Source: Acidibrevibacterium fodinaquatile (GTDB taxonomy: Bacteria > Pseudomonadota > Alphaproteobacteria > Acetobacterales > Acetobacteraceae). From it: a DNA stretch of 64,000 nucleotides. The position numbers and the translations under genes are program-made. The notes below the pieces were generated by a model. That model worked only from the letters and a program-made list of their open reading frames with translations, was not told the origin of the DNA and made no database searches. The stretch is taken from contig NZ_CP029176.1 in assembly GCF_003352165.1 (NCBI RefSeq), forward strand, positions 930,001 through 994,000, read 5' to 3'. Within the stretch, counting starts at the first letter, position 1, and each line of letters begins with the position of its first letter. This document shows positions 1-64,000 of the stretch, one piece after another.

Positions 1-1035
1 CGCCGTCGGCTCACGCCCACGCAGCAGGGCGCCGATATTTTCCGCCGTCGCCGTCACCATCGATTCGATCATGAACCCGGTTTTCGGCACACCCACCGGC
101 ACCGGCGTCGGCCCGGTTGGCGGAATCGCGACACAGACGCCAATGGCAAAAACATTGCGGAAATGCGGATTACGCTGATGCTCGTCGATCAGCACGAAGC
201 CGCGCGGATTGACCAGCTTTTCAACGCCGCGCAACGCCGCCACACCGCGGAACGCCGGCAGCATCATGGCATATTTATAGGGCAAATCGTGGGTCTTTTT
301 GAGGCTGCCATCTTCGGCCAATTCCTCGACATGCAAGATTTCCGCTTCCGCCGCGCTGAGTTTGGCGTTGGTGATCCATTTGATGTGCCGGTCGCGGAAT
401 TCGCTTTCCAAAAGCCCTTTGGTATCGCCGACCCCATCGAGCCCGAGATGACCGACATAAGGCTCGGCGGTGACATAGGTCATCGGCACCCGATCGCGGA
501 TCTTGCGTTTGCGGAGTTCGGTGTCGAGAATCAGCGCGAATTCATAGGCCGGGCCGTAGCAGGACGCCCCTTGCACCGCGCCGACCACGATCGGCCCGGG
601 GTTTTTGCAAAACGTCTCGAAGGCGGTATGCGCGCGCTCGGCGTGATCGACATGGCAGATCGATTGCGTGAACCCTTCGGGGCCGAAGCCGGGAATTTCA
701 TCGAAGGCGAGATCGGGGCCGGTCGCGATCACCAGATAATCGTAGGAGACGCTGCTGCCGTCCGCAAGCTCTATCCGGTTTGCCGCCGGATCGACGCGCT
801 TGGCACCCTGGTCGAGCAGGCGGATTTTTTTGCGTGCCATGACCGGCGCGAGGTCGATCTCGATGTCGCGCCGCCCGCGCCAGCCGACCGCGACCCAAGG
901 GTTGGAGGGCACGAAATGGTAATTCCGCCCCTGTCCGATCAGGGTAAGGCGGTCTTCCTTGCGCATCTGCGGCAGCAATTCAAAGGCCATCAAGGTCCCG
1001 CCGAGCCCAGCGCCCAGAACCACGATCTCCGCCAT
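1..1035 (-). CDS. sqr: Sulfide:quinone oxidoreductase (C-terminus beyond window)
   Basis: Membrane-associated flavoprotein that oxidises sulfide to sulfane sulfur and reduces quinone. The visible 345 residues begin with a Rossmann motif GAGLGG (about residues 8-13), followed by ATGPDL (about 105-109). The two redox cysteines expected in type I SQR are present: C127 in QSICH and C159 in ASCYGPAYE. The family motif PTPVPVGVPKTGFMIES lies near the edge. The third active-site cysteine of the family would sit in the part cut off by the left border. The gene diverges from an ArsR-type regulator, with about 95 bp between them, which fits persulfide-controlled expression. A flavocytochrome c sulfide dehydrogenase-like enzyme is the main alternative, but the SQR-specific cysteine context argues against it. 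Confidence 0.9.
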   Translation of the reverse strand, partial: MAEIVVLGAGLGGTLMAFELLPQMRKEDRLTLIGQGRNYHFVPSNPWVAVGWRGRRDIEIDLAPVMARKKIRLLDQGAKRVDPAANRIELADGSSVSYDYLVIATGPDLAFDEIPGFGPEGFTQSICHVDHAERAHTAFETFCKNPGPIVVGAVQGASCYGPAYEFALILDTELRKRKIRDRVPMTYVTAEPYVGHLGLDGVGDTKGLLESEFRDRHIKWITNAKLSAAEAEILHVEELAEDGSLKKTHDLPYKYAMMLPAFRGVAALRGVEKLVNPRGFVLIDEHQRNPHFRNVFAIGVCVAIPPTGPTPVPVGVPKTGFMIESMVTATAENIGALLRGREPTA

Positions 1036-1062
1036 GACGTTCCCCTTTTTCCAATCGATGAT

Positions 1063-1093
1063 TTGACAATATATTCGCATCATCGTATATACG
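1063..1093 (+). promoter_or_regulatory. Sigma70-like promoter and palindromic operator of sqrR
   Basis: TTGACA at 1063-1068, a 17-bp spacer and TATATA at 1086-1091 form an almost consensus promoter for the rightward sqrR-efflux operon. The -10 box is embedded in a perfect 10-bp palindrome CGTATATACG (1084-1093). ArsR-family repressors typically bind AT-rich palindromes over the -10, so autorepression by the adjacent regulator is a natural inference. The site lies in the shared 95-bp region and could also control the divergent sqr gene. Confidence 0.6.
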
Positions 1094-1130
1094 CAAGCAC
1101 GAAAATATATGGTGACGGAAAAAACACGCG

Positions 1131-1478
1131 ATGACGGCGAGCCTAGAAGCCATGCACCGGGCGGCGGACCAAGCGAGCGAGCTGTTGAAAGCCCTGGCGA
1201 GCCGCCATCGCCTGCTCATTCTCTGCCATCTCGCGGAAAGCAAATGTTCGGTCGGCGAGCTTGCGAGCGCGCTCGATCTTCGGGACTCGACGGTCTCGCA
1301 GCATCTCGCCCTGCTGCGCCGCGACGGTCTTGTCGCTGCCGAGCGTGACGGGCAGACGGTCTGGTACTCGCTCGCGAGCGGCCCGGCGCGCGACGTTCTC
1401 GACACCTTGTTTGCGATTTACTGTCCCCGTGACGTGGCGCGGAAGCCGCGCGCAAAGGCCCTGCAGACACGATATTGA
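1131..1478 (+). CDS. sqrR: ArsR/SmtB-family persulfide-responsive repressor (SqrR/BigR type)
   Basis: 115-residue winged-helix repressor. The recognition helix region is DSTVSQHLALLRRDGL (about 52-67), followed by a beta-wing (ERDGQTVWYSL). Cysteines at C32 (LLILCHL) and C98 (FAIYCP) match the pair that in SqrR/BigR forms a tetrasulfide with reactive sulfur species and releases DNA; C39 is extra. Metal-binding motifs of the ArsR or CadC type (CVC) are absent. It is divergent from a sulfide:quinone oxidoreductase and leads an operon with an RND efflux pair, so it likely derepresses sulfide detoxification and export. The ligand assignment is from family knowledge and the cysteine positions, not tested here. 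Confidence 0.8.
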   Translation: MTASLEAMHRAADQASELLKALASRHRLLILCHLAESKCSVGELASALDLRDSTVSQHLALLRRDGLVAAERDGQTVWYSLASGPARDVLDTLFAIYCPRDVARKPRAKALQTRY

Positions 1479-1514
1479 TCGGTTTCCTATTTTCGCAAAC
1501 CCGAAGGCACTCCC

Positions 1515-2504
1515 ATGCGCATCCCTTTCCTGCTCGCCATCGGACTTCCCGGGCTCATCACGCCGGCTCTGGCGGCAGAGAGCTTCACCGTTCAATCCAC
1601 CAACCTGACCGATGAGAAAGCGGTGTTCGCGACCGTCGAAAGCCGCGACGTGGTGCCGGCGAGGACGCGCATCGGCGGCACCATCGCGACGCTGACCGTG
1701 CGCGAGGGCGACGAAGTGCATGAGGGCCAGGTGATCGGCGTTGTCGCCGACCAGAAACTCGGCTTGCGCATCCAGGCGCTCGATGCCGAGATCAATGGTC
1801 TCAAATCCCAGCTCGCCCAGGCCAAGGTCGATCTCGGGCGCGCCCAGGCGCTCGCCAAAGGGGGTGCGGTATCACGCCAGACTCTCGATCAGGCGGCAAC
1901 CGCGGCGCAGGTCGCGGCAAGCTCGCTGAAGGCGCGTCAGGCCGAACGCGCGCTCGCCGAGCAGCAGCTCGACGAAGGGCAGATCCAGGCCCCGACCAGT
2001 GGCCGCGTGCTCGCGGTGCCGCTCACCATCGGCTCGGTGGTGATGCCGGGCGATGCCGTCGCGACCGTTGCCGCCAAGAATTATGTCTTGCGGCTGCGCG
2101 TGCCCGAGCGCGCCACCGGCTTTCTCAAGGCCGGTGAGACGGTGCGGGTCGATGGCCGCGATCTCGGCGCCGAGGGCGCGAAATTCGGCACCGTCACCCT
2201 GGTTTACCCGCGCATCGATGATGGCAACGTCGTCGCCGATGCCGATATCAAGGGGCTCGGCGATTATTTCGTCGGCCAGCGTATCGAGGTTTGGATCCCA
2301 GCCGGCGAACGCGATAGCTTCGTCATCCCGAGCCATCTGATCGAAACCCGTTTTGGCATCGATTACGTCCGTCGCCGCGCGTCCGATGGCACGATCGACG
2401 CCATTCCCATTCAGCGCGGGCGCGATTTTCCGACACCCGACATGCCTGATGGGATCGAGGTTCTTTCCGGCCTCAGCGCCGGAGATGTGCTGGTGAGACC
2501 ATGA
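1515..2504 (+). CDS. RND efflux periplasmic adaptor (HlyD/AcrA family)
   Basis: 329-residue membrane-fusion protein linking an inner-membrane RND pump to an outer-membrane channel. An N-terminal signal peptide (ending PALAAES, about residue 21) is followed by a lipoyl half-motif (REGDEVHEGQVIGVV), a coiled-coil hairpin (about 85-150, rich in Q/A/L), the second lipoyl half and beta-barrel domains. The last codon overlaps the permease start by 4 bp (ATGA), indicating translational coupling. It is shorter than AcrA (about 397), as is common for alphaproteobacterial adaptors of this subgroup. No outer-membrane TolC gene is adjacent. The substrate is unknown; the regulator suggests a sulfur-linked or electrophilic compound. 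Confidence 0.85.
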   Translation: MRIPFLLAIGLPGLITPALAAESFTVQSTNLTDEKAVFATVESRDVVPARTRIGGTIATLTVREGDEVHEGQVIGVVADQKLGLRIQALDAEINGLKSQLAQAKVDLGRAQALAKGGAVSRQTLDQAATAAQVAASSLKARQAERALAEQQLDEGQIQAPTSGRVLAVPLTIGSVVMPGDAVATVAAKNYVLRLRVPERATGFLKAGETVRVDGRDLGAEGAKFGTVTLVYPRIDDGNVVADADIKGLGDYFVGQRIEVWIPAGERDSFVIPSHLIETRFGIDYVRRRASDGTIDAIPIQRGRDFPTPDMPDGIEVLSGLSAGDVLVRP

Positions 2505-5500
2505 GTCTCGGTCTTTCCGGGCGGCTCGCGCAGGCGACGATCCGCTCGCCGCTGACCCCGCTCTTTCTTCTCGCGGCCCTTGCCGCCGGGCTGATCGCGC
2601 TGCTTACCATCCCGCGCGAGGAGGATCCGCAAATCCACGTGCCGATGGTCGATATCATGGTCACCGCCAACGGCCTGGCTGCCGCCGACGTCGTCGAATT
2701 GGTGACCAAGCCGCTCGAGACCATCGTCAAGGCGATCCCCGGGGTCGAGCATGTCTATAGCCAGAGTCTCGATGACCGCGCCGTGGTGACGGCACGCTTC
2801 GTCGTCGGCACGGGTGAGGATGACGCGGTGCTCAGGGTCAATGACAAGATCCGCGCCAATCTCGATCGGATTCCGATCGGCATTCCGCAGCCGATGATCG
2901 TCGGGCGCGGGATCAACGATGTCGGCATCGTCGTCTTGACGCTCTCGCCAACGCCGCAAGCCGCCGCGCGCTGGTCGCAAGCCGATCTGTCGCAGCTCGC
3001 GAGCAAGCTGCAATCAGAGCTGATCAAGGTCGATGATATCGGCCTCAGCTATATCGCCGGCAGCGATCCCGAGGAAATCCGCGTCGAGCCCGATCCCGAG
3101 AAACTCTCGCTTTATGGCGTGACCTTGCAGCAGCTTTTGGCAAAGGTGCGCGATGCCAACCGCTCGTTCGTCGCCGGGATGGTGCGCGAGGGTGGCCAAA
3201 TGAATACCGTGACCGCCGGGCAGACATTGTTTGGCGTCCCCGATATCGGCCTTCTGCTCATCACCACGCGCGACGGCCGCCCGGTCTATGTGCGCGATCT
3301 CGCGCGGATCGTGGTTGGCGGGGCAGTGGTCGAGAATCATGTTTTCAACCTCGCCCCAGTCGCGCATGAGGGCTGGCGCGAGACGCCGGCGGTCAGTCTC
3401 GCGCTCGCCAAGCGCTCCGGCGCCAATGCCGTTGTCGTCGCAAACGCCATCGTCGCGCGCGTCAAATCCCTCGAAGGACAACTCATCCCATCCGACATCA
3501 AGGTCGAGGTGACACGCAATTACGGCGACACCGCGAATGAAAAGGCCAATGAGCTTTTGTTTCATCTTGGTCTTGCGACGGTTTCGATCGTGGTCCTCAT
3601 CGCCTTCGCGATCGGCTGGCGCGAAGGGGTGGTGACGCTCGTCGTCATTCCGACGACGATTTTGCTCACCTTGTTCGCCGCCGAGATGATGGGCTACACG
3701 ATCAACCGCGTCTCACTGTTCGCGCTGATTTTCTCGATCGGCATTCTCGTCGATGATGCCATCGTCGTGGTCGAAAACATTGCTCGCCATTGGGCGATGG
3801 ACGATGGCCGGCCACGCATCCAGGCGGCGATCGAAGGCGTCGCCGAGGTTGGCAACCCGACCGTCGTCGCGACCTTGACGGTGATCACCGCCTTGTTGCC
3901 GATGCTGTTCGTCTCTGGCCTGATGGGGCCCTACATGGCGCCGATCCCGGCCAATGCGTCGGCGGCGATGCTGTTCTCCTTCTTCATCGCCATGGTGATC
4001 GCGCCGTGGCTGATGCTCAAGCTGTCGCCGGAGCGCAAAGGGCGGAAGGCCACGGGCCATGAGACCCACGGGCATGAAACCCACGCGCATGGCCAGGACC
4101 GGCTCGGCAGACTCTATCGCCGCGTTGCCGGGCCGCTGATCCGCTCGCGCCGGCTTTCACTCGTCTTTCTGGTGCTGGTCGGCGTCGCGACGCTCGCGGT
4201 CTGCGTTCTCTTTTACACCGAGAACGTGACGGTGAAACTTTTGCCGTTCGACAATAAATCCGAGCTTTCGGTGCTGCTCGATCTTCCCGCCGGCGCGAGC
4301 CTCGAAGAAACCGAACAACGCCTGTCCGCCGCCGCCCGCATTGTCGAAACCTTGCCCGAGGTGCGATCGATCCAGCTCTACGCCGGAACGCCGGAGCCAT
4401 TCGATTTCAATGGTCTTGTGCGCCACTATTATGCGCGTGAGACCCCGTGGCTCGGTGATTTGCACATCGTTCTCGCGCCGAAAGCCGACCGCAAGCGGCC
4501 GAGCCACACCATCGCGCTCGATCTGCGGCGCCGGCTCGCGCAATTAGCGTTGCCGCCAGGGGCGGTCTTGAAAGTGGTGGAAATGCCGCCCGGCCCACCG
4601 GTGCTTGCGACCCTGCTCGCCGAAATTTACGGCCCCGACGCCGCGACGCGTCGCGATGTTGCCGAAGAGGTCAAAAAGATCTTCAAATCGGTGCCGTTCG
4701 TCGTCGACGTCGATGATTCCTACGGCCATCGCGCGCCGCGCCTGCACATCGCCATCAATCAGCCGGAAATCGATTATTTCCACGTCAACCAGAGCGATGT
4801 CTACGATACCATTCAAGCATTGTTTGGTGGTCTGCCGGTGGGCTATTCCTATCGCGGCGCCGAGCGTTTGCCGATCGAGATCGCGATCGGGCTTCCCAAA
4901 CGCGACTTGAGTTGGAATGAACGGTTGGCCGCAACGCCAGTGCCCGCCAACACCCTGCCTGGCGCGCGCGGCGTCGTCGAACTCGGCCAATTGGTGAGCG
5001 TGACGCGCGAGCGCGGCTCGCGAACGATTTTCCGCCGCGACGGGCACGCCGCCGATATGGTGACCGGCGAACTCGCCGGCAGTTTCGAGGCGCCGATCTA
5101 CGGCATGCTCGCGGTCGATAAGCTGATCGCGGCGCATGATTGGGGAAAAATTCCGAAACCGACCGTGAGCTTTCGCGGCCAGCCGGAAAACGAGGCAACG
5201 CCGACCCTGCTTTGGGATGGTGAGTGGGAGATCACCTATGTCACGTTCCGTGACATGGGGGCTGCTTTCATGGTCGCGATCCTCGGGATCTACATCCTCG
5301 TCGTCGCGCAGTTCCAGAGTTTCAAGATACCGCTGATGATCCTAACGCCGATCCCGCTGACCTTGATCGGCATCATGCTCGGCCACTGGCTGCTGGCCGC
5401 GCCCTTCACCGCGACCTCGATGATCGGCTTCATCGCGCTCGCCGGCATCATCGTGCGCAATTCCATCCTGCTCGTCGATTTCATTCGCCATGGCCGCGGC

Positions 5501-5725
5501 GAAAAGCCGCTGCACGAGGTCTTGGTCGATGCCGGCGCCATCCGCTTCAAGCCGATCCTGCTGACTGCGCTTTCGGCGATGATCGGCGCTGCGACCATCC
5601 TCCCCGACCCGATCTTCCAAGGCCTTGCGATCTCGCTCTTGTTCGGCCTCGCCTCCTCGACGCTCCTGACCGTCCTCGTGATTCCGGCGATCTATGTCGT
5701 GCTGCGCGATCCGCTCGGGCGGTAA
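2501..5725 (+). CDS. RND efflux permease (AcrB/HAE-like)
   Basis: 1074-residue proton-driven exporter with two repeats of six membrane helices and large periplasmic loops. The TM4 proton-relay aspartates are seen in FSIGILVDDAIVVVEN (about residues 411-426). TM10-12 include ILVVAQFQSFKIPLMIL and GIIVRNSILLVDFIRHG. A histidine-rich stretch GHETHGHETHAHG (about residues 515-528) lies in the cytoplasmic linker between the two halves, unusual for HAE pumps and suggestive of metal contact. It is encoded with its adaptor in the sqrR operon. The periplasmic porter domains resemble hydrophobe exporters more than CzcA metal pumps, so substrate class stays open. Confidence 0.85.
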   Translation: MSLGLSGRLAQATIRSPLTPLFLLAALAAGLIALLTIPREEDPQIHVPMVDIMVTANGLAAADVVELVTKPLETIVKAIPGVEHVYSQSLDDRAVVTARFVVGTGEDDAVLRVNDKIRANLDRIPIGIPQPMIVGRGINDVGIVVLTLSPTPQAAARWSQADLSQLASKLQSELIKVDDIGLSYIAGSDPEEIRVEPDPEKLSLYGVTLQQLLAKVRDANRSFVAGMVREGGQMNTVTAGQTLFGVPDIGLLLITTRDGRPVYVRDLARIVVGGAVVENHVFNLAPVAHEGWRETPAVSLALAKRSGANAVVVANAIVARVKSLEGQLIPSDIKVEVTRNYGDTANEKANELLFHLGLATVSIVVLIAFAIGWREGVVTLVVIPTTILLTLFAAEMMGYTINRVSLFALIFSIGILVDDAIVVVENIARHWAMDDGRPRIQAAIEGVAEVGNPTVVATLTVITALLPMLFVSGLMGPYMAPIPANASAAMLFSFFIAMVIAPWLMLKLSPERKGRKATGHETHGHETHAHGQDRLGRLYRRVAGPLIRSRRLSLVFLVLVGVATLAVCVLFYTENVTVKLLPFDNKSELSVLLDLPAGASLEETEQRLSAAARIVETLPEVRSIQLYAGTPEPFDFNGLVRHYYARETPWLGDLHIVLAPKADRKRPSHTIALDLRRRLAQLALPPGAVLKVVEMPPGPPVLATLLAEIYGPDAATRRDVAEEVKKIFKSVPFVVDVDDSYGHRAPRLHIAINQPEIDYFHVNQSDVYDTIQALFGGLPVGYSYRGAERLPIEIAIGLPKRDLSWNERLAATPVPANTLPGARGVVELGQLVSVTRERGSRTIFRRDGHAADMVTGELAGSFEAPIYGMLAVDKLIAAHDWGKIPKPTVSFRGQPENEATPTLLWDGEWEITYVTFRDMGAAFMVAILGIYILVVAQFQSFKIPLMILTPIPLTLIGIMLGHWLLAAPFTATSMIGFIALAGIIVRNSILLVDFIRHGRGEKPLHEVLVDAGAIRFKPILLTALSAMIGAATILPDPIFQGLAISLLFGLASSTLLTVLVIPAIYVVLRDPLGR

Positions 5726-5726
5726 A

Positions 5727-5769
5727 AGAAAGCCGTTCTTTTTTGAAAAAAAGAACCAAAAAACTTTTA
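5727..5769. repeat. AT-arm of composite intergenic repeat (copy 1)
   Basis: Hairpin with an 11-nt arm beginning GTTCTTTTTT, a 2-nt loop and its complement AAAAAAGAAC, followed by CAAAAAACTTTT. It fills the gap between the convergent RND permease and the metallohydrolase; the latter's TAA stop is at the edge of the repeat. The same module recurs at 16241, 25221, 32165 and 57711. It could serve as a weak bidirectional terminator. Confidence 0.8.
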
Positions 5770-6603
5770 TCTTGAGATGGCGGAGTCGAGGCGGGCTTCG
5801 CTGTCGGGATCGTGCGCGGGTAGATAAATGAAGGGGCGTGCCGCGGCGGCTGACGCCTCGGCGAAAGCGGCGATGGTGGCAAGGGTTTTGCGCGCCGAGC
5901 GCGGGTTGGGGCAAACGCCGTCGATGGCGCGCGCAGCCAGCGCCGCTTCGGTGTAGGAGGCATCGCCGGCGATCAGAAAGCGCTGCGCCGGTGTCGTCAC
6001 CAGAACCGAAACATGGCCCGAACTATGGCCCGGCGTCGGCACGATCATCACCGCGCCATCCGAGGTCAGCGCCATTGCGCGCGGGAAGGGCGCGGGCGGG
6101 TTGGCATCGAAGCGGATGAATTCGGGGCGGAAACCAGGGGGCAAATGGTCGAGAAAATAGCCGCGCACCTGCCCCGCCACCCCTTGCGCGAGTTGCCATT
6201 CGATGCGGCTGACGAGCGTGCGGAGCGGCGGCAGATGCGCAAGGCCGCCGGCGTGATCGGTGTGGAAATGCGTGAGCACGACCGCACGAAGATCGGACGG
6301 CGCAACGCCGAGGGTTCGAAGTTGGACATCGATTGCCTGCTCGTCCGCGATCGCGAAACGCACGGCAAGGCGGAAATAAGGGTGCCAGGGCGGGAAATAG
6401 CCGCGCGTCATCGCGCGCGGGCTCTCGCCGCTATCAACCAGGAACAGCCCTTCCGGATGCTCGATCAGAAAAGCGAGGATCGGCAACGCAGCACTCCAGC
6501 CGCGTTCGAGGAACGGGCGCAGGCGGCGGAACGGCGCGCGCCCGATGATCTGGCTTGGGCGCACGAAGACCGAGCCGGTGCGCAAAGCATGCACGCGGAT
6601 CAT
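5767..6603 (-). CDS. Metallo-beta-lactamase-fold hydrolase (AHL-lactonase-like)
   Basis: 278-residue MBL-fold enzyme. The zinc motif THFHTDHAGG (about residues 111-120) is followed by a downstream His in GHSSGH and the metal-bridging Asp in IAGDASY. The arrangement (HxHxDH, H, D, H) matches the AttM/AiiA-like group that includes N-acyl-homoserine lactonases, but many members hydrolyse other lactones or esters, so the substrate is not assigned. No signal peptide. Its ATG overlaps the rsmI stop (ATGA), so it is the distal gene of a two-gene unit. Confidence 0.75.
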   Translation of the reverse strand: MIRVHALRTGSVFVRPSQIIGRAPFRRLRPFLERGWSAALPILAFLIEHPEGLFLVDSGESPRAMTRGYFPPWHPYFRLAVRFAIADEQAIDVQLRTLGVAPSDLRAVVLTHFHTDHAGGLAHLPPLRTLVSRIEWQLAQGVAGQVRGYFLDHLPPGFRPEFIRFDANPPAPFPRAMALTSDGAVMIVPTPGHSSGHVSVLVTTPAQRFLIAGDASYTEAALAARAIDGVCPNPRSARKTLATIAAFAEASAAAARPFIYLPAHDPDSEARLDSAISR

Positions 6604-7508
6604 GCGGTGTCCTCCGCCTGCAAGGCGAGTGCCCGCGCATAGACCTCGCCGCGCGGCCGGCCGGTCAGCGCGCTCGCCCGCGCCACCGCCGCCTTGAGCG
6701 TGCCTTCCGCCAGGGCCGCCCGCAGAATCGTATCGAGGGCGGCGGCGTCGGATGGCGGCGCGTCCTCGGCCGGGGCGACGACGAGGGTGATTTCACCCCG
6801 TGCCGGGTGATCGGCGTAGTGGGCAGCAAGGGCGGGAAGGGGGCCGCGCCGCATTTCCTCGAAACGCTTGGTCAGTTCGCGCCCGACCGCAGCCGTGCGC
6901 GGGCCGAAAACGTCGGCGAGGTCGGCCAAGGTCGCGGCCAGGCGATGCGGCGCCTCATGCCAGATCAGCGTCGCCCGCAGCCCGGCATGTTCGGCGCTGC
7001 GCAAGGTCGCGAAGGCCCGTTTCCGAGCGGTTGCGCGGGGTGGCGGAAAGCCGAGGAAAAGAAAGGGCTGCGGCGGCAGGCCCGAGAGGGTGAGCGCGAG
7101 CAGCGCCGCATTCGCGCCGGGAATCGCCGCAACCGGCAGCCCCGCCGCGATCGCCGCGCGCACCAGCCGGTAGCCGGGATCGGAGACCAAGGGCGTGCCG
7201 GCATCCGAGACCAGGGCAATCCGCTCCCCCCGGCCGAGGCGTTCGAGCAATTCGGGGATGCGTGCCTCTTCGTTATGCTCGTGCAGCGGCGACAGCGGTC
7301 GATGGATCGCGAAGGCGCGGCAGAGCCCGGCGGTAACCCTGGTATCCTCGCATAAAATGAGGTCGGCGGCGCGCAAGACCGCAAGCGCGCGGGCACTGAT
7401 ATCGCCGAGGTTGCCGAGTGGCGTGGAAACCAGCACTAATCCCTCCGGCGCCGGGGATAAGGCCGGCGCGTTGTCGCGGGGAGATGGGTCGCATGCGGCT
7501 TCAGACAT
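6600..7508 (-). CDS. rsmI: 16S rRNA (cytidine(1402)-2'-O)-methyltransferase RsmI
   Basis: 302-residue tetrapyrrole-methylase-fold enzyme that methylates C1402 of 16S rRNA. Diagnostic segments: LVLVSTPLGNLGDIS (about 25-39), ILCEDTRVT, LVSDAGTPLVSDPGYRLV and IPGANAALLAL. The N-terminal 24 residues before LVLVST are poorly conserved and rich in Pro/Ala. The ATG at 7508 lies 16 bp inside the divergent lipoprotein gene starting at 7493, so either the two 5' ends overlap or rsmI starts slightly downstream at a GTG/TTG. In many proteobacteria rsmI is divergent from the penicillin-binding-protein activator gene, as here. Confidence 0.92.
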   Translation of the reverse strand: MSEAACDPSPRDNAPALSPAPEGLVLVSTPLGNLGDISARALAVLRAADLILCEDTRVTAGLCRAFAIHRPLSPLHEHNEEARIPELLERLGRGERIALVSDAGTPLVSDPGYRLVRAAIAAGLPVAAIPGANAALLALTLSGLPPQPFLFLGFPPPRATARKRAFATLRSAEHAGLRATLIWHEAPHRLAATLADLADVFGPRTAAVGRELTKRFEEMRRGPLPALAAHYADHPARGEITLVVAPAEDAPPSDAAALDTILRAALAEGTLKAAVARASALTGRPRGEVYARALALQAEDTA

Positions 7509-8752
7509 TCGCTCTCCTGATCAGCGGTCTGACGACCGCCGGCCTGGCCTTGGCGGGCTGCGCAGGTGGGGGATATTCCCCCGCCCTGGGTGGAGGCAAG
7601 CCCCAGGCGCTGGCGGGCGGTGCCGGCGGCGCGATCGGCGGGATCACCGGCGATGCCGGCAAGGTCGCCCTGTTGCTGCCGCTGAGCGGCGCCGATGCCG
7701 GGCTCGGCGGCGCGATGCGCGATGCCGCGGCCCTCGCACTGGCCCCGGCAGGCTCCCCCGAACTCGACGTCCGCGACACTGCCGGCGTTCCGGCGGACGC
7801 GGCGCGCGCGGCGGCGCAAGCGATCGCCGCCGGCGATGCCATGATCCTCGGTCCGCTCACCGCCGGCGAAACCCTCGCGGTCGCAACGCCGGCGCGTGCC
7901 GCCCGGGTGCCGGTGCTCGCTTTCACCTCTGATCCCAAGGCGGCGCAACCCGGTGTCTGGACGCTTGGCCTGACCCCGGAGGCGCAGGTGCGCCGCCTCG
8001 TCGCCGCCGCCCGCGCCGAGGGGCGGTCACGCTTCGTCGCCCTCTTGCCCGAGAGCGGCTATGGGCATCTCATGGCGCAGGCGCTGGAGCGGGCCTGCGC
8101 CGAGGCCGGTCTTGCGGCGCCGGGGATCCATTTCCACGGCACCAGCATGGCCTCGATGAACGCCCTGGTGCGCGAGGTCTCCGATTACGCCAATCGCCGC
8201 GGCCCGATCGAGAAACAGATCCGCGAGGCCCGCGCCAAGGGCGATCGCAAGACCGCAAACGACCTCGCAAAGCAGCCGATCCCGCCGCCGCCCTTCGATG
8301 CCGTGCTGCTCGCCGATACCGGGGAACAGCTCGCGGAACTCTCCTCCCTGCTGCCCTATTACGATGTCGATGCGCCCGCCGTTCGCCTGCTCGGCCCAGC
8401 CCTCTGGGCGCAGCCTTCGGCGCGCGCCGGGGCCGCTCTCAAGGGCGCCTGGTATGCCGCGCCCGATCCCGCCGCGCGCGCCGCCTTCGTTGCCGCGTAT
8501 AGCGCGAAATATGGCAACGCGCCGCCGCCGCTCGCCGATCTCGCCTACGACGCCGCTTCCCTCGCCCGGGTCGTCGCTCATGAGGGCGGGGCACGCGGCG
8601 GCGCGCTCACCGCCGGCTCGGGATTTGTCGGCGCGGACGGGCTTTTGGTCTTGCAACCCGATGGCCGGGTGCGCCGTGGCCTCGCCGTATTCAGCCTCGA
8701 TGGCAAGATCGTCGCACCGGCGCCGACCCATGTCGGCGAGGCTGGCAGCTGA
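7493..8752 (+). CDS. Penicillin-binding protein activator, LpoA-like lipoprotein
   Basis: 419-residue periplasmic lipoprotein. The signal peptide ends in lipobox LAGC (cysteine about residue 24). The rest resembles a type I periplasmic-binding fold (KVALLLPLSG...ILGPLTAGE), the fold of the LpoA C-terminal domain that stimulates PBP1A-type peptidoglycan synthases. I chose ATG 7493 because it immediately precedes the signal peptide and has a GGGAGA ribosome site. The divergent rsmI neighbour is the typical context. It lacks the TPR domain of E. coli LpoA, as is usual in alphaproteobacteria; activator function is inferred by family. Confidence 0.82.
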   Translation: MRLQTFALLISGLTTAGLALAGCAGGGYSPALGGGKPQALAGGAGGAIGGITGDAGKVALLLPLSGADAGLGGAMRDAAALALAPAGSPELDVRDTAGVPADAARAAAQAIAAGDAMILGPLTAGETLAVATPARAARVPVLAFTSDPKAAQPGVWTLGLTPEAQVRRLVAAARAEGRSRFVALLPESGYGHLMAQALERACAEAGLAAPGIHFHGTSMASMNALVREVSDYANRRGPIEKQIREARAKGDRKTANDLAKQPIPPPPFDAVLLADTGEQLAELSSLLPYYDVDAPAVRLLGPALWAQPSARAGAALKGAWYAAPDPAARAAFVAAYSAKYGNAPPPLADLAYDAASLARVVAHEGGARGGALTAGSGFVGADGLLVLQPDGRVRRGLAVFSLDGKIVAPAPTHVGEAGS

Positions 8753-10017
8753 CACCGGTCAGCGCCCTGCTGCTGGCCATCGCGGGCCTTTTCGGGCTCG
8801 TCTGGCTATCGCTCTGGCGTGATGTCAGGCGGCTGGAGGCGGCGCTTGGCGCGGCGTTGGGCGAAGGCAAGCGGCCGCTTCGGCCATGGTGGCCGTGGTT
8901 TCGCCGCCTTGCCGATGACATCGAGCGCTTAGCGCGCGGGCGCAGCGAGCAGGCGGCAACCCGGGCGCGCCTTGCCCAAGCCGGGGCGTTGATCGTCGAG
9001 CGTCTGCCCGACCCGCTGATCGTGCTCGGCGCCGATCGCGGCGTTCGCCAGGCCAATGGCGCGGCGCGTGCGGCGTTCGGCGAGGATATTGCCGCCGTCT
9101 TGCGCCATCCGACGCTGCGCGCCGCGATCGATCGTGCCTATGCCGAGCGCGCGACGCAGTCGGTCGCTTTCTCGCTGCCGGTGCCGGTGCAGCGTGAGGT
9201 CCGCGCGAGCGTCGTGCATCTGCTGCAGGAACTGCCCGATGGTGGCGCGGCGATCGTGGTGCTCGCCGACCGTTCGCGCGAGCAGGCGGTGGAGCGGATG
9301 CGGGCCGATTTCGTCGCCAATGCCAGCCACGAACTCCGCACCCCGCTCGCGAGCCTGATCGGCTTCATCGACACCCTGCGCGGCCCCGCCGCCGATGACC
9401 CGGCGGCGCAGGCCCGCTTCCTCGGCATCATGGCCGAGCAGGCGGCGCGGATGAACCGGCTGATCGACGATCTCCTGCGCCTCTCGCGGATCGAGGTCGA
9501 TGAGCATCTGCCGCCAACCAGCCGGGTCGATCTCCGCGCTTTGCTGCTGCGCCTTGCCGCCGCTTTCGAGGTGCGGCTCGCCGAGCGCGGGATGCGGCTC
9601 GAGCTTGCGCTCCCCGAAACGCTGCCCGAGATCCCTGGCGATCATGACCAGATCGTCCAGGTCGGGCAGAATCTGCTCGACAACGCCCTCAAATATGGCC
9701 GCGACGGCGGCATCGTGCGGCTGGCCGCGCAGGCGACAGGGGCGCCGGGTCGCCCCGGTGTCGCGATCGTCGTCGAGGATGACGGGCCGGGAATACCGCG
9801 CGACCATCTGCCGCGCCTCACCGAGCGCTTTTACCGCGTCGACAAGGGCCGCTCGCGCGCCGCCGGCGGCACCGGGCTCGGTCTTGCCATCGTCAAACAC
9901 GTGGTCAACCGCCATCGCGGCCAGCTGACCATCGAGAGCGAGGAGGGCCACTTCGCCCGCTTCACCGTCTGGCTGCCGGCCGGCGAGCCGGCCGCGTCAG
10001 ATGGAGATAAGAAATAA
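8749..10017 (+). CDS. PhoR-like sensor histidine kinase with probable CTG start
   Basis: Sensor kinase with a membrane helix (VSALLLAIAGLFGLVWLSLW, just after the start), a PAS-like region (LIVLGADRGVRQANGAARAAF), a HisKA box NASHELRTPLASL with the phosphorylated His at about residue 194, an N box QNLLDNALKYG, and G boxes VEDDGPGIP and GGTGLGLAIVKHV. No ATG, GTG or TTG exists in frame between the stop at 8581 and TTG 8857, which would delete the membrane helix. CTG 8749 overlaps the upstream stop as CTGA and follows GGCGAGG by about 8 nt, so it is my preferred start. No response regulator is adjacent. The domain plan matches PhoR; the stimulus is unknown. Confidence 0.75.
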   Translation: MTPVSALLLAIAGLFGLVWLSLWRDVRRLEAALGAALGEGKRPLRPWWPWFRRLADDIERLARGRSEQAATRARLAQAGALIVERLPDPLIVLGADRGVRQANGAARAAFGEDIAAVLRHPTLRAAIDRAYAERATQSVAFSLPVPVQREVRASVVHLLQELPDGGAAIVVLADRSREQAVERMRADFVANASHELRTPLASLIGFIDTLRGPAADDPAAQARFLGIMAEQAARMNRLIDDLLRLSRIEVDEHLPPTSRVDLRALLLRLAAAFEVRLAERGMRLELALPETLPEIPGDHDQIVQVGQNLLDNALKYGRDGGIVRLAAQATGAPGRPGVAIVVEDDGPGIPRDHLPRLTERFYRVDKGRSRAAGGTGLGLAIVKHVVNRHRGQLTIESEEGHFARFTVWLPAGEPAASDGDKK

Positions 10018-10068
10018 CTATTTCGTTGACGCTGTCCGCCGCCCCGGCTAAACCCGCGAGGAACGTCC

Positions 10069-10899
10069 ATGCCACCGATCAAGAACCCGGAAGTCAGGGG
10101 CAGCCCGATGCCGCCAGAGGCCGAAACATCGTCATCCGCTTTCCTCAGCGTCGAAAGGCGCGGCGCCGTTGCGCTGCTCCATCTCGCGCGGCCGGAAAAA
10201 CGGAACGCCCTCAATGATGCGCTCATCACCGCGCTCGGCGCCTTCTTCGCCGCACCGCCCGAGGGCGTGCGTGTCGCGATTGTGGCCGGGCACGGCGCGC
10301 ATTTCTCCGCCGGGCTCGATCTTTCCGACATCACGGAAAAGGATGCGACCGCCGGGATGTTCCACAGCCGCCTCTGGCATCGGGCCTTCCGCCAGATTGC
10401 CGAGGGGACGCTCCCGGTGATCGCGGTGCTGCATGGCGCAGTGATCGGCGGCGGGCTCGAACTCGCCAGCGCCTGCCATGTGCGGGTTGCCGAACGCTCT
10501 GCCTATTACGCGCTGCCTGAGGGGCAGAGAGGGATTTTCGTCGGTGGCGGCGGCTCGGTGCGGCTGCCGCGTCTGATCGGGCTCTCCCGCATGACCGACA
10601 TGATGCTGACCGGCCGCGTGTTCAGCGCCGAGGAAGGCCAGACGATTGGCCTTAGCAATTATCTCGTGGAGGACGGCGCCGGGCTCGCGCTCGCCCTCGA
10701 TCTCGCGGCGAAGGTGGCGGCGAACGCGCCGCTCACCAATTTCGCGGTGCTGCACGCGCTGCCGCGCATCGCCGAAGCCGACCGCGAAGGCGGCTTCCTC
10801 GCCGAGACCCTGATGGCGGGGATCTCGGTCGCCGATCAGGAGGCCAAAGCGCGCTTGCACGCGTTTCTTGAAGGACGGGCGGCGAAGATCGCGCCGTAG
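10069..10899 (+). CDS. Crotonase / enoyl-CoA hydratase-family protein of hydroxycinnamate cluster
   Basis: 276-residue crotonase-fold protein. The oxyanion-hole glycines sit in AHFSAGLDLSDI and AVIGGGLELASACHVR. GAGGAA 6-11 nt before ATG 10069 supports this start; ATG 10108 is an alternative. It heads the operon with feruloyl-CoA synthase, thiolase and thioesterase, so it likely hydrates, and possibly cleaves, a hydroxycinnamoyl-CoA thioester. I cannot tell from sequence alone whether it performs the retro-aldol cleavage of Ech/HCHL enzymes (giving an aldehyde plus acetyl-CoA) or only hydration ahead of a thiolytic route. Confidence 0.75.
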   Translation: MPPIKNPEVRGSPMPPEAETSSSAFLSVERRGAVALLHLARPEKRNALNDALITALGAFFAAPPEGVRVAIVAGHGAHFSAGLDLSDITEKDATAGMFHSRLWHRAFRQIAEGTLPVIAVLHGAVIGGGLELASACHVRVAERSAYYALPEGQRGIFVGGGGSVRLPRLIGLSRMTDMMLTGRVFSAEEGQTIGLSNYLVEDGAGLALALDLAAKVAANAPLTNFAVLHALPRIAEADREGGFLAETLMAGISVADQEAKARLHAFLEGRAAKIAP

Positions 10900-10969
10900 G
10901 CGAACGCCGGCGGTCCCGGCCGCAAGGGGCAATATCCCCCGCGGCGACACGCCGGGGCGAGGAGGGAAC

Positions 10970-12781
10970 ATGACGACAAATGAGGTGGTCCCGGTCCGGC
11001 TCGCGGTGCCTGAGATGGCGATCACGCGGGACGCCGATGGCACCATCCGGGCGCGGGCGAAAACGCCGCTCGGGGCTTATCCGGCGCGGCTGACGGCGCG
11101 GCTCGAACACTGGGCGGGGCTCGCGCCTGATCGCGTCTTTCTTGCCGAGCGCACACAAGACGGCACCGGCTGGCGGCGCATCACCTATGCCGAGACACTG
11201 GCGGCGGTCACGGCGCTCGGCCAGGCGCTGCTCGATCGCGATCTCTCGCCCGATCGGCCGATCGCCATTCTTTCTGGCAACGGCATCGATCACGCGCTTC
11301 TCGGCCTTGCAGCACAGCATGTCGGCGTGCCGTACGCGCCGATTTCGGTCGCCTATTCGACCTCCGGCGGGGATTTCGCGCGGCTTCGCCACATCCTCGC
11401 GCTGCTCACCCCGGGTCTCGTCTTTGCTGAGGACGGCGCCCGCTTTGCCCCAGCCTTGGCGATCGCGGCGGCGGGCAGCGAGATCGTCGTCTCGCGCAAC
11501 CCGCCGCCCGGGCGGGCGATCTCGCTCTTTGCCGATCTCCTCGCAACTCGCTCTGGCGCGGCGGTCGCGGCGGCGGCCGAACGCGTCGGGCCAGAGACGA
11601 TCGCGAAATTTCTGTTCACCTCGGGCTCGACCGATCTTCCCAAAGGGGTCATCAACACCCAGCGCATGCTGTGCAGCAATCAGGCGATGATCCTCTCGGT
11701 GATGCGCTTTCTTGGCGATGAACCGCCAATGCTGCTCGACTGGCTGCCGTGGAACCACACCTTTGGCGGCAACCATAATTTCGGTATCGCGCTTTATAAT
11801 GGCGGCACGCTTTACATCGATGACGGCCGGCCGGTGGCGGGCGGGATCGCCGCCACGTTGCGCAATCTCCGCGAGATCGCCCCCAACGTTTATTTCAACG
11901 TCCCCAAGGGCTGGGAGGAAATCGCGCTCGCCTGCCGCGACGATGCGGCGCTGCGGGCGCGATTCTTCAGCCGGGCAGCGTTGTTTTTCTATGCCGGGGC
12001 GTCGCTTGCGCAGCATGTCTGGGATTTGCTCGATGACCTCGCGATCGCAACGATTGGCCGGCGTGTCACCATGCTGACCGGGCTTGGCGCGACCGAAACC
12101 GCGCCCTTCGCGCTTTGCTGTCATCCCTCGCACGCACGTTCGGGGATGGTCGGCGTGCCGGCGCCGGGTGTCGAACTAAAACTCGCCAAGGTCGAAGGAA
12201 AATGGGAAGCGCGCCTGCGCGGGCCGAGCATCACGCCGGGCTATTGGCGGGATGCGGCGAAAACCCGTGCGGCGTTCGACGAGGAGGGATTTTATCGCAC
12301 CGGTGATGCGCTCGACTGGATCGATCCCGAAACGCCCGCGTACGGGTTTCGTTTCGACGGCCGGATCGCCGAGGATTTCAAGCTCTCGAGCGGCACCTGG
12401 GTGCATGTCGGGCGGCTCCGGGCGCTGTTGCTCGAACGTCTCGCGCCGCATGTCCGCGATGTCGTGATCGCCGCCCCCGATCGTGATGCGATCGCGGTGC
12501 TCGCGCTTCCCGAACGCGCCGAATACGCAGACGACGCGGCCATCCGCGCCGAGATCGCGCGTCGGCTTGCCGCGTTTGCGCGCGACTATCCGGGAAGCTC
12601 GATGCGGGTCGCGCGGCTTGCGTTTCTCACCGATCCGCTCTCCGTCGATGCCGGCGAGATCACCGATAAAGGCTCGCTCAATCAGCGCGCGATCCTGCGC
12701 AACCGCCCCGCGCTGATCGATCGCCTCTATGCCGAGCCCGCATCCCTGGACATCATCACCGTTGAGGAATTCGCTTCATGA
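10970..12781 (+). CDS. fcs: Feruloyl-CoA synthase (hydroxycinnamate:CoA ligase)
   Basis: 603-residue acyl-adenylate-forming enzyme that activates ferulate or p-coumarate with ATP and CoA. Adenylation motifs: FTSGSTDLPKGVINTQ (P-loop), YAGASLAQHVWDLL and TGLGATETAPF (ATP/substrate), and the YRTGDALDW hinge aspartate. The segments LDWLPWNHTFGGNHNF and EDFKLSSGTWVHVG are typical of the feruloyl-CoA synthase group, where the canonical LKTSGG-like lysine loop is altered. The start at ATG 10970 follows GAGGAGGGA, better than the upstream in-frame start. It overlaps the thiolase by 4 bp. Homologues include CouB-type p-coumarate ligases, so p-coumarate may be the preferred substrate. Confidence 0.88.
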   Translation: MTTNEVVPVRLAVPEMAITRDADGTIRARAKTPLGAYPARLTARLEHWAGLAPDRVFLAERTQDGTGWRRITYAETLAAVTALGQALLDRDLSPDRPIAILSGNGIDHALLGLAAQHVGVPYAPISVAYSTSGGDFARLRHILALLTPGLVFAEDGARFAPALAIAAAGSEIVVSRNPPPGRAISLFADLLATRSGAAVAAAAERVGPETIAKFLFTSGSTDLPKGVINTQRMLCSNQAMILSVMRFLGDEPPMLLDWLPWNHTFGGNHNFGIALYNGGTLYIDDGRPVAGGIAATLRNLREIAPNVYFNVPKGWEEIALACRDDAALRARFFSRAALFFYAGASLAQHVWDLLDDLAIATIGRRVTMLTGLGATETAPFALCCHPSHARSGMVGVPAPGVELKLAKVEGKWEARLRGPSITPGYWRDAAKTRAAFDEEGFYRTGDALDWIDPETPAYGFRFDGRIAEDFKLSSGTWVHVGRLRALLLERLAPHVRDVVIAAPDRDAIAVLALPERAEYADDAAIRAEIARRLAAFARDYPGSSMRVARLAFLTDPLSVDAGEITDKGSLNQRAILRNRPALIDRLYAEPASLDIITVEEFAS

Positions 12782-14001
12782 GCCAAGGTCTTTTCGCATC
12801 CTGGCCGGATGTCTGGCTGTTCGATGGTGTGCGCACGCCCTTCGTCGATTACAATGGCGCGCTTGCTTTGGTCTCGCCGACCGATCTCGGGATCAAGGTG
12901 GCGCGTGAGGCGATCGCGCGCGCCGGGATTACGCCTGAGGCGATCGGCAGCGTGGTCGCGGGTTCGGTCGCGCAGGCGAGTTTCGATGCCTATATGCTGC
13001 CCCGTCATATCGGGCTCTATGCCGGCTTGCCGCAGGCGACACCGGCGCATCTCGTCCAGCGTGTCTGCGGCACCGGGATCGAAGCTCTGATGCAAGGGGC
13101 GGACGCCATCACCCATCGCGGCCTGGATGCGGCGCTTTGCGTCGGCTCTGAAAGCATGAGCCGCAACCCCATCGCCGCCTACACCCATCGCGGCGGGTTT
13201 CGCATGGGGCAAGTCGAATTCAAGGATTTTCTTTGGGAGGCACTGCTCGATCCGGCGCCGGGCAAGACCATGGGCGAAACCGCCGAGGCCCTAGCGCTGC
13301 GCTATGACATTCCGCGTGCCGAGGTTGATCGTTTCGCCGCCCAAAGTTTTGCACGCGCGATCGCGGCTGCGGAATTTCGCGCCGGCGAGATCGTTCCCGT
13401 GGTGAGCGAAAGTTTTGCCCGCGACGGTCTTCATGATCGCGGCATTCGGCTCGCGCGCGGGGTTGCCGAGGTGAGCCTCGACACCCATGTGCGGCCATCG
13501 CCACGCGCCGTGCTCGAAAAATTGCCGCCGGCGTTCGGGGGTGTGCAGACCGGCGGCAATAGTTCGGCGATCGTCGATGGCGCAGCGGCGGCGGTGATCG
13601 GTCGGAAATCGCTTGCCGTGCGACGGCCGCTTGCGCGCCTGGTCGCCGGGGTTGCGATCGGCTGTGCGCCCGAGATCATGGGGATCGGCCCGGTGCCGGC
13701 GATCGAGACGCTGCTTGCGCGCACGGGGCTTTCGCTCGATGCGATCGGCCGCGTTGAGATCAATGAGGCGTTCGGCGCGCAGGTGCTCGCTTGCGCCCGC
13801 GCGCTCGAACTCGATGAAGCGCGGCTCAACGTCAATGGCGGCGCGATCGCGATCGGCCATCCGCTGGCCGCGACCGGGCTGCGCCTGACGCTGACGCTGG
13901 CGCGCGAAATGCAGCGCGCGGGGGTGCGCTTCGGCATCGCCTCGGCCTGCATCGGCGGCGGCCAAGGTATCGCCCTTTTGGTCGAAAATGCCGAGGTTTG
14001 A
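12778..14001 (+). CDS. Thiolase-family acyl-CoA acyltransferase
   Basis: 407-residue thiolase. The nucleophilic cysteine is in VQRVCGTGIEAL (about residue 99), the catalytic histidine in AIAIGHPLAATG and the second cysteine in SACIGGGQG. In a hydroxycinnamate operon it would cleave a 3-ketoacyl-CoA to acetyl-CoA and an aroyl-CoA; the beta-oxidative route also needs a 3-hydroxyacyl-CoA dehydrogenase, which is not encoded nearby. It is translationally coupled to fcs by an ATGA overlap, and the downstream thioesterase starts 6 bp later. Confidence 0.85.
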   Translation: MSQGLFASWPDVWLFDGVRTPFVDYNGALALVSPTDLGIKVAREAIARAGITPEAIGSVVAGSVAQASFDAYMLPRHIGLYAGLPQATPAHLVQRVCGTGIEALMQGADAITHRGLDAALCVGSESMSRNPIAAYTHRGGFRMGQVEFKDFLWEALLDPAPGKTMGETAEALALRYDIPRAEVDRFAAQSFARAIAAAEFRAGEIVPVVSESFARDGLHDRGIRLARGVAEVSLDTHVRPSPRAVLEKLPPAFGGVQTGGNSSAIVDGAAAAVIGRKSLAVRRPLARLVAGVAIGCAPEIMGIGPVPAIETLLARTGLSLDAIGRVEINEAFGAQVLACARALELDEARLNVNGGAIAIGHPLAATGLRLTLTLAREMQRAGVRFGIASACIGGGQGIALLVENAEV

Positions 14002-14007
14002 GCCGGC

Positions 14008-14433
14008 ATGTTCGTCAATACCATGACCCGTCTCATCGAATGGGGCGATTGCGACCCGGCCGGCATCGTGTTCTACCCGCGCTATTTCGCGATGTTCGAT
14101 ACCGCGACCGCATTGTTGTTTCAGGCGGCGCTAGGGATCGACAAGGCGGCGATGCTGGCGCGCTTTGGCATTGCTGGTTTCCCGATGGTCGACACGCGCG
14201 CGCGGTTTCTTACCGCGCTGAGTTTCGGCGCCACCGTTCGTATCGAGTCGTCCGTCACCGCCCTCGGCCGCTCGAGTTTCGGCATTCGTCACGCGCTGTT
14301 CGACGGGGAGGCGTGTGCCGTCGAAGGCGAGGAGACGCGGGTCTGGACCCGGCGCGATCCCGAGGGGCCGAAGCCCCTCCGGGCCGCGCCTATTCCTGAT
14401 GAGGTGAGGGCGTGCCTCGCGCGGTCGCGGTGA
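14008..14433 (+). CDS. Hotdog-fold acyl-CoA thioesterase (4-hydroxybenzoyl-CoA thioesterase family)
   Basis: 141-residue single hotdog domain. The family signature EWGDCDPAGIVFYPRYF near the N-terminus (about residues 11-27) contains the catalytic Asp of 4-hydroxybenzoyl-CoA thioesterases. Following the thiolase, it could release 4-hydroxybenzoate or vanillate from the aroyl-CoA product and recycle CoA. Its last 44 bp overlap the convergent MarR gene end. Confidence 0.82.
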   Translation: MFVNTMTRLIEWGDCDPAGIVFYPRYFAMFDTATALLFQAALGIDKAAMLARFGIAGFPMVDTRARFLTALSFGATVRIESSVTALGRSSFGIRHALFDGEACAVEGEETRVWTRRDPEGPKPLRAAPIPDEVRACLARSR

Positions 14434-14920
14434 GCTGCGCCAGAAGCGCGAGCAGGGTTGGCTTGCCGGCCTCGCCGAGCGCGAGGGCAAGCCGCTGCTC
14501 ATGGTGCGCGATCGCCGCCTCGGCCCGCGCGAGCAGGGTCGTGCCGTTTGCGGTCAGGAAGAGGGCGAAGGCGCGCCGATCGCTCTCCATCCGGTCGCGG
14601 GTGACGAGGCCGCGCGCTTCCAGCCCGTCGAGCAGGGGGACGAAATTGGTGCGCTTGATCCCGAGCGCCTCGGCCACTTGGCTCGCGCGGATGCCGGGAT
14701 TTTCCCGCAGCATCAGCAGCACCGAATATTGCCCGGGACGAAGATCGAGATCGGCGACGGCGCGATGGAAATCCTGGAAAACCGCGATCTGCGCCAGTCT
14801 CAGGGCAAAGCCGATATGCCCGGGCAATGTGCCGAGGGAAACCTCGATTTTGGTGGGGCTGCGTTTGCCTTTGGCGGTCGGGGTCTTGCCCGATCCTGGC
14901 GTTTCCATCACGTCTGACAT
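14390..14920 (-). CDS. MarR-family regulator, probable hydroxycinnamoyl-CoA sensor
   Basis: 176-residue winged-helix regulator. The DNA-binding part is ASQVAEALGIKRTNFVPLLD, followed by the wing (RDRMESDRRAFALFL). It lies between the catabolic genes and the binding-protein gene, the position of CouR in Rhodopseudomonas palustris, a MarR protein that is released by p-coumaroyl-CoA. That ligand is inferred by context. The first 25 residues are low complexity, and a start at the second methionine (residue 5) is equally possible. Confidence 0.78.
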   Translation of the reverse strand: MSDVMETPGSGKTPTAKGKRSPTKIEVSLGTLPGHIGFALRLAQIAVFQDFHRAVADLDLRPGQYSVLLMLRENPGIRASQVAEALGIKRTNFVPLLDGLEARGLVTRDRMESDRRAFALFLTANGTTLLARAEAAIAHHEQRLALALGEAGKPTLLALLAQLTATARGTPSPHQE

Positions 14921-14936
14921 GCTGTCATTCTATAAG

Positions 14937-14954
14937 CGCCTTCGTCGAAAGGCG
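14937..14954. promoter_or_regulatory. Candidate MarR operator
   Basis: Inverted repeat CGCCTT-N6-AAGGCG in the 75-bp region between the MarR gene and the binding-protein gene it faces. The size and place fit a MarR dimer site controlling both. A different palindrome, GAAATA-N2-TATTTC at 10011-10024, precedes the crotonase, so the two promoters do not share an obvious sequence; confidence is therefore low. Confidence 0.3.
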
Positions 14955-14995
14955 ACAGGCGGAAAACACTGTCGCGCAAGGGAGGCGCGGTCGTC

Positions 14996-16195
14996 ATGAA
15001 AAAACATTTTTACGTCCTCTTGGCCCTTCTGGTGTTGCCGGTCCTCGCCGAAGCCGCCGAGCCGCTCAAGCTTGGTGTCCTCAATGATCTTTCCGGCGTC
15101 TATGCGGATTATCAGGGGCGCGGCTCGGTGATCGCGGCCGAGATGGCGGCCGAGGATTATGGCGGCAGCGTCATGGGGCGCAAAATCGAGATCATCGCCG
15201 GCGATCATCAGAACAAGCCCGATATTGGCCTTGCGATCGCGCGCCGCTGGTTCGACACCGAAGGGGTGGATGCGGTGCTCGACGTGCCGAATTCGGCGAT
15301 CGCGCTCGCGGTGGCTGATCTCGCGCGCGAGAAGAACAAGGTCTTCATCGGCTCGGGCGCCGGCACCGCGCTATTGACCGGCGCCAAATGCTCACCCAAC
15401 ACCATCCATTGGACGTTCGATACCTGGGAGGTCGGGCACGCGTTGGGGCGCGCGGTCGTTGCCGAAGGCGGCAAGAAATGGTTTTTTCTCACCGCCGATT
15501 ATACCTTCGGCTATGATCTCGAGACCTCGATGACGGAGGCGGTGCGTGCCGCCGGGGGCGAGGTGATGGGTTCCGTCCGGCATCCGCTCGGCACCAGCGA
15601 TTTTTCGAGCTATCTCCTGAAGGCGCAGGATTCCGGGGCGGATGTGCTCGGCCTTGCCAATGCCGGCGGCGATACCGCGACCGCGATCAAGGAGGCGCAG
15701 GAGTTTGGCCTCACGCAAAAGATGAAAATGGCCGGACCGATCGTCAACATCAACATCATCGAGGCGATCGGCCTTCCCAGCGCTCAGGGCTTGCTCGCGG
15801 TGACGCCCTTCTATTGGGACATGACGCCGGCAACCCGCGCCTTCGCCCAGCGCTTCAGCGCCCGCCATCCTCAGCACATCATGCCGAATGATATGCAGGC
15901 CGGGGTTTATGCCGCGACGCTCGCTTATCTCAAGGCGGTTGCGGCCCGCGCTGGCGACAGCAGCGATGGCCGCGCGGTGGTTGCCGAGATGAAGAAGAAG
16001 CCCGCCGAGGATCCGTTGTTCGGGGAAAGCGTGATCCGCGCTGATGGGAGGGTTATGCACCCGGTCTATCTCATGGCGACGAAAACGCCGGCCGAAAGCC
16101 ACGGCAACTGGGATTTCTTCAAACTGGTGACAACCGTGCCGGCGGATCAAGCCTTCCGACCGCTCGCCGACGGCCATTGTCCATTGGTACCTTAA
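14996..16195 (+). CDS. ABC-type periplasmic binding protein (type I fold) for aromatic/branched-chain substrates
   Basis: 399-residue secreted protein with a clear signal peptide (LLVLPVLAEAAEP, cleavage about residue 21) and a LivK/urea-type type I binding fold (LKLGVLNDLSGVYADYQG at the mature N-terminus). Members of this group beside hydroxycinnamate genes, such as CouP of R. palustris, bind p-coumarate and related acids. No ABC permease or ATPase genes follow; the transport partners must be elsewhere. It ends ahead of a composite repeat and the convergent aminopeptidase gene. Confidence 0.82.
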   Translation: MKKHFYVLLALLVLPVLAEAAEPLKLGVLNDLSGVYADYQGRGSVIAAEMAAEDYGGSVMGRKIEIIAGDHQNKPDIGLAIARRWFDTEGVDAVLDVPNSAIALAVADLAREKNKVFIGSGAGTALLTGAKCSPNTIHWTFDTWEVGHALGRAVVAEGGKKWFFLTADYTFGYDLETSMTEAVRAAGGEVMGSVRHPLGTSDFSSYLLKAQDSGADVLGLANAGGDTATAIKEAQEFGLTQKMKMAGPIVNINIIEAIGLPSAQGLLAVTPFYWDMTPATRAFAQRFSARHPQHIMPNDMQAGVYAATLAYLKAVAARAGDSSDGRAVVAEMKKKPAEDPLFGESVIRADGRVMHPVYLMATKTPAESHGNWDFFKLVTTVPADQAFRPLADGHCPLVP

Positions 16196-16211
16196 GGATC
16201 TTCCTCGGCGC

Positions 16212-16275
16212 GGGCAGTGCCGCAGGCACTGCCCCACGGACAAAAGTTTTTTGGTTCTTTTTTACAAAAAAGAAC
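16212..16275. repeat. Composite intergenic repeat (copy 2: GC hairpin plus one AT arm)
   Basis: A perfect GC-rich hairpin, GGGCAGTGCC-GCA-GGCACTGCCC (16212-16234), is followed by the AT arm in inverted orientation relative to copy 1 (CAAAAGTTTTTTGG then GTTCTTTTTT and its complement, 16241-16275). It lies between convergent genes (binding protein and aminopeptidase P) and may work as a bidirectional terminator. Confidence 0.85.
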
Positions 16276-16286
16276 TTCCCTTACCC

Positions 16287-18083
16287 TTATCCGAGCGGCG
16301 CGCAGGCGCGCGCGAGCCAGGCGCGTGTCGGCGGCGGCAGGTCGGGGCCGAGTTCGGCGAGCACGCGGGCGTGATAGGCATCGAGCCAGCCTCGTTCCTC
16401 GGCGGCCAGCAGGGCGGGGTCGATGAGGGCGCGCTCGAAGGGGGCCAGCGTCAGTGTCTCGAACCCAAGGAACGGGCGATTTTCGCTGATTTCCGGCGCA
16501 CGCTGCACGAGTAGGAGATTTTCCAGCCTGATCCCGTAGTCGCCGGCGGCATAAAATCCGGGCTCATTGGAGAGGATCATTCCCGGCGCGAGCGGAACCG
16601 GCCGCGCCGCGCGGGAAATGCCGGCCGGGCCCTCATGCACCGAGAGGTAACTCCCGACGCCGTGGCCGGTGCCGTGGTCGTAATCAAGGCCAGCCTCCCA
16701 GAGCGCGCGGCGGGCGAAGGCGTCGAGATGGGGGCCGGCGACCCCTTGCGGGAAGCGCGCGGTTGCGAGCGCGATATGGCCGCGCAGCACGCGGGTGAAG
16801 CGATCGCGGAGCGCGGCCGGCGGCGCGCCTGGCCCGATCCAGAGGGTGCGGGTGACGTCGGTCGTCCCGTCGAGATATTGCGCGCCGGAATCGATCAGAT
16901 AGACGGTATCGGCGCCGATCGGGCGGTCGCTCGCGGCGCTGACGCGGTAATGGATGATCGCGCCGTGCGGGCCGGCAGCGGAAATCGCGGGGAAGCTTTC
17001 GCCGCGGAAATGTTGGCCTTCGGCGCGGAGGGTGCGAAGCCGCTCGGCCGCCGAGATTTCGGTCTCGGCCGCGCCGGCGGCGCTCATATGATGGAGAAAC
17101 CGGCAGAGGGCGAGACCGTCGCGCTTATGGGCGGCGCGGGCGCCGGCTTGTTCGGTCGGGTTTTTGCACGCTTTGGGCAAAAGGCAGGGGTCGGCGGCGA
17201 AGCTGACGCTGGCACCCGCCGCGCACAGACGCTCGGCAAACCAGACCGGGCTCGCGCCGGGATCGAGGCGCACGCGGCGCCCGCCGAGGGCGGCAAGCGC
17301 GGCGGGGAGGGCTTCGGGGGGCGCGAGGCTCACCGTATCGCCAAGGACGTCGCGGGTTTGCGGCGGGATTTTCTCCGCCGCCATGAAAAGTTCGCTGCGG
17401 CCATCGGCGTGCTGGAGGGCGAAGCCGAGTGCGATCGGGGTGAACGGCACGTCGTCGCCGCGGAGGTTAAAAAGCCAGTTGATCGACGCCGGATCGCTGA
17501 GCACGGCGGCATCTTCCCCGGCCCCGCGCAGAAGAGACGCAATTTCCGCGCGCTTTTCCGCGGCACTGCGCCCAGCGAAGGCGAGATCGTGGGGCAGCGC
17601 CGGGGCGCGCGGCGGTGCCGGGCGGTCGTGCCAGAGCGCATCGATCGGGTTGGCGATCGCAACCAGGGTGAGGCCCGCGGCGCGAAACCGCTCACGCTGC
17701 TCATGGCTGATCAGCCAGGGGTCATAGCCTATCCGCCCGCCCGCCGGCACGTGCGCCGCGAGCCAGGCTGGCGGCGGCGCTTCGGTGATGTGATGGCGCT
17801 CCCAGAGCGCGGGATCGGTCTCGGCGGCGGCTTGCAACGTGTAGCGGCCATCGGTGAACAAAGCGGCGCGTTCGGCGAGTATGCAGGCGAACCCGGCGCT
17901 GCCGGTGAAGCCTGAGATCCAGGCGAGGCGTTCGGCGGCGGGCGGGACATATTCGCCGAGATGCTCATCGGCGCGCGGCTGGAGGAAGCCGGCAAGGCCC
18001 TGGGCAGCAAGAGCGGCGCGCAGGGCGGCAAGGCGCGTCTTAAAAATTTCATAACTCACGCTATTATCATGCGCGGAGATCAT
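16287..18083 (-). CDS. pepP: Xaa-Pro aminopeptidase (aminopeptidase P, M24B)
   Basis: 598-residue metallopeptidase that removes N-terminal residues preceding proline. It has creatinase-like N-terminal domains followed by the pita-bread catalytic domain. Metal ligands are visible as YLIDSGAQY...GTTDVTRT (two Asp), GTGHGVGSYLSVHEGP (His) and LSNEPGFY...ENL (Glu). The three-domain long form resembles eukaryotic-type APP1 (about 600 aa) rather than E. coli PepP (441 aa). I start at ATG 18083, which has AAGGCGG upstream, rather than the longer in-frame start at 18113. Confidence 0.9.
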   Translation of the reverse strand: MISAHDNSVSYEIFKTRLAALRAALAAQGLAGFLQPRADEHLGEYVPPAAERLAWISGFTGSAGFACILAERAALFTDGRYTLQAAAETDPALWERHHITEAPPPAWLAAHVPAGGRIGYDPWLISHEQRERFRAAGLTLVAIANPIDALWHDRPAPPRAPALPHDLAFAGRSAAEKRAEIASLLRGAGEDAAVLSDPASINWLFNLRGDDVPFTPIALGFALQHADGRSELFMAAEKIPPQTRDVLGDTVSLAPPEALPAALAALGGRRVRLDPGASPVWFAERLCAAGASVSFAADPCLLPKACKNPTEQAGARAAHKRDGLALCRFLHHMSAAGAAETEISAAERLRTLRAEGQHFRGESFPAISAAGPHGAIIHYRVSAASDRPIGADTVYLIDSGAQYLDGTTDVTRTLWIGPGAPPAALRDRFTRVLRGHIALATARFPQGVAGPHLDAFARRALWEAGLDYDHGTGHGVGSYLSVHEGPAGISRAARPVPLAPGMILSNEPGFYAAGDYGIRLENLLLVQRAPEISENRPFLGFETLTLAPFERALIDPALLAAEERGWLDAYHARVLAELGPDLPPPTRAWLARACAPLG

Positions 18084-18208
18084 GACTGATCCGCCTTCTT
18101 CGCACCTGCACAATAACCCTCATGGGCGCATATAGACCGGCGTGAGAGGCCAGCGTGACCGGCCCTCCCCGTTCTTCGGAACGGCTCCCGACGCAAGGTG
18201 AACGTATC

Positions 18209-18529
18209 ATGACCATCGATTTTGCCCATCTCGAAATCTTCTCTCCCGGCCATTCCGAGGCCAGCGCGCCGCGGCATGAGGCGCAACGCTTGCCGCTGGC
18301 GGCGCGCGTTTTGGCGGCGCTCGGGGGCGGCATGGCGGCGCTCGCGCGCAAGATCGCCGAGCGCGCCGAGCGCCGCGCGGTGCTCGATGAGCTGTCGCGG
18401 CTTTCGGATCGCGAACTCGCCGATATCGGCCTGACCCGCAGCGATCTCATGCTGGTGTTCGATCCCGGCTTCGCCGCCCAGCGCGAGGCCGCCCGCACCG
18501 CGCGCTGCCTCGCGCTGCGCGCCGCCTGA
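18209..18529 (+). CDS. DUF1127 (YjiS-type) small protein
   Basis: 106 residues. The C-terminal DUF1127 motif VLDELSRLSDRELADIGLTRSDL (about residues 59-81) follows an Ala-rich helix. Such short Arg-rich proteins are widespread in alphaproteobacteria; a few bind RNA and influence phosphate or carbon turnover, but the role of this one is unknown. ATG 18209 has AAGGTGA about 7 nt upstream, better than the start at 18155. It diverges from pepP and is 4 bp from the convergent prmA stop. Confidence 0.72.
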   Translation: MTIDFAHLEIFSPGHSEASAPRHEAQRLPLAARVLAALGGGMAALARKIAERAERRAVLDELSRLSDRELADIGLTRSDLMLVFDPGFAAQREAARTARCLALRAA

Positions 18530-18533
18530 GGCG

Positions 18534-19430
18534 TCATCGCGCATGGCAGGGGCGGCGCAGGATCAGCGTCGTCCATGCGTGCGCGCGGACGCGCCCGGTT
18601 AATATCAGCCCGGCGCGGCGATGGGCGGCGAGCACCATCGTTTCCTGGCTACTGAGGAGGCCGGCAAGGATCGCGGTGCCACCCGGCGCGAGGTGCTGCG
18701 CGAGCGCTCCCGCCATGGCGCAAAGCGGCCGGGCGAGGATGTTCGCGAAGACAAGGTCGAACGGCGCGGCATGGCGGAGCGGGCGTTTCCGCCAGCCATC
18801 GCCGGCAACCACCGTGATCCTTCGCGCCAAAAAATTTCGCCGCGCATTTTCGGCCGCGACCCGTACCGACCACGGGTCGATATCGCTCGCCAGCACCCGG
18901 CGATGAAAGAGCCGTGCCGCCGCCATCGCCAAAATGCCTGACCCCGTGCCGAGATCGAGGATGCGGCGCGGATGATGGCGCCGCGCCAGCCGTTCGAGCG
19001 CGATAAGACAGCCCCGCGTCGAGCCGTGCTCGCCCGAGCCGAAGGCGAGCCCAGCGTCCAGCATGAGCGTGATTCGCCCGGCCGTTCGACCGGGCGGCAG
19101 ATGGGTTCCGCGCAACGCGAAGCGTTCGCCGATGACTTGCTCGGGAAAATCCGCGCGGTTGCGCGCAAGCCATCCCGATGCCGGGGTTGGGATGCGGCGG
19201 AGTTCGGGTTGCTCGCCGCTGACGGCGGCGGCAAGCGCGAGGGCGAGCGCCAGCTTCTCTTCTCCCGCGCCGACCGCGCGGATCCCCTCGATCCGCCAGC
19301 GCTCGCCGGGCTCCTCGCGAAAGCGGCCGACGCTGCGGCAAATTTCCGCCATGGCCGCCTCGAACAGCGGGGCGGCGGCGGCGCTGACGACGAGCTCTAG
19401 GGTTTCGAGTTCGCGCACACGTTCGCTCAT
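18534..19430 (-). CDS. prmA: Ribosomal protein L11 methyltransferase PrmA
   Basis: 298-residue SAM-dependent enzyme that trimethylates ribosomal protein L11. The C-terminal Rossmann domain carries LDLGTGSGILAMAAARL (motif I), ASDIDPWSVRVAAENA and the catalytic-loop FANILARPL. The substrate-recognition N-terminal domain is divergent, as often in alphaproteobacteria. GLAFGSGEHGSTRGCL is the PrmA family signature. Its start overlaps the helicase stop by 4 bp. Confidence 0.92.
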   Translation of the reverse strand: MSERVRELETLELVVSAAAAPLFEAAMAEICRSVGRFREEPGERWRIEGIRAVGAGEEKLALALALAAAVSGEQPELRRIPTPASGWLARNRADFPEQVIGERFALRGTHLPPGRTAGRITLMLDAGLAFGSGEHGSTRGCLIALERLARRHHPRRILDLGTGSGILAMAAARLFHRRVLASDIDPWSVRVAAENARRNFLARRITVVAGDGWRKRPLRHAAPFDLVFANILARPLCAMAGALAQHLAPGGTAILAGLLSSQETMVLAAHRRAGLILTGRVRAHAWTTLILRRPCHAR

Positions 19431-21586
19431 GTCAATTCTACGAAGCGGCCGAGGACATGCTTGGTGCCGGCTTTATCGAAGGCAATCTCGAGGCTGTCAT
19501 CGTCGGCGGCGACGACCGTCCCATGGCCGAATTTTTGGTGAAAAATCCGGCTGCCGACACTGATGCCGCGCGCTTTCGCGGTGGGTGCGCGGGCATGGAG
19601 GGGAAACGCCGTCACCACCCCGCTGCGGGCGCCGGGTGGCGTGCGCGGGGTCGCTAATGCCGAGCCGCCGCGCGCGAGCCACTCCTCGGGAATCTCGTCG
19701 AGAAAACGGCTCGGGATACTGTCTTGCCAATTGGCGTAGATGCGGCGCTGGGCGGCATGGAGAATGATCACCCGCTTTCGCGCCCGGGTGATGCCGACAT
19801 AGGCGAGGCGGCGCTCCTCCTCCAAAGCCTTGACGCCGCCCTCCTCGAGCGCGCGCGGGTTGGGGAACACCCCTTCCTCCCAGCCGGGCAGGAAAACCGT
19901 ATCGAATTCCAAGCCCTTGGCGGCATGGAGCGTCATCAGGCTGACCTTGTCGCGGTCGGTGTTGTCCTCATTCTCGGTCACCAAGGCGACATGATCGAGA
20001 AAGCCGCCCAAGCTTTCGAAATCGGCGAGCGCGCGGACGAATTCCTTCAAATTCTCGAGCCGCCCCGGCGCCTCCGGCGATGTGTCGGCCCGCAGCATGT
20101 CGGTATAACCACTCTCATCGAGCAGTGCGCGCAGCGTCACGACATGGCCGTCGTGCGCCAGCATCTCGCGCCATCGCGCGAGATCGGCGAGCAGGCGTCG
20201 AACCCCCTCACCCGCCCGGCCGCGCAAGGCGCCGCCTGCGAGCAGCGCCGCGGCGGCGGCCGTGAGCGGCACATGCGCCGCCTGCGCCCGCTCGTGCAGC
20301 GCCCTGAGGGCGACCGCGCCGACGCCGCGGCGCGGCACGTTGACGATGCGCTCGAAAGCGAGATCGTCGCTGGGCTGGACCAGGAGCCGGGCATAGGCGA
20401 TGGCGTCGCGGATTTCGGCGCGCTCGTAAAACCGCAGCCCGCCCACGACACGATAGGGAATCCCGAGCGTGATCAGTCTTTCTTCGAAGGCGCGGGTCTG
20501 GAATCCGGCGCGGACCAAAACCGCGATTTCGGCGAGACTTTCGCCGGATCGCCGTAGCGACTCGATCCGCTCGCCGACGGCGCGCGCCTCCTCCTCCGAA
20601 TCCCAGAGGCTAAGCACGCTGACGCTTTCGCCCGCCGCGGCATGCGTGCCGCCCGGGCGCAAGGTTTTGCCGAGGCGGCCGGCGTTATGGGCGATGAGGG
20701 CGCTGGCGGCGGCGAGGATGGGGGCGGTCGAGCGATAATTGCGTTCGAGCCGGATCACCGTGGCGCCGGGAAAATCCTTCTCGAAGCGGAGGATGTTTTC
20801 AACCTCGGCGCCGCGCCAGGAATAGATGCTCTGGTCGTCATCGCCGACGCAGCAGATATTCCGCCCCGCCTGGGCCAGGAGCCGGAGCCAAAGATACTGC
20901 GCGACATTGGTGTCTTGATATTCATCGACCAGGAGATAGCGGAATTGCCGATGGTATTGGGCGAGAATATCGGGATTTTCGCGCAGGAGATCGGTCATGT
21001 GCAGCAAAAGATCGCCGAAATCGGCGGCATTCAGCGCCCGAAGCCGGGCCTGATAGGCGCCGTAAAGCGCGAGCATGCGCCCGCCGGCGAGGTCGCCTGC
21101 CGCCTCCGGCCGCACCCGCGCCGGCCCCTCGCCGCGATCCTTCCAGCGCTGGATCTGGTGCATGAGCAGCGGCGGCGGCCAGCGCTTGGCATCGATCCGC
21201 TCGGCTTCCATCACTTGTTTGAGAAGACGAAGCTGATCGTCGGTATCGAGGATGGTGAAATTAGCGCCGAGCCCGACGAGCGCGGCATGCCGGCGCAACA
21301 GACGGGCGGCGAGGGCGTGGAAGGTGCCGAGCCACAGCCCCTCGACCGGGCAGCCGAGAATCGCTGCCACCCGCTCACGCATCTCGCGCGCCGCCTTGTT
21401 GGTGAAGGTGACGGCAAGGATCTGCCCCGGGCTTGCCCGGCCGGTGAGCAGGAGATGGGCGAAGCGGGTGGTCAGAACCCGCGTCTTGCCGGTGCCAGCG
21501 CCAGCCAGCACCAGGACCGGACCCTCCAGCGTCTCGACAGCCATGCGCTGCTCGGGGTTCAGCCGCGCGAGATGCTCGGCCATCAT
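19427..21586 (-). CDS. uvrD: UvrD/PcrA-type ATP-dependent DNA helicase
   Basis: 719-residue superfamily 1A 3'-5' helicase. Motif I is AGAGTGKTRVLTTR, motif II LLVDEYQDTN, motif III GDDDQSIYSWRGAEV, motif IV IRLERNYRS and motif V/VI LMTLHAAKGLEFDTVFL and VGITRARKR. The C-terminal tail (about 660-719) contains VGSRIFHQKFGHGTVVA, the Tudor-like RNA-polymerase-binding region of PcrA/UvrD. It acts in nucleotide excision and mismatch repair and transcription-coupled repair. It forms an operon with prmA. Confidence 0.92.
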   Translation of the reverse strand: MMAEHLARLNPEQRMAVETLEGPVLVLAGAGTGKTRVLTTRFAHLLLTGRASPGQILAVTFTNKAAREMRERVAAILGCPVEGLWLGTFHALAARLLRRHAALVGLGANFTILDTDDQLRLLKQVMEAERIDAKRWPPPLLMHQIQRWKDRGEGPARVRPEAAGDLAGGRMLALYGAYQARLRALNAADFGDLLLHMTDLLRENPDILAQYHRQFRYLLVDEYQDTNVAQYLWLRLLAQAGRNICCVGDDDQSIYSWRGAEVENILRFEKDFPGATVIRLERNYRSTAPILAAASALIAHNAGRLGKTLRPGGTHAAAGESVSVLSLWDSEEEARAVGERIESLRRSGESLAEIAVLVRAGFQTRAFEERLITLGIPYRVVGGLRFYERAEIRDAIAYARLLVQPSDDLAFERIVNVPRRGVGAVALRALHERAQAAHVPLTAAAAALLAGGALRGRAGEGVRRLLADLARWREMLAHDGHVVTLRALLDESGYTDMLRADTSPEAPGRLENLKEFVRALADFESLGGFLDHVALVTENEDNTDRDKVSLMTLHAAKGLEFDTVFLPGWEEGVFPNPRALEEGGVKALEEERRLAYVGITRARKRVIILHAAQRRIYANWQDSIPSRFLDEIPEEWLARGGSALATPRTPPGARSGVVTAFPLHARAPTAKARGISVGSRIFHQKFGHGTVVAADDDSLEIAFDKAGTKHVLGRFVELT

Positions 21587-21705
21587 CGGGCGTTTCTATG
21601 GGCCCGCCGCGGTGGCGGGAGGGTTGCGGAATGGGTCACGAAGGAGGGTATAGAACGCATGATGACGGCATCCAACCCGCCGGCCGCGCCGGCGGCGTGC
21701 CTGGC

Positions 21706-22653
21706 ATGAAACTTCTTGGGACGCTGCTCGAAGCCTCGGCGCGACAGGGGCGGCCATTCCTTGCCATCGCCATATTCGGCGGCATTCTGATCCCGCCGCT
21801 CGCGCACGCCCTGCATCCGGTGATCCTTCCCGAGGTCTTGGGGTTGACGACCCTGGTTCTGCTCAGGATCGACATTCCCGCGGCCTTCGCCCATCTCCGC
21901 CGGCCCGGGCGGCTTGCCGTGATCATCGGGTTTCATCTTTTGATTTGCCCGCTGATCGCGTTCATCGCCGTGCGCGGGTTGCCGATCGACCACGGCATCG
22001 CCGCCGGCGTCGTGGTGTTCGCGACCGGCTGCGGCGCGCTGTCGGCGCCGGCGTTCGCGCGTCTCGTCGGGCTCGATCCCGAATTATCGCTCTTGATGAC
22101 GCTCGGCACCACGTTTCTCGTGCCACTCACCGCGCCGCCGATCGTCTTCGCGCTGACCGGGATTGATCTCGCGATAGGACCGGCTTCGTTCATGCTGCGG
22201 CTTGCACTCACCATCGGGCTGCCGCTGCTCGCCGCCCTCGGCTTGCGCCGGGCGATCGGCCCCGCGCGGCTCACCGAGTTGGGGGGGGTCGTCGATGGCG
22301 GGGTGGTGTGGCTCCTCGTGCTTTACGGCTTTGGCGTGATGGATGGGCTCACGGCACGGCTCGGCGCCGATCCGCTCTGGGTGGTGGCCGCCGCACTCGC
22401 CGCTTTTGCCGCTGACTTTGGCCTCAACCTCGTCACCGCGCTGGCGTTTTTTCCGCTCGGCCGGGCCGGCGCGGCCTCGGTCGGCTTGGTTTCGGGCAAT
22501 CGCAACATGGCGCTCTATCTCGCCGTCTTGCCGGCCGGCGCCGACCCGCGCCTCGGCCTCTTTTTCGCGCTTTGCCAGTTCCCGCTCTATCTCAGCCCGT
22601 TCCTGCTGCGCCCGCTTTATCGCCGGCTGATGGCGCGTCCGGCCGCGGCCTGA
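21706..22653 (+). CDS. BASS-like (bile acid:sodium symporter superfamily) transporter
   Basis: 315-residue integral membrane protein with about nine hydrophobic segments (for example AVIIGFHLLICPLIAFIAV and SLLMTLGTTFLVPLTAPPIVFAL). ATGCGALSAPAF and VSGNRNMALYLAVL resemble the two crossover regions of BASS proteins. The substrate is unknown. The ORF is open upstream to 21598, but ATG 21706 begins right before the first helix. The last 62 bp overlap the 3' end of the convergent metF. Confidence 0.68.
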   Translation: MKLLGTLLEASARQGRPFLAIAIFGGILIPPLAHALHPVILPEVLGLTTLVLLRIDIPAAFAHLRRPGRLAVIIGFHLLICPLIAFIAVRGLPIDHGIAAGVVVFATGCGALSAPAFARLVGLDPELSLLMTLGTTFLVPLTAPPIVFALTGIDLAIGPASFMLRLALTIGLPLLAALGLRRAIGPARLTELGGVVDGGVVWLLVLYGFGVMDGLTARLGADPLWVVAAALAAFAADFGLNLVTALAFFPLGRAGAASVGLVSGNRNMALYLAVLPAGADPRLGLFFALCQFPLYLSPFLLRPLYRRLMARPAAA

Positions 22654-23593
22654 CGCCGAGGATATGGGCGATGGCGTAGGTGAGATCGGGGCGGTTCAGG
22701 GTGTAGAAATGGAATTCATCGACGCCGTTGGCTTGCAGGAGACGCACCTGCTCGGCGGCGATCAATGCGCCGACGATGCGGCGGAGTTCGGCGTCATCCT
22801 CGGTGCCGGCGAAGAGATGGCCGAGCCAGGCAGGGACGCTCGCGCCGCAGAGCGCGCTGAACCGCGCCGCCTGGGCATAGTTCGAGACCGGCATGATGCC
22901 AGGGACGATGGGCGCGGTGATACCGGCGGCCAGCGCCCGGTCGAGAAAGCGGAGATAGGTTTCGGTTTCGAAGAAATACTGGGTGATGGCGCGGGTCGCG
23001 CCAGCGTCGAGCTTGCGCTTGAGATTGTCGAGATCGGCTTCGGGACTAAGCGCCTGGGGGTGGGTTTCGGGGTAAGCGGCGACCGAAATCTCGAACGGCG
23101 CGATGCGGCGGAGGCCAGCGACGAGATCGGCGGCATAAGCATAGCCCTCGGGGTGCGGCCGATAGGGCTCGCCGGGCGGCGGATCGCCACGCAGCGCAAC
23201 GATATGGCGCACGCCCGCCGCCCAATAGTGCCGGGCGACGGCATCGATCTCGGCGCGGGGGGCGCCGACGCAGGTCAAATGAGCGGCCGGGGTCAGGCTG
23301 GTTTCCTCGACGATGCGCGCAACGGTCGCATGGGTGCGGGCCTGGGTGGTGCCGCCGGCGCCGTAGGTGACCGAGACGAAGCGGGGCGCGAGCCGCTCAA
23401 GGCGGCGGATGCAGTGCCAGAGTTGGGCCTCCAGGGCGGCGTTGCGCGGCGGAAAAAATTCGAAGGAAAGCAGCGGCGGTGGCTGCGCGGCATCGCGCGC
23501 CGGAATGCCCGCGATGCGCGGGCCGGTCAGCCAGCGCTCAAGGGTCGCCGGCGGCGAGGCAGGACCGTTCGGCGGGGGGGCGGCGGCATGCAT
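22592..23593 (-). CDS. metF: 5,10-methylenetetrahydrofolate reductase MetF
   Basis: 333-residue FAD-dependent TIM-barrel enzyme that makes 5-methyl-THF for methionine synthesis. Family motifs: LLSFEFFPPRN (catalytic Glu), SVTYGAGGTT, HLTCVGAP, IVALRGDPP and ITQYFFE. A GAGGAG ribosome site precedes ATG 23593. The product feeds MetH, encoded 9 kb away in this window. An extra Pro/Ala-rich N-terminus of about 40 residues precedes the core. The C-terminal tail after ILGVRPR is low complexity and overlaps the neighbouring transporter gene. Confidence 0.93.
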   Translation of the reverse strand: MHAAAPPPNGPASPPATLERWLTGPRIAGIPARDAAQPPPLLSFEFFPPRNAALEAQLWHCIRRLERLAPRFVSVTYGAGGTTQARTHATVARIVEETSLTPAAHLTCVGAPRAEIDAVARHYWAAGVRHIVALRGDPPPGEPYRPHPEGYAYAADLVAGLRRIAPFEISVAAYPETHPQALSPEADLDNLKRKLDAGATRAITQYFFETETYLRFLDRALAAGITAPIVPGIMPVSNYAQAARFSALCGASVPAWLGHLFAGTEDDAELRRIVGALIAAEQVRLLQANGVDEFHFYTLNRPDLTYAIAHILGVRPRPDAPSAGDKAGAAGTG

Positions 23594-23789
23594 GGCACCA
23601 ACTCCTCGAAAAGCGCAGACGAAAGGCGCTGGTTTTGTTCACCAAATCGGCCGCCGCCGCAAGCGCGCGATGCGGCACGGCTTTACGCCGGGCCTCGGCG
23701 CCCCTATTTGACCGAGATCAAGCCAGGCGGCGGCGCGCCGATGCCCGGCTCCCTGGGTTGGCCCCCGGCCCCACGACAAGGATGACCGC

Positions 23790-24584
23790 ATGAGCCGCCG
23801 GCTTTCCCCCGCTCTGCTGCCGCTCACTCTATCGCTTCTCGCTCTTCTCGTCACCGCCTGCGCCACGCCCCCGCCGGCCGATGACAAGGAGGCGCTCGCC
23901 GATTACCGGCAGACCAATGACCCGCTGGAACCGACCAATCGGTTTTTCTACAAGGTCAATGATCAGCTCGACGCGGTAACGCTGAAACCGGCGGCGGAAG
24001 CCTATCGTTACGTGCTCCCCGATGGCGCGCGTGAGAGCGTGCACAACATGCTCGTCAATCTCAACGACCCGACGGTGTTCTTCAACGATGTCGTCGAGGC
24101 CGAGCCACGGCGCGCCGGTGACACATTGATGCGCTTCCTGATCAACTCGACCTTTGGGATCGGCGGGTTTTTCGATGTCGCGAAGCATTGGGGCTATCCC
24201 AATCACGACGCCGATTTCGGCATGACGCTGGGGCTCTATGGCGTGCCACCGGGACCCTATTTGTTCATTCCCGTCCTCGGCCCGTCCAATCCGCGCGATC
24301 TCGCCGGCTTCGGCGTCGATATCGCCGATTGGCCGTTCACCTGGATGGTGAATGGTACCACGGTTTACGCGCTGGAATGGGCCTATTATGGCCTCAACGC
24401 CGTCGATGTGCGCTCACGCGTGCTCGATTCGCTCGATCAGGTGCAAAAAACCGCGCTCGACCCCTATGCGACCATTCGCAGCCTCTATCGCCAGCGCCGC
24501 GAGAGCCAGATCGAGGCGATCCGCAATGACCACCGCGCCACCGTCCCCGCCTGGTTCCCGGCGCCGGCGACGCAAACCGAGTAA
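23790..24584 (+). CDS. mlaA: MlaA (VacJ) phospholipid-transport lipoprotein
   Basis: 264-residue outer-membrane lipoprotein with lipobox LVTAC (Cys about residue 24). The family core DPLEPTNRFFYKVND, INSTFGIGGFFDVA and DFGMTLGLYGVPPGPYLFIP is intact. MlaA removes misplaced phospholipid from the outer leaflet and hands it to periplasmic MlaC, whose gene follows by 32 bp. The inner-membrane MlaFEDB genes are not in the window. Confidence 0.93.
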   Translation: MSRRLSPALLPLTLSLLALLVTACATPPPADDKEALADYRQTNDPLEPTNRFFYKVNDQLDAVTLKPAAEAYRYVLPDGARESVHNMLVNLNDPTVFFNDVVEAEPRRAGDTLMRFLINSTFGIGGFFDVAKHWGYPNHDADFGMTLGLYGVPPGPYLFIPVLGPSNPRDLAGFGVDIADWPFTWMVNGTTVYALEWAYYGLNAVDVRSRVLDSLDQVQKTALDPYATIRSLYRQRRESQIEAIRNDHRATVPAWFPAPATQTE

Positions 24585-24616
24585 CGCCTTTTGATGAGTC
24601 CGCGAAAAGAGAGATC

Positions 24617-25213
24617 ATGCTGAAAAGACGCGAAATTCTTCCGGCCATCGGCCTCGTCCCGGCACTGCTCTGGGGCCGGCGCGCGCGTGCCGCCGATCCC
24701 GCCGGCTTCGTCCGCCAAGTGGGTGATCAACTCGTCGGCGTGATCAACGGCCCCGGCTCGATGACCGACAAGCGCGGCCAGATTCGCCAAATCATCGACC
24801 GCTTCGTCGATGTCGACGGCATTGGCCGCTTCTGCCTCGGCCGCTTCTGGCGCCTCGCGACGCCGGCGCAGCAGCATGACTATCTCACCCTCTTCCATCA
24901 GGTGCTGGTGACCAGCATTTCCGGCCATCTCGGGGAATATAAAGGGGTGCGCTACACGCTCGGCCGCGTCGCCCCGCATGACGATACGGTCTGGGTCGAT
25001 ACCACGATCTTTCGTCCCAACAACCCAGAGGCCAAGGTCCAATGGGTGATCGCAACCATCAATGGCAGCCTAAAGATCGAGGATTTGGTGGTTGAGGGCA
25101 CCAGCCTGCGTCTCACCCAGCGCAGCGATTACGCGAGCTTCCTCCAGCATAACGGCGATAATGTTCAGGCTCTGATCGACGCCATGCAGCGGACGCTGAC
25201 GAAGGGATCGTAA
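24617..25213 (+). CDS. mlaC: MlaC/Ttg2D phospholipid-binding periplasmic protein
   Basis: 198-residue soluble carrier shuttling phospholipid between MlaA and the inner-membrane MlaFEDB complex. The signal peptide starts KRREILPAIGL, twin-arginine-like, and ends RARAAD (about residue 25). Core: IRQIIDRFVDVDGIGRFCLG, then VQWVIATINGSLKIEDLVVEG. It forms a two-gene operon with mlaA, followed by the composite repeat. Confidence 0.9.
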   Translation: MLKRREILPAIGLVPALLWGRRARAADPAGFVRQVGDQLVGVINGPGSMTDKRGQIRQIIDRFVDVDGIGRFCLGRFWRLATPAQQHDYLTLFHQVLVTSISGHLGEYKGVRYTLGRVAPHDDTVWVDTTIFRPNNPEAKVQWVIATINGSLKIEDLVVEGTSLRLTQRSDYASFLQHNGDNVQALIDAMQRTLTKGS

Positions 25214-25220
25214 AACTAGA

Positions 25221-25356
25221 AAGAAAGCGGTTCTTTTTTGAAAAAAAGAACCAAAAAACTCTGTCTTGTTTTCCGAGAGTGAGCAACGCCATACGCGTTG
25301 CTCACTAAAGGAAAGTCTTTTTGCTTCTTTTTCTTCAGAAAAAGAAGATTTTTTGC
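25221..25356. repeat. Composite intergenic repeat (copy 3, full three-part form)
   Basis: Three hairpins in order: AT arm (GGTTCTTTTTT and complement, about 25229-25252, followed by CAAAAAACT), central GC-rich hairpin AGTGAGCAACGC-N5-GCGTTGCTCACT (25278-25306), and a second AT arm CTTCTTTTTCT-TC-AGAAAAAGAAG (25324-25347) in inverted order relative to the first. The element fills the gap between convergent mlaC and the GNAT gene. Confidence 0.88.
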
Positions 25357-25872
25357 TTACGCCCGCGCTCGTTCGCTGCGATAGACCAGCATCTCGTAGC
25401 CGTCGCGGGTGAAGCTCTCGGCGAGCCGCATGCCGATACTGCCGAGCACCATGCGCGAGGCGAAATTCTCAGCGCGCGCCACCGCGACGATCAGGGGCAG
25501 CCCGGCTTCTTCATGGCCAAACCGCAGCACTGCCCCCGCCGCTTCGCGCGCCAAACCCTGGCCACGCGCCTCTGGCCAGAGCGCAAAGCGGAGCGCGGGG
25601 CTGAGCCCGTCGCGCCGCGCCATGATCCCGGCGATGCCGACGAAGCGGCCATCCGCCCGGGTGCGCGCCGACCACATGCCAACCCCGGCGCGCGCCCAGA
25701 AGGCGATATCCTCGGCGAGTTCGGCCATCGTCTGCTGCGGCAAACGGACGCCGCCGAGCATCACCGCGAACACTCTAGGGTCGGCCTTGAGCGCGATCAG
25801 ATCGGCGAGGTCACTCCCCGCGACCGGGCGCAACATCAGCCGGCCGGTGCCGAGCGTAAGCCGGCCGTTCAT
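25357..25872 (-). CDS. GNAT-family N-acetyltransferase (RimJ/RimL-like)
   Basis: 171-residue acetyltransferase. The strand LTLGTGRLMLRPVAGSDLADLIAL is typical of the RimJ/RimL subgroup; acetyl-CoA loop LWPEARGQGLAREAAGAVLRFG; followed by VARAENFASRMVLGSIGMRLAE. Substrate (protein N-terminus or small amine) cannot be told. Its stop abuts the repeat; ettA lies 28 bp upstream on the same strand. Confidence 0.8.
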   Translation of the reverse strand: MNGRLTLGTGRLMLRPVAGSDLADLIALKADPRVFAVMLGGVRLPQQTMAELAEDIAFWARAGVGMWSARTRADGRFVGIAGIMARRDGLSPALRFALWPEARGQGLAREAAGAVLRFGHEEAGLPLIVAVARAENFASRMVLGSIGMRLAESFTRDGYEMLVYRSERARA

Positions 25873-25899
25873 GCCGGCGCGCCCGCTTGGGTGTTCGGA

Positions 25900-27579
25900 T
25901 CAGCGGGTGAGGGGGCGGTATTTGATGCGATGCGGCTCGGTCGCTTCGGCGCCGAGGCGCGCGCGCTTGTCGTCCTCGTAAGCCTGGAAATTGCCTTCGA
26001 ACCATTCGACATGGCTGTCGCCCTCGAATGCCAGGATATGGGTCGCGAGCCGATCGAGGAACCAGCGATCATGGCTGATGATCACCGCGCAGCCGGGAAA
26101 CTCCGCCAGCGCCTCTTCCAGGGCGCGCAGCGTATCGACGTCGAGATCGTTGGTCGGTTCGTCGAGGAGGATGACATTGGCCTCCGATTTCAACATCTTG
26201 GCGAGATGGACGCGATTGCGCTCGCCGCCCGAGAGCACGCCGACCTTCTTTTGCTGATCGGCGCCCTTGAAGTTGAAGGCGCCGACATAGGCGCGTGACG
26301 GCACGGCGCGTTTGCCGAGATAGATCACATCGGTGCCGCCGCTGATCTCCTCCCAGACGGTTTTGTTGGCATCGAGACTGTCACGACTCTGATCGACATA
26401 GCCGAGCTTGACGGTGTCGCCGATGCGCAAACTGCCGGAATCGGGCGTCTCCTGGCCGGTGATCATGCGAAACAGCGTCGTCTTGCCGGCGCCGTTCGGG
26501 CCGATCACGCCGACGATGCCGCCGGGCGGCAATTTGAAGCTCAAGCCATCGATCAGCAGCCGGTCGCCATAGCCCTTGGTAAGATTTTCTGCCTCGATCA
26601 CCGTCGCCCCCAGGCGCGGCCCGGGCGGGATGACGATCTCGGCAACGCCGGTCGCGAGTTCCTGCGATTTCGCCAGCATGTCCTCGTAGCGGGCGATGCG
26701 GGCGCGGTTCTTCGCCTGGCGCGCGCGCGGGCTCGCGCCGATCCATTCCTCCTCGGCGGCGAGCGCCCGCTGGCGGGCGCTTTCCTCTTTCTCCTCTTGC
26801 GCGAGACGCTTGCGCTTTTGCGCGAGCCACGAGGAATAATTTCCCTCGAAGGGATAGCCCCGGCCGCGCTCGATTTCGAGGATCCAGTTGGTGACGTTGT
26901 CGAGAAAATAGCGGTCATGGGTGACGACGATCACCGTCCCGGCATAGTCGCGGAGCGTGCGTTCGAGCCAGGCGACGCTCTCGGCGTCGAGATGGTTGGT
27001 CGGCTCGTCGAGCAAAAGGAGATCGGGCTTTTCGAGCAACAGCCGGCAGAGCGCGACCCGGCGCTTTTCGCCCCCCGAGAGCGGGCCGACGAGCGCATCC
27101 GCCGGCGGGCAGCGCAGGGCATCGAGGGCGATTTCGACTTGGCGCTGCAAATCCCAGCCATCGCCAGCGTCGATCACCGCTTGCAATTCGGCCTGCTCGG
27201 CGAGCAGCGCCTCCATCTGCGCGTCATCCATCGGTTCGGCGAAGGCTTGGGAAATCTCGTTGAAGCGCGCCAGCGCGGCGGTGAGGGGGGCGAACGCCGC
27301 CTCGACATTTTCGCCGACGGTTTTCTCGGGGTCGAGCCGCGGCTCCTGGGCGAGATAGCCGACGCGAACGCCGTCTGCGGCCCAGGCCTCGCCGCCGAAC
27401 TCGGTCTCGACCCCGGCCATGATGCGCAGAAGCGTCGATTTGCCGGCGCCATTGACGCCGAGCACGCCGATCTTCACCCCCGGCAGGAAGGAGAGGGTAA
27501 TGCCCTTGAAGACCTCGCGCCCGCCTGGGTAGGCCTTGGTGAGGTCTTTCATCACATAGACGTATTGGTAACTCGCCAT
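25900..27579 (-). CDS. ettA: Energy-dependent translational throttle protein EttA (ABC-F)
   Basis: 559-residue tandem ABC ATPase without membrane segments. Walker A: GVNGAGKSTLL and GPNGAGKTTLF. Signature: LSGGEKRRVALCR and LSGGERNRVHLAK. Walker B: LLLLDEPTNHLD and VILLDEPTNDLD. The arm/linker region (KRKRLAQEEKEESARQ) is between the domains. EttA binds the ribosomal E site and gates elongation according to ADP/ATP ratio. The start at ATG 27579 gives MASYQYVYVMKDLTK, the usual N-terminus; the longer frame to 27657 is not conserved-looking. Confidence 0.95.
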   Translation of the reverse strand: MASYQYVYVMKDLTKAYPGGREVFKGITLSFLPGVKIGVLGVNGAGKSTLLRIMAGVETEFGGEAWAADGVRVGYLAQEPRLDPEKTVGENVEAAFAPLTAALARFNEISQAFAEPMDDAQMEALLAEQAELQAVIDAGDGWDLQRQVEIALDALRCPPADALVGPLSGGEKRRVALCRLLLEKPDLLLLDEPTNHLDAESVAWLERTLRDYAGTVIVVTHDRYFLDNVTNWILEIERGRGYPFEGNYSSWLAQKRKRLAQEEKEESARQRALAAEEEWIGASPRARQAKNRARIARYEDMLAKSQELATGVAEIVIPPGPRLGATVIEAENLTKGYGDRLLIDGLSFKLPPGGIVGVIGPNGAGKTTLFRMITGQETPDSGSLRIGDTVKLGYVDQSRDSLDANKTVWEEISGGTDVIYLGKRAVPSRAYVGAFNFKGADQQKKVGVLSGGERNRVHLAKMLKSEANVILLDEPTNDLDVDTLRALEEALAEFPGCAVIISHDRWFLDRLATHILAFEGDSHVEWFEGNFQAYEDDKRARLGAEATEPHRIKYRPLTR

Positions 27580-27664
27580 AATCGGGCTCCGGCAGGGAAG
27601 GAGGGGTTTTAGGGGGCTCCGCGCGGCGGGGCAACGGCCGCTATGGGTTCGGCCCAATCCGATC

Positions 27665-27738
27665 TGCGCCCGGCAGGACTTGAACCCGCAACCAAGCCGT
27701 TATGAGCGGCCCGCTCTAACCAGTTGAGCTACAGGCGC
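27665..27738 (-). tRNA. ileX: tRNA-Ile2 (anticodon CAT, lysidine-modified)
   Basis: 74-nt cloverleaf: acceptor GCGCCTG pairs with CGGGCGC, D stem GCTC/GAGC, anticodon loop CTCATAA, T arm GCGGG-TTCAAGT-CCTGC, discriminator A. The anticodon is CAT. The sequence TTGGTTGCGGGTTCAAGTCC in the 3' half matches bacterial tRNA-Ile(CAT), which reads AUA after TilS converts C34 to lysidine, rather than elongator Met. CCA is not encoded. Confidence 0.85.
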
Positions 27739-27857
27739 ATATCTTCGACCATGCCGGCAAGAGGCGGGATTTGGCAAGAGGCGGAAAGTCGTTATTCTTG
27801 ACCGAAGCCAGCCGCCATTTCTCTCACATTGTAAGATCAAGGTCGGAGGTTGTCGCC

Positions 27858-28331
27858 ATGAATGACAGAGTTGTTGCCGTAGTTGCGGCCGAGGCTCCCC
27901 CGCGGAGCAAGCCGAGCAACTATCCCGAACCCTTTGCGTCACGGATGGCAGGGCGGATGAAACGGCCGCTCGGTGACCTGTTCGGCCTGAAAAATTTTGG
28001 CGTGAACCTCACACGTCTTTCGCCGGGCGCCATGTCCGCCCTGCATCATCGGCACACGCGCCAGGATGAGTTCATCTACGTCATTGAAGGCGAACCAACT
28101 CTTTTCACCGATTCCGGAGCAACGCTTCTCAAGCCCGGCATGGTCGCCGGATTCGCGGCAAACGGTACGGCGCACCACCTCGGGAATCGCACGGATAGGG
28201 ATTGCGTCATCTTGGAGATCGGCGATCGCTCGGAAGGCGACGAGGTGAATTACCCGGAGGATGACCTCGAGCTGACAATGGGCGAGGATGGCAAACGGCG
28301 GTTTGCCCACAAAGACGGGACACCCTATTGA
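27858..28331 (+). CDS. Cupin-domain protein
   Basis: 157-residue single cupin. Metal-ligand pattern: HHRHTRQDEFIYVIEG (His, His, Glu) and NGTAHHLGN (His). Similar small cupins occur widely in rhizobia and relatives, often annotated only as cupin or mannose-6-phosphate isomerase-like; function is unknown. ATG 27858 follows GGAGG by 8 nt; the frame extends upstream to 27771 without better support. It stands alone between tRNA-Ile2 and hppA. Confidence 0.8.
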   Translation: MNDRVVAVVAAEAPPRSKPSNYPEPFASRMAGRMKRPLGDLFGLKNFGVNLTRLSPGAMSALHHRHTRQDEFIYVIEGEPTLFTDSGATLLKPGMVAGFAANGTAHHLGNRTDRDCVILEIGDRSEGDEVNYPEDDLELTMGEDGKRRFAHKDGTPY

Positions 28332-28579
28332 GCGTGATGGCTTGGCCGCCATAGACGAAGCCGGTTGGCCGCTAGCCACCCGATACCGACATGCAAACTT
28401 TGACACTACATTAAGGGCGCTCCGGCACTGCCTTGGGGGCTTTTCCCGGGGCGGCCATTCTGTCATGTTCGTGATCGCATCGCCGGCGACGACGCCGCGC
28501 GGGGCAGGGGTGTTGTGCTCATCGTCTCCGATCAGATCGCCCGGATCAGAAAACTAAGGAAGATAAGGAACCGTCCCGG
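28332..28579. other. 248-bp leader region before hppA
   Basis: Only a short partial reading frame is open here and none looks conserved. The region ends with AAGGAA about 9 nt before the hppA ATG. TTGACA at 28400-28405 is -35-like but lacks a good -10 at 16-18 bp. No hairpin-plus-T-run terminator for the cupin gene was found. Confidence 0.4.
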
Positions 28580-30679
28580 ATGCTTTTGGCCGAAATCGTC
28601 ACCATCGTCTGTGGCGCCGTCGCTCTTGCCTATGGCTGGGCAACGGCTCGCGAGGTTCTCGCCGCCAATCCCGGCACCGCCCGCATGCAAGAGATCGCCG
28701 GCGCGGTGCAGGAAGGCGCGCGGGCCTATCTCAACCGCCAATACACCACCGTCGCCATCGCCGGCATCGTCATTCTGGTGCTGCTCGGCGCCCTGCTCGG
28801 GCTTCGGGTCGCGATCGGGTTTCTGATCGGCGCCGTGCTGTCGGCGACGGCGGGTTATGTCGGCATGAACGTCTCGGTGCGCGCCAATGTCCGCACCGCC
28901 GAGGCCTCGAAAAGCGGGCTTGCCGCCGGGCTGTCGCTCGCCTTCAAATCGGGCGCGATCACCGGGCTGCTGGTGGTCGGCCTCGGTCTTCTCGGTGTCA
29001 CCATCTATTATCTCATTCTCCGCGCGATGATGCCGAGCGATAATCTCCGGCCCGTGCTGGAGGCGATGGTCGGGCTTTCCTTCGGCGCCTCCTTGATTTC
29101 GATCTTCGCGCGCCTCGGCGGCGGAATTTTCACCAAGGGCGCCGATGTCGGCGCCGATCTGGTCGGCAAGGTCGAGGCCGGCATCCCCGAGGATGATCCT
29201 CGCAACCCCGCCGTGATCGCCGACAATGTCGGCGACAATGTCGGTGACTGCGCCGGCATGGCCGCCGACTTGTTCGAAACCTACGTGGTGACGGTGGTCG
29301 CGACGATGCTGCTGACGGCGATCAATTTCACCGGCCAGATTCGCGACGGCCTGATGTTTTTGCCGCTTTTGATCGGCGGCGTCTGCATCGTGACCTCGAT
29401 CGTCGGCACCTATTTCGTCAAGCTCGGGCATGACGGCAACATCATGCGCGCGCTCTATAAGGGCCTCGTCGTCACCGGCGCGCTCTCGGTGGTCGCGATC
29501 GCGCTGGTGATCGCCGCCCTCACCGGGTTCTCGACCCCGATCGCGACCGCGTCGGGCGGCGCCGTGACCGGTGGCGGGCTCTTCGTGTGCGCCCTGATCG
29601 GCCTCGTCGTCACCGGGCTGATCGTCTGGATCACGGAATACTATACCTCGACCGCCTATCGCCCGGTGCGCAGCATCGCGCGGAGTTCGACCACCGGCCA
29701 CGGCACCAATGTCATCCAGGGGCTCGCGGTCTCGATGGAGGCAACGGCGCTGCCGGTGATCGTGATTTCGGCCGGGATCATCGCCGCCTCCCTTACCGCT
29801 GGCCTCTATGGCATTTCCATCGCCGCGACGACGATGCTGGCGCTCGCCGGCATGATCGTCGCCCTCGACGCTTACGGGCCGGTGACCGACAATGCCGGCG
29901 GCATCGCCGAAATGGCGGATCTGCCGAAAGAGGTGCGGGTGACGACGGATGCGTTGGATGCCGTCGGCAACACGACGAAGGCGGTCACCAAGGGCTATGC
30001 CATCGGCTCCGCCGGGCTCGCCTCGCTGGTGCTCTTCGCCGCCTATTCCGAGGATCTCAAGCACTACTTCCCGCGCCTTGACGTGCATTTCAATCTCCAG
30101 GATCCCTACGTGGTGATCGGGCTCTTCATCGGCGGTTTGCTGCCCTATCTGTTCGGCGCGCTCGGCATGACCGCGGTCGGCCGCGCCGCCGGCTCGGTGG
30201 TGGTCGAGGTGCGGCGTCAGTTCCGCGAGATCCCTGGCATCATGGAAGGGACTGGCCGGCCGGAATATGGCCGCGCCGTCGATCTGCTGACGCGGGCGGC
30301 GATTCGCGAGATGATCGCCCCCTCGCTCTTGCCGGTGCTGGCGCCGATCGTGCTGTTTTTCGTGGTGGATGCGATCGGTGGCGCCGCCGCCGGCTTCAGC
30401 GCGCTCGGCGCGATGCTGCTCGGCACCATCGTCACCGGTCTCTTCGTCGCGATTTCCATGACCTCAGGCGGCGGCGCATGGGACAACGCCAAAAAATACA
30501 TCGAGGAGGGGAATTATGGCGGCAAGGGCTCGGAGGCGCACAAGGCGGCGGTGACCGGCGATACCGTCGGCGATCCCTACAAGGACACCGCCGGGCCCGC
30601 GGTCAATCCGATGATCAAGATCACCAATATCGTCGCCCTGTTGCTGCTCGCCATTCTCGCCAAATGGATCGGCGGCTGA
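28580..30679 (+). CDS. hppA: K+-insensitive H+-translocating membrane pyrophosphatase
   Basis: 699-residue polytopic enzyme coupling pyrophosphate hydrolysis to proton export (about 16 membrane helices). Pyrophosphate/Mg site: [20 protein letters not shown] and [18 protein letters not shown], and near the end [13 protein letters not shown]. The K+-sensitivity position reads GNTTKA (Lys), the form found in K+-independent H+-PPases; K+-dependent ones have GNTTAA. Energy conservation from PPi helps anaerobic or acid-stressed cells. Confidence 0.95.
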
Positions 30680-30680
30680 G

Positions 30681-30788
30681 CTAGAGCGCGATCGGTTTAA
30701 GTCGATCACGCTCTACACCTATCTTGGCGAGCAAGTTGGCCGGTTTTGATTGAACAGGATGGTTCAATCAAAACCTACCTTGCTCTAG
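30681..30788. repeat. 108-bp CTAGAGC-ended palindromic repeat (copy 1)
   Basis: The ends are inverted: CTAGAGC at the left and GCTCTAG at the right. Inside are two hairpins: AGAGCGCGATCG pairing with CGATCACGCTCT, and GGTTTTGATTGAAC pairing with GTTCAATCAAAACC. It starts 1 bp after the hppA stop. A second copy at 53541-53648 has the same length with about seven substitutions. No reading frame; likely a non-autonomous MITE/REP-like element. Confidence 0.85.
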
Positions 30789-30809
30789 GGCCTCTGACCA
30801 AAGCGAAGC

Positions 30810-30835
30810 GGGGGCAAGCGCCAACGCGTGCCCCC
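30810..30835. repeat. GC-rich hairpin
   Basis: GGGGGCA pairs with TGCCCCC (30810-30816 and 30829-30835) with an inner GCG/CGC pairing. It follows the CTAGAGC repeat in the hppA-MFS gap. No T-run follows, so intrinsic termination is uncertain. Confidence 0.4.
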
Positions 30836-30926
30836 CGAAGTGCGCAATCGTGCCATTCGCAAGGGGTTCTTGGAAGTGGCAGGTAACTAATATAGCCTGC
30901 TCAGGTTATCGTCTCGGGAGCAGAGA

Positions 30927-32153
30927 ATGGCCAAGGTGGAAACGCGGCAATTGGCGCTGATCAATCTGGCGCATTGTTTGACGCATTACTCGCTGCTCAT
31001 CCTGCCCACCGCGGTTTTGGTAATGGCGCGGCCCGGGGGGGCGTTCGGGCCAAGCTATGGGCCGATCCTGAAACTCTCGACCGGCATGTTCGTGCTTTAC
31101 GGGCTGTTTTCCCTGCCGCAGGGCTGGCTTGCCGCGCGCCTGGGCAGGAAGGCGTTGCTGGGAGCGTTTTTTTTCGGGACCGGCGCCTCGCTCGCCGCGG
31201 CCGGCGCGGTCTCCTCGCCCTGGCCGCTGGCCCTGGCGCTCGCGGCCGCCGGGCTGTTCGCCGCGATCTACCACCCGATCGGCACCGCCATGCTGGTGGA
31301 TGCCGCCGGTGATCGACCCGGTCGCGCGGTGGGGGTCAATGGCGTCTTCGGCAATTTCGGCGTCGCCCTGGCGCCGATCGTGACCGGCCTGCTCGCCGCC
31401 CATTTCAGCTGGCGCCTGGCGTTCATCGTCCCCGGCCTGATCTGCATCGCGCTCGGCATCATATGGGCGCGGACGCCGGCCATGGAGCATCATCTGGCGC
31501 ACCGCAACCGCCGCCCGTTTCCCGCCATCCCCCCCGCTTTGGTGCGCCGCGCCGTCATCGTCCTGCTGCTGATCGCCGCGGTTTCGGGCCTGGTGTTCAA
31601 CGCCTTCACCATTCTGCTGCCAAAGCTGCTCGCCGATCGGCTCGGCGATAACCTCCTGCCGCTGGTCGGCGCTAGCGCCTTTGTCGCGACGCTCTGCGGC
31701 GCCGTGACCCAGTTCAGCGTCGGTCGGATGATCGACCGCACGACCTTGAAGCGCGTTTTTCTGCCGCTCAGCCTGGTGCTGGTGCCGGCGCTCGCGGCCT
31801 TGGCCGTCGCCCATGGTATCGCCGTGGTCATCGTCGCCGGGCTGGTCGCGGCTGCGGTGTTCGGGCAGGTGACGGTGAACGAAACCATGACCGCGCGCTA
31901 TATCGCGCCGGCGGTGCGGGCGCGGATGTATTCGGTGCGGTTTTTCGTCGGCTTTCTCGGCAGCGCCGCCGCCGCCCCGCTGGTCGCAACCTTATACGAG
32001 CGCACCGGGAGCCTGGTTGCGGTAACCTTGGTGCTCGCCGCCTTCGCCGTCGTCACCCTGGGTTGCGCGGTGTTCTTCCCCGATCGGCGCGAAGAACTCA
32101 ACCCGGCCCTGTGGGAGGAAGTCAGCGGCGCGGCGGCCATTGCGGCGGAGTAG
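30927..32153 (+). CDS. MFS exporter (fosmidomycin-resistance Fsr-like)
   Basis: 408-residue 12-helix major facilitator protein. The segment AGLFAAIYHPIGTAMLVDAA in TM4-5 and GVNGVFGNFGVALAPIVTG in TM5 are typical of the Fsr group of drug/metabolite exporters. Substrate unknown. The upstream region contains a near-palindrome ATAGCCTG-N2-CAGGTTAT (about 30892-30909), a possible operator. It ends before composite repeat copy 4 and converges with metH. Confidence 0.8.
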   Translation: MAKVETRQLALINLAHCLTHYSLLILPTAVLVMARPGGAFGPSYGPILKLSTGMFVLYGLFSLPQGWLAARLGRKALLGAFFFGTGASLAAAGAVSSPWPLALALAAAGLFAAIYHPIGTAMLVDAAGDRPGRAVGVNGVFGNFGVALAPIVTGLLAAHFSWRLAFIVPGLICIALGIIWARTPAMEHHLAHRNRRPFPAIPPALVRRAVIVLLLIAAVSGLVFNAFTILLPKLLADRLGDNLLPLVGASAFVATLCGAVTQFSVGRMIDRTTLKRVFLPLSLVLVPALAALAVAHGIAVVIVAGLVAAAVFGQVTVNETMTARYIAPAVRARMYSVRFFVGFLGSAAAAPLVATLYERTGSLVAVTLVLAAFAVVTLGCAVFFPDRREELNPALWEEVSGAAAIAAE

Positions 32154-32157
32154 AGAA

Positions 32158-32264
32158 GAAAGACGTTCTTTTTTGAAAAAAAGAACCAAAAAACTTTTTC
32201 CCCGTTGCAGCGGTGCCGCAGGCACCGCTGCTCTGAGAAAGTGGGACAAAAATCTTTTTGCTTC
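32158..32264. repeat. Composite intergenic repeat (copy 4, three parts, third truncated)
   Basis: AT arm (GTTCTTTTTT and complement, 32165-32186, then CAAAAAACTTTTT), perfect GC hairpin GCAGCGGTGCC-GCA-GGCACCGCTGC (32207-32231), then GACAAAAATCTTTTTGCTTCC, which matches the start of the second arm of copy 3 but lacks its hairpin. It sits between convergent MFS and metH genes. Confidence 0.85.
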
Positions 32265-35200
32265 CTATACTGAGAAATACTTGGCGTGCGCGTTGAAGAT
32301 GACGAGCGCGCTCGTCGATTGCTCGGGATCGAGCTGAAATTCGTCGGAAAGCGTGACGCCGATGCGCTGAGCCTCGAGCAGGCGAAGCAGCGGGGCCTGA
32401 TCCTCGAGTCGCGGGCAAGCGGGATAGCCGAACGAGTAGCGTGAGCCGCGATAGCCCTGCGCCAGCATTTTTTCCATGTCGCGATCATCTTCGGCAGCGA
32501 AGCCGAGTTCGGCGCGCATGCGTTTGTGGGTGTATTCGGCCATCGCTTCCGCCATCTCGACCGAGAGACCGTGGAGATAGAGATAATCCTGGTAGCGATT
32601 TTCCGCGAACCAGGCGCGCGCGACGTCCGACGCACGGGCGCCCATCGTCACGACTTGCAACCCGATGACATCGCGGGCGCCGTCATCGATGTCGCGCACG
32701 AAATCGGCGATGCACTCGCCATCCTCGCGCGGCTGGCGGGGCAGCGCGAAGCGGCAAAGTTCGGTCTCGCCATCCTCGGCGAAGAGAACGAGATCGTTGC
32801 CGGTGCCGGCGGCTTTCCAATATCCGTAGATCGCTTGCGGCGCGAGGATGTTTTCGGTCTCGCAAAGCGTCAGCATCCGCCGCAGCGTCGGGCGCAGCTC
32901 CTGCTTCGCCCAGCCGAGAAAATCATCGAGTGAGCGGCCCTGTTTGCGAAATCCCCATTGCAGTTGATAGAGGCTGCGCTCATTGAGGAAGGGGACGATG
33001 GCGCGCGGCGCCGCCTCGATCATGCGCGCACCCCAGAAGGGCGGCGCAAGCGGCGGCTGATCGGCGGTCAAGCGCTGGCGGCGCGCGCGGGTCGCGGCGA
33101 TATCGGCGGGCTGGAAGGCGCGCTGATCGGCCTCGCCAAGCTTGCGCGCGGTGTTGCGCGCCCGCCCCTGGCGCTTGGCCTGAAGGGCGGCGAGATAATC
33201 GTCGAAATCATTGCCGGCGACTTTCTCCATCAAATGCAGGCCATCGAAGGCATCGCGGGCATAGGCGACGCGCCCGCAAGCATAAGAACGCACGCATTCG
33301 TCCTCGACATACCCCCGGGTGAGCGCTGCCCCCCCGAGCAGAACCGGAATATCGACCCCGATGCGTGACATCTCCTCGAGATTTTCCCGCATCACGACGG
33401 TCGATTTGACCAGAAGGCCGGACATGCCGATGGCATTGGCGCGATGCTCGCGAGCCGCAGCCAGCATGTCGGCGAGCGGCACCTTGATGCCGAGATTGAT
33501 AACCCGGTATCCGTTATTGGTGAGAATGATATCGACCAGATTCTTGCCGATATCATGGACATCGCCCTTGACGGTCGCGAGCACGATGGTGCCCTTCTCT
33601 TGGCCTTCGATCCGCTCCATCATCGGCTCGAGATAGGCAACGGCGGCCTTCATCGTCTCGGCACTTTGCAAAACGAAGGGGAGCTGCATCTTGCCGGCGC
33701 CGAACAAATCACCGACGGTTTTCATCCCGTCGAGCAGAATCGAATTTATGATGTCAAGCGGCGCATGTTTGACCAGAGCTTCATCGAGTTCGGCCTCCAG
33801 CCCCTTGCGGTCGCCCTCGACGATGCGAAGGCTGAGCCGCTCCTCCACCGTTTCCGGGCGCTTGCGCTGCACGGCATCCGCCGCGCGGCGTTCGGCGAAA
33901 ACCTCGAGCAGCCGGGCGAGCGGATCGTAGCCCTCGCGCCTGCGGTCGAAAATCAGATCCTCGGCGATCGCCACTTCTTCGGGCGCGATCTGGTGCAGCG
34001 GGCGGATCTTGCTCACATGCACGATCGCCCCGGTCATGCCGGCGCGGACGGCGTGGTCGAGAAAAACGCTGTTGAGCACGGCGCGCGCCGCCGGATTGAG
34101 ACCGAAGCTGATATTGGAGAGACCGAGAATGATCTGGATTTCGGGAAATTCGGCGCGGATCGCGGCAATGCCCTCGAGCGTCCAGAGCCCGAGCTTGCGA
34201 TCATCCTCGTTGCCGGTCGCGATGGTGAAGGTCAGCGGGTCGATCAGCAGATCCGCTTGTCGCAAGCCGTGCTTTTCGCAGGCGAAAGCAACGAGGCGGC
34301 GGGCGACGGCGAGCTTGCGCTCCGGCGTTTTCGCCATCCCCTCCTCGTCGATGGTAAGCGCGATCACGGCCGCGCCGAAGCGGCGCGCAAGCCGCATGCG
34401 GGCCTCGGCCGGCGCCTCGCCATCCTCGAAATTGATCGAATTGATGATCGGCTTGCCGCCATGAAGCTTGAGCGCGCGTTCGATCACGATGAGTTCGGTG
34501 CTGTCGATCACCAGCGGCGCATTCACCGACGAGGTGAATCGCGTGATGACTTCCGCCATCTCGCCGCCCTCATCGCGTCCGACGAAGGCGGTGCAGACAT
34601 CGAGGGCATTGGAGCCTTCGCCGATCTGCTCGCGCCCCATCGCGACGCAGCCGTCCCAATCATGGCGTTCCTGTAATTCACGCCATTTTTTCGAACCATT
34701 GGCGTTGCAGCGTTCGCCGATCGAGAAATAGCTGTTTTCCTGGCGCAGCGTCACGTGTGAATAAAGGCTCGCGACCGCCGGCATGAAAACGGCGTGACGC
34801 GGAACCGGGCGCGGGCGCGCCGCGCCGTGCGGCGCGTGACGAGCGAGCATCGCGTCCAGTTCCGCGATATGGTGCGTATCGGTGCCGCAGCAGCCGCCGA
34901 TGATATTGACCCCATCCTCGGTCACGAAGCGCTCGAGCCAACTCGCCATTTCGCTCGCATGGAGCGGATAGCAGGTATGCCCGTCGACCAGTTCAGGAAG
35001 CCCGGCATTGGGCTGGACCGAAATCAGGCGTGGCCAGTTCTGCGCGAGATAGCGCACATGCTCGGCCATTTCCTGTGGCCCGGTCGCGCAGTTGATCCCG
35101 AGCAGATCGATGTCGAGCGCCTCGATAACGGTGGTCGCGGCAGCGATGTCGGGGCCGACGAGGAGGGTGCCGGTGGTTTCCACCGTCACCTGGACGAAAA

Positions 35201-35759
35201 TCGGGATCGGTTTGCCTGCCTCGGCACGCGCGATCTTGGCGCCGTTCACCGCCGCCTTGATTTGCAACGTATCTTGGCAGGTCTCGATCAGAATGGCATC
35301 GACGCCGCCGGCGATCAGCCCGCGGCATTGCACGCTGAGCGCCGCTTCCAGCGTGTCGTAATCGACATTGCCGAGGCTCGGCAGTTTGGTTCCCGGCCCG
35401 ACGCTGCCGAGGACGAAGCGTGGCCGGCCATCGCTGAATTCGGCTGCCGCTTCGCGCGCCAATTCGCCGGCGACGCGGTTGATCTCGAAAGCGCGTTCGC
35501 TGAGGCCAAATTCGCCCAGCGTTATCGGGCTTCCGCCAAAACTATTGGTCTCGACCATGTCGGCGCCGGCGGCGAAATAGCCGCGATGGAGTTCGCGCAC
35601 GAGATCGGGGCGCGAAAGATTGAGGATATCGGTGCAGTTTTCACGGCCCCAGTAATCGCGCTCGACATCGAGGGAAAGCGCCTGCACGCGCGAGCCGACG
35701 CCGCCATCACAAAGCAGGACGCGATCGCGGAGATAGTCGAGAAGATGCGGGGCGGTCAT
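32265..35759 (-). CDS. metH: Cobalamin-dependent methionine synthase MetH
   Basis: 1164-residue modular enzyme transferring methyl from methyl-THF to homocysteine through cob(I)alamin. Order: homocysteine/zinc domain (GINCATGPQEM and GGCCGTDTHH, about residue 289), pterin-binding domain (RCNANGSKKWRELQ onward), cobalamin domain with DVHDIGKNLVDIIL (about residue 733; His is the lower Co ligand), and the AdoMet-reactivation domain (YRGSRYSFGYPACPRLEDQ near the C-terminus). Full length. It directly follows the ArsR-methyltransferase gene by 9 bp, probably as one operon. Confidence 0.96.
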   Translation of the reverse strand: MTAPHLLDYLRDRVLLCDGGVGSRVQALSLDVERDYWGRENCTDILNLSRPDLVRELHRGYFAAGADMVETNSFGGSPITLGEFGLSERAFEINRVAGELAREAAAEFSDGRPRFVLGSVGPGTKLPSLGNVDYDTLEAALSVQCRGLIAGGVDAILIETCQDTLQIKAAVNGAKIARAEAGKPIPIFVQVTVETTGTLLVGPDIAAATTVIEALDIDLLGINCATGPQEMAEHVRYLAQNWPRLISVQPNAGLPELVDGHTCYPLHASEMASWLERFVTEDGVNIIGGCCGTDTHHIAELDAMLARHAPHGAARPRPVPRHAVFMPAVASLYSHVTLRQENSYFSIGERCNANGSKKWRELQERHDWDGCVAMGREQIGEGSNALDVCTAFVGRDEGGEMAEVITRFTSSVNAPLVIDSTELIVIERALKLHGGKPIINSINFEDGEAPAEARMRLARRFGAAVIALTIDEEGMAKTPERKLAVARRLVAFACEKHGLRQADLLIDPLTFTIATGNEDDRKLGLWTLEGIAAIRAEFPEIQIILGLSNISFGLNPAARAVLNSVFLDHAVRAGMTGAIVHVSKIRPLHQIAPEEVAIAEDLIFDRRREGYDPLARLLEVFAERRAADAVQRKRPETVEERLSLRIVEGDRKGLEAELDEALVKHAPLDIINSILLDGMKTVGDLFGAGKMQLPFVLQSAETMKAAVAYLEPMMERIEGQEKGTIVLATVKGDVHDIGKNLVDIILTNNGYRVINLGIKVPLADMLAAAREHRANAIGMSGLLVKSTVVMRENLEEMSRIGVDIPVLLGGAALTRGYVEDECVRSYACGRVAYARDAFDGLHLMEKVAGNDFDDYLAALQAKRQGRARNTARKLGEADQRAFQPADIAATRARRQRLTADQPPLAPPFWGARMIEAAPRAIVPFLNERSLYQLQWGFRKQGRSLDDFLGWAKQELRPTLRRMLTLCETENILAPQAIYGYWKAAGTGNDLVLFAEDGETELCRFALPRQPREDGECIADFVRDIDDGARDVIGLQVVTMGARASDVARAWFAENRYQDYLYLHGLSVEMAEAMAEYTHKRMRAELGFAAEDDRDMEKMLAQGYRGSRYSFGYPACPRLEDQAPLLRLLEAQRIGVTLSDEFQLDPEQSTSALVIFNAHAKYFSV

Positions 35760-35768
35760 GATGTTTCC

Positions 35769-36722
35769 TCAGACGGCGAGAGCGGATTCGACGTGGGCGG
35801 CGGCGCACGGCCGGGCGGTCCAGAGCCGCACGCCGAGCGCGAGATCAAGGCCCCGCGCGGCCTCGGGCGTAAGCCCGGCGGCGGCCAGCATGTTTGCCAT
35901 CGCATCTTCCGCGAAGCCCGGCCAGCGATGGGCAAGGCGCGTCAGCAGATCGGCGCGACCGTGCGCGGCGAGATCGATGAGCAGAAAACGCCCGCCCGGG
36001 CGCAGCATCCGCGCGGCTTCGGCGAGCGCCGCGACCGGGTCTTCGGCGTAGTGCAGCACCATCTGCATCACGACGAGATCGAAGCCGCCATCGGCAAGCG
36101 GCAGGCGATACATATCGGCGCGCCGCACCCGGCAATGGGCGATGCCGGCGCGGGCGAGACGGGCGCGGGCAAGCGCCAGCATCGCCGCACTGGCATCGAT
36201 CCCGAGACCGGCGCTGATGCGCGGCGCGAGCAGTTCGAGAAGCCGCCCGGTGCCGGTGCCGATATCGAGCAGGCGGCCGAGATCGCCAGGCGGCAAGGCA
36301 TCGAGCAAGGCCGCCTCCAGCGCCGCGGCGGGGAGGCCAAGCGCGCTGGTCTCATCCCATTCGACACCCTTGCGGCGGAAATTCTCGGAAGCGGCGCGGG
36401 CCCGCTCGGCGAGCACGCGGGCGGCGCGGCGGCGATCACCGGCGAGTTCGGGCTCATCAGCCGGCAGGCGCGCGAGAATGTCACGCGCAAGGCTGGCGCC
36501 CGCCCCCTCGGCGAGGGCAAACCAGACATTCGCCCCTTCGCGCGAGCGGACGAGCAAGCCGCAATCGCAGAGCAGGCGCAAATGCCGCGACAGACGCGGC
36601 TGCGACTGGCCGAGAATCTCCGTCAGTTCCGTGACGCAAAACGGCCCGCCGGCGATGAGCGCGAGAAGACGAAGCCGGGTCGGCTCGGCGGCGGCGCGAA
36701 GCAGGGCGAGAAGGGACTGCAT
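35769..36722 (-). CDS. ArsR-family regulator fused to a SAM methyltransferase domain
   Basis: 317 residues. An N-terminal ArsR winged helix (RLRLLALIAGGPFCVTELTEI, recognition region GQSQPRLSRHLRLL) is fused to a class I methyltransferase (LLDIGTGTGRLLELLAPR; GIDASAAML; LVVMQMVLHYAEDP). In proteobacteria such proteins sit upstream of metH/metF and are proposed to sense SAM or S-adenosylhomocysteine; the methyltransferase-like domain could be the sensor. The start is ATG 36722. A strong palindrome lies 13-32 bp upstream. It is likely co-transcribed with metH. Confidence 0.85.
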   Translation of the reverse strand: MQSLLALLRAAAEPTRLRLLALIAGGPFCVTELTEILGQSQPRLSRHLRLLCDCGLLVRSREGANVWFALAEGAGASLARDILARLPADEPELAGDRRRAARVLAERARAASENFRRKGVEWDETSALGLPAAALEAALLDALPPGDLGRLLDIGTGTGRLLELLAPRISAGLGIDASAAMLALARARLARAGIAHCRVRRADMYRLPLADGGFDLVVMQMVLHYAEDPVAALAEAARMLRPGGRFLLIDLAAHGRADLLTRLAHRWPGFAEDAMANMLAAAGLTPEAARGLDLALGVRLWTARPCAAAHVESALAV

Positions 36723-36734
36723 GTGTGCGTCTGC

Positions 36735-36754
36735 ATATAAACATATCTTTATAT
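36735..36754. promoter_or_regulatory. Palindromic operator of the ArsR-methyltransferase/metH unit
   Basis: Perfect inverted repeat ATATAAA-N6-TTTATAT in an otherwise GC-rich neighbourhood, 13 bp upstream of the regulator start. The arrangement is what one expects for an autoregulating ArsR dimer, and the AT-rich sequence could also include the -10 box. Confidence 0.65.
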
Positions 36755-36990
36755 CTTGGCAAGAGAGGGTGGCTTGCCCGGCGGAGGGGGGCGCGCGAAG
36801 ATGGTGATCTCAATGACCGCGGCAGACCCCATGCGCCCCCACCGCAACCGCGCCGCATCGCGGCAGCCGGGCCATCGAAGTCAAACCTACTGCTCACATC
36901 CCCGTGAATGCCGCCAAAAGCGAAGCCGGTTTGGCGATCACCCTATCCCGTCGAGGGGCAGCGCCTCTCGCTGTCCTGCCCGATCCCGGC

Positions 36991-38247
36991 ATGCCTGAGC
37001 GGCGCGCCTTTATCGTCATGACCGCTTATGGCTTCGCCTGCGGTTTGCCGCTACCGCTGACCGGCTTCACGCTTCGCCAATGGCTGAGCGAGAGTGGGCT
37101 TTCGCTCGGCGCGATTGGACTGTCGGCGGTTATCGGCTTTGCGTATGCGCTGAAATTCCTCTGGGCGCCGCTGTTTGACCGCGCCGTGCCGGGCTTGGGG
37201 CGAAGGCGCGGCTGGCTTTTGGTGGTCCAGCCGCTGTTGATCGCGGCGATGTTTCTGCTCGCCCTCTCCGATCCCGCCCGCGCCCCGCTCGCGACCATCG
37301 CTGCCGCTATTTTGCTCGCCTTTTGCTCGGCGAGCCAGGATATCGTCGTCGATGCTTGGCGGATCGAGAGTTTTTCCGCGTCCCTGCAGGGCGCGGCCTT
37401 GGCGTGCTATGTCTGGGGCTATCGTCTGGCGCTGCTGATCTCGGGGGCGGCGGCGATCAAGCTCGCCGATCTCTGGGGCTGGCACGGCGCGCTCGCGGCG
37501 ATGGCCGGGCTCGCCGTGGCCGGGCCGGTCGCGACCCTTCTTGCGCCCGAGCCGGCGGCGCCTTGGCGCGCGGCGGCGGCGGGAGGGGTGTTTCGGCGCA
37601 TGGTGCTTGCGCCGCTTGGCGAATTTCTCGCACGACGCGGCGCGGTTTGGGCGCTGCTCTTCATTGCGCTCTTCAAGCTCGGCGAGGCGCTGGCCGGCGT
37701 CATGCTGGCGCCGTTTTATCGCGCGCTCGGCTTCGATCGTGGCGCGGTGGCGCTGGCCAACGGGCCGATTTCGCTCGCCGCGACGCTCGTTGGGATTTCT
37801 CTCGGCGGCTGGTTGGTGGCGCGTAAGGGCGCGGCGCGGGCGCTGATTTGGACGGGGTTTGCCCAAATGGCGGCGATGGTCATGTATCTCGCGCTCGCCG
37901 TTTCGGCCGGCCGGCCGAGCGTGCTCTATGCCACGACCTTGATCGAGGCCTTCGCCGAGGGATTGGCGGATGCGGCGTTTCTCGCGTTCCTCTCGGCGCT
38001 CTGCCATCAGGCCTATTCGGCGACGCAATATGCCTTGCTTTCCTCACTTGCCGCCTTGCCGCTGCGCACGCTCGGCGGGCTCTCCGGCTTTCTTGCCGCC
38101 GGGCTCGGCTGGACCCGGTTTTATGCGTTCTGCCTCCTCTCGGCGCTGCCGGCGATGCTGGTGATGCTGCATATTTTGCGCCGCTATCCCGGCATTCTCG
38201 CGCCGGCCGGCGAAATCCCGCTTGCCAGCGTCGGCGCGGACAGGTAG
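36991..38247 (+). CDS. ampG: AmpG-like muropeptide MFS permease
   Basis: 418-residue MFS protein importing anhydromuropeptides for peptidoglycan recycling. AmpG signatures: GLPLPLTGFTLRQWLSESGL (TM1-2), FAYALKFLWAPLFDRAVP and FCSASQDIVVDAWRIE. I use ATG 36991, placing TM1 about 10 residues in; a GTG at 36904 would add 29 residues of unlikely sequence. Neither has a good ribosome site. The kinase-like gene follows by 10 bp. Confidence 0.8.
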   Translation: MPERRAFIVMTAYGFACGLPLPLTGFTLRQWLSESGLSLGAIGLSAVIGFAYALKFLWAPLFDRAVPGLGRRRGWLLVVQPLLIAAMFLLALSDPARAPLATIAAAILLAFCSASQDIVVDAWRIESFSASLQGAALACYVWGYRLALLISGAAAIKLADLWGWHGALAAMAGLAVAGPVATLLAPEPAAPWRAAAAGGVFRRMVLAPLGEFLARRGAVWALLFIALFKLGEALAGVMLAPFYRALGFDRGAVALANGPISLAATLVGISLGGWLVARKGAARALIWTGFAQMAAMVMYLALAVSAGRPSVLYATTLIEAFAEGLADAAFLAFLSALCHQAYSATQYALLSSLAALPLRTLGGLSGFLAAGLGWTRFYAFCLLSALPAMLVMLHILRRYPGILAPAGEIPLASVGADR

Positions 38248-38257
38248 CGAAAGCGTG

Positions 38258-39277
38258 ATGGATGAACCCGCCCCGAGAGCGGCGACAGCGCCCGCTGACG
38301 ATGCCCGCCTGACCCCGGCGGAGATGGTGCAGCGTCTGTCGCGCGCCAATGTGCTGGTGGTCGGGGATGCCATGCTCGATCGCTATATCCATGGCCATGT
38401 CGAGCGCCTGAGCCCGGAGGCGCCGGTGCCGGTGCTGACCATCGCGCGCGAGGTGGCGCTGCCTGGAGGCGCGGCCAATGTCGTGCGCAATCTCACCGCA
38501 CTCGGGGCTGCCTGCGCCTTTGTCTCGGTGGTCGGCGATGACCAGACCGGCTCTGATCTCACCGGGCTGATTGGCGGCCAGCCGGGGATCGAACCCTGGC
38601 TGCTGGTGCAAGGCGGGCGGACGACGACCCGCAAAACGCGGTTTCTCGCCGATGGCCAGCATCTCCTCCGCGCCGATCGCGAGCAAACCGATCCGATCGA
38701 GGCGCGGCTGGGCGAGAGGCTGCTCCGCATCGCGCGCGATGCCATGGCGGCAACCTCGCTCATGGTGCTGTCCGATTACGGCAAGGGGGTGTTGAGCGGC
38801 GATTTGGCGACGGCGCTGGTGCGGATCGCGGGTGAGCTGGGCCGCAAGGTCGTGGTCGATCCCGCGAGCGGCGATTGCGCCCGCTTTGCCGGCGCCGATG
38901 TGATTTTACCGACGGCGGGAGAGCTGGCGCTGGCGACCGGCATGCCCACCGCGCGTGATGACGAAGTCGACGCGGCGGCCGCGGTTTTGATGGCGCGGTA
39001 TCGTTTCGGCGCGGTGATGGTGCTGCGCGGCGCGGCGGGGATCAGCGTGTTTGGCGCCGGGCCGGCGCTGCACATGGCGTTGCCGCGTGACCAGAAATTG
39101 GATCTGTTTGGTGTCACTGACGCGGCGCTGGCGACATTGGCGGCTGGCCTTGCCGTTGCGATGCCGCTTTCCTGCGCCGCGCGGCTCGCCGGTGCCGCCG
39201 CCGGCATCGTTGCGACACGCCCTGGGACTGTCGTTGCGCGCCCGGCCGATTTGCAGGCGGTCTTGAGCGAGGGCTGA
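38258..39277 (+). CDS. HldE/RfaE kinase-domain (PfkB-fold) protein with degenerate anion-hole motif
   Basis: 339-residue ribokinase-fold protein clearly derived from D-glycero-beta-D-manno-heptose-7-phosphate kinase: NVLVVGDAMLDRYIHGHVER, LSPEAPVPVL, LPGGAANVVRNLTALGA and LSDYGKGVLSG. Lacks the C-terminal cytidylyltransferase half of bifunctional HldE, so it is HldA-sized. The invariant GAGDT box is GVTDA (residues 285-289): the catalytic Asp (D288) remains but the anion-hole glycine and following Thr are changed. It may be inactive, weak or retasked. It shares an operon with ampG (10-bp gap). Confidence 0.75.
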   Translation: MDEPAPRAATAPADDARLTPAEMVQRLSRANVLVVGDAMLDRYIHGHVERLSPEAPVPVLTIAREVALPGGAANVVRNLTALGAACAFVSVVGDDQTGSDLTGLIGGQPGIEPWLLVQGGRTTTRKTRFLADGQHLLRADREQTDPIEARLGERLLRIARDAMAATSLMVLSDYGKGVLSGDLATALVRIAGELGRKVVVDPASGDCARFAGADVILPTAGELALATGMPTARDDEVDAAAAVLMARYRFGAVMVLRGAAGISVFGAGPALHMALPRDQKLDLFGVTDAALATLAAGLAVAMPLSCAARLAGAAAGIVATRPGTVVARPADLQAVLSEG

Positions 39278-39311
39278 AAAAAACCCCGGCCAGGTTGCCC
39301 GGGCCGGGGTT
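39278..39311 (-). terminator. Rho-independent terminator of the cytochrome operon
   Basis: On the minus strand a perfect 10-bp stem AACCCCGGCC/GGCCGGGGTT (39302-39311 and 39282-39291) is followed directly by a run of seven T. This is a classic intrinsic terminator 15 bp past the cytochrome c stop. The last A of the kinase-like gene's TGA is the first base of the A-run in the plus strand. Confidence 0.85.
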
Positions 39312-39326
39312 GCGGGGATCACATCG

Positions 39327-39836
39327 TTAGTCGTGCAGGGTTTCGAGATAGGCGATGACGGCGTGGCGGTTCCATTTGCGCTTGAGGCCGGCGAAATGCA
39401 TCGCAACGCCTGGGATCCAGGCCTGCGGATCCCAGAGATAATGCGTCAATTCGTCGGTGGTCCACACCTTGCCGAAATTCTTCATCGCCTCGGAATAGGC
39501 AAAGCCGGGTTCGGTCCCCGCCTTGCGGCCAACGACGCCGAAGAGACTCGGCCCGGTGCGGTTGACGCCCTTCTTGTCGGAATGGCAAGCCGCGCAGATG
39601 TGATTGAACACCTCGTGCCCGTGGGCGATCATTGCCGGCTTGTTGTTTTCGTCTTCCTCGTCGGGGACTTGTGCTTTTGCCATCATGCCGGTGGCGACCA
39701 CGAGGCTGAAGGCAAAGGCGCCGAGCCCGAGCGTAAGGCCGCGTTTCCAGCCGCTATACCGGGTGTTCGCGTCAGGGGTTTGGGTCAACACGTCACTGCT
39801 CCCTCTGTCTGTTTTCTGCTGCATAACATGCCCCAT
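39327..39836 (-). CDS. Membrane-anchored class I cytochrome c
   Basis: 169-residue monohaem cytochrome. An uncleaved signal anchor (GLTLGLGAFAFSLVVATGMM, about 33-52) is followed by haem motif CAACH (C81, C84, H85) and a distal Met (M146 in GVAMHFAGL), as in mitochondrial-type cytochrome c (cytochrome c552/CycM-like). Anchored at the inner membrane, facing periplasm. It is 2 bp after the Cyc2-like gene, in one operon, so it could accept its electrons. The start may be ATG 39824 instead of 39836. Confidence 0.85.
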   Translation of the reverse strand: MGHVMQQKTDRGSSDVLTQTPDANTRYSGWKRGLTLGLGAFAFSLVVATGMMAKAQVPDEEDENNKPAMIAHGHEVFNHICAACHSDKKGVNRTGPSLFGVVGRKAGTEPGFAYSEAMKNFGKVWTTDELTHYLWDPQAWIPGVAMHFAGLKRKWNRHAVIAYLETLHD

Positions 39837-39838
39837 TC

Positions 39839-41236
39839 CTAGAAAGCCATCCAGACATAGAGATAAAGCGTGTTCATGCCGCTGGCATTGTGGCCAAAGC
39901 CGTCGAAATTGTTGGTGCCGCCGTTGAATTCGAGATAGTCGGTGTATTGCAGGCCGACCTTGAGGTTCTTCTCGAAATCCCAGACGGTATCAGCCGATTT
40001 GCCGAACGGCACCCAATCCGCCTCCCAGATGAGCGACTGCGTGTTGGGGCTGCCGTTGGCGCTGCCGACCACCGACGCCGGCGCATACAAAGTCTTGTCG
40101 GAGGTGCCCCAGATGCCGTTATAAGCCATCGTGAAGCCGTAGGTGTTTTTGTAGTAATAATCTGCTGCTATCCGGAAGTTTTCCATCTCGTTATAGGATT
40201 TGTCGGCGAGGCCAGCGTTGTGCATGGCATCGAGCTGTGCCTGCTGCTGCAATATATTCGTATCTATCGCAAAAAGATGATTGCCGTTGCTGTACTGATA
40301 GTTCGCATCGAGACCATAGTCCAAGTAGGTGTTGGTCCCCGGCATCGCGATGACGTTCGCGGCCATCGGCGCATAGAAGGCAACGCCACCGACTTCGAGG
40401 AAGTTATTACCCCACTGCTTTTGGTAGGCGACGCGGAGATACGGTGCTCCTCCTTCGACCTCGCCAAGCGAGGGGACCGAACCTTCACCAAGCGCCGAGA
40501 ACCAGGTCGGGCTCAGCGATTTATAGGCGCCGCCCTCGATGTACCAGGTCTGGTTGATCCACCAGTAATTGGTGAGGCCGATCGTGTTGGCGCCGCCCAA
40601 AGCCTGGATCGCGAACGGCGCCGTGACCGGGCCGGGCGAAACCGCCGAACTCGCGTAAGGATAAGCGTAATGATAAAGCGTGTTGTAGGGATCCTGCACC
40701 GTCGGCCCGTCGTTCAGGTCGAGACCGATGCGGACATCCTGGCTTGAGATCGAGAATTCATGGGTCAGACGAAGGTCGCTGTCGTCGAGCGCGACCGAAC
40801 TCCCATCCTGCGCGGCGGTGATTTGGATCATGCCGCCGGCATAATCGGAGAGCCGCCCGGCGAGAAACAGCGATATCTGATCGAGGTTGAAATTGTTGTT
40901 GGCCCGATAATCATTGGCCGGTGAGCCGCCTTCCACGGGGTCGGCGGTGTTGTTGAACGACGCGAAGGCCATCGCCGAAATCGGGATATAGGGATAAGGG
41001 GTATCGCCGGCGGTCAGCGTGTAGCCGCCCATCTTGAAAGCGATTCCAAACGGCGTGAGCTGCGGCCCGAACGCACCGATATGGCAGGAGGTGCAGGGCT
41101 GATCGGTCTGGCGGGCAAAGGCCGGCACCGCTTCGGCGCGGTCGACCGAAAATAGTACCGTGAGCGCCGCCACCAACCCCCAAAGCCATTTCGCCGGCCA
41201 TTTCCCTGGAGAATGGCGGGAAAACAAACCTCTCAT
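39839..41236 (-). CDS. Fused monohaem cytochrome-outer membrane porin (Cyc2-like)
   Basis: 465 residues. Signal peptide (cleavage after RAEA, about residue 36), then VPAFARQTDQPCTSCH with the haem motif at residues 48-52, only about 12 residues into the mature protein, followed by FGIAFKMGGYTL and a long Gly/Asn/Tyr-rich alternating beta region ending in WMAF with a terminal Phe, the outer-membrane barrel signature. Haem at the N-terminus plus a porin of about 400 residues is the Cyc2 layout (Fe(II) oxidase of iron-oxidisers). The wider family includes uncharacterised members, so the donor is not assigned. ATG 41236 has GAGGAG upstream. Confidence 0.75.
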   Translation of the reverse strand: MRGLFSRHSPGKWPAKWLWGLVAALTVLFSVDRAEAVPAFARQTDQPCTSCHIGAFGPQLTPFGIAFKMGGYTLTAGDTPYPYIPISAMAFASFNNTADPVEGGSPANDYRANNNFNLDQISLFLAGRLSDYAGGMIQITAAQDGSSVALDDSDLRLTHEFSISSQDVRIGLDLNDGPTVQDPYNTLYHYAYPYASSAVSPGPVTAPFAIQALGGANTIGLTNYWWINQTWYIEGGAYKSLSPTWFSALGEGSVPSLGEVEGGAPYLRVAYQKQWGNNFLEVGGVAFYAPMAANVIAMPGTNTYLDYGLDANYQYSNGNHLFAIDTNILQQQAQLDAMHNAGLADKSYNEMENFRIAADYYYKNTYGFTMAYNGIWGTSDKTLYAPASVVGSANGSPNTQSLIWEADWVPFGKSADTVWDFEKNLKVGLQYTDYLEFNGGTNNFDGFGHNASGMNTLYLYVWMAF

Positions 41237-41297
41237 CTCGATCTCCTCTTTCACATAACGAGCACGTGAAGGATCGGCACTATATTAGATGAACTCT

Positions 41298-41311
41298 TTG
41301 ATCTCGATCAA
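41298..41311. promoter_or_regulatory. Perfect FNR/Anr box
   Basis: TTGATCTCGATCAA matches the consensus TTGAT-N4-ATCAA at all ten defined positions. Its centre lies about 68 bp upstream of the Cyc2-like ATG (41236), with AT-rich -10-like sequence (TAATATAG on the minus strand, about 41287-41280) in between. This suggests low-oxygen activation of the cytochrome-porin operon. arsH ends 62 bp to the right and reads toward it, so the operon on the left is the only gene start it can serve. Confidence 0.7.
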
Positions 41312-41373
41312 TTTTGCGGCGCGGCAAGAAAAGATCGCTGGGCCGTTGCCGCTTTGCCACAAAAGCCGCCGGA

Positions 41374-42090
41374 TCAGAGCCGGCTTGGCAGGCAAAACGC
41401 CTCTTTCCGCTCGCTATAGCGGTCGGTGAGATAATCGGCGCGGTCGCGGAGCAGCCAGGTAAAGCGGACCAGCTCTTCCATCACGTCCACCAAGCGGTCG
41501 TAATAGGGCGAGGGCAGCATCCGCCCGGCCTCGTCGAACTGCTCATAGGCCTTGGCGACGCTGGACTGGTTGGGGATGGTGACCATCCGCATCCAGCGCC
41601 CGAGCAAGCGAAGCGTGTTGACCGCGTTGAAACTTTGTGACCCGCCCGAGACCTGCATGACGGCGAGCGTGCGCCCCTGGGTCGGGCGCAGCGCACCGAG
41701 CGAGAGCGGCAGCCAGTCGATCTGGTTCTTCAAGACCGCGGTGATCGCGCCATGCCGCTCTGGGCTGCACCAGACCTGTCCCTCCGACCAGAGTGAGAGC
41801 GCCCGAAACGCCGCGACCTGCGGATGATCGGCGGGCACGCTATCGGCCAGCGGCAAGCCATGAGGGTCAAAGACGCGCGCCTCGGCGCCGAGATGACGCA
41901 GGATGCGCGCCGCCTCCAGTGTCAGAAGCCGGCTGTAGGAGCGCTCGCGCAAGGAGCCGTAGAGCAGCAGGATGCGCGGCGGATGGGTCGCGCGGACCGC
42001 CGGCTCCAGCCGCGGCTGATCGGGCGGGGCGAGGAGATCGGCAACAAGCGCGGGGAGGGTTGCGTCCTCGTCCGGCGTCTCGTCAGCCAC
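41374..42090 (-). CDS. arsH: ArsH, NADPH-dependent FMN oxidoreductase of arsenic resistance
   Basis: 238-residue flavodoxin-like protein. [25 protein letters not shown] (FMN phosphate loop) and [22 protein letters not shown] are typical of ArsH, which oxidises methylarsenite or reduces quinones. I use GTG 42090, with GGGGG upstream; the TTG at 42114 would add eight residues. It overlaps acr3 by 8 bp and is the last gene of the ars operon. Confidence 0.9.
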
Positions 42091-43192
42091 GGCGCGCCCC
42101 CGCGTGCCGGGCAATGCCGGCCTCGTACCAGGGGCGGGTGCGGCGGACCAGGGCTACGACGCTCAGCATCACCGGCACCTCCACCAAAACCCCGACCACC
42201 GTCGCCAACGCCGCGCCCGATTGAAACCCGAACAGAGCGATCGCGGCGGCGACCGCGAGTTCGAAGAAATTCGACGCGCCGATCAGCGCCGAGGGGGCGG
42301 CGACACACCATTCGCTGCCGATCGCGCGATTGATGACATAGGCGAGGCCGGCATTGAAATAAACCTGCACGATGATCGGCACCGCGAGCAGAAGGATGAT
42401 GAGCGGTTGCGCGACGATCGCCTCGCCCTGGAGCCCGAACAGCAACACCAGGGTTGCGAGCAGGGCAACGATCGAAACCGGGCCGAGGCGCGCGAGAAGG
42501 CGCGCGAGAGCCGCGTCCCCGCCGGCCGCAAGCAGTCCCCGGCGCCAGATTTGCGCGGCGATCAGCGGGATCACGATGTAGAGCACGACCGAAAGGAATA
42601 GCGTGTTCCACGGCACGGTGATCGCGGAAAGCCCGAGCAGCAGCCCGACGATCGGCGCGAAGGCGAAAACCATGATGGCATCGTTGAGTGCGATCTGGCT
42701 CAGCGTGAAATAGGGCTCGCCCTCCACTAAACTCGACCACACGAACACCATCGCCGTGCAGGGGGCCGCGGCGAGCAGGATCAGCCCGGCGATGTAGCTT
42801 TCGATCTCTCCCTCCGGCAGGAAGGGGCGAAAGAGATGGGCGATGAACAGCCAGCCGAGCAACGCCATCGAAAACGGCTTGACTAGCCAGTTCACGCCCA
42901 CCGTCGCCGCCATACCGCGCCAATGCCGCCCGACCTCAGCGAGCGCTGCGAGGTCGATTTTCAGCAGCATCGGCACGATCATCAGCCAGATCAGCGCCGC
43001 CACCGGCAGATTGACCTCGGCGATGGTCGCAGCACCCAGCCAATGAAACGGCGCCGGCACGACTTGGCCGAGAACGATCCCGGCGACAATGCAAAGCGCG
43101 ACCCAAAGGGTCAGGTAACGCGCGAAAAAGCCGATCCGCGCCGCCGCCGGCTTTGCTGTCGCCAACGCCGTCAGGGTGTTATCCGATGTCAC
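42083..43192 (-). CDS. acr3: Arsenite efflux permease, ACR3 family
   Basis: 369-residue ten-helix As(OH)3/H+ antiporter. The essential cysteine is in [14 protein letters not shown] (TM4) and the conserved glutamate in [18 protein letters not shown] (TM9). Exports arsenite made by ArsC. In the ars operon between arsC and arsH. Confidence 0.95.
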
Positions 43193-43203
43193 GACATGCT
43201 CCC

Positions 43204-43626
43204 TTAGCGGACCCGCCGGCCCGCTTCATCCACCACCACCTCGCCATCCTCCTTGCGGAACGCGCCTTGCTGTGGCGTGGGCAAGAGATCGAGCACCGTC
43301 TCCGACGGGCGGCAGAGCCGGACACCGAGCGGGGTCACAACGATCGGCCGATTGATCAGAATCGGTTGCGACAGCATCGCGGTGATGAGCTGATCATCGG
43401 TCAGCGCCGGATCGTCGAGGCCAAGCTCGTCATAAGGTGTGCCCTTTCGGCGGAGCAGCGCCCGCACCGGAATGCCCATCCGCCGGATCAGGTCAGAGAG
43501 CACCTCACGGCTCGGCGGGGTCTTGAGATATTCGACGATATGCGGGGCGATCCCCGCATTGCGGATAAGGCCGAGGACATTGCGCGAGGTGCCGCAGGCG
43601 GGATTGTGATAGATGGTGACGGTCAT
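43204..43626 (-). CDS. arsC: Glutaredoxin-coupled arsenate reductase ArsC
   Basis: 140-residue ArsC/Spx-fold enzyme reducing arsenate to arsenite with glutathione/glutaredoxin. Catalytic Cys in HNPACGTSRN (C12), with LLRRKGTPYDELGL and NRPIVVTPLGVRLCRP (arginine ligands) typical. The start is ATG 43626; upstream in-frame sequence overlaps arsM. Confidence 0.93.
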   Translation of the reverse strand: MTVTIYHNPACGTSRNVLGLIRNAGIAPHIVEYLKTPPSREVLSDLIRRMGIPVRALLRRKGTPYDELGLDDPALTDDQLITAMLSQPILINRPIVVTPLGVRLCRPSETVLDLLPTPQQGAFRKEDGEVVVDEAGRRVR

Positions 43627-43663
43627 GCTTGCCCGTTCCCCGGCTTGCCGTGTTCGGCTGCGC

Positions 43664-44503
43664 TCATCCGCAGCACGCGCCTGGCGCCGGCGGTATCGCC
43701 TTGCCTTCATGAGGCTTGCGGGCCTCGATGATCGCCGCGGCGACGCATGTCTCGATCCCGCGCCCGGGCGCCCAGGCGGCGATTATTTCTCGGCTGCCCG
43801 GCTTGACCGTGATCGCGATCTCGGTAAATCGGGCGGCGCGGAGCAGCGTCTCAACACGCTCCGCCGGGATGGCGCCGGCAACGCAGCCGCAGAGCAGGGC
43901 CGGATCGGCGCGCAAATCCTCCGGCAGCGGCGCGATGTTCACGACATCGGAAATCGCCACCCGCCCGCCCGGCTTCAGCACCCGGAACGCCTCGCGGAAC
44001 ACCTGCGCTTTATCGGGCACCAGATTGACCACGCAATTGGAGATGATGACATCGGCGACCTGATCGGCGACTGGCAGATGCTCGATCTCGCCGAGGCGGA
44101 ATTCGACATTTTTCGCCCCGACGCGCGCCGCGTTGGCGCGCGCTTTCGCTAGCATCTCATGCGTCATGTCGACGCCGATCACCCGCCCTTCGGGCCCGAC
44201 CGCAGCCGCCGCGAGCAGACAATCGAATCCGGCGCCGCTGCCGAGATCAATGACCGTCTCTCCCGCCTTGAGTGCTGCGATTGCTTGCGGGTTGCCGCAG
44301 CCAAGGCCGAGATTGGCGCCTTCAGGCACGGCGGCGATCTCGGCCGCCGAATATCCCATCTCGCGCGCTTTCGCATCGAGCAGGGTCTTCTCCGCATCGG
44401 CGCAACAGGAGGAGGCAGGGGCTTCGCAACCGCTCGGCGCGCCGGCGGCGATGCTGCCATAGCGCGCGCGTACGAGTTCCTTTACGTCCACACTCGGTGT
44501 CAT
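43664..44503 (-). CDS. arsM: Arsenite S-adenosylmethionine methyltransferase ArsM
   Basis: 279 residues. SAM site [16 protein letters not shown]; ArsM-specific [11 protein letters not shown]; arsenic-binding cysteines in [11 protein letters not shown] and LLCGCVAGA, plus the N-terminal SSCCADAEK. Converts As(III) to methylated and volatile forms. The start at ATG 44503, with a GAGAGG ribosome site, overlaps the arsR stop by 4 bp. Confidence 0.93.
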
Positions 44504-44862
44504 CGGTAGGTCCTCTCCTCGGATGGTGCGGCGTTGCATCCCGGCTCGGTGAAGCAGGCGGTGGTGCCGGCGGCGGCCGATCCGGCGCAGCAATTCTCAG
44601 TAAGATAGGCGAGCAGCGCGTTCATCGCCGCATATTCGGCCGCGTAGATCAGCGATCGGCCTTCGCGCCGGAAGGTGATCAACCCCGCCTGCCTGAGCTG
44701 CGTGAGATGAAACGACAGGGTTGCCGTGGGCACGCCGAGCTGTTCGGCGATCTGACCGGCCGGCAGACCCTCCGGCCCGGCTTGGACGAGGCGGCGAAAG
44801 ACATCGAGCCTAGTATCCTGCGCCAATGCCCCCAAGGCCAAAACGGCGTCTGACTTTTCCAT
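44500..44862 (-). CDS. arsR: ArsR arsenite-responsive repressor
   Basis: 120 residues. Winged helix with LGVPTATLSFHLTQLRQAGL. The As(III)-binding cysteines are not in the alpha3 helix as in E. coli ArsR, but a C-terminal CC...C cluster (ENCCAGS then ACFTEPGC), similar to the Acidithiobacillus ferrooxidans type. First gene of the ars operon; ATG 44862 is chosen because the upstream extension is non-conserved. Confidence 0.9.
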   Translation of the reverse strand: MEKSDAVLALGALAQDTRLDVFRRLVQAGPEGLPAGQIAEQLGVPTATLSFHLTQLRQAGLITFRREGRSLIYAAEYAAMNALLAYLTENCCAGSAAAGTTACFTEPGCNAAPSEERTYR

Positions 44863-44897
44863 ATCTCCAATAATATAAAAATTTTTGCCGACGTCAA
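44863..44897. promoter_or_regulatory. AT-rich ars promoter/operator region
   Basis: On the minus strand TTGACG (44897-44892) and TATTAT about 16 bp later form a plausible promoter, with AAAAATTTTT (a 10-bp palindrome) in the spacer. The -10 is so close to the arsR ATG that a near-leaderless transcript would result. The local AT content stands out from the surrounding DNA. Confidence 0.35.
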
Positions 44898-45055
44898 TAC
44901 CCAGGCAGGCCGGCGCGCGGCGTCGGCCATGCCGTTCCGGAATGGCTTGACCGCAAGGCCGGTTTCGGCCACACAGCCTCCGCTCCGGCGCCGCCTGTGC
45001 CGGCGCGGCTGCCGGCATTCTCCGGTCCCTGCGCGACAAGAGGACGAATTGCGCC

Positions 45056-46243
45056 ATGCGCGATAAGGGCGATTTTCTGTTCACTTCCGAGTCGGTTTCC
45101 GAGGGTCATCCGGACAAAGTGGCCGACCGCATCAGCGACACCGTGCTCGATGCCTTCCTCGCCGCCGACCCCTATGCGCGCGTCGCCTGTGAGACATTGG
45201 TGACCACCAACCGCATCGTGCTCGCCGGCGAAACCCGCGGCCCGGATACCATCACCGCCGAATATCTCGCCCATCTCGCACGCCTTGCGGTGCATGATAT
45301 CGGCTATGACCAGGAGGGGTTTAGCTGGCGCAACGCGCATGTCGAATGCCACCTCCATGCCCAGTCGCAAGACATCGCGCAGGGCGTCGATTCCGCCGGC
45401 AACAAGGATGAGGGCGCCGGCGATCAGGGCATCATGTTCGGCTATGCCTGCCGCGAGACCGAGGCGCTGATGCCGGCGCCGATCTATTATGCCCATCTCA
45501 TTCTGCGCCGGATCAGCGAATTGCGCCGCGCCCGCGACGTCACCGCCGCCGGCCTGCTGCCCGACGCCAAAAGCCAGGTGACGCTCCGCTATCGCGACGG
45601 CAAGCCCGTCGGGGCGACCAGCATCGTCGTCTCGATCCAGCACGTCGCCGAACTGGAGCGCGAGGAAATCAAGCGCCGGCTGTGGCCGATCGTCGAAAGC
45701 TCGCTCCCCGCTGGCTGGATGTGCCCGGAGGCGCAGTTTTACGTCAACCCGACCGGAAAATTCGTCATTGGTGGCCCGGACGGCGATTGCGGCCTGACCG
45801 GGCGCAAGATCATCGTCGATACCTATGGCGGCGCGGCTCCCCATGGCGGCGGCGCGTTTTCCGGCAAGGATCCGACCAAGGTCGATCGCTCGGCCGCCTA
45901 TGCCTGCCGCTATCTCGCCAAAAACGTCGTTGCCGCCGAGCTTGCCGAGCGCTGCACGATTCAGCTCAGCTACGCGATCGGGGTTTCGCACCCGCTTTCG
46001 GTCTATGTCGATCTGCATGGCACCGGGAAGGACGTGGACGAGGCGCGGCTCGAGGCGACACTGCGCGATCTCGTCAATCTCTCGCCGCGCGGCATTCGCG
46101 AGCATCTCCACCTCAACCGCCCGATCTATGTGCCGACCTCGGCCTATGGCCATTTCGGCCGCGAGCCTGACCCCGAACTCGGCAGCTTCACCTGGGAGCG
46201 GACCGATCTCGTGCCTGCGCTCCGCGCCGCGTTCGGGCGCTGA
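45056..46243 (+). CDS. metK: S-adenosylmethionine synthetase
   Basis: 395-residue enzyme making SAM from methionine and [23 protein letters not shown] (N-terminal signature), [17 protein letters not shown] (PPi loop) and [19 protein letters not shown] are all intact. It diverges from arsR with a 193-bp gap and is followed by trmB. Supplies SAM to ArsM and the methionine cycle. Confidence 0.96.
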
Positions 46244-46247
46244 GGGG

Positions 46248-46937
46248 CTGGGCGCGCTCAGGGTCAAAAAACCGCCCGAGCGGCTTTATGGCCGCCAGCA
46301 CGGCCACGCCTTGCGCCCGCGCCAGGTGCGGCTGCTCGCCGAGACCCTGCCGCGGCTTCGCTTCGATCCCGCCGCCCCGCTCGCCGGGCTCGACGGGTTC
46401 GAAGCTGTCGCGTTCGAGATCGGCTTTGGCGGCGGGGAGCACGCGCTCGCCGAAATCACCGCCCATCCCGAGACGGCGCTGATCGCCTGCGAGGTCTATG
46501 CCAACGGCCTTGCCTCGCTGCTCGGCCGGCTGGTGCCGGAAGGGGGGGAGGCGAGCGCGCCGCTCCCGGCCAATCTCCGGATTTGGGGCGATGATGCGCG
46601 GATCGCGTTGCGCGCCATGCCGGCCGCGTCGCTTTCGCGCGTGTTTCTCCTGTTCCCCGACCCTTGGCCGAAAGCGCGCCACGCCAAGCGCCGCTTCGTC
46701 CATCCCGAGAACCTGCCGCTCGTCGCCCGCGCGCTTCGCCCCGGCGGCGAGTGGCGGATCGCGACCGATGATCCGACCTATCAGGCCTGGGTCGGCGAAG
46801 TCCTGGCCGCGCAGCGCTTTTTCGCGCCCGCGACGCCGATGACGACACGCCCGCCGGATTGGGCGCCGACGCGCTATGAGGCGAAGGCGCTGGCCGTCGG
46901 GCGAACGCCGCTTTACTGGTCGCTGCGGCGGGTTTGA
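46248..46937 (+). CDS. trmB: tRNA (guanine-N7)-methyltransferase TrmB; start uncertain
   Basis: About 229 residues, methylating G46 of tRNA. Motifs: RLYGRQHGHALRPRQ (N-terminal signature), EIGFGGGEHALAE, FLLFPDPWPKARHAKRR and GGEWRIATDDPTY. No ATG, GTG or TTG is in frame between ATG 46146, 98 bp inside metK, and the conserved region; CTG 46248 is the only common non-standard candidate, 5 bp past the metK TGA but with GAGGGG directly abutting it. The true start, or a sequencing error, needs resolution. Confidence 0.85.
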   Translation: MGALRVKKPPERLYGRQHGHALRPRQVRLLAETLPRLRFDPAAPLAGLDGFEAVAFEIGFGGGEHALAEITAHPETALIACEVYANGLASLLGRLVPEGGEASAPLPANLRIWGDDARIALRAMPAASLSRVFLLFPDPWPKARHAKRRFVHPENLPLVARALRPGGEWRIATDDPTYQAWVGEVLAAQRFFAPATPMTTRPPDWAPTRYEAKALAVGRTPLYWSLRRV

Positions 46938-47064
46938 ACTGTAGGCGGTGAAATGCGGGGCTGGGGCAACTGAAAGAAAAGCGCCCTCTCGTACCGCCTA
47001 ATGGCGATTTTGTTGCTGAGCCTCTATCTTGTCATATGCGCGAGCGTAATCATGGAGTCGGGTT
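46938..47064. other. Gap between trmB and FRG gene with an inverted repeat
   Basis: TAGGCGGT (46942-46949) and ACCGCCTA (46993-47000) are perfect inverse copies flanking 43 bp. The rest is plain. It may be a stem-loop terminator or an old insertion boundary for the low-GC gene that follows. Confidence 0.3.
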
Positions 47065-48036
47065 ATGACGGTCCAGGCAATTAAAGAGTGTAGACCAAGT
47101 AACATTCAAGAGGCATTCTCAAAATTAGAAGAATTGGCTTTTTCTAAGCAAGAAATCATATTCAGGGGGCATTCTTCATCGAAATTCCGTTTAACCTCCA
47201 CTTTTTCCCGTTATCTTGCCAAAAATAATTGGAGGGTTTGGTCTGGAAAAATAGTAGATGATTTAGTGGCAGACTTTATTGCCAGAAGCCGGTCAAACGA
47301 GCCGACTGCATGGCTGCCGGCTGACATAAAAAATCGTCGGGCGGCAATGGAATTCGCCCGGCATTATGGCGTTCCTTCCCCCCTCATCGATTTTACATTT
47401 TCGCCGTACGTTGCAATATTTTTTGCGTATGATGGGGCTCAATTTGGCTCCGTATGCAACAAGGATGACGATTGCGTTGTTATTTATGCATTGAACACCC
47501 ATGTTTTGGGCGCTTCATGGGTTCATAGAAAATTCAGCAACACGGAATGCAAAAAAAATGAAAAATACGAAGAATATAGAAAATTTATAGGAGCAGAATA
47601 CGATATATTTGACGAATCATGCCCGAGTGGAATTTTAAAACTTATTTATTCTCCAGCAAGCTGGAACAAAAGAATGCAATCTCAGATGGGAAGTTTTTTA
47701 TATGATTCTATTGATCACAATCAATATAATTCATGTGAATCTAAAGAAAGAAGAGTCCTTGAAGATTTTATCCAAGAAATGGAGGTCAATTCGTGTGAAC
47801 GGGAATGCGGAGATCAGCCCATTATAACAAAATTGTTCATGAAGATATCGTGGTCCGAGGAAGTGTTTTGGCGTTTGGAACTAATGGGCGTCACAGGAGC
47901 CCATTTGCTTGGCTGGGACGGAGCCGCAAGGGATACCTGGAACCGACCCATTAGGCAAACGGGTCGGAACTTGCGGGCCAGAATAACCGGGCACGCCTGG
48001 GATCTGGATTTTTTGCGCGATAAGTCGGATTCCTGA
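47065..48036 (+). CDS. FRG-domain protein, probably laterally acquired
   Basis: 323 residues. The FRG domain begins with IIFRGHSSSKFRLTSTF (about 31-47) and includes the hallmark HYGVPSPLIDFTFSPY (about 99-114). FRG domains occur in stand-alone proteins in accessory and defence-type islands; the molecular activity is not established. Codon use is AT-rich for most of its length, unlike every neighbour, while the last 50 codons become GC-rich. GGAG precedes ATG 47065 by 8 nt. No toxin, restriction or integrase gene is adjacent. Confidence 0.7.
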   Translation: MTVQAIKECRPSNIQEAFSKLEELAFSKQEIIFRGHSSSKFRLTSTFSRYLAKNNWRVWSGKIVDDLVADFIARSRSNEPTAWLPADIKNRRAAMEFARHYGVPSPLIDFTFSPYVAIFFAYDGAQFGSVCNKDDDCVVIYALNTHVLGASWVHRKFSNTECKKNEKYEEYRKFIGAEYDIFDESCPSGILKLIYSPASWNKRMQSQMGSFLYDSIDHNQYNSCESKERRVLEDFIQEMEVNSCERECGDQPIITKLFMKISWSEEVFWRLELMGVTGAHLLGWDGAARDTWNRPIRQTGRNLRARITGHAWDLDFLRDKSDS

Positions 48037-48144
48037 CCAATGGTTCTTTGGGTGAAGCGCGAGCACCGGGCCAATTGAACGGCGCCGATATCTATGAATA
48101 ATAACCATGAGGCGGCGCCGCGCGGTGTCGCCGGGGGAGGAAAA

Positions 48145-49203
48145 ATGACAAAATCCATCAGAAACCGCCAGAAATCTCGCTTGCGCTGGATCGCCGGGAT
48201 GGCGGCCGGCGTGCTCGCGGCGCTGAGCCTCCCCGGCCTCGCCCGGGCCGAGGACCAGAAGGTCGAGCTGAAACTCGCGCACTGGCTGCCGCCAGCGCAT
48301 CCGCTGCAAAAATCGGTGGAGGCATGGGCGGCGTCGATCCAGGCCGACTCGCATGGCTCACTGACCTCGGTGATCTTTCCCGCCGAGCAGCTCGGCAAGG
48401 CGTTCGATCATTACGATCTCGCGCGCGATGGCATCGCCGATGTGAGCTTCGTCAATCCCGGCTATCAGCCCGGGCGGTTTCCCATTCTCGCCCTCAGCGA
48501 TCTGCCGTTTCAGTATCACGACGCGAAAACCGGCTCCGCCGCCCTCGATGACTGGTATCGCGCCTATGCCGCGCGCGAGATGAAAGACGTGCATTACTGC
48601 TTCGCCTTCATGCACGACCCCGGCACGCTGCACACGCGGCGGCAGGTGCTGATGCCGGCCGATATTCGCGGCCTCAAGCTGCGCCCGGCGGATGCGACGA
48701 TCGGTAATTTCGTCACCCTGCTCGGTGGCACCAACGTCCAGGCCTCGGCGCCGGCGGCGCGCGACCTGCTGGAACGCCGCGTCGCGGACGGGATTTTCTT
48801 CCCCTGGGGCTCGCTCGTGCTGTTCGGCATCGACAAGGTGGTGAAATACCATATCGATGCCAATTTCTATGTCACCACCTTCGTCTGGGTCATCAACAAG
48901 GCGCGCTATGAGGGGCTCGCGCCCGACCAGAAAGCGGTGATCGATGCCCATTGCAACGCCGATTGGGCGGTGCGTTTCGCCAGCCCCTGGGCGGATTTCG
49001 AGGTTGCCGGCCGCGCCAAGGTTGCCGCCGAGCCGGGTCAGACCATTTTGACCTTGAGCCCCGAACAGCTCAAAGCCTGGCGTGATGCGGCAGCGCCGCT
49101 GCATCAGGATTGGGCGGCGGCGGTCAAACGCGCCGGCGCCGACCCAGACGCCATCGCCAAGGCGTTCGACGCCAGCCTCGTCGCCCACCACGCGCAATAT
49201 TGA
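48145..49203 (+). CDS. dctP: TRAP transporter substrate-binding protein DctP
   Basis: 352-residue periplasmic receptor of a tripartite ATP-independent transporter. Signal peptide (ends LPGLARAED), then LKLAHWLPPAHPLQKSVEAWA; carboxylate-binding Arg region DIRGLKLRPADATI; FVWVINKARYEGL. ATG 48145 has GGGGGAGG upstream. Ligand unknown, likely a carboxylate. dctQ follows by 8 bp. Confidence 0.88.
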   Translation: MTKSIRNRQKSRLRWIAGMAAGVLAALSLPGLARAEDQKVELKLAHWLPPAHPLQKSVEAWAASIQADSHGSLTSVIFPAEQLGKAFDHYDLARDGIADVSFVNPGYQPGRFPILALSDLPFQYHDAKTGSAALDDWYRAYAAREMKDVHYCFAFMHDPGTLHTRRQVLMPADIRGLKLRPADATIGNFVTLLGGTNVQASAPAARDLLERRVADGIFFPWGSLVLFGIDKVVKYHIDANFYVTTFVWVINKARYEGLAPDQKAVIDAHCNADWAVRFASPWADFEVAGRAKVAAEPGQTILTLSPEQLKAWRDAAAPLHQDWAAAVKRAGADPDAIAKAFDASLVAHHAQY

Positions 49204-49211
49204 GCGCGGCA

Positions 49212-49721
49212 ATGGCCGGTTTCCGCCTGATCGGCGCGATCGAGCGGGCGGCGGGCGGGCTGCTCGCGCTCGTCGCCGCGCTCACCTTCGTTTCGGTGGT
49301 GCTGCGCTATGTCTTCAACTGGTCGATCCCGGATAGCTACGATCTCGGGCGCAACCTGCTCGGTATTCTGATTTTCTGGGGCATCGCGGTTACTGGCTAT
49401 CGCGGCGAGCACATCACCGTCGATCTCCTCTGGAACGCCGTGCCGGTGCCGGCCCGGCGGTGGCTCGCGCGCTTTGATGATCTCGTGCTCGCGCTGGCCA
49501 TGGCGGCGCTCGCCGGGACGATGGCGATGAAAACGCTCGATACCAAAGCGAGCGGCGAGGCGAGCTACGACCTCAACCTGCCGCTCTGGCCGTTTCAGGC
49601 GCTCGCCTGGCTCGGCTTTGCCTGCGGTTTTCTGCTCGCGGTGCTGCGTTTGCTGCGGCCGGCAGAGGAAGGCCTAAGGCCGATGAAGAGCGGCAGCCCA
49701 GGCCAAGACATTACTCGCTGA
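49212..49721 (+). CDS. dctQ: TRAP transporter small permease DctQ
   Basis: 169 residues with four membrane helices (GLLALVAALTFVSVVLRYVF; GILIFWGIAVTGYRGEHITVDLL; and two more in the second half). It should pair with a large 12-helix DctM permease, but the next gene is on the other strand and no dctM lies within the window. Its last 11 bp overlap the convergent [2Fe-2S] gene. Confidence 0.85.
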   Translation: MAGFRLIGAIERAAGGLLALVAALTFVSVVLRYVFNWSIPDSYDLGRNLLGILIFWGIAVTGYRGEHITVDLLWNAVPVPARRWLARFDDLVLALAMAALAGTMAMKTLDTKASGEASYDLNLPLWPFQALAWLGFACGFLLAVLRLLRPAEEGLRPMKSGSPGQDITR

Positions 49722-50199
49722 TCGCGGCCATCTCGCCACGCGCCACCATCGCCACCGCGTCGATGATCGCCTGATAGCCGGTGCAGCGGCAGTAATTGCC
49801 GGAAAGATGCGCGCGGATGCTGGCACGATCAGGGTTTTTCTCGCGCAGGAGCAAATCCCGCGCGGTGATCAGCATCCCCGGCGTGCAAAAGCCGCATTGC
49901 AGCGCATTGACCGCAACAAACGCTGCCTGCAAATCGGCGATCGCGCCGCTCGCGCTCAAGCCTTCGATGGTTTCCACCGCCGCGCCATCGGCTTGGACGG
50001 CGAGCATGAGGCAGCCGCGCACCGGCGCGCCGTCAACCACAACGGTGCAGGCGCCGCACACGCCCTGCTCGCAACCGACATGGGTGCCGGTGAGGCCGAG
50101 CGTATCGCGGAGGAAATCGGCGAGATGGAGGCGCGGCGACACGCGCGCCGCGATCCGCTCGCCATTGACCGAGAGCGTAACGGCAACGGCGTCACTCAT
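49711..50199 (-). CDS. CoxS-type [2Fe-2S] subunit of a molybdenum hydroxylase
   Basis: 162 residues: plant-type ferredoxin cluster CEQGVCGACTVVVDG and the second cluster QCGFCTPGM...NYCRCTGY. This is the small iron-sulfur subunit of the xanthine-dehydrogenase family. No molybdopterin (CoxL) or FAD (CoxM) subunit gene is next to it. Its ATG overlaps the stop of the upstream SGNH hydrolase gene. Partner subunits must be elsewhere. Confidence 0.88.
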   Translation of the reverse strand: MSDAVAVTLSVNGERIAARVSPRLHLADFLRDTLGLTGTHVGCEQGVCGACTVVVDGAPVRGCLMLAVQADGAAVETIEGLSASGAIADLQAAFVAVNALQCGFCTPGMLITARDLLLREKNPDRASIRAHLSGNYCRCTGYQAIIDAVAMVARGEMAAISE

Positions 50200-51212
50200 G
50201 CGGCGGGCGTGCCGCGGCGATGGCGAACGAGGCCGAGCGCACCGAGCCCCGCCAAAAGCAGGGCGAGCGAGCCCGGCTCCGGCACTTCCGCAAACGCCGC
50301 GTCGGCGATGATCTGCTGCCCCGCCGCGGTCGGATGCACCTGATCCCAGAACAGATATTGATCCTGCCCGGCGATGGTGCTCGCGCAGCGCGTGCCGCTG
50401 CTGGCGTTGGTATCATTGCCGGTCCAGCACGGGGTGGTGACGTTGCTGAATCCGAACGCGGCCGGATCGGCGATTGCGTCATCAAGCAGGCCGAAACTGT
50501 CGAGAATCGAAAGATGCATTCCCGCGCCCGCCGCCTCGCCGCCAACGGCGCTGACCAGGGCCTGGTCGAAATAGGCGGAGAGATCGGTCGCCTCGGTCTC
50601 CGCGGCCGATCCAAGCTTGGTGATCGCGGGCACCACGCCGAGATTGGGGACAGTAACGAGGAGCAAATTCTTCGCGCCATCGGCCGCGAGGCCGGCGACG
50701 AAGGTCACCACATTGCTGACCGCGGCAGTGGCATCCGCCATCGCCGTCGCCGTGCTGATGCCGGGTGTGCCGAGGATGCTGAAGAGATCATTGGCGCCGA
50801 TCCAGAGCGTATAAAGCGCGCCTGAGGCGGGGGTTGGCACGGTGGCTTGGAACGCCGTGAGCTGCGCCGGTAGATCGGAGAGATTGGCGGTGTGAACCGG
50901 AGTCGTCCCGGTCTGTGCGCCGCCAACCGCGAAATCGGTGCCGCCGGCGAGGCTCGCCGTGAGCGCCGGCAATCCGAGCTGGTTCGCCAGATCCTGCACC
51001 CAGACCGGGCCATTGCTGAACCGGCCATCGGAATAGGGCGGGCTGACCGGCTCGGTGCCGCCTGTCGCGATAAAGGCGTTGCCGGCATCAGAAAGACTAT
51101 CGCCGAACGCGTAAAGCGCCGCATAGTCACCGGCCAACGCTGGGGCGGAAACAATCCCCGCGCCCAAAACCATCCCGCCCGCCAACAGCCAAGCGTAAAG
51201 CCCTTGCGGCAT
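50196..51212 (-). CDS. Secreted SGNH/GDSL hydrolase with PEP-CTERM sorting signal
   Basis: 338 residues. Signal peptide (ends APALAGD), catalytic block YAFGDSLSDAGN (Ser), GANDL (Asn), and DQVHPT (Asp-x-x-His). The C-terminus is VPEPGSLALLLAGLGALGLV followed by RHRRG: a PEP motif, membrane helix and basic tail, the signal cleaved by exosortase. Probably an exported esterase/lipase anchored or released by exosortase. No exosortase gene is in this window. Confidence 0.85.
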   Translation of the reverse strand: MPQGLYAWLLAGGMVLGAGIVSAPALAGDYAALYAFGDSLSDAGNAFIATGGTEPVSPPYSDGRFSNGPVWVQDLANQLGLPALTASLAGGTDFAVGGAQTGTTPVHTANLSDLPAQLTAFQATVPTPASGALYTLWIGANDLFSILGTPGISTATAMADATAAVSNVVTFVAGLAADGAKNLLLVTVPNLGVVPAITKLGSAAETEATDLSAYFDQALVSAVGGEAAGAGMHLSILDSFGLLDDAIADPAAFGFSNVTTPCWTGNDTNASSGTRCASTIAGQDQYLFWDQVHPTAAGQQIIADAAFAEVPEPGSLALLLAGLGALGLVRHRRGTPAA

Positions 51213-51308
51213 CGCCAGCCTCCCATTTTATGCGTTTTCACGCTTACGTTAGCGCCGTGGCCGGCGGCGAGGCAAGCGCGGCGATGGCGCAAGGTTGGCG
51301 CGAGAAGG

Positions 51309-51360
51309 GAGAAAAAAAACTTCTTTTTCTGAAGAAAAAGAAGCAAAAAGACGTTTGTCC
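51309..51360. repeat. AT-arm of composite intergenic repeat (copy 5)
   Basis: Single AT arm CTTCTTTTTCT-GA-AGAAAAAGAAG (51320-51343) then CAAAAAGACGTTTGTCC, the same as the second arm of copy 3 in reverse. It is upstream of the SGNH hydrolase gene and downstream of the small ORF, both on the minus strand, not between convergent genes. Confidence 0.75.
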
Positions 51361-51450
51361 GTTTTGGCTGAAGCGGGATTTTGCGGATGCCGAACGACGA
51401 GATCAACGAACACGGACGCTTCTTGCGCCGTCATGCCGCGCGGCGGCGGG

Positions 51451-51753
51451 CTATCCCGGCTGTCCCGGATCACCCATCGCCCAGCCGGAGATCTGCCGCC
51501 CGTTCGGTCCCGCCTCCTTGGCGAGATCGGGCTCTTGTGCTGCGAATGACGGGCCGGCAAGGCGCGTCGGGTCGTCGGCGCCGGGCTCCTCCTGATTGTG
51601 CGCCGCCGCTGCCACCCCGCGTTGGAGGCGGCCGAACAAATGGCGGAAGCGCTGGCGCAGCGTGCGCGCGCCGTCCGCCAAACTGAGCGCGATGTCGCGG
51701 CCGCCTTCATGGCGCCGCAGCAGGGTTTCACCGATTTCATCAAATAGGGCCAT
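51451..51753 (-). CDS. Small hypothetical protein
   Basis: 100 residues starting MALFDEIGETLLRRHEGG, Arg- and Ala-rich with amphipathic helices (ALSLADGARTLRQRFRHLF) and a Pro/Gly-rich end. AAAGGA precedes the ATG by 8 nt. No recognised domain. An overlapping frame on the same strand (51249-51803) is longer but lower quality. Function unknown. Confidence 0.4.
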   Translation of the reverse strand: MALFDEIGETLLRRHEGGRDIALSLADGARTLRQRFRHLFGRLQRGVAAAAHNQEEPGADDPTRLAGPSFAAQEPDLAKEAGPNGRQISGWAMGDPGQPG

Positions 51754-51962
51754 CGATGCGATCCTTTCCCGGGCAGCAGCGATCCTGCCACCAAAAAGGA
51801 CATTTCCGCCCCGTCAGGCGCAACGCACGGATCCCGGCGACGGGGCCAGGATCGGGGTCATAGCGTCTTTGTGCAATGCAACATGGTGTGGCCAAGCGGC
51901 GATGTCAATGCGCCGGGGGGGGGTAGCTCGCGAACGGGTTTTCGTGACGATGGCGGGGATTT

Positions 51963-52038
51963 TGGCTCCCGGAGTAGGACTCGAACCTACGACCCAGCGG
52001 TTAACAGCCGCTTGCTCTACCGACTGAGCTATCCGGGA
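51963..52038 (-). tRNA. tRNA-Asn (GTT)
   Basis: 76-nt cloverleaf with CCA encoded: acceptor TCCCGGA pairs with TCCGGGA, D arm GCTCAGTCGGTAGAGC, anticodon loop CTGTTAA (anticodon GTT), T arm GTAGG-TTCGAGT-CCTAC. Ends in GCCA. Confidence 0.95.
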
Positions 52039-52152
52039 ACGGCTCGGCTCCTATAGCCGAGGGGAGGGCGGGTGCAAACCCCCTTTTGTGCGGTGGCCGC
52101 ATCCGCGATGCCTCTTTATCGTCTGGTAAGATCTCGCCGGCATGATCGCCGT

Positions 52153-53544
52153 ATGCGCAGTGATTTCCTTGCTTCCCTCGGGCAAATCAACGAAATGCTG
52201 GCCGACCTGCCGGTTGCGATGGTTGCCGGCCAGGTGCGCGGGGTTTCCGGCCTTGCGGTCGAGATCGCCGGGCTCTCCCACCACGCCGCCATTGGCCAGC
52301 GCGTCACCATCCACGGCGCCGGCGAGCGCCCCATCCCCGCCGAGATTCTGGGGTTTTCCGACACCAGCCAGACAGCGATGACGCTCGGCCATACCGAGCG
52401 CATCCGCGCCGGGATGGAAGCGCGGATCGAGGCCAGCGCGCGGGCGCTCGCCAGCGGCGAGGCGGAGCCGTTCGCTGATCGCGGCGGGCTTTTCGTCTCC
52501 GATGGCTGGCTCGGGCGGGTGATCGATCCGTTCGGCGCGCCGCTCGACGGCAAAGGCTACCTTCCCGCCGGCCCGCGTCGCCGGTTGCTCCGCGCGTCGC
52601 CACCGCCGGCGACCGCGCGGGCGCGGCTCGGCGGCCGGCTCGATCTCGGGGTGCGCGTTCTCAACAGCTTCGCCACCGCCTCCCTCGGCCAGCGCCTCGG
52701 CCTGTTTGCCGCGAGCGGCGTCGGCAAATCGACGCTGCTTTCGATGATCGCCCGCCATACCGAATGCGATGTCGTGGTGCTGGCGCTGATCGGCGAGCGC
52801 GGGCGGGAAGTGCGCGAATTCATCGAAGAGCATCTCGGCGCCGAAAAAATGCGCCAAAGCGTCGTCGTCGTCGCGACCTCCGACGCGCCACCGCTGGCGC
52901 GCCGCGAATCCGCTCATGCCGCGATGGCGATCGCCGAGCATTTCCGCGACGAGGGGCGATCGGTGCTGCTGGTGATGGACAGCGTCACCCGCTATTGCCA
53001 GTCGTTACGCGAGATTGCGCTCTCCTCGGGCGAATTTCCAGCGGCGCGCGGCTATCCGGCGAGCGTGTTCACCGAACTGCCGCGGCTGCTCGAACGCGCC
53101 GGCCCGGGCGTCGAGACTGAAGCGGGCGAGGCCGGCTTCATCACCGGAATTTTCACCGTCCTTGTTGATGGTGACGATCATGACGAGCCGATCGCCGACG
53201 CGGTGCGCGGCATTCTCGATGGCCATATCGTGCTCGACCGGCGGATCGCCGAGGGCGGGCGCTATCCGCCGGTCGACGTCGCGCGCTCACTCTCGCGCAC
53301 CATGGCGCAAGCGACGCCGCCCGCCGACATGGCGTTGGCGCAACGCGGCCGCGCCATCCTCGCCCGCTATGCCGAGCTGACCCGGCTTTTGGAAATGGGC
53401 GTCTACGAGGCCGGGCGCAACGGCGAATTCGACCGCATCCTGGAGAAGGGCCGCGCGATCGAAACCCTCCTCGCCCAGACGCGCGAGGAGCGGGTGACGA
53501 TTGAGGAGGGCTTCCGCGACCTCGCGGCGATCCTCAGCGACTAG
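52153..53544 (+). CDS. fliI: Flagellar/type III export ATPase FliI
   Basis: 463-residue rotary-ATPase-like enzyme. Walker A ASGVGKSTLLS; VVVLALIGERGREVREFIEE; Walker B LLVMDSVTRYCQ; GGRYPPVDVARSLSR. The order GVRVLNSFATASLGQRLGLF is FliI/YscN-like and not F1-ATPase. ATG 52153 is preferred over the longer frame from 52072. No other flagellar or secretion gene is in the region, so it is an orphan. Its TAG stop is formed by the first bases of repeat copy 2. Confidence 0.88.
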   Translation: MRSDFLASLGQINEMLADLPVAMVAGQVRGVSGLAVEIAGLSHHAAIGQRVTIHGAGERPIPAEILGFSDTSQTAMTLGHTERIRAGMEARIEASARALASGEAEPFADRGGLFVSDGWLGRVIDPFGAPLDGKGYLPAGPRRRLLRASPPPATARARLGGRLDLGVRVLNSFATASLGQRLGLFAASGVGKSTLLSMIARHTECDVVVLALIGERGREVREFIEEHLGAEKMRQSVVVVATSDAPPLARRESAHAAMAIAEHFRDEGRSVLLVMDSVTRYCQSLREIALSSGEFPAARGYPASVFTELPRLLERAGPGVETEAGEAGFITGIFTVLVDGDDHDEPIADAVRGILDGHIVLDRRIAEGGRYPPVDVARSLSRTMAQATPPADMALAQRGRAILARYAELTRLLEMGVYEAGRNGEFDRILEKGRAIETLLAQTREERVTIEEGFRDLAAILSD

Positions 53545-53648
53545 AGCGCGATCGGTTTACGTCGATCACGCTCAACCCCTATTTTGGCGAGCAAGTTGGC
53601 CGGTTTTGATTGAACAGGATGGTTCAAGCAAACCCTACCTTGCTCTAA
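53541..53648. repeat. 108-bp CTAGAGC-ended palindromic repeat (copy 2)
   Basis: Same order as copy 1 (CTAGAGCGCGATCG..., GGTTTTGATTGAAC hairpin, ...TTGCTCTA), with about seven base changes that break some pairs. Its left end CTAG supplies the fliI stop (TAG 53542-53544), and the right part encodes the last residues (RAR) and TAG stop of the convergent MarR gene. Confidence 0.87.
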
Positions 53649-54132
53649 CGGCGTCGTCCAAGGCTGCCTCTTCGCCGGCGGCATGCCGGCCGAGCTGGCG
53701 GAGCAGGGTTCCGAGCAGCTCCAGCTCGCAGGGCGAAAGCCCGCTCATGGCGCGGGTGATGTCTTGGGCATGACGCGGGAAGACGGCGGCGATGAGATCG
53801 CGCCCGCATCCCGTGAGTTCCACCCGCACATGCCGCCGATCGGCAAGGTCGCGCACCCGCCGCACCAGACCACGGTTTGAGAGCTTATCGACGACGTCGG
53901 TCATATTGCCGGCGCTAGTCAGCACCTTGCGGCCAAGCTCGCCTTGAGTCAGCGGCCCCTGATGCCAAATCACCTCGAGCACGCCGAGCTGGGTCGCGGT
54001 CAGGCCGTGCGCCGCCAAGCCGGGTTCGACACGGGCGAGAATGGCGCGACTGGCGCGAAACAGCTTGACATAGGCGCGCAGTGCCGCCGCCGTCGCGGCA
54101 TCATTCATGGCAGCGGTCTCGGTCTGGTTCAT
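53635..54132 (-). CDS. MarR-family transcriptional regulator
   Basis: 165 residues. Winged helix: TQLGVLEVIWHQGPLTQGEL, LTSAGNMTDVVDKLSNRGL and wing RDLADRRHVRVEL. The gene it controls is not clear; the universal-stress gene on its 5' side ends 9 bp away on the same strand. ATG 54132 or 54108 could start it. The 3' end lies in the repeat. Confidence 0.82.
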   Translation of the reverse strand: MNQTETAAMNDAATAAALRAYVKLFRASRAILARVEPGLAAHGLTATQLGVLEVIWHQGPLTQGELGRKVLTSAGNMTDVVDKLSNRGLVRRVRDLADRRHVRVELTGCGRDLIAAVFPRHAQDITRAMSGLSPCELELLGTLLRQLGRHAAGEEAALDDAVRAR

Positions 54133-54140
54133 GGCGCGGT

Positions 54141-55013
54141 TTAGCGGTTCATCATCACCGGTAGCTCGGCGTGTTCGAGGACGTGGCGGGTGACGCCACC
54201 GAGAATGAGCTGGCGCAGCCGCGAATGCGAGTAAGCCCCCATCACCAGGAGGTCGGCGGCAAAGGCGCGGCAGGCGGCGAGGATGCCAGCGCCGACGTCG
54301 CGCTCGACCGGCTGGAAGGTCGCGAGATCGGCTTTGATGTTATGGAGGGCGAGATACTCGGCGAGATCGGAGGCGCCCGGCCCACGCCGCTGATATTCCT
54401 GCGCCGAGAGGATACGCACGGCGGCGGCGCGTTGCAGCCAGGGCAGCGCCGCTTGCACGGCGGCAGCGCTTTCGGCGGTACCGTTCCAGGCGAGGCAGAT
54501 CCGCTGCCCGATCGCGGTCGGCGCGGTTTGCGGCGCGATCAGCACCGGCCGGCCGCTGTCGAATAAGACCGCATGCAGCGCGTCCGACGACGAGGCATCG
54601 CCATCCGGGCGCGGCGACGGCACCACGGTGAGATCGGCGAGCCGCGCCTGCTGCGCCACCAGATCCTCCTCGCGCCCGGTGATCGCGGCGAAATGGGCCG
54701 TCGCCGTCTCCGCGCCGGCGCGCGCCTCGGCAACCGCAACGCCGTGCGCGCTGACGAAGCGATCGAACATGGCGTGGATCTTGCGCGCCCGTTCGGTCGC
54801 CTCGCGCTCGGTCGCTGTCATCATCTCCTCGATCATCGCCCCCGACAGCCCCTCGCCGGCGAGCGGCGCGACGTCGCGGCTATCGACCCGAACATGCAGC
54901 GCCAGCACATGCGCCCGCCAGAGCTGTGCCACCAGAAGCGCCGTGGCAAGCGCGGCCTCGCCCGCGCCGGAATCGGTGCTGGTCAGGGGCAGCAGGATTT
55001 TACGAATGGCCAT
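54141..55013 (-). CDS. Tandem universal stress protein (UspA family)
   Basis: 290 residues with two Usp folds. N-terminal strand RKILLPLTSTDSGAGEAAL; second-domain strand RICLAWNGTAESAAAVQAAL; C-terminal nucleotide-loop LLVMGAYSHSRLRQLILGGVT. The double-domain form is common in alphaproteobacteria and linked to stress or low-oxygen survival. No promoter motif recognised. Confidence 0.87.
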   Translation of the reverse strand: MAIRKILLPLTSTDSGAGEAALATALLVAQLWRAHVLALHVRVDSRDVAPLAGEGLSGAMIEEMMTATEREATERARKIHAMFDRFVSAHGVAVAEARAGAETATAHFAAITGREEDLVAQQARLADLTVVPSPRPDGDASSSDALHAVLFDSGRPVLIAPQTAPTAIGQRICLAWNGTAESAAAVQAALPWLQRAAAVRILSAQEYQRRGPGASDLAEYLALHNIKADLATFQPVERDVGAGILAACRAFAADLLVMGAYSHSRLRQLILGGVTRHVLEHAELPVMMNR

Positions 55014-55252
55014 CGCCGAAGCCTCCCATACTCACGCATCGCAACCATGATAACAGCAGCCGAGCCGGATGGGAAAAAAGCACGGCGGCGGAGGTTAGAG
55101 GGGCCGGCTGGCTGGACGCCGCCGGCGAGGCTCGCGAACAGCGTCGCCTCTCCGCACGCCGCGGCGGACCCGCACCCATGATCGCCCCCACAAAGCAGAA
55201 CCGCGGAACTCACAGCCGCCTCAAAAATGCGAGGGTTTTGGGAGATGTCCGA
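55014..55252. other. 239-bp gap without a gene
   Basis: Several short open frames occur but none has a ribosome site plus plausible composition. The Usp gene is transcribed leftward from here. No repeat copy or terminator recognised. Confidence 0.5.
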
Positions 55253-56395
55253 CTATACTGCCATCGCTCCGCCATCCCCGAACTCTTCCCGGATCGCCGC
55301 AGAGTGCGCGCCGAGCGCCGGAACCGGACCGAGGGCGCGTGGCCCATCGCTAAAGAGGGCGGGTGGCGCGGCAAGGGCCACATCGCCGTTCGGCGTCGCG
55401 ACGGTGACGCGGCGCAAGGCCGGGTGCGCTTGCAGGCCGGCGCAATCATTGACGAAACCGAAGGCGATATTGGCAGCCCGCAGCCGCACTGACGCCTCCT
55501 CGCGCGAAAGCGTCGCGAACACGGCGGCGATATGCGCGTCTACCCTCGCTCGCTCGCTCACCCGGATGGTGTTGGTCTCGAACCCGGGCTTTTGCGGCAA
55601 ATCCGGCTCCCGCAGGAAATCGCGGCAGAAATTCGCCCATTCGCGCTCGTTCTGGATCGCGATCAGGATCAGCGCCTGATCGCGGGTCGCGAACGCGCCG
55701 TAGGGGCAGATCGAGGGGTGGGCGAGGCCCATGCGCGGCGGGGTTTTGCCGGTGCCCTCATAGAACAGCAGCGGCACGTTCATCCAATCGGCCATGCCAT
55801 CGAACAGGCTGACGGCGATGCCTTTTCCCTGGCCGGTGCGGCCGCGCTCGATCAGCGCCTCGAGCACGGCGGCGTGGGCGGCCATACCGCAAGCGATATC
55901 GCAGGCCGAAACCCCAACCCGGCCCGGTCCCGCGGGATGGCCGGTGATCATCGCAAGGCCCGATTCCGCCTGCACCAGGAGATCATAGGCTTTCATCGAC
56001 GCATAATCGCCGCTTTCGCCGTAGCCGGAGATATCGACGGTGATCAGGCGGGGGTGGCGGCGGCGGAGTTCAGCCGCGCCGAATCCGGCCCGCGCCGCCG
56101 CGCCCGGGGCGAGGTTTTGTATGAACACATCAGCCCGTGCGGCGATGCGATGGAGCAGTGCCGCGTCGTCGGGGTTCTTGAGATCGGCGACCAGGCTCTC
56201 CTTGCCGCGATTGAGCCAGACGAAGTAGCTCGACTGCCCTTTCGCGACCGCGTCATAGCCGCGCGCGAAATCGCCGTCTGGGCGTTCGACCTTGATCACC
56301 CGCGCCCCGGCATCGGCAAGGCGCGAGGCGCAATAGGGTGCGGCGACGGCTTGCTCGAGCGAGAGCACGAGCAGCCCGGCGAGCGGTTTTCCCAT
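55253..56395 (-). CDS. CaiB/BaiF-family CoA-transferase (class III)
   Basis: 380 residues. LVLSLEQAVAAPYCASRLADAGARVIKVERP at the N-terminus (first half: VLSLEQAVAAPYCASRLADA), SYFVWLNRGKESLVADLK and AYDLLVQAESGLAMITG are the family landmarks. Transfers CoA between carboxylic acids. It directly follows an acyl-CoA dehydrogenase gene (10-bp gap), facing a split TPP decarboxylase. ATG 56395 chosen; upstream frame is non-conserved. Confidence 0.85.
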   Translation of the reverse strand: MGKPLAGLLVLSLEQAVAAPYCASRLADAGARVIKVERPDGDFARGYDAVAKGQSSYFVWLNRGKESLVADLKNPDDAALLHRIAARADVFIQNLAPGAAARAGFGAAELRRRHPRLITVDISGYGESGDYASMKAYDLLVQAESGLAMITGHPAGPGRVGVSACDIACGMAAHAAVLEALIERGRTGQGKGIAVSLFDGMADWMNVPLLFYEGTGKTPPRMGLAHPSICPYGAFATRDQALILIAIQNEREWANFCRDFLREPDLPQKPGFETNTIRVSERARVDAHIAAVFATLSREEASVRLRAANIAFGFVNDCAGLQAHPALRRVTVATPNGDVALAAPPALFSDGPRALGPVPALGAHSAAIREEFGDGGAMAV

Positions 56396-56405
56396 CCTCG
56401 CCCCC

Positions 56406-57572
56406 TCAGTAGCTACGCGGCAGGCCGAGCACATGCTCGGCGATGTAGGAGAGGATGAGGTTGGTCGAGATCGGCGCCACCTGATAGAGGCGGGTTTCGC
56501 GGAATTTGCGTTCGATGTCGTATTCCTCGGCGAAACCGAAGCCGCCATGGGTTTGAACGCAGGTCTCGGCGGCGGCCCAAGCGGCGTCGGCGGCCAGCAG
56601 CTTTGCCATGTTCGCCTCCTCGCCACAGGGGAGCCCAGCCTCGAACTTCTCGCAACCGCGATGGACCATCAGTTCCGCCGCGCGCCACTGCGCATAGGCG
56701 CGCGCGATCGGGAACTGCACGCCCTGGTTCTGGCCGATCGGGCGGTCAAACACCCGCCGCTCATTGGCATAGGCGACCGAGCGCGCGGTGAACCATTTGG
56801 CATCACCGATCGATTCGGAGGCGATCAGCAGCCGTTCGGCATTCATGCCGTCAAGAATGTAGCGGAACCCTTTGCCCTCGACGCCGATCAGGCTGTCGGC
56901 GGGGATTTCCATGTTGTCGAAAAACACCTCGCAGGAATTATGGTTCATCATCGTGCGGATCGGGCGGATGGTGAGGCCGCGGCCGAGCACTTCGCGCATA
57001 TCGACGAGAAAGACCGAAAGCCCGTCGGTTTTCTTGCGGCCTTCCTCGCGCTTTTGGGTTCTCGCGAGCAGCAGCATGAGGTCGGAATGCTCGGCGCGGC
57101 TGGTCCAGACTTTTTGGCCGTTGACGATGTAGCGATCGCCTTCCCGTCGCGCCGTGGTGCGGAGTGCTCCGGTATCGGTGCCGCTGGTCGGCTCGGTGAC
57201 ACCAAAAGCCTGAAGCCGCAGGCGCCCGGCGGCGATTTCGGGGAGATAACGGCGCTTCTGCGCTTCCGTGCCGTGGCGCAGCACGGTGCCCATGGTGTAC
57301 ATCTGGGCGTGACAGGCGGCGCCGTTGGCGCCCTCGGCATGGATGGTCTCGAGAATTGCCGAGGCAGCGCCGAGGCCGAGGCCGGCACCGCCATATTCCT
57401 CGGGGATCAGCACCGAGAGATAGCCGGCCTCGGTGAGCGCGGCGACGAATTCGCTCGGATAGGCGCGCGCGGTGTCAAGCTTGCGCCAGTATTCGCCGGG
57501 GAAGCGGGCGCAGAGCTTTTTCACTTCTTCGCGAATTTCGGCATGCGGCAAGGCGGCGTCGCTCAGCGTCAT
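56406..57572 (-). CDS. Acyl-CoA dehydrogenase
   Basis: 388-residue FAD enzyme. AFGVTEPTSGTDTGALRTTA (FAD/substrate), VWTSRAEHSDLMLLLA, VQTHGGFGFAEEYDIERKFRE near the C-terminus. The exact acyl substrate is not readable. GGGAG precedes ATG 57572. It leads the two-gene unit with the CoA-transferase and diverges from the TPP enzyme. Confidence 0.88.
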   Translation of the reverse strand: MTLSDAALPHAEIREEVKKLCARFPGEYWRKLDTARAYPSEFVAALTEAGYLSVLIPEEYGGAGLGLGAASAILETIHAEGANGAACHAQMYTMGTVLRHGTEAQKRRYLPEIAAGRLRLQAFGVTEPTSGTDTGALRTTARREGDRYIVNGQKVWTSRAEHSDLMLLLARTQKREEGRKKTDGLSVFLVDMREVLGRGLTIRPIRTMMNHNSCEVFFDNMEIPADSLIGVEGKGFRYILDGMNAERLLIASESIGDAKWFTARSVAYANERRVFDRPIGQNQGVQFPIARAYAQWRAAELMVHRGCEKFEAGLPCGEEANMAKLLAADAAWAAAETCVQTHGGFGFAEEYDIERKFRETRLYQVAPISTNLILSYIAEHVLGLPRSY

Positions 57573-57623
57573 GATTTCTCCCGGTCTCGATGGCAATCAA
57601 CAAAAAACACAGCATCTATCACA

Positions 57624-57747
57624 AGAAAAACTTCTTTTGACTTCAGAAAAAAAGCAAAAAGACTTTTCTCCGTTGGAGCAATGCCAGCAGCATCGCCCCT
57701 CAAACACAATGACAAAAGTTTTTTGGTTCTTTTTTTCAAAAAAGAAC
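57624..57747. repeat. Composite intergenic repeat (copy 6, three parts)
   Basis: Left arm ACTTCTTTTGACTTCAG then AAAAAAAGC (degenerate), CAAAAAGACTTTTCTCCG, a central imperfect hairpin GCAATGCC/GCATCGC (57678-57696), then GACAAAAGTTTTTTGG and a right arm GTTCTTTTTTT-AAAAAAGAAC (57726-57747). Opposite orientation to copies 1, 3 and 4. It lies between divergent genes, so it is near promoters and not terminators. Confidence 0.82.
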
Positions 57748-57840
57748 ATCTCTTCTTTTTATGCCGCCCATGGCCAAGGCGCAAGCTTGCCGCACGCCGG
57801 CCACGGGGGCAAATTCACGCCAGTGGGGAGACGTCATGTC

Positions 57841-58374
57841 ATGAACACGCCAGACTGGCCCGATCAAGTTTTCGCAGCCCTCAAGCGCGCCGCGGTGCGC
57901 CAGATCGCCTATGTCCCGGATGCCGGGCATGCTCGGCTGATCACCCGCGCGCATGAAGACCCGTCACTCAACACCATCGTTTTGACGACGGAGGAGGAAG
58001 GGATCGCGCTCGCGGCTGGCGCTTGGCTCGGCGGGGTTCGCGCTGTGCTTCTCATGCAATCCTCGGGGGTGGGCAACTGCATCAACATGCTTTCCCTGCC
58101 GACGAATTGTCGGGCGCCGCTGTTGATGCTGGTGACGATGCGCGGCGAATGGGGGGAGTTCAATCCCTGGCAAGTGCCGATGGGGCAGGCGACGGAAGCG
58201 GTGCTGCGTGCCGCCGGCGTCATCACTCATCGCGCCAGCACGGCCGGGGAGGTGGCGCCGATGGTCGCCGCTGCCGCCAATCTCGCTTACGATAGCCGGG
58301 TCAGCGTCGCCGTGTTGTTCTCCCAACGCCTGATCGGGGCCAAGCAATTTGTTGCGACGGAGGCGGCGCCATGA
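57841..58374 (+). CDS. Split TPP-dependent decarboxylase, alpha (N-terminal, PYR) subunit
   Basis: 177 residues, like the alpha subunit of sulfopyruvate/phosphonopyruvate decarboxylases. IAYVPDAGHARLITRA and VLTTEEEGIALAAGAWLGG (residues 48-66; cofactor-activating Glu about 51-53), SGVGNCINMLSLPTN, MLVTMRGEWGEFNPWQ. The two subunits make one active site. GGGGAG lies about 12 nt before ATG 57841. Substrate unknown. Confidence 0.8.
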   Translation: MNTPDWPDQVFAALKRAAVRQIAYVPDAGHARLITRAHEDPSLNTIVLTTEEEGIALAAGAWLGGVRAVLLMQSSGVGNCINMLSLPTNCRAPLLMLVTMRGEWGEFNPWQVPMGQATEAVLRAAGVITHRASTAGEVAPMVAAAANLAYDSRVSVAVLFSQRLIGAKQFVATEAAP

Positions 58375-58949
58375 GCGAAGGTTTGGACCGGCGGGCGGTG
58401 GTGGCCGCCCTCCTCGCCGGGCGGCGCGATCTTCTCGTCGTCACCGGGCTCGGCTCGGCGTCTTATGATGTCGCGGCGTGCGGCGATCGGGTGGAGAATT
58501 TCTATCTCTGGGGGGCGATGGGCGGGGCGGCGATGGTCGGCCTTGGTCTTGCGCTCGCGCAGCCGGAGCGGCGTGTCCTGGTGGTCACTGGCGATGGCGA
58601 GATGCTGATGGGCCTCGGCGCCTTGGCAACGATCGCCGTTGCCGGCGCCCGCAATCTCGCGATCGTCGTGCTCGATAACCGGCGCTACGGCGAAACTGGC
58701 GCGCAATTGAGCCACACCGCGCATGGCGTCAACCTCGCCGCCATCGCCAAAGGCTGCGGCTGGGAAAATACCTCGACCATCGCCGACGAGGCCGGCCTCG
58801 ATCAGCTCGCCCGCGCGATCCACCGGGACGGGCCGCTTTTCGCCGTCGTCCGCATCGCGCCAGGTGAGAAGCCGCGTGTTCTCCCGCCGCGCGACGGCGC
58901 GTTCCTTACGCAACGGTTTCGCGCCGGGCTCGGCCTCGCCGAACCCTGA
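58371..58949 (+). CDS. Split TPP-dependent decarboxylase, beta (C-terminal, PP) subunit
   Basis: 192 residues. TPP/Mg motif: VTGDGEMLMGLGALATIA (73-90) ending AIVVLDNRRYGETG (about 97-110), plus LWGAMGGAAMVGLGLALA. Overlaps the alpha gene by 4 bp (ATGA). Pairs as in sulfopyruvate decarboxylase ComDE. The adjacent acyl-CoA dehydrogenase and CoA-transferase suggest an uncharacterised 2-oxoacid or CoA-ester pathway. Confidence 0.8.
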   Translation: MSEGLDRRAVVAALLAGRRDLLVVTGLGSASYDVAACGDRVENFYLWGAMGGAAMVGLGLALAQPERRVLVVTGDGEMLMGLGALATIAVAGARNLAIVVLDNRRYGETGAQLSHTAHGVNLAAIAKGCGWENTSTIADEAGLDQLARAIHRDGPLFAVVRIAPGEKPRVLPPRDGAFLTQRFRAGLGLAEP

Positions 58950-58955
58950 GATGAG

Positions 58956-58976
58956 GCGCGTTCAGCGCTGACGCGC
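58956..58976. terminator. Candidate bidirectional hairpin
   Basis: GCGCG at 58956 pairs with CGCGC ending 58976 around the perfect palindrome TCAGCGCTGA (58962-58971), with one unpaired T. It lies between the convergent TPP beta gene and sufA. No T-run follows on either strand. Confidence 0.35.
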
Positions 58977-58995
58977 AAGGTCGCCGAACGCTTTA

Positions 58996-59370
58996 TCAGA
59001 CGTGGAAACTCTCGCCGCAGCCGCAGCGGCCCTTTTCGTTCGGGTTGACGAACGTGAACCCGGATTCGAGCGCGCTTTCGCGATAATCCATCGTCGTGCC
59101 GATGAGAAAGAGAGTGGCTTGGCGGTCGATCAGCACGGTGACGCCATCCTGGGTGATGGTCTCGTCGCCGGGGCCAGGCGCGTCCACCCAGCTCATCTGA
59201 TAGGAAAGGCCGGAACACCCCTTGGTGCCAACGGCAACGCGGAGCAGGCGGCCTTCCTCGCCGCTCTCGTAAAGCCGGCGCAGGCGTGCGACCGCGGCCT
59301 CGCTCAGGGTCAGCAGCGGCGGCAGGCCGCGACGTGGCGTGGTGCCGGCGGGGCGGAGCGTCATGGTCAT
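58996..59370 (-). CDS. sufA: A-type Fe-S carrier protein (SufA/ErpA family)
   Basis: 124 residues. The three cluster-binding cysteines are in VGTKGCSGLSYQM and GRCGCGESF. Receives clusters from SufBCD and passes them to targets. GGAGGG precedes ATG 59370 by 8 nt; the frame upstream (to 59454) is non-conserved. Last gene of the suf operon. Confidence 0.9.
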   Translation of the reverse strand: MTMTLRPAGTTPRRGLPPLLTLSEAAVARLRRLYESGEEGRLLRVAVGTKGCSGLSYQMSWVDAPGPGDETITQDGVTVLIDRQATLFLIGTTMDYRESALESGFTFVNPNEKGRCGCGESFHV

Positions 59371-59387
59371 CGTATCATCCCTCCGTA

Positions 59388-59774
59388 TCAAAACATGTTG
59401 AGCGCGAGCCGCGCTTCTTCGCTCATCCGGCTCGGATCCCACGGCGGATCCCAAACGGTCTCCACCGAGACGCCGCGCACGCCGGGCAGGGCGGCCACCG
59501 CGTCTTCGACCTGGGCGGGCAATTCCTGTGCGCTCGGGCAGGCCGGCGCGGTCAGCGTCATCTCGATCTTGACGAGACCATCATCGCCGATCTCGATCGC
59601 GTAGATCAGGCCGAGTTCGTAGATATTCACGGGAATTTCGGGATCATAGACGGTGGCGATGGCGGCGATCACGGCGTCTTCGCTGGGCGGCGGCACGGTT
59701 TCTCCGGCCGGCGTCCAGGCGCCATGCGCGGCACGCTGCGGATCGCTGTTCGGTTGGTCATTCACTGGAAGCAT
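59388..59774 (-). CDS. sufT: SufT-like DUF59/MIP18 Fe-S assembly factor
   Basis: 128 residues; the MIP18-type core IATVYDPEIPVNIYELGLIY and TLTAPACPSAQELPAQV. This family works in Fe-S maturation. It overlaps sufU by 17 bp and lies 17 bp upstream of sufA. About 30 N-terminal residues are variable and Pro-rich. Confidence 0.9.
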   Translation of the reverse strand: MLPVNDQPNSDPQRAAHGAWTPAGETVPPPSEDAVIAAIATVYDPEIPVNIYELGLIYAIEIGDDGLVKIEMTLTAPACPSAQELPAQVEDAVAALPGVRGVSVETVWDPPWDPSRMSEEARLALNMF

Positions 59775-60222
59775 CCTCCGTGCCGGCGAGGGCGGCGAGC
59801 AGCGCGTGCCATGGCAGGGTCGCGCACTTTACGCGCGAGGGAAATTCATGCACCCCCGCGAGCGGTAAAAGCCGTTCGAGGCGTTCGGCAAGCGCCGCGT
59901 CGAGAGGCGGCGCTTGCCCGGTCTTGGCAAGGGTCTGCATGGCGCCGGCAAGCGTGCGTGCCGCCTCGGCATCGAGCCCGGCGATGGTTTCGGCCATGAG
60001 ATCGGCGGAGGCGATGCTGATCGCGCAGCCTTTGGCCTCGAACCCGGCGCGCGCGATCGCGCCGGTCGGCGCGTATTGCAGCCAGAGCGTAATCCGATCG
60101 CCGCAGAGCGGATTGTCGCCGCGCGCGCTCGCATCATAGGCGGCAAGTTTGCCGCTATGGCGCGGCCTGCGGCCGTGATCGAGAATGACGTCTTGATAAA
60201 GATCGCGGAGATCCTCGAACAT
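59758..60222 (-). CDS. sufU: SufU-like scaffold/sulfur-transfer protein
   Basis: 154 residues. Three conserved cysteines are in ARGDNPLCGDRI, AKGCAISIASA and SRVKCATLPW. SufU-type proteins accept persulfide from SufS (Zn-dependent in Firmicutes). ATG 60222 overlaps the sufS TGA by one base. The extra 44-residue upstream frame is a shadow. Confidence 0.9.
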   Translation of the reverse strand: MFEDLRDLYQDVILDHGRRPRHSGKLAAYDASARGDNPLCGDRITLWLQYAPTGAIARAGFEAKGCAISIASADLMAETIAGLDAEAARTLAGAMQTLAKTGQAPPLDAALAERLERLLPLAGVHEFPSRVKCATLPWHALLAALAGTEDASSE

Positions 60223-61466
60223 CAGGCAAAAAACTCCGAGACGCGCAAAAGCCCTTCGGCGAGAGCATCGATTTCCGCCGGCGTCGTGTAAAGCGCGAAG
60301 CTCGCCCGCGCGGTGCTTTCCACTCCCAAACGATGCATCAAGGGCTCGGCGCAATGATGGCCGGCGCGGACGGCGATTCCTTGGCGGTCGAGGAGGGTTG
60401 CGACATCATGCGGATGCGCGCCATCGAGGGTGAAACTCACGACGCCGCCGCGATCTTGTGCTGCGCCAAAAATCCGCAGGCCCGGGATCGCGGCGAGGCG
60501 CGCGAGCGCATGGTCGGTGAGTGCCGCCTCATGCGCCGCGATCGCCGGATAGCCGATCGCCTCGACATAGGCGATGGCGGCGGCGAGGCCGATCGCCTCC
60601 AAAATCGCCGGTGTGCCGGCCTCGAATTTATGCGGCACCTGCGCCCATTCGCTGCGCGCAAAACTGACCGAGGCGATCATGTCGCCGCCGCCAAGAAATG
60701 GCGGCATGCGTTCGAGCAGCTCGCGCCGCGCCCAGAGCGCGCCGATCCCGGTCGGGCCATAGAGCTTGTGGCCGGTGAAGACATAGAAATCGCAATCGAT
60801 CTCCTGCACGTCGACCTTGCGGTGGACGATCGCTTGCGAGCCATCGAGCAGCAGCTTCGCGCCATGCGCATGCGCGAGGCGGGCGAGCCGCGCCGCCGGC
60901 GCATAGGTTCCGAGCACGTTCGACATATGGGTGAGCGCGACGAGGCCGACCTTGCCATCCTCGAGCAAGCGGCTCAGGCTTTCGAGATCAAATTCTCCGG
61001 CCTCGGTGATCGGCGCGATGCGCAGCTCGACGCCATGCGCATCGCGCAGCATCTGCCACGGCACGATGTTGGAATGATGCTCCATCTCCGAAATCACCAC
61101 CGCCTGGCCGGGGCGAAGCACACCGTGGCCATAGCTGTGGGCGACGAGATTGATCGCCTCCGTGCTGTTGCGGGTGAAAACGATTTCGTGGCGATCACGC
61201 GCGTTCAAAAGCCGGGCGACGGCGTCACGCGCCGCCTCATAGGCTTCGGTGGTGCGCTCGCTCATCCAATGGAGACCGCGATGGACATTGGCGTATTGCG
61301 TCTCCATCGCCGCTGTCATCGCCGCGATCACCGCGCGCGGCTTCTGCGCCGATGCCGCGCTATCGAGAAACACCAAATCCCGCCCATGCACTTTCTGCGC
61401 GAGAATGGGAAAATCGGCGCGCACCCGCGCGACATCGAGCGTAACCGGATCGCGTCCGGCGTTCAT
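60222..61466 (-). CDS. sufS: Cysteine desulfurase SufS
   Basis: 414-residue PLP enzyme providing persulfide for Fe-S assembly. PLP lysine in VFTGHKLYGPTGIG, catalytic Cys in RAGHHCAEPLMHRLG, His in SEMEHHSNIVPW. The start ATG 61466 overlaps the sufD stop by 4 bp. Confidence 0.95.
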   Translation of the reverse strand: MNAGRDPVTLDVARVRADFPILAQKVHGRDLVFLDSAASAQKPRAVIAAMTAAMETQYANVHRGLHWMSERTTEAYEAARDAVARLLNARDRHEIVFTRNSTEAINLVAHSYGHGVLRPGQAVVISEMEHHSNIVPWQMLRDAHGVELRIAPITEAGEFDLESLSRLLEDGKVGLVALTHMSNVLGTYAPAARLARLAHAHGAKLLLDGSQAIVHRKVDVQEIDCDFYVFTGHKLYGPTGIGALWARRELLERMPPFLGGGDMIASVSFARSEWAQVPHKFEAGTPAILEAIGLAAAIAYVEAIGYPAIAAHEAALTDHALARLAAIPGLRIFGAAQDRGGVVSFTLDGAHPHDVATLLDRQGIAVRAGHHCAEPLMHRLGVESTARASFALYTTPAEIDALAEGLLRVSEFFA

Positions 61467-62635
61467 TGCGCGCCCTCCCACCAGCCGCCGATCGCGCTTT
61501 CGAGCAGGGCGCGAGCGGCGCCATCGGCAACGCCCTCGATCGCCTCATCGAGAAACGCGCGCACCAGCATCGCCCGCGCTGTCGCCTCGGGAATGCCGCG
61601 CGCGCGGAGGTAAAAGAGTTGCTCGGGATCGAGGGCGCCGATCGTCGCGCCATGGCTGCATTTGACGTCGTCGGCGAAAATTTCCAGCTCCGGCTTGCAG
61701 TCGATCTCCGCCTCCGGCGACAATAGCAAGGCTTGGCTCATCTGATAGCCATCGGTTTTTTGCGCGGCGCGCGCGACCTCGATGCGCCCCTGAAACACCG
61801 CACGGGCGCGGCCGTCGAGGACGTTTTTCACCGTCTGGCGCGAGGTACCGCCGGGCGCGTCATGGGCGACGACGCTGGTGATGTCGCCATGCTGATTGCC
61901 GCGCAGCAATTGCACGCCGCTGAGCGCCGCGTGCGCGCCGGTACCACCGAGCCGGGCGTGGGTTTCACTGCGCGCGAGCCGTGCGCCGACGCCAAGGGTG
62001 AAGGCGTCATAGCGGGCGCCGGCGAGAAGATCGACGAAAAGGGTCGCGGTGTGAAAGCTTTCGTGGTCCTCGGCCTGGATGCGGACGTGGCGCAAGGTCG
62101 CGCCGGGCGCGAGCGTGATTTCGAAGACCGGATTATGCCAGTAAACGCCATGGCCGGTGGCGTATTCGATCACGGTGAGCGTCGCCCCGGCCGCAAGCGT
62201 GATACGATGCCGGGGATGGACGAAGACCGGCGTCGCGTCTTCGGCGAGGGTGAGATGGACGAGTGCCAGGGTGCCAGCATCAACCCCCGCGGGCACGTGG
62301 ATTGCGGCACCCAAGGCGGCGAAGCGGGCATTGAGGGCGGCGAGCGGCGCCGGCTCGGGATGTGCGCGGCCAGTTTCGTGCGCGCACTCGTCGCTCACGC
62401 TCACCGGCGGCGAGACCGAGAGCGAGGCCGCGCGTCGACCATTGATGAAGACGAGACGCGGGCCGGCAAGCGGCGGCAGATCGGCGGCAAGCGCGGCGGT
62501 CTCGGCAATCGCCGGCGCTGGCACCGGCGCCAGGGCAGCGAGCGCGCGAAGATCGGTATATTTCCAGGCCTCCAGCTTGCGGCTTGGCAAGTCGGTTGCC
62601 GCAAAGGCCGCCGTTTTTGCCATCGCGACGGTCAT
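61463..62635 (-). CDS. sufD: SufD, FeS assembly protein
   Basis: 390 residues; partner of SufB in the SufBC2D scaffold complex. Beta-helix core with VKCSHGATIGALDPEQLFYLRARGI near the C-terminus (first part: VKCSHGATIGALDPEQLFYL), RKLEAWKYTDLRALA at the N-terminus. Overlaps sufC stop (4 bp). First ATG at 62635 or 62623. Confidence 0.92.
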   Translation of the reverse strand: MTVAMAKTAAFAATDLPSRKLEAWKYTDLRALAALAPVPAPAIAETAALAADLPPLAGPRLVFINGRRAASLSVSPPVSVSDECAHETGRAHPEPAPLAALNARFAALGAAIHVPAGVDAGTLALVHLTLAEDATPVFVHPRHRITLAAGATLTVIEYATGHGVYWHNPVFEITLAPGATLRHVRIQAEDHESFHTATLFVDLLAGARYDAFTLGVGARLARSETHARLGGTGAHAALSGVQLLRGNQHGDITSVVAHDAPGGTSRQTVKNVLDGRARAVFQGRIEVARAAQKTDGYQMSQALLLSPEAEIDCKPELEIFADDVKCSHGATIGALDPEQLFYLRARGIPEATARAMLVRAFLDEAIEGVADGAARALLESAIGGWWEGAQ

Positions 62636-63396
62636 AGCGCGCCCTCGCTGACCGCCTCCAGGCCGAGCCCGGCATAGCCGCTTTCCTCGAGCGCCTGCGC
62701 AAGCTCCGGCCCGCCCGAGCGGAGAATGCGCCCGCCGGCGAGAACATGCACACGATCGGGGACGATGTGATCGAGCAGACGCTGATAATGAGTGATGACG
62801 AGCGCGGAAAACCCGGGCCCGCGCAACGCATTGACGCCATTGGCGACAATTTTGAGGGCGTCGATGTCGAGCCCGGAATCGGTCTCGTCGAGGATCGCGA
62901 ATTTCGGCCGCAAAATCGCCATCTGCAGCACTTCGTTGCGCTTTTTCTCGCCGCCCGAGAAGCCGACATTGACGTTGCGCTTCAGCATGTCATCCGCCAT
63001 CGCGAGATCACGAAGTGCCGCGCGAGCGAGTTTGAGAAACTGCACGGCATCGAGTTCGCTTTCGCCGCGGGCGCGACGGATGGCGTTGAGCGCGGTGCGG
63101 AGAAAATTGGCGTTGCCGACGCCGGGCAGCTCGACCGGATATTGAAAGGCGAGAAAAAGCCCGGCGGTCGCGCGCTCTTCCGGCGCCAGCGCCAGAAGAT
63201 CGACACCGTCGAGCCGCACCTCGCCACCGGTCACCCGATAGCCGTCACGCCCGGAGAGGACGTAGGAAAGCGTCGACTTGCCCGAGCCGTTCGGCCCCAT
63301 GATGGCATGCACCTCGCCGGTCGGGACTACGAGATCGATGCCGTTCAGGATCGGCTTGCCGTCGATCTCAGCGGTGAGGCCACGAATTTCCAGCAT
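62632..63396 (-). CDS. sufC: SufC, ATPase of the SufBCD complex
   Basis: 254-residue soluble ABC ATPase. Walker A: GPNGSGKSTLSYVL; signature VGFSGGEKKRNEVLQMA; Walker B ILRPKFAILDETDSGLDIDA. Binds SufB and SufD and drives the scaffold change. Confidence 0.96.
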   Translation of the reverse strand: MLEIRGLTAEIDGKPILNGIDLVVPTGEVHAIMGPNGSGKSTLSYVLSGRDGYRVTGGEVRLDGVDLLALAPEERATAGLFLAFQYPVELPGVGNANFLRTALNAIRRARGESELDAVQFLKLARAALRDLAMADDMLKRNVNVGFSGGEKKRNEVLQMAILRPKFAILDETDSGLDIDALKIVANGVNALRGPGFSALVITHYQRLLDHIVPDRVHVLAGGRILRSGGPELAQALEESGYAGLGLEAVSEGAL

Positions 63397-63397
63397 C

Positions 63398-64000
63398 TCA
63401 GCCCACCGAGCCTTCGAGACTGACGGCCAGCAATTTCTGCGCCTCGACGGCGAATTCCATCGGCAACTCCTTCAGAACATCCTTGCAGAATCCATTGACG
63501 ATCAGATTGACCGCGTCTTCCTGCGAAAGCCCCCGCGAGCGGCAGTAGAAAAGCTGATCGTCGGCGATTTTCGAGGTGGTGGCCTCGTGTTCCACCCGGG
63601 CGCTCGGATTGCGGCTTTCGATATAGGGGATGGTATGGGCGCCGCAGCGATCACCGATCAAGAGACTGTCGCACTGGGTGAAGTTGCGCGCCCCATGCGC
63701 GCGCGGCATCATGCGCACGAGACCGCGATAGGTGTTGTTCGAACGCCCGGCGCTGATCCCCTTCGAGATGATCGTGCTTTTGGTATTGGCGCCGAGATGG
63801 ATCATCTTGGTGCCGGTATCGGCCTGCTGATGATGGTTGGTGAGGGCGACGGAATAAAATTCGCCGACGCTCTCTTCGCCTTGGAGGATGCAGGAGGGAT
63901 ATTTCCAGGTGATCGCCGAACCGGTTTCAACCTGCGTCCAGCTGATCTTGCTGCGGGCGCCGCGGCAGGCGCCGCGCTTGGTGACGAAATTATAGATCCC
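63398..64000 (-). CDS. sufB: SufB (C-terminal 200 residues; 5' end beyond window)
   Basis: The frame reads leftward from beyond the right edge. Its C-terminus shows [39 protein letters not shown] and [20 protein letters not shown], typical of SufB. sufC starts one base after its stop. The N-terminus and any upstream regulator (such as an Rrf2 repressor) are not visible. Confidence 0.95.

Follow-up and report, generated by a model that had tools for sequence, protein, structure and literature searches.

A Cyc2-family cytochrome-porin gene and its cytochrome c partner behind an FNR/FixK-type site in Acidibrevibacterium fodinaquatile: a candidate low-oxygen electron inlet

In the analysed window, a stretch of 64,000 nucleotides from the genome of Acidibrevibacterium fodinaquatile (4.04 Mb, 4 contigs), a two-gene unit encodes a Cyc2-family cytochrome-porin and a class I cytochrome c downstream of an FNR/FixK-type box. 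We give an even chance to the reading that this unit is an outer-membrane electron inlet, switched on at low oxygen, through which Fe(II) or a similar donor feeds a c-type cytochrome. Falling oxygen would lead an Fnr/FixK-type activator to bind the box at −41.5 and to start class II transcription. The first product would form a barrel of 16 strands whose single c-type haem, close to the mature N-terminus, would accept electrons from an extracellular donor. The donor is probably dissolved Fe(II), because a Cyc2 from each of three clusters has been shown to oxidise Fe(II) (PMC8406198) and because Fe(II) persists at low oxygen. The monohaem cytochrome c, in putative contact with the barrel, would collect the electrons in the periplasm and pass them to a cbb3 oxidase at low oxygen or possibly, in this strain, to a reaction centre in anoxic light.

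Both genes lie on the minus strand. The first (39839..41236, start ATG at 41236, stop at 39839) encodes 465 residues and ends in Phe, as the earlier note on this DNA had read it; a longer start (GTG at 41254, 471 aa) is also open. The class I cytochrome c gene (39327..39836, 169 aa, a single CXXCH) follows after a gap of 2 bp. CXXCH occurs in just these two of the window ORFs of at least 80 aa, once in each, and no separate decahaem cytochrome of a PioAB/MtrAB-type conduit was found in that set. The unit was thought to end at a strong intrinsic terminator, and the hairpin with its T run (39278..39311, minus strand) indeed folds at −26.5 kcal/mol (z = −2.48). It was not among the calls of our terminator scan of the window, presumably since its loop exceeds the limit of the scan. 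The convergent plus-strand neighbour is an HldE-like sugar kinase gene (NCBIfam), and transporter-like genes lie on that strand as well. The rus operon arrangement (cyc2-cyc1-cup-cox-rus) is not found at the window locus, where cox and rusticyanin genes behind cyc2 are absent; a rusticyanin-like gene about 470 kb away scored 86 bits, below the cut-off of 146.7.

The N-terminal head of the 465-aa protein reads AEA, VPAFARQT, DQP, CTSCH, IGAFG and PQL in turn, with a plausible cleavage between AEA and VP. Its only CXXCH stands 11 residues after this cleavage, close to the 12 or so stated previously, and AVPAFARQT ends three residues before it. The haem-binding codons (residues 48–52) occupy 41081..41095 on the minus strand, and Cys48, Cys51, and His52 are invariant in an alignment of 64 rows. 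Under the definition of Cyc2 in PMC8406198 (Keffer et al. 2021), a member has AXPXFAR[Q/K][T/Y], CXXCH, PXL four residues on, 365 aa or more, and a porin. AVPAFARQT agrees with the first of these, and PXL is present as PQL, but it stands 5 residues after CXXCH instead of 4. A spacing of 5 occurred in 95 of the 117 collected homologues outside the family coded f38, with 3 in 20 and no match in 2; all 11 f38 proteins, which are presumed members of cluster 1, had a spacing of 4. The strict FAR motif used for Cyc2 screening would miss 80 of the same 117 homologues, so surveys may undercount the family.

Counting of barrel strands in a predicted structure had been suggested as a check, and AlphaFold2 (64 sequences) modelled a barrel of 16 strands for the 465-aa protein, with a mean pLDDT of 85.0 and a pTM of 0.83. 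The porin of Cyc2 PV-1 is also reported with 16 strands in PMC8406198. Foldseek matched the model to porins, with a best E of 4.5e-9 and query TM-scores of just 0.27–0.48 over the 50 matches listed, among which were the phosphate porins OprP and OprO. Pfam and NCBIfam gave no family for the protein at E up to 10, and the PDB sequence search returned a single, non-significant match (E = 0.32). A plasmid DNA search returned three short matches. By its motif, its modelled barrel, and its place in a tree that holds presumed Cyc2 references, the protein is a Cyc2-family cytochrome-porin, and the architecture proposed in the earlier note holds.

A Cyc2-like match was present in 81 of 299 genomes of the same taxonomic family. 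Among 398 genomes drawn from the phylum, 89 had a match, 65 of them in f38 (counted by hand). We presume f38 to be Zetaproteobacteria, on the basis of PMC7029218. The contig scan across genomes returned at least 549 relatives, and the best 80 of the 549, which were used further, included Rhodopila, Dyella, Rhodanobacter, Nitrosospira, Zoogloea, Thiomonas, and Lysobacter. Within the genus, cyc2 was found at five loci including the window, and a sixth genome was without the gene. The tree comprised 57 rows and 423 columns. In it, the window protein and three close relatives formed a group at 100/100, joined by locus L009 at 96/96. The seven f38 rows were united at 100/100. A clade of 13 rows (98/97) held the Acidiphilium cryptum plasmid homologue (L163) together with L179 of genome G940. 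In G940, cyc2 is followed within some 9 kb, without a change of strand, by genes that are CoxA-like (434.7 bits, below the model cut-off) and rusticyanin-like (137.2 bits against a cut-off of 146.7). L179 was taken for cluster 2, because this gene order matches that of the rus operon as described in PMC10654088. The phylogeny with clusters 1–3 that had been called for was thus obtained in part: the window protein falls within the tree in its own 100/100 clade, and the references comprise inferred members of clusters 1 and 2 but no Leptospirillum (cluster 3). The branching order near the root carries little meaning, because the root was forced on f38 and the f38 branch is long.

The 169-aa partner matched Pfam Cytochrom_C, and its best PDB sequence match was cytochrome c2 (1hro, E = 4.6e-26). 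Its description as a membrane-anchored class I cytochrome c, 2 bp behind the first gene, stands for the class and the gap; the anchor is doubtful. The hydrophobic segment ends in AKAQ in the window protein and ARAQ in close relatives, an ending that suits a cleaved signal peptide no less than an anchor, and an A-x-A between hydrophobic stretch and haem site was present in all 30 homologues inspected (a loose test on a chosen set, not a census). The recurrence of the partner was counted on 124 loci (L001–L044 and L053–L132), dereplicated at 85% identity to 95. A cytochrome c homologue lay on the same strand within 1.5 kb of cyc2 in 54 of the 95, upstream in 24, downstream in 28, and on both sides in 2. 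That the partner recurs while its side changes suggests that the two genes function together in a large part of the family. The other 41 loci, 8 of which have cut flanks, were without a cytochrome c homologue, which we count against the inlet reading; two of them have a two-haem ORF in place of the monohaem partner.

The box, TTGATCGAGATCAA (41298..41311, minus strand), is a perfect match to TTGAT-N4-ATCAA, exactly as first noticed, and its centre lies at −41.5 of a predicted start near 41263. It was perfect at all five same-genus loci that hold cyc2. In the alignment of these five promoters, it forms the longest invariant block, in which one central base varies, while the surroundings diverge. 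The predicted −10 hexamer is GATCCT (41270..41275, minus strand), chosen by the family peak described below and by its genus-invariant columns, as the first G, the second A, and the final T do not vary. With 3 of 6 matches to TATAAT it is weak by consensus, and this too counts against the preferred reading. TATAGT, 13 nt after the box, had been considered as the −10 and was dropped in favour of GATCCT at 22 nt on the same two grounds. The window holds two perfect and four one-mismatch boxes, against 0.89 expected for all six. The whole genome contains 15 perfect boxes, compared with none for a reversed control pattern and about 2 expected from dinucleotides. Many of the other 14 lie inside overlapping ORFs, so we make no regulon claim for this genome; one neighbour of another perfect box is, by eye, presumably PqqC-like.

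To follow the box across the family, we scanned 360-bp regions upstream of cyc2 or of a preceding cytochrome gene, 93 from the 95 dereplicated loci, as two were too short. TTGAT-N4-ATCAA was found perfect in 14 regions and with one mismatch in another 14, i.e., 28 of 93 at up to one mismatch. Thirty dinucleotide-shuffled sets yielded on average 0.1 perfect and 0.8 one-mismatch boxes, with a maximum of 3 at up to one mismatch. Altered spacers of 0, 1, 2, 3, 5, 6, and 8 gave no perfect match in the 93 regions and a spacer of 7 gave two; six of seven other palindromes also gave none. The related TTGAC-N4-GTCAA had 3 perfect and 10 one-mismatch occurrences in the 93, which counts against one exact regulator type. 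Background tiles from the same loci had 4 perfect and 16 one-mismatch boxes in 1568, and the upstream regions of other long ORFs had 3 and 4 in 192. In a second set of 31 non-dereplicated regions (L134–L166), the box at up to one mismatch was present in 7 of the 20 from outside f38 and in none of the 11 from f38. Outside f38 this amounts to 35 of 113 regions, 17 of them perfect, and the 78 regions without the box are counted against the inlet reading. On a tree of 126 rows (124 with a usable region), the presence of the box requires at least 27 changes; it is therefore scattered, either gained often or old and often lost.

In the 35 boxed promoters, the resemblance to TATAAT peaked at 20 and 22 nt after the box, with means of 2.14 and 2.03 of 6. 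Random rotation of the promoters set a 99% limit of 1.86, and none of 5000 rotations reached 2.14. This spacing corresponds to the geometry of a class II activator, with the box centre predicted near −40 to −42. Taken at the sequence level, the data support a conserved FNR-type site upstream of cyc2.

Candidate regulators and acceptors are encoded in the same genome. Three proteins match HTH_Crp_2 above the Pfam cut-off. One of them is Fnr-like (L189) and carries C-x2-C-x7-C near its start plus one further Cys; such cluster cysteines are the look of an oxygen-sensing Fnr. A second candidate (L190) resembles FixK. Both score far below the NCBIfam equivalog cut-offs, and either may be the activator that binds the box. 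Of two COX1 genes, one is ccoN of a cbb3 oxidase (721.9 bits), and a box with one mismatch lies some 300 bp ahead of it. RuBisCO (453 bits) and two Photo_RC reaction-centre genes are also present.

The same parts could run in the opposite direction. Under anoxia, electrons from quinol would then reach the barrel haem by way of bc1 and the cytochrome c, and the haem would reduce Fe(III) or another outside acceptor. We consider this unlikely. The promoter is of the anaerobic type, and, according to PMC10715153, Acidiphilium reduces ferric iron micro-aerobically and Cyc2 and Cyc1 isoforms serve ferric reduction in acidithiobacilli. Plasmid pACRY03 of A. cryptum JF-5 carries both a Cyc2 homologue and a c-type cytochrome gene, but that homologue is only ~33% identical, falls in another clade, and has no good box upstream (3 mismatches). 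No measured reductase activity was cited for this Cyc2 branch. A different direction of use, in which the unit would mainly serve as a photoferrotrophic donor to the reaction centre of this strain, is improbable to us. The two Photo_RC genes and RuBisCO would suit it, as would a sister Cyc2 clade that stands beside pufC in two genomes. However, the five other same-genus genomes have no Photo_RC match, yet four of them keep cyc2, and the 20 kb around the strain's own puf genes contained no box. Across the 299 genomes, 30 carried both Cyc2 and Photo_RC (one of them with a sub-cut-off Photo_RC match only), 51 and 67 carried one, and 151 neither, which gives no association (odds ratio 1.33, p = 0.33, uncorrected for relatedness).

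It is also quite unlikely that the unit has another role, as a haem-linked porin, in metal handling, or in connection with the adjacent arsenic genes. PMC8406198 warns that distant Cyc2 homologues may serve other functions, a point that we count against the inlet reading. An arsR-arsM-arsC-acr3-arsH run lies directly upstream of cyc2 on the same strand (acr3 and arsH named via NCBIfam; arsR, arsM, and arsC assigned by reading their sequence), but the window scan found a terminator-like site at the end of arsH. Genes of this run adjoin cyc2 in two other same-genus genomes, with arsH in G185 and without a detected arsH in G137; they are absent from the 12.6-kb contig of a third and from all other loci compared. 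The arsenic link was set aside because this synteny was seen only within the genus. Compared with the ars genes, both the box and the cytochrome partner show much wider conservation.

An inward conduit for electrons of Fe(II) or a similar donor, the reading preferred here, can be set against known systems. According to the portion of PMC10715153 consulted, Acetobacteraceae Cyc2 homologues, with Acidibrevibacterium named, often adjoin a mono- or dihaem cytochrome c, and iron oxidation is proposed for them. The gene pair is thus known in kind, since such pairs are already reported there; protein family and gene pairing are alike, and the taxonomic family is alike by inference. The same portion makes no mention of an FNR/FixK box. 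As in Acidithiobacillus ferrooxidans Cyc2 (cluster 2, rus operon), cytochrome and porin are fused and a c-type cytochrome gene lies nearby, and the rus-like L179 is in the same tree. In contrast with that organism, the window has no rus operon, a monohaem class I partner stands in place of the dihaem c4-type Cyc1, and the PXL spacing is 5 instead of the 3 of the rus-operon-like L179. Cyc2 PV-1, from cluster 1 of the neutrophilic iron oxidisers, shares the motif, the single haem, and the 16-strand porin, whereas presumed cluster 1 differs in its PXL spacing of 4, its separate 100/100 clade, and the absence of the box at up to one mismatch from 11 of 11 upstream regions.

The closest regulatory precedent, by analogy, would be pioABC of R. 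palustris. In strain TIE-1, as given in PMC3050613, pioABC has two FixK boxes, one of them centred at −44.5, in a class II promoter that is induced by anoxia, and FixK binds the proximal box. Both systems combine genes for an outer-membrane electron inlet, a candidate one in our case, with a class II FixK-type promoter, which is predicted from sequence in the window. The proteins themselves are unrelated to Cyc2, as PioA is a decahaem cytochrome and PioB a separate porin. A literature search, made largely outside subscription papers, turned up no account of Cyc2 genes being controlled by Fnr or FixK. Under the same coverage, a search on Acidiphilium, FNR, and iron reduction returned no paper on such regulation.

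Cyc2 is a leading marker of microbial iron oxidation, and its role is described as open in organisms not known to oxidise iron (PMC8406198). A wider reading is possible, although we hold it only tentatively: outside specialised iron oxidisers, the Cyc2 family may be an oxygen-switched inlet, under Fnr/FixK/Anr-type control in many Acetobacteraceae and also in Rhodanobacteraceae and other Proteobacteria, that feeds a cbb3 oxidase or, in the sister clade at pufC, the purple reaction centre. If true, purple bacteria would have a third genetic route to photoferrotrophy besides PioAB and FoxE, and low-oxygen iron oxidisers would turn out to form a large set that has been undercounted. The recurring low-oxygen promoter would predict when Cyc2 genes work, namely under microoxic or anoxic conditions where Fe(II) persists, and would tie them to the regulatory logic of pioABC. 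Named strains of Dyella and Rhodanobacter carry family members, and these predictions can be tested in them.

Adjacency of a Cyc2-family gene and pufC was seen in two genomes only, which represent the sister clade (100/100). The literature search, with the same largely non-subscription coverage, gave nothing on a Cyc2 cytochrome-porin beside puf; in one paper, cyc2 denotes cytochrome c2. In genome G043, a bchZ-like gene, two antenna genes, two Photo_RC genes, pufC, a hairpin, the Cyc2-family gene, and a cytochrome c gene lie on one strand. The hairpin between pufC and the Cyc2-family gene was judged by eye to be terminator-like, and the cytochrome c matches that of the window at 49% over 100 residues. 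In the Acetobacteraceae MAG bog_908 (L121), the sister Cyc2 gene and pufC converge, with some 130 bp between the end of the former and pufC. For the 30 genomes that carry both Cyc2 and Photo_RC, the coordinates listed showed by eye a close linkage in G043 only.

The Cyc2-defining motif upstream of the haem site, A.P.FAR[QK][TY], was compared across the 117 homologues outside the presumed Zetaproteobacterial group (loci L001-L150, L163-L166, L179 and L180). The full motif was present in only 37 of these; in many of the 117, the Arg of FAR was replaced by Ala, Glu, Ser or Val. Cyc2 surveys filtered by this motif would therefore lose the remaining homologues.

Directly upstream of the cyc2 unit, the window carries a five-gene arsenic run (arsR, arsM, arsC, acr3 and arsH; 41374-45084). 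Arsenic genes also lie beside cyc2 in two other genomes of the genus, and none were found there in the more distant loci compared. Besides the box ahead of the unit, the window contains a second perfect FNR-type box (47711-47724), located within the ORF at 47065-48036, and a one-mismatch box (23708-23721) approximately 70 bp ahead of the ORF at 23790-24584.

The genome itself encodes two Photo_RC genes (C1:3276428-3278108), RuBisCO (C1:800079-801002) and a cbb3 oxidase (C1:3307975-3309273). The search for a Photo_RC match in five other genomes of the same genus yielded none. A rusticyanin-like protein is encoded away from the window at C1:498752-499798 (L052, 9753-10799), scoring 86 bits and thus not reaching the cut-off of 146.7; its neighbors include universal-stress-protein-like genes.

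Cyc2 genes adjoining puf genes were seen in two genomes. In genome G043, a puf operon with pufC as its last gene is followed immediately by a Cyc2-family gene and a gene for a cytochrome c (L043, G043:C3:13000-24700; 110-6999 within the locus). In the Acetobacteraceae MAG bog_908 (L121), pufC and a sister Cyc2 gene point towards each other (2076-4825 within the locus). This puf-linked arrangement may represent a photoferrotrophy module.

Homologues also occur on plasmids. Plasmid pACRY03 of Acidiphilium cryptum JF-5 (L163, NC_009469.1) carries a Cyc2-family gene together with a c-type cytochrome gene. These genes recur in identical order and at identical coordinates on plasmid CP084173.1 (L164), filed as Acidithiobacillus ferrooxidans YQ-N3. 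This match suggests that the pACRY03-like genes filed under A. ferrooxidans YQ-N3 reflect either transfer or a mixed culture.
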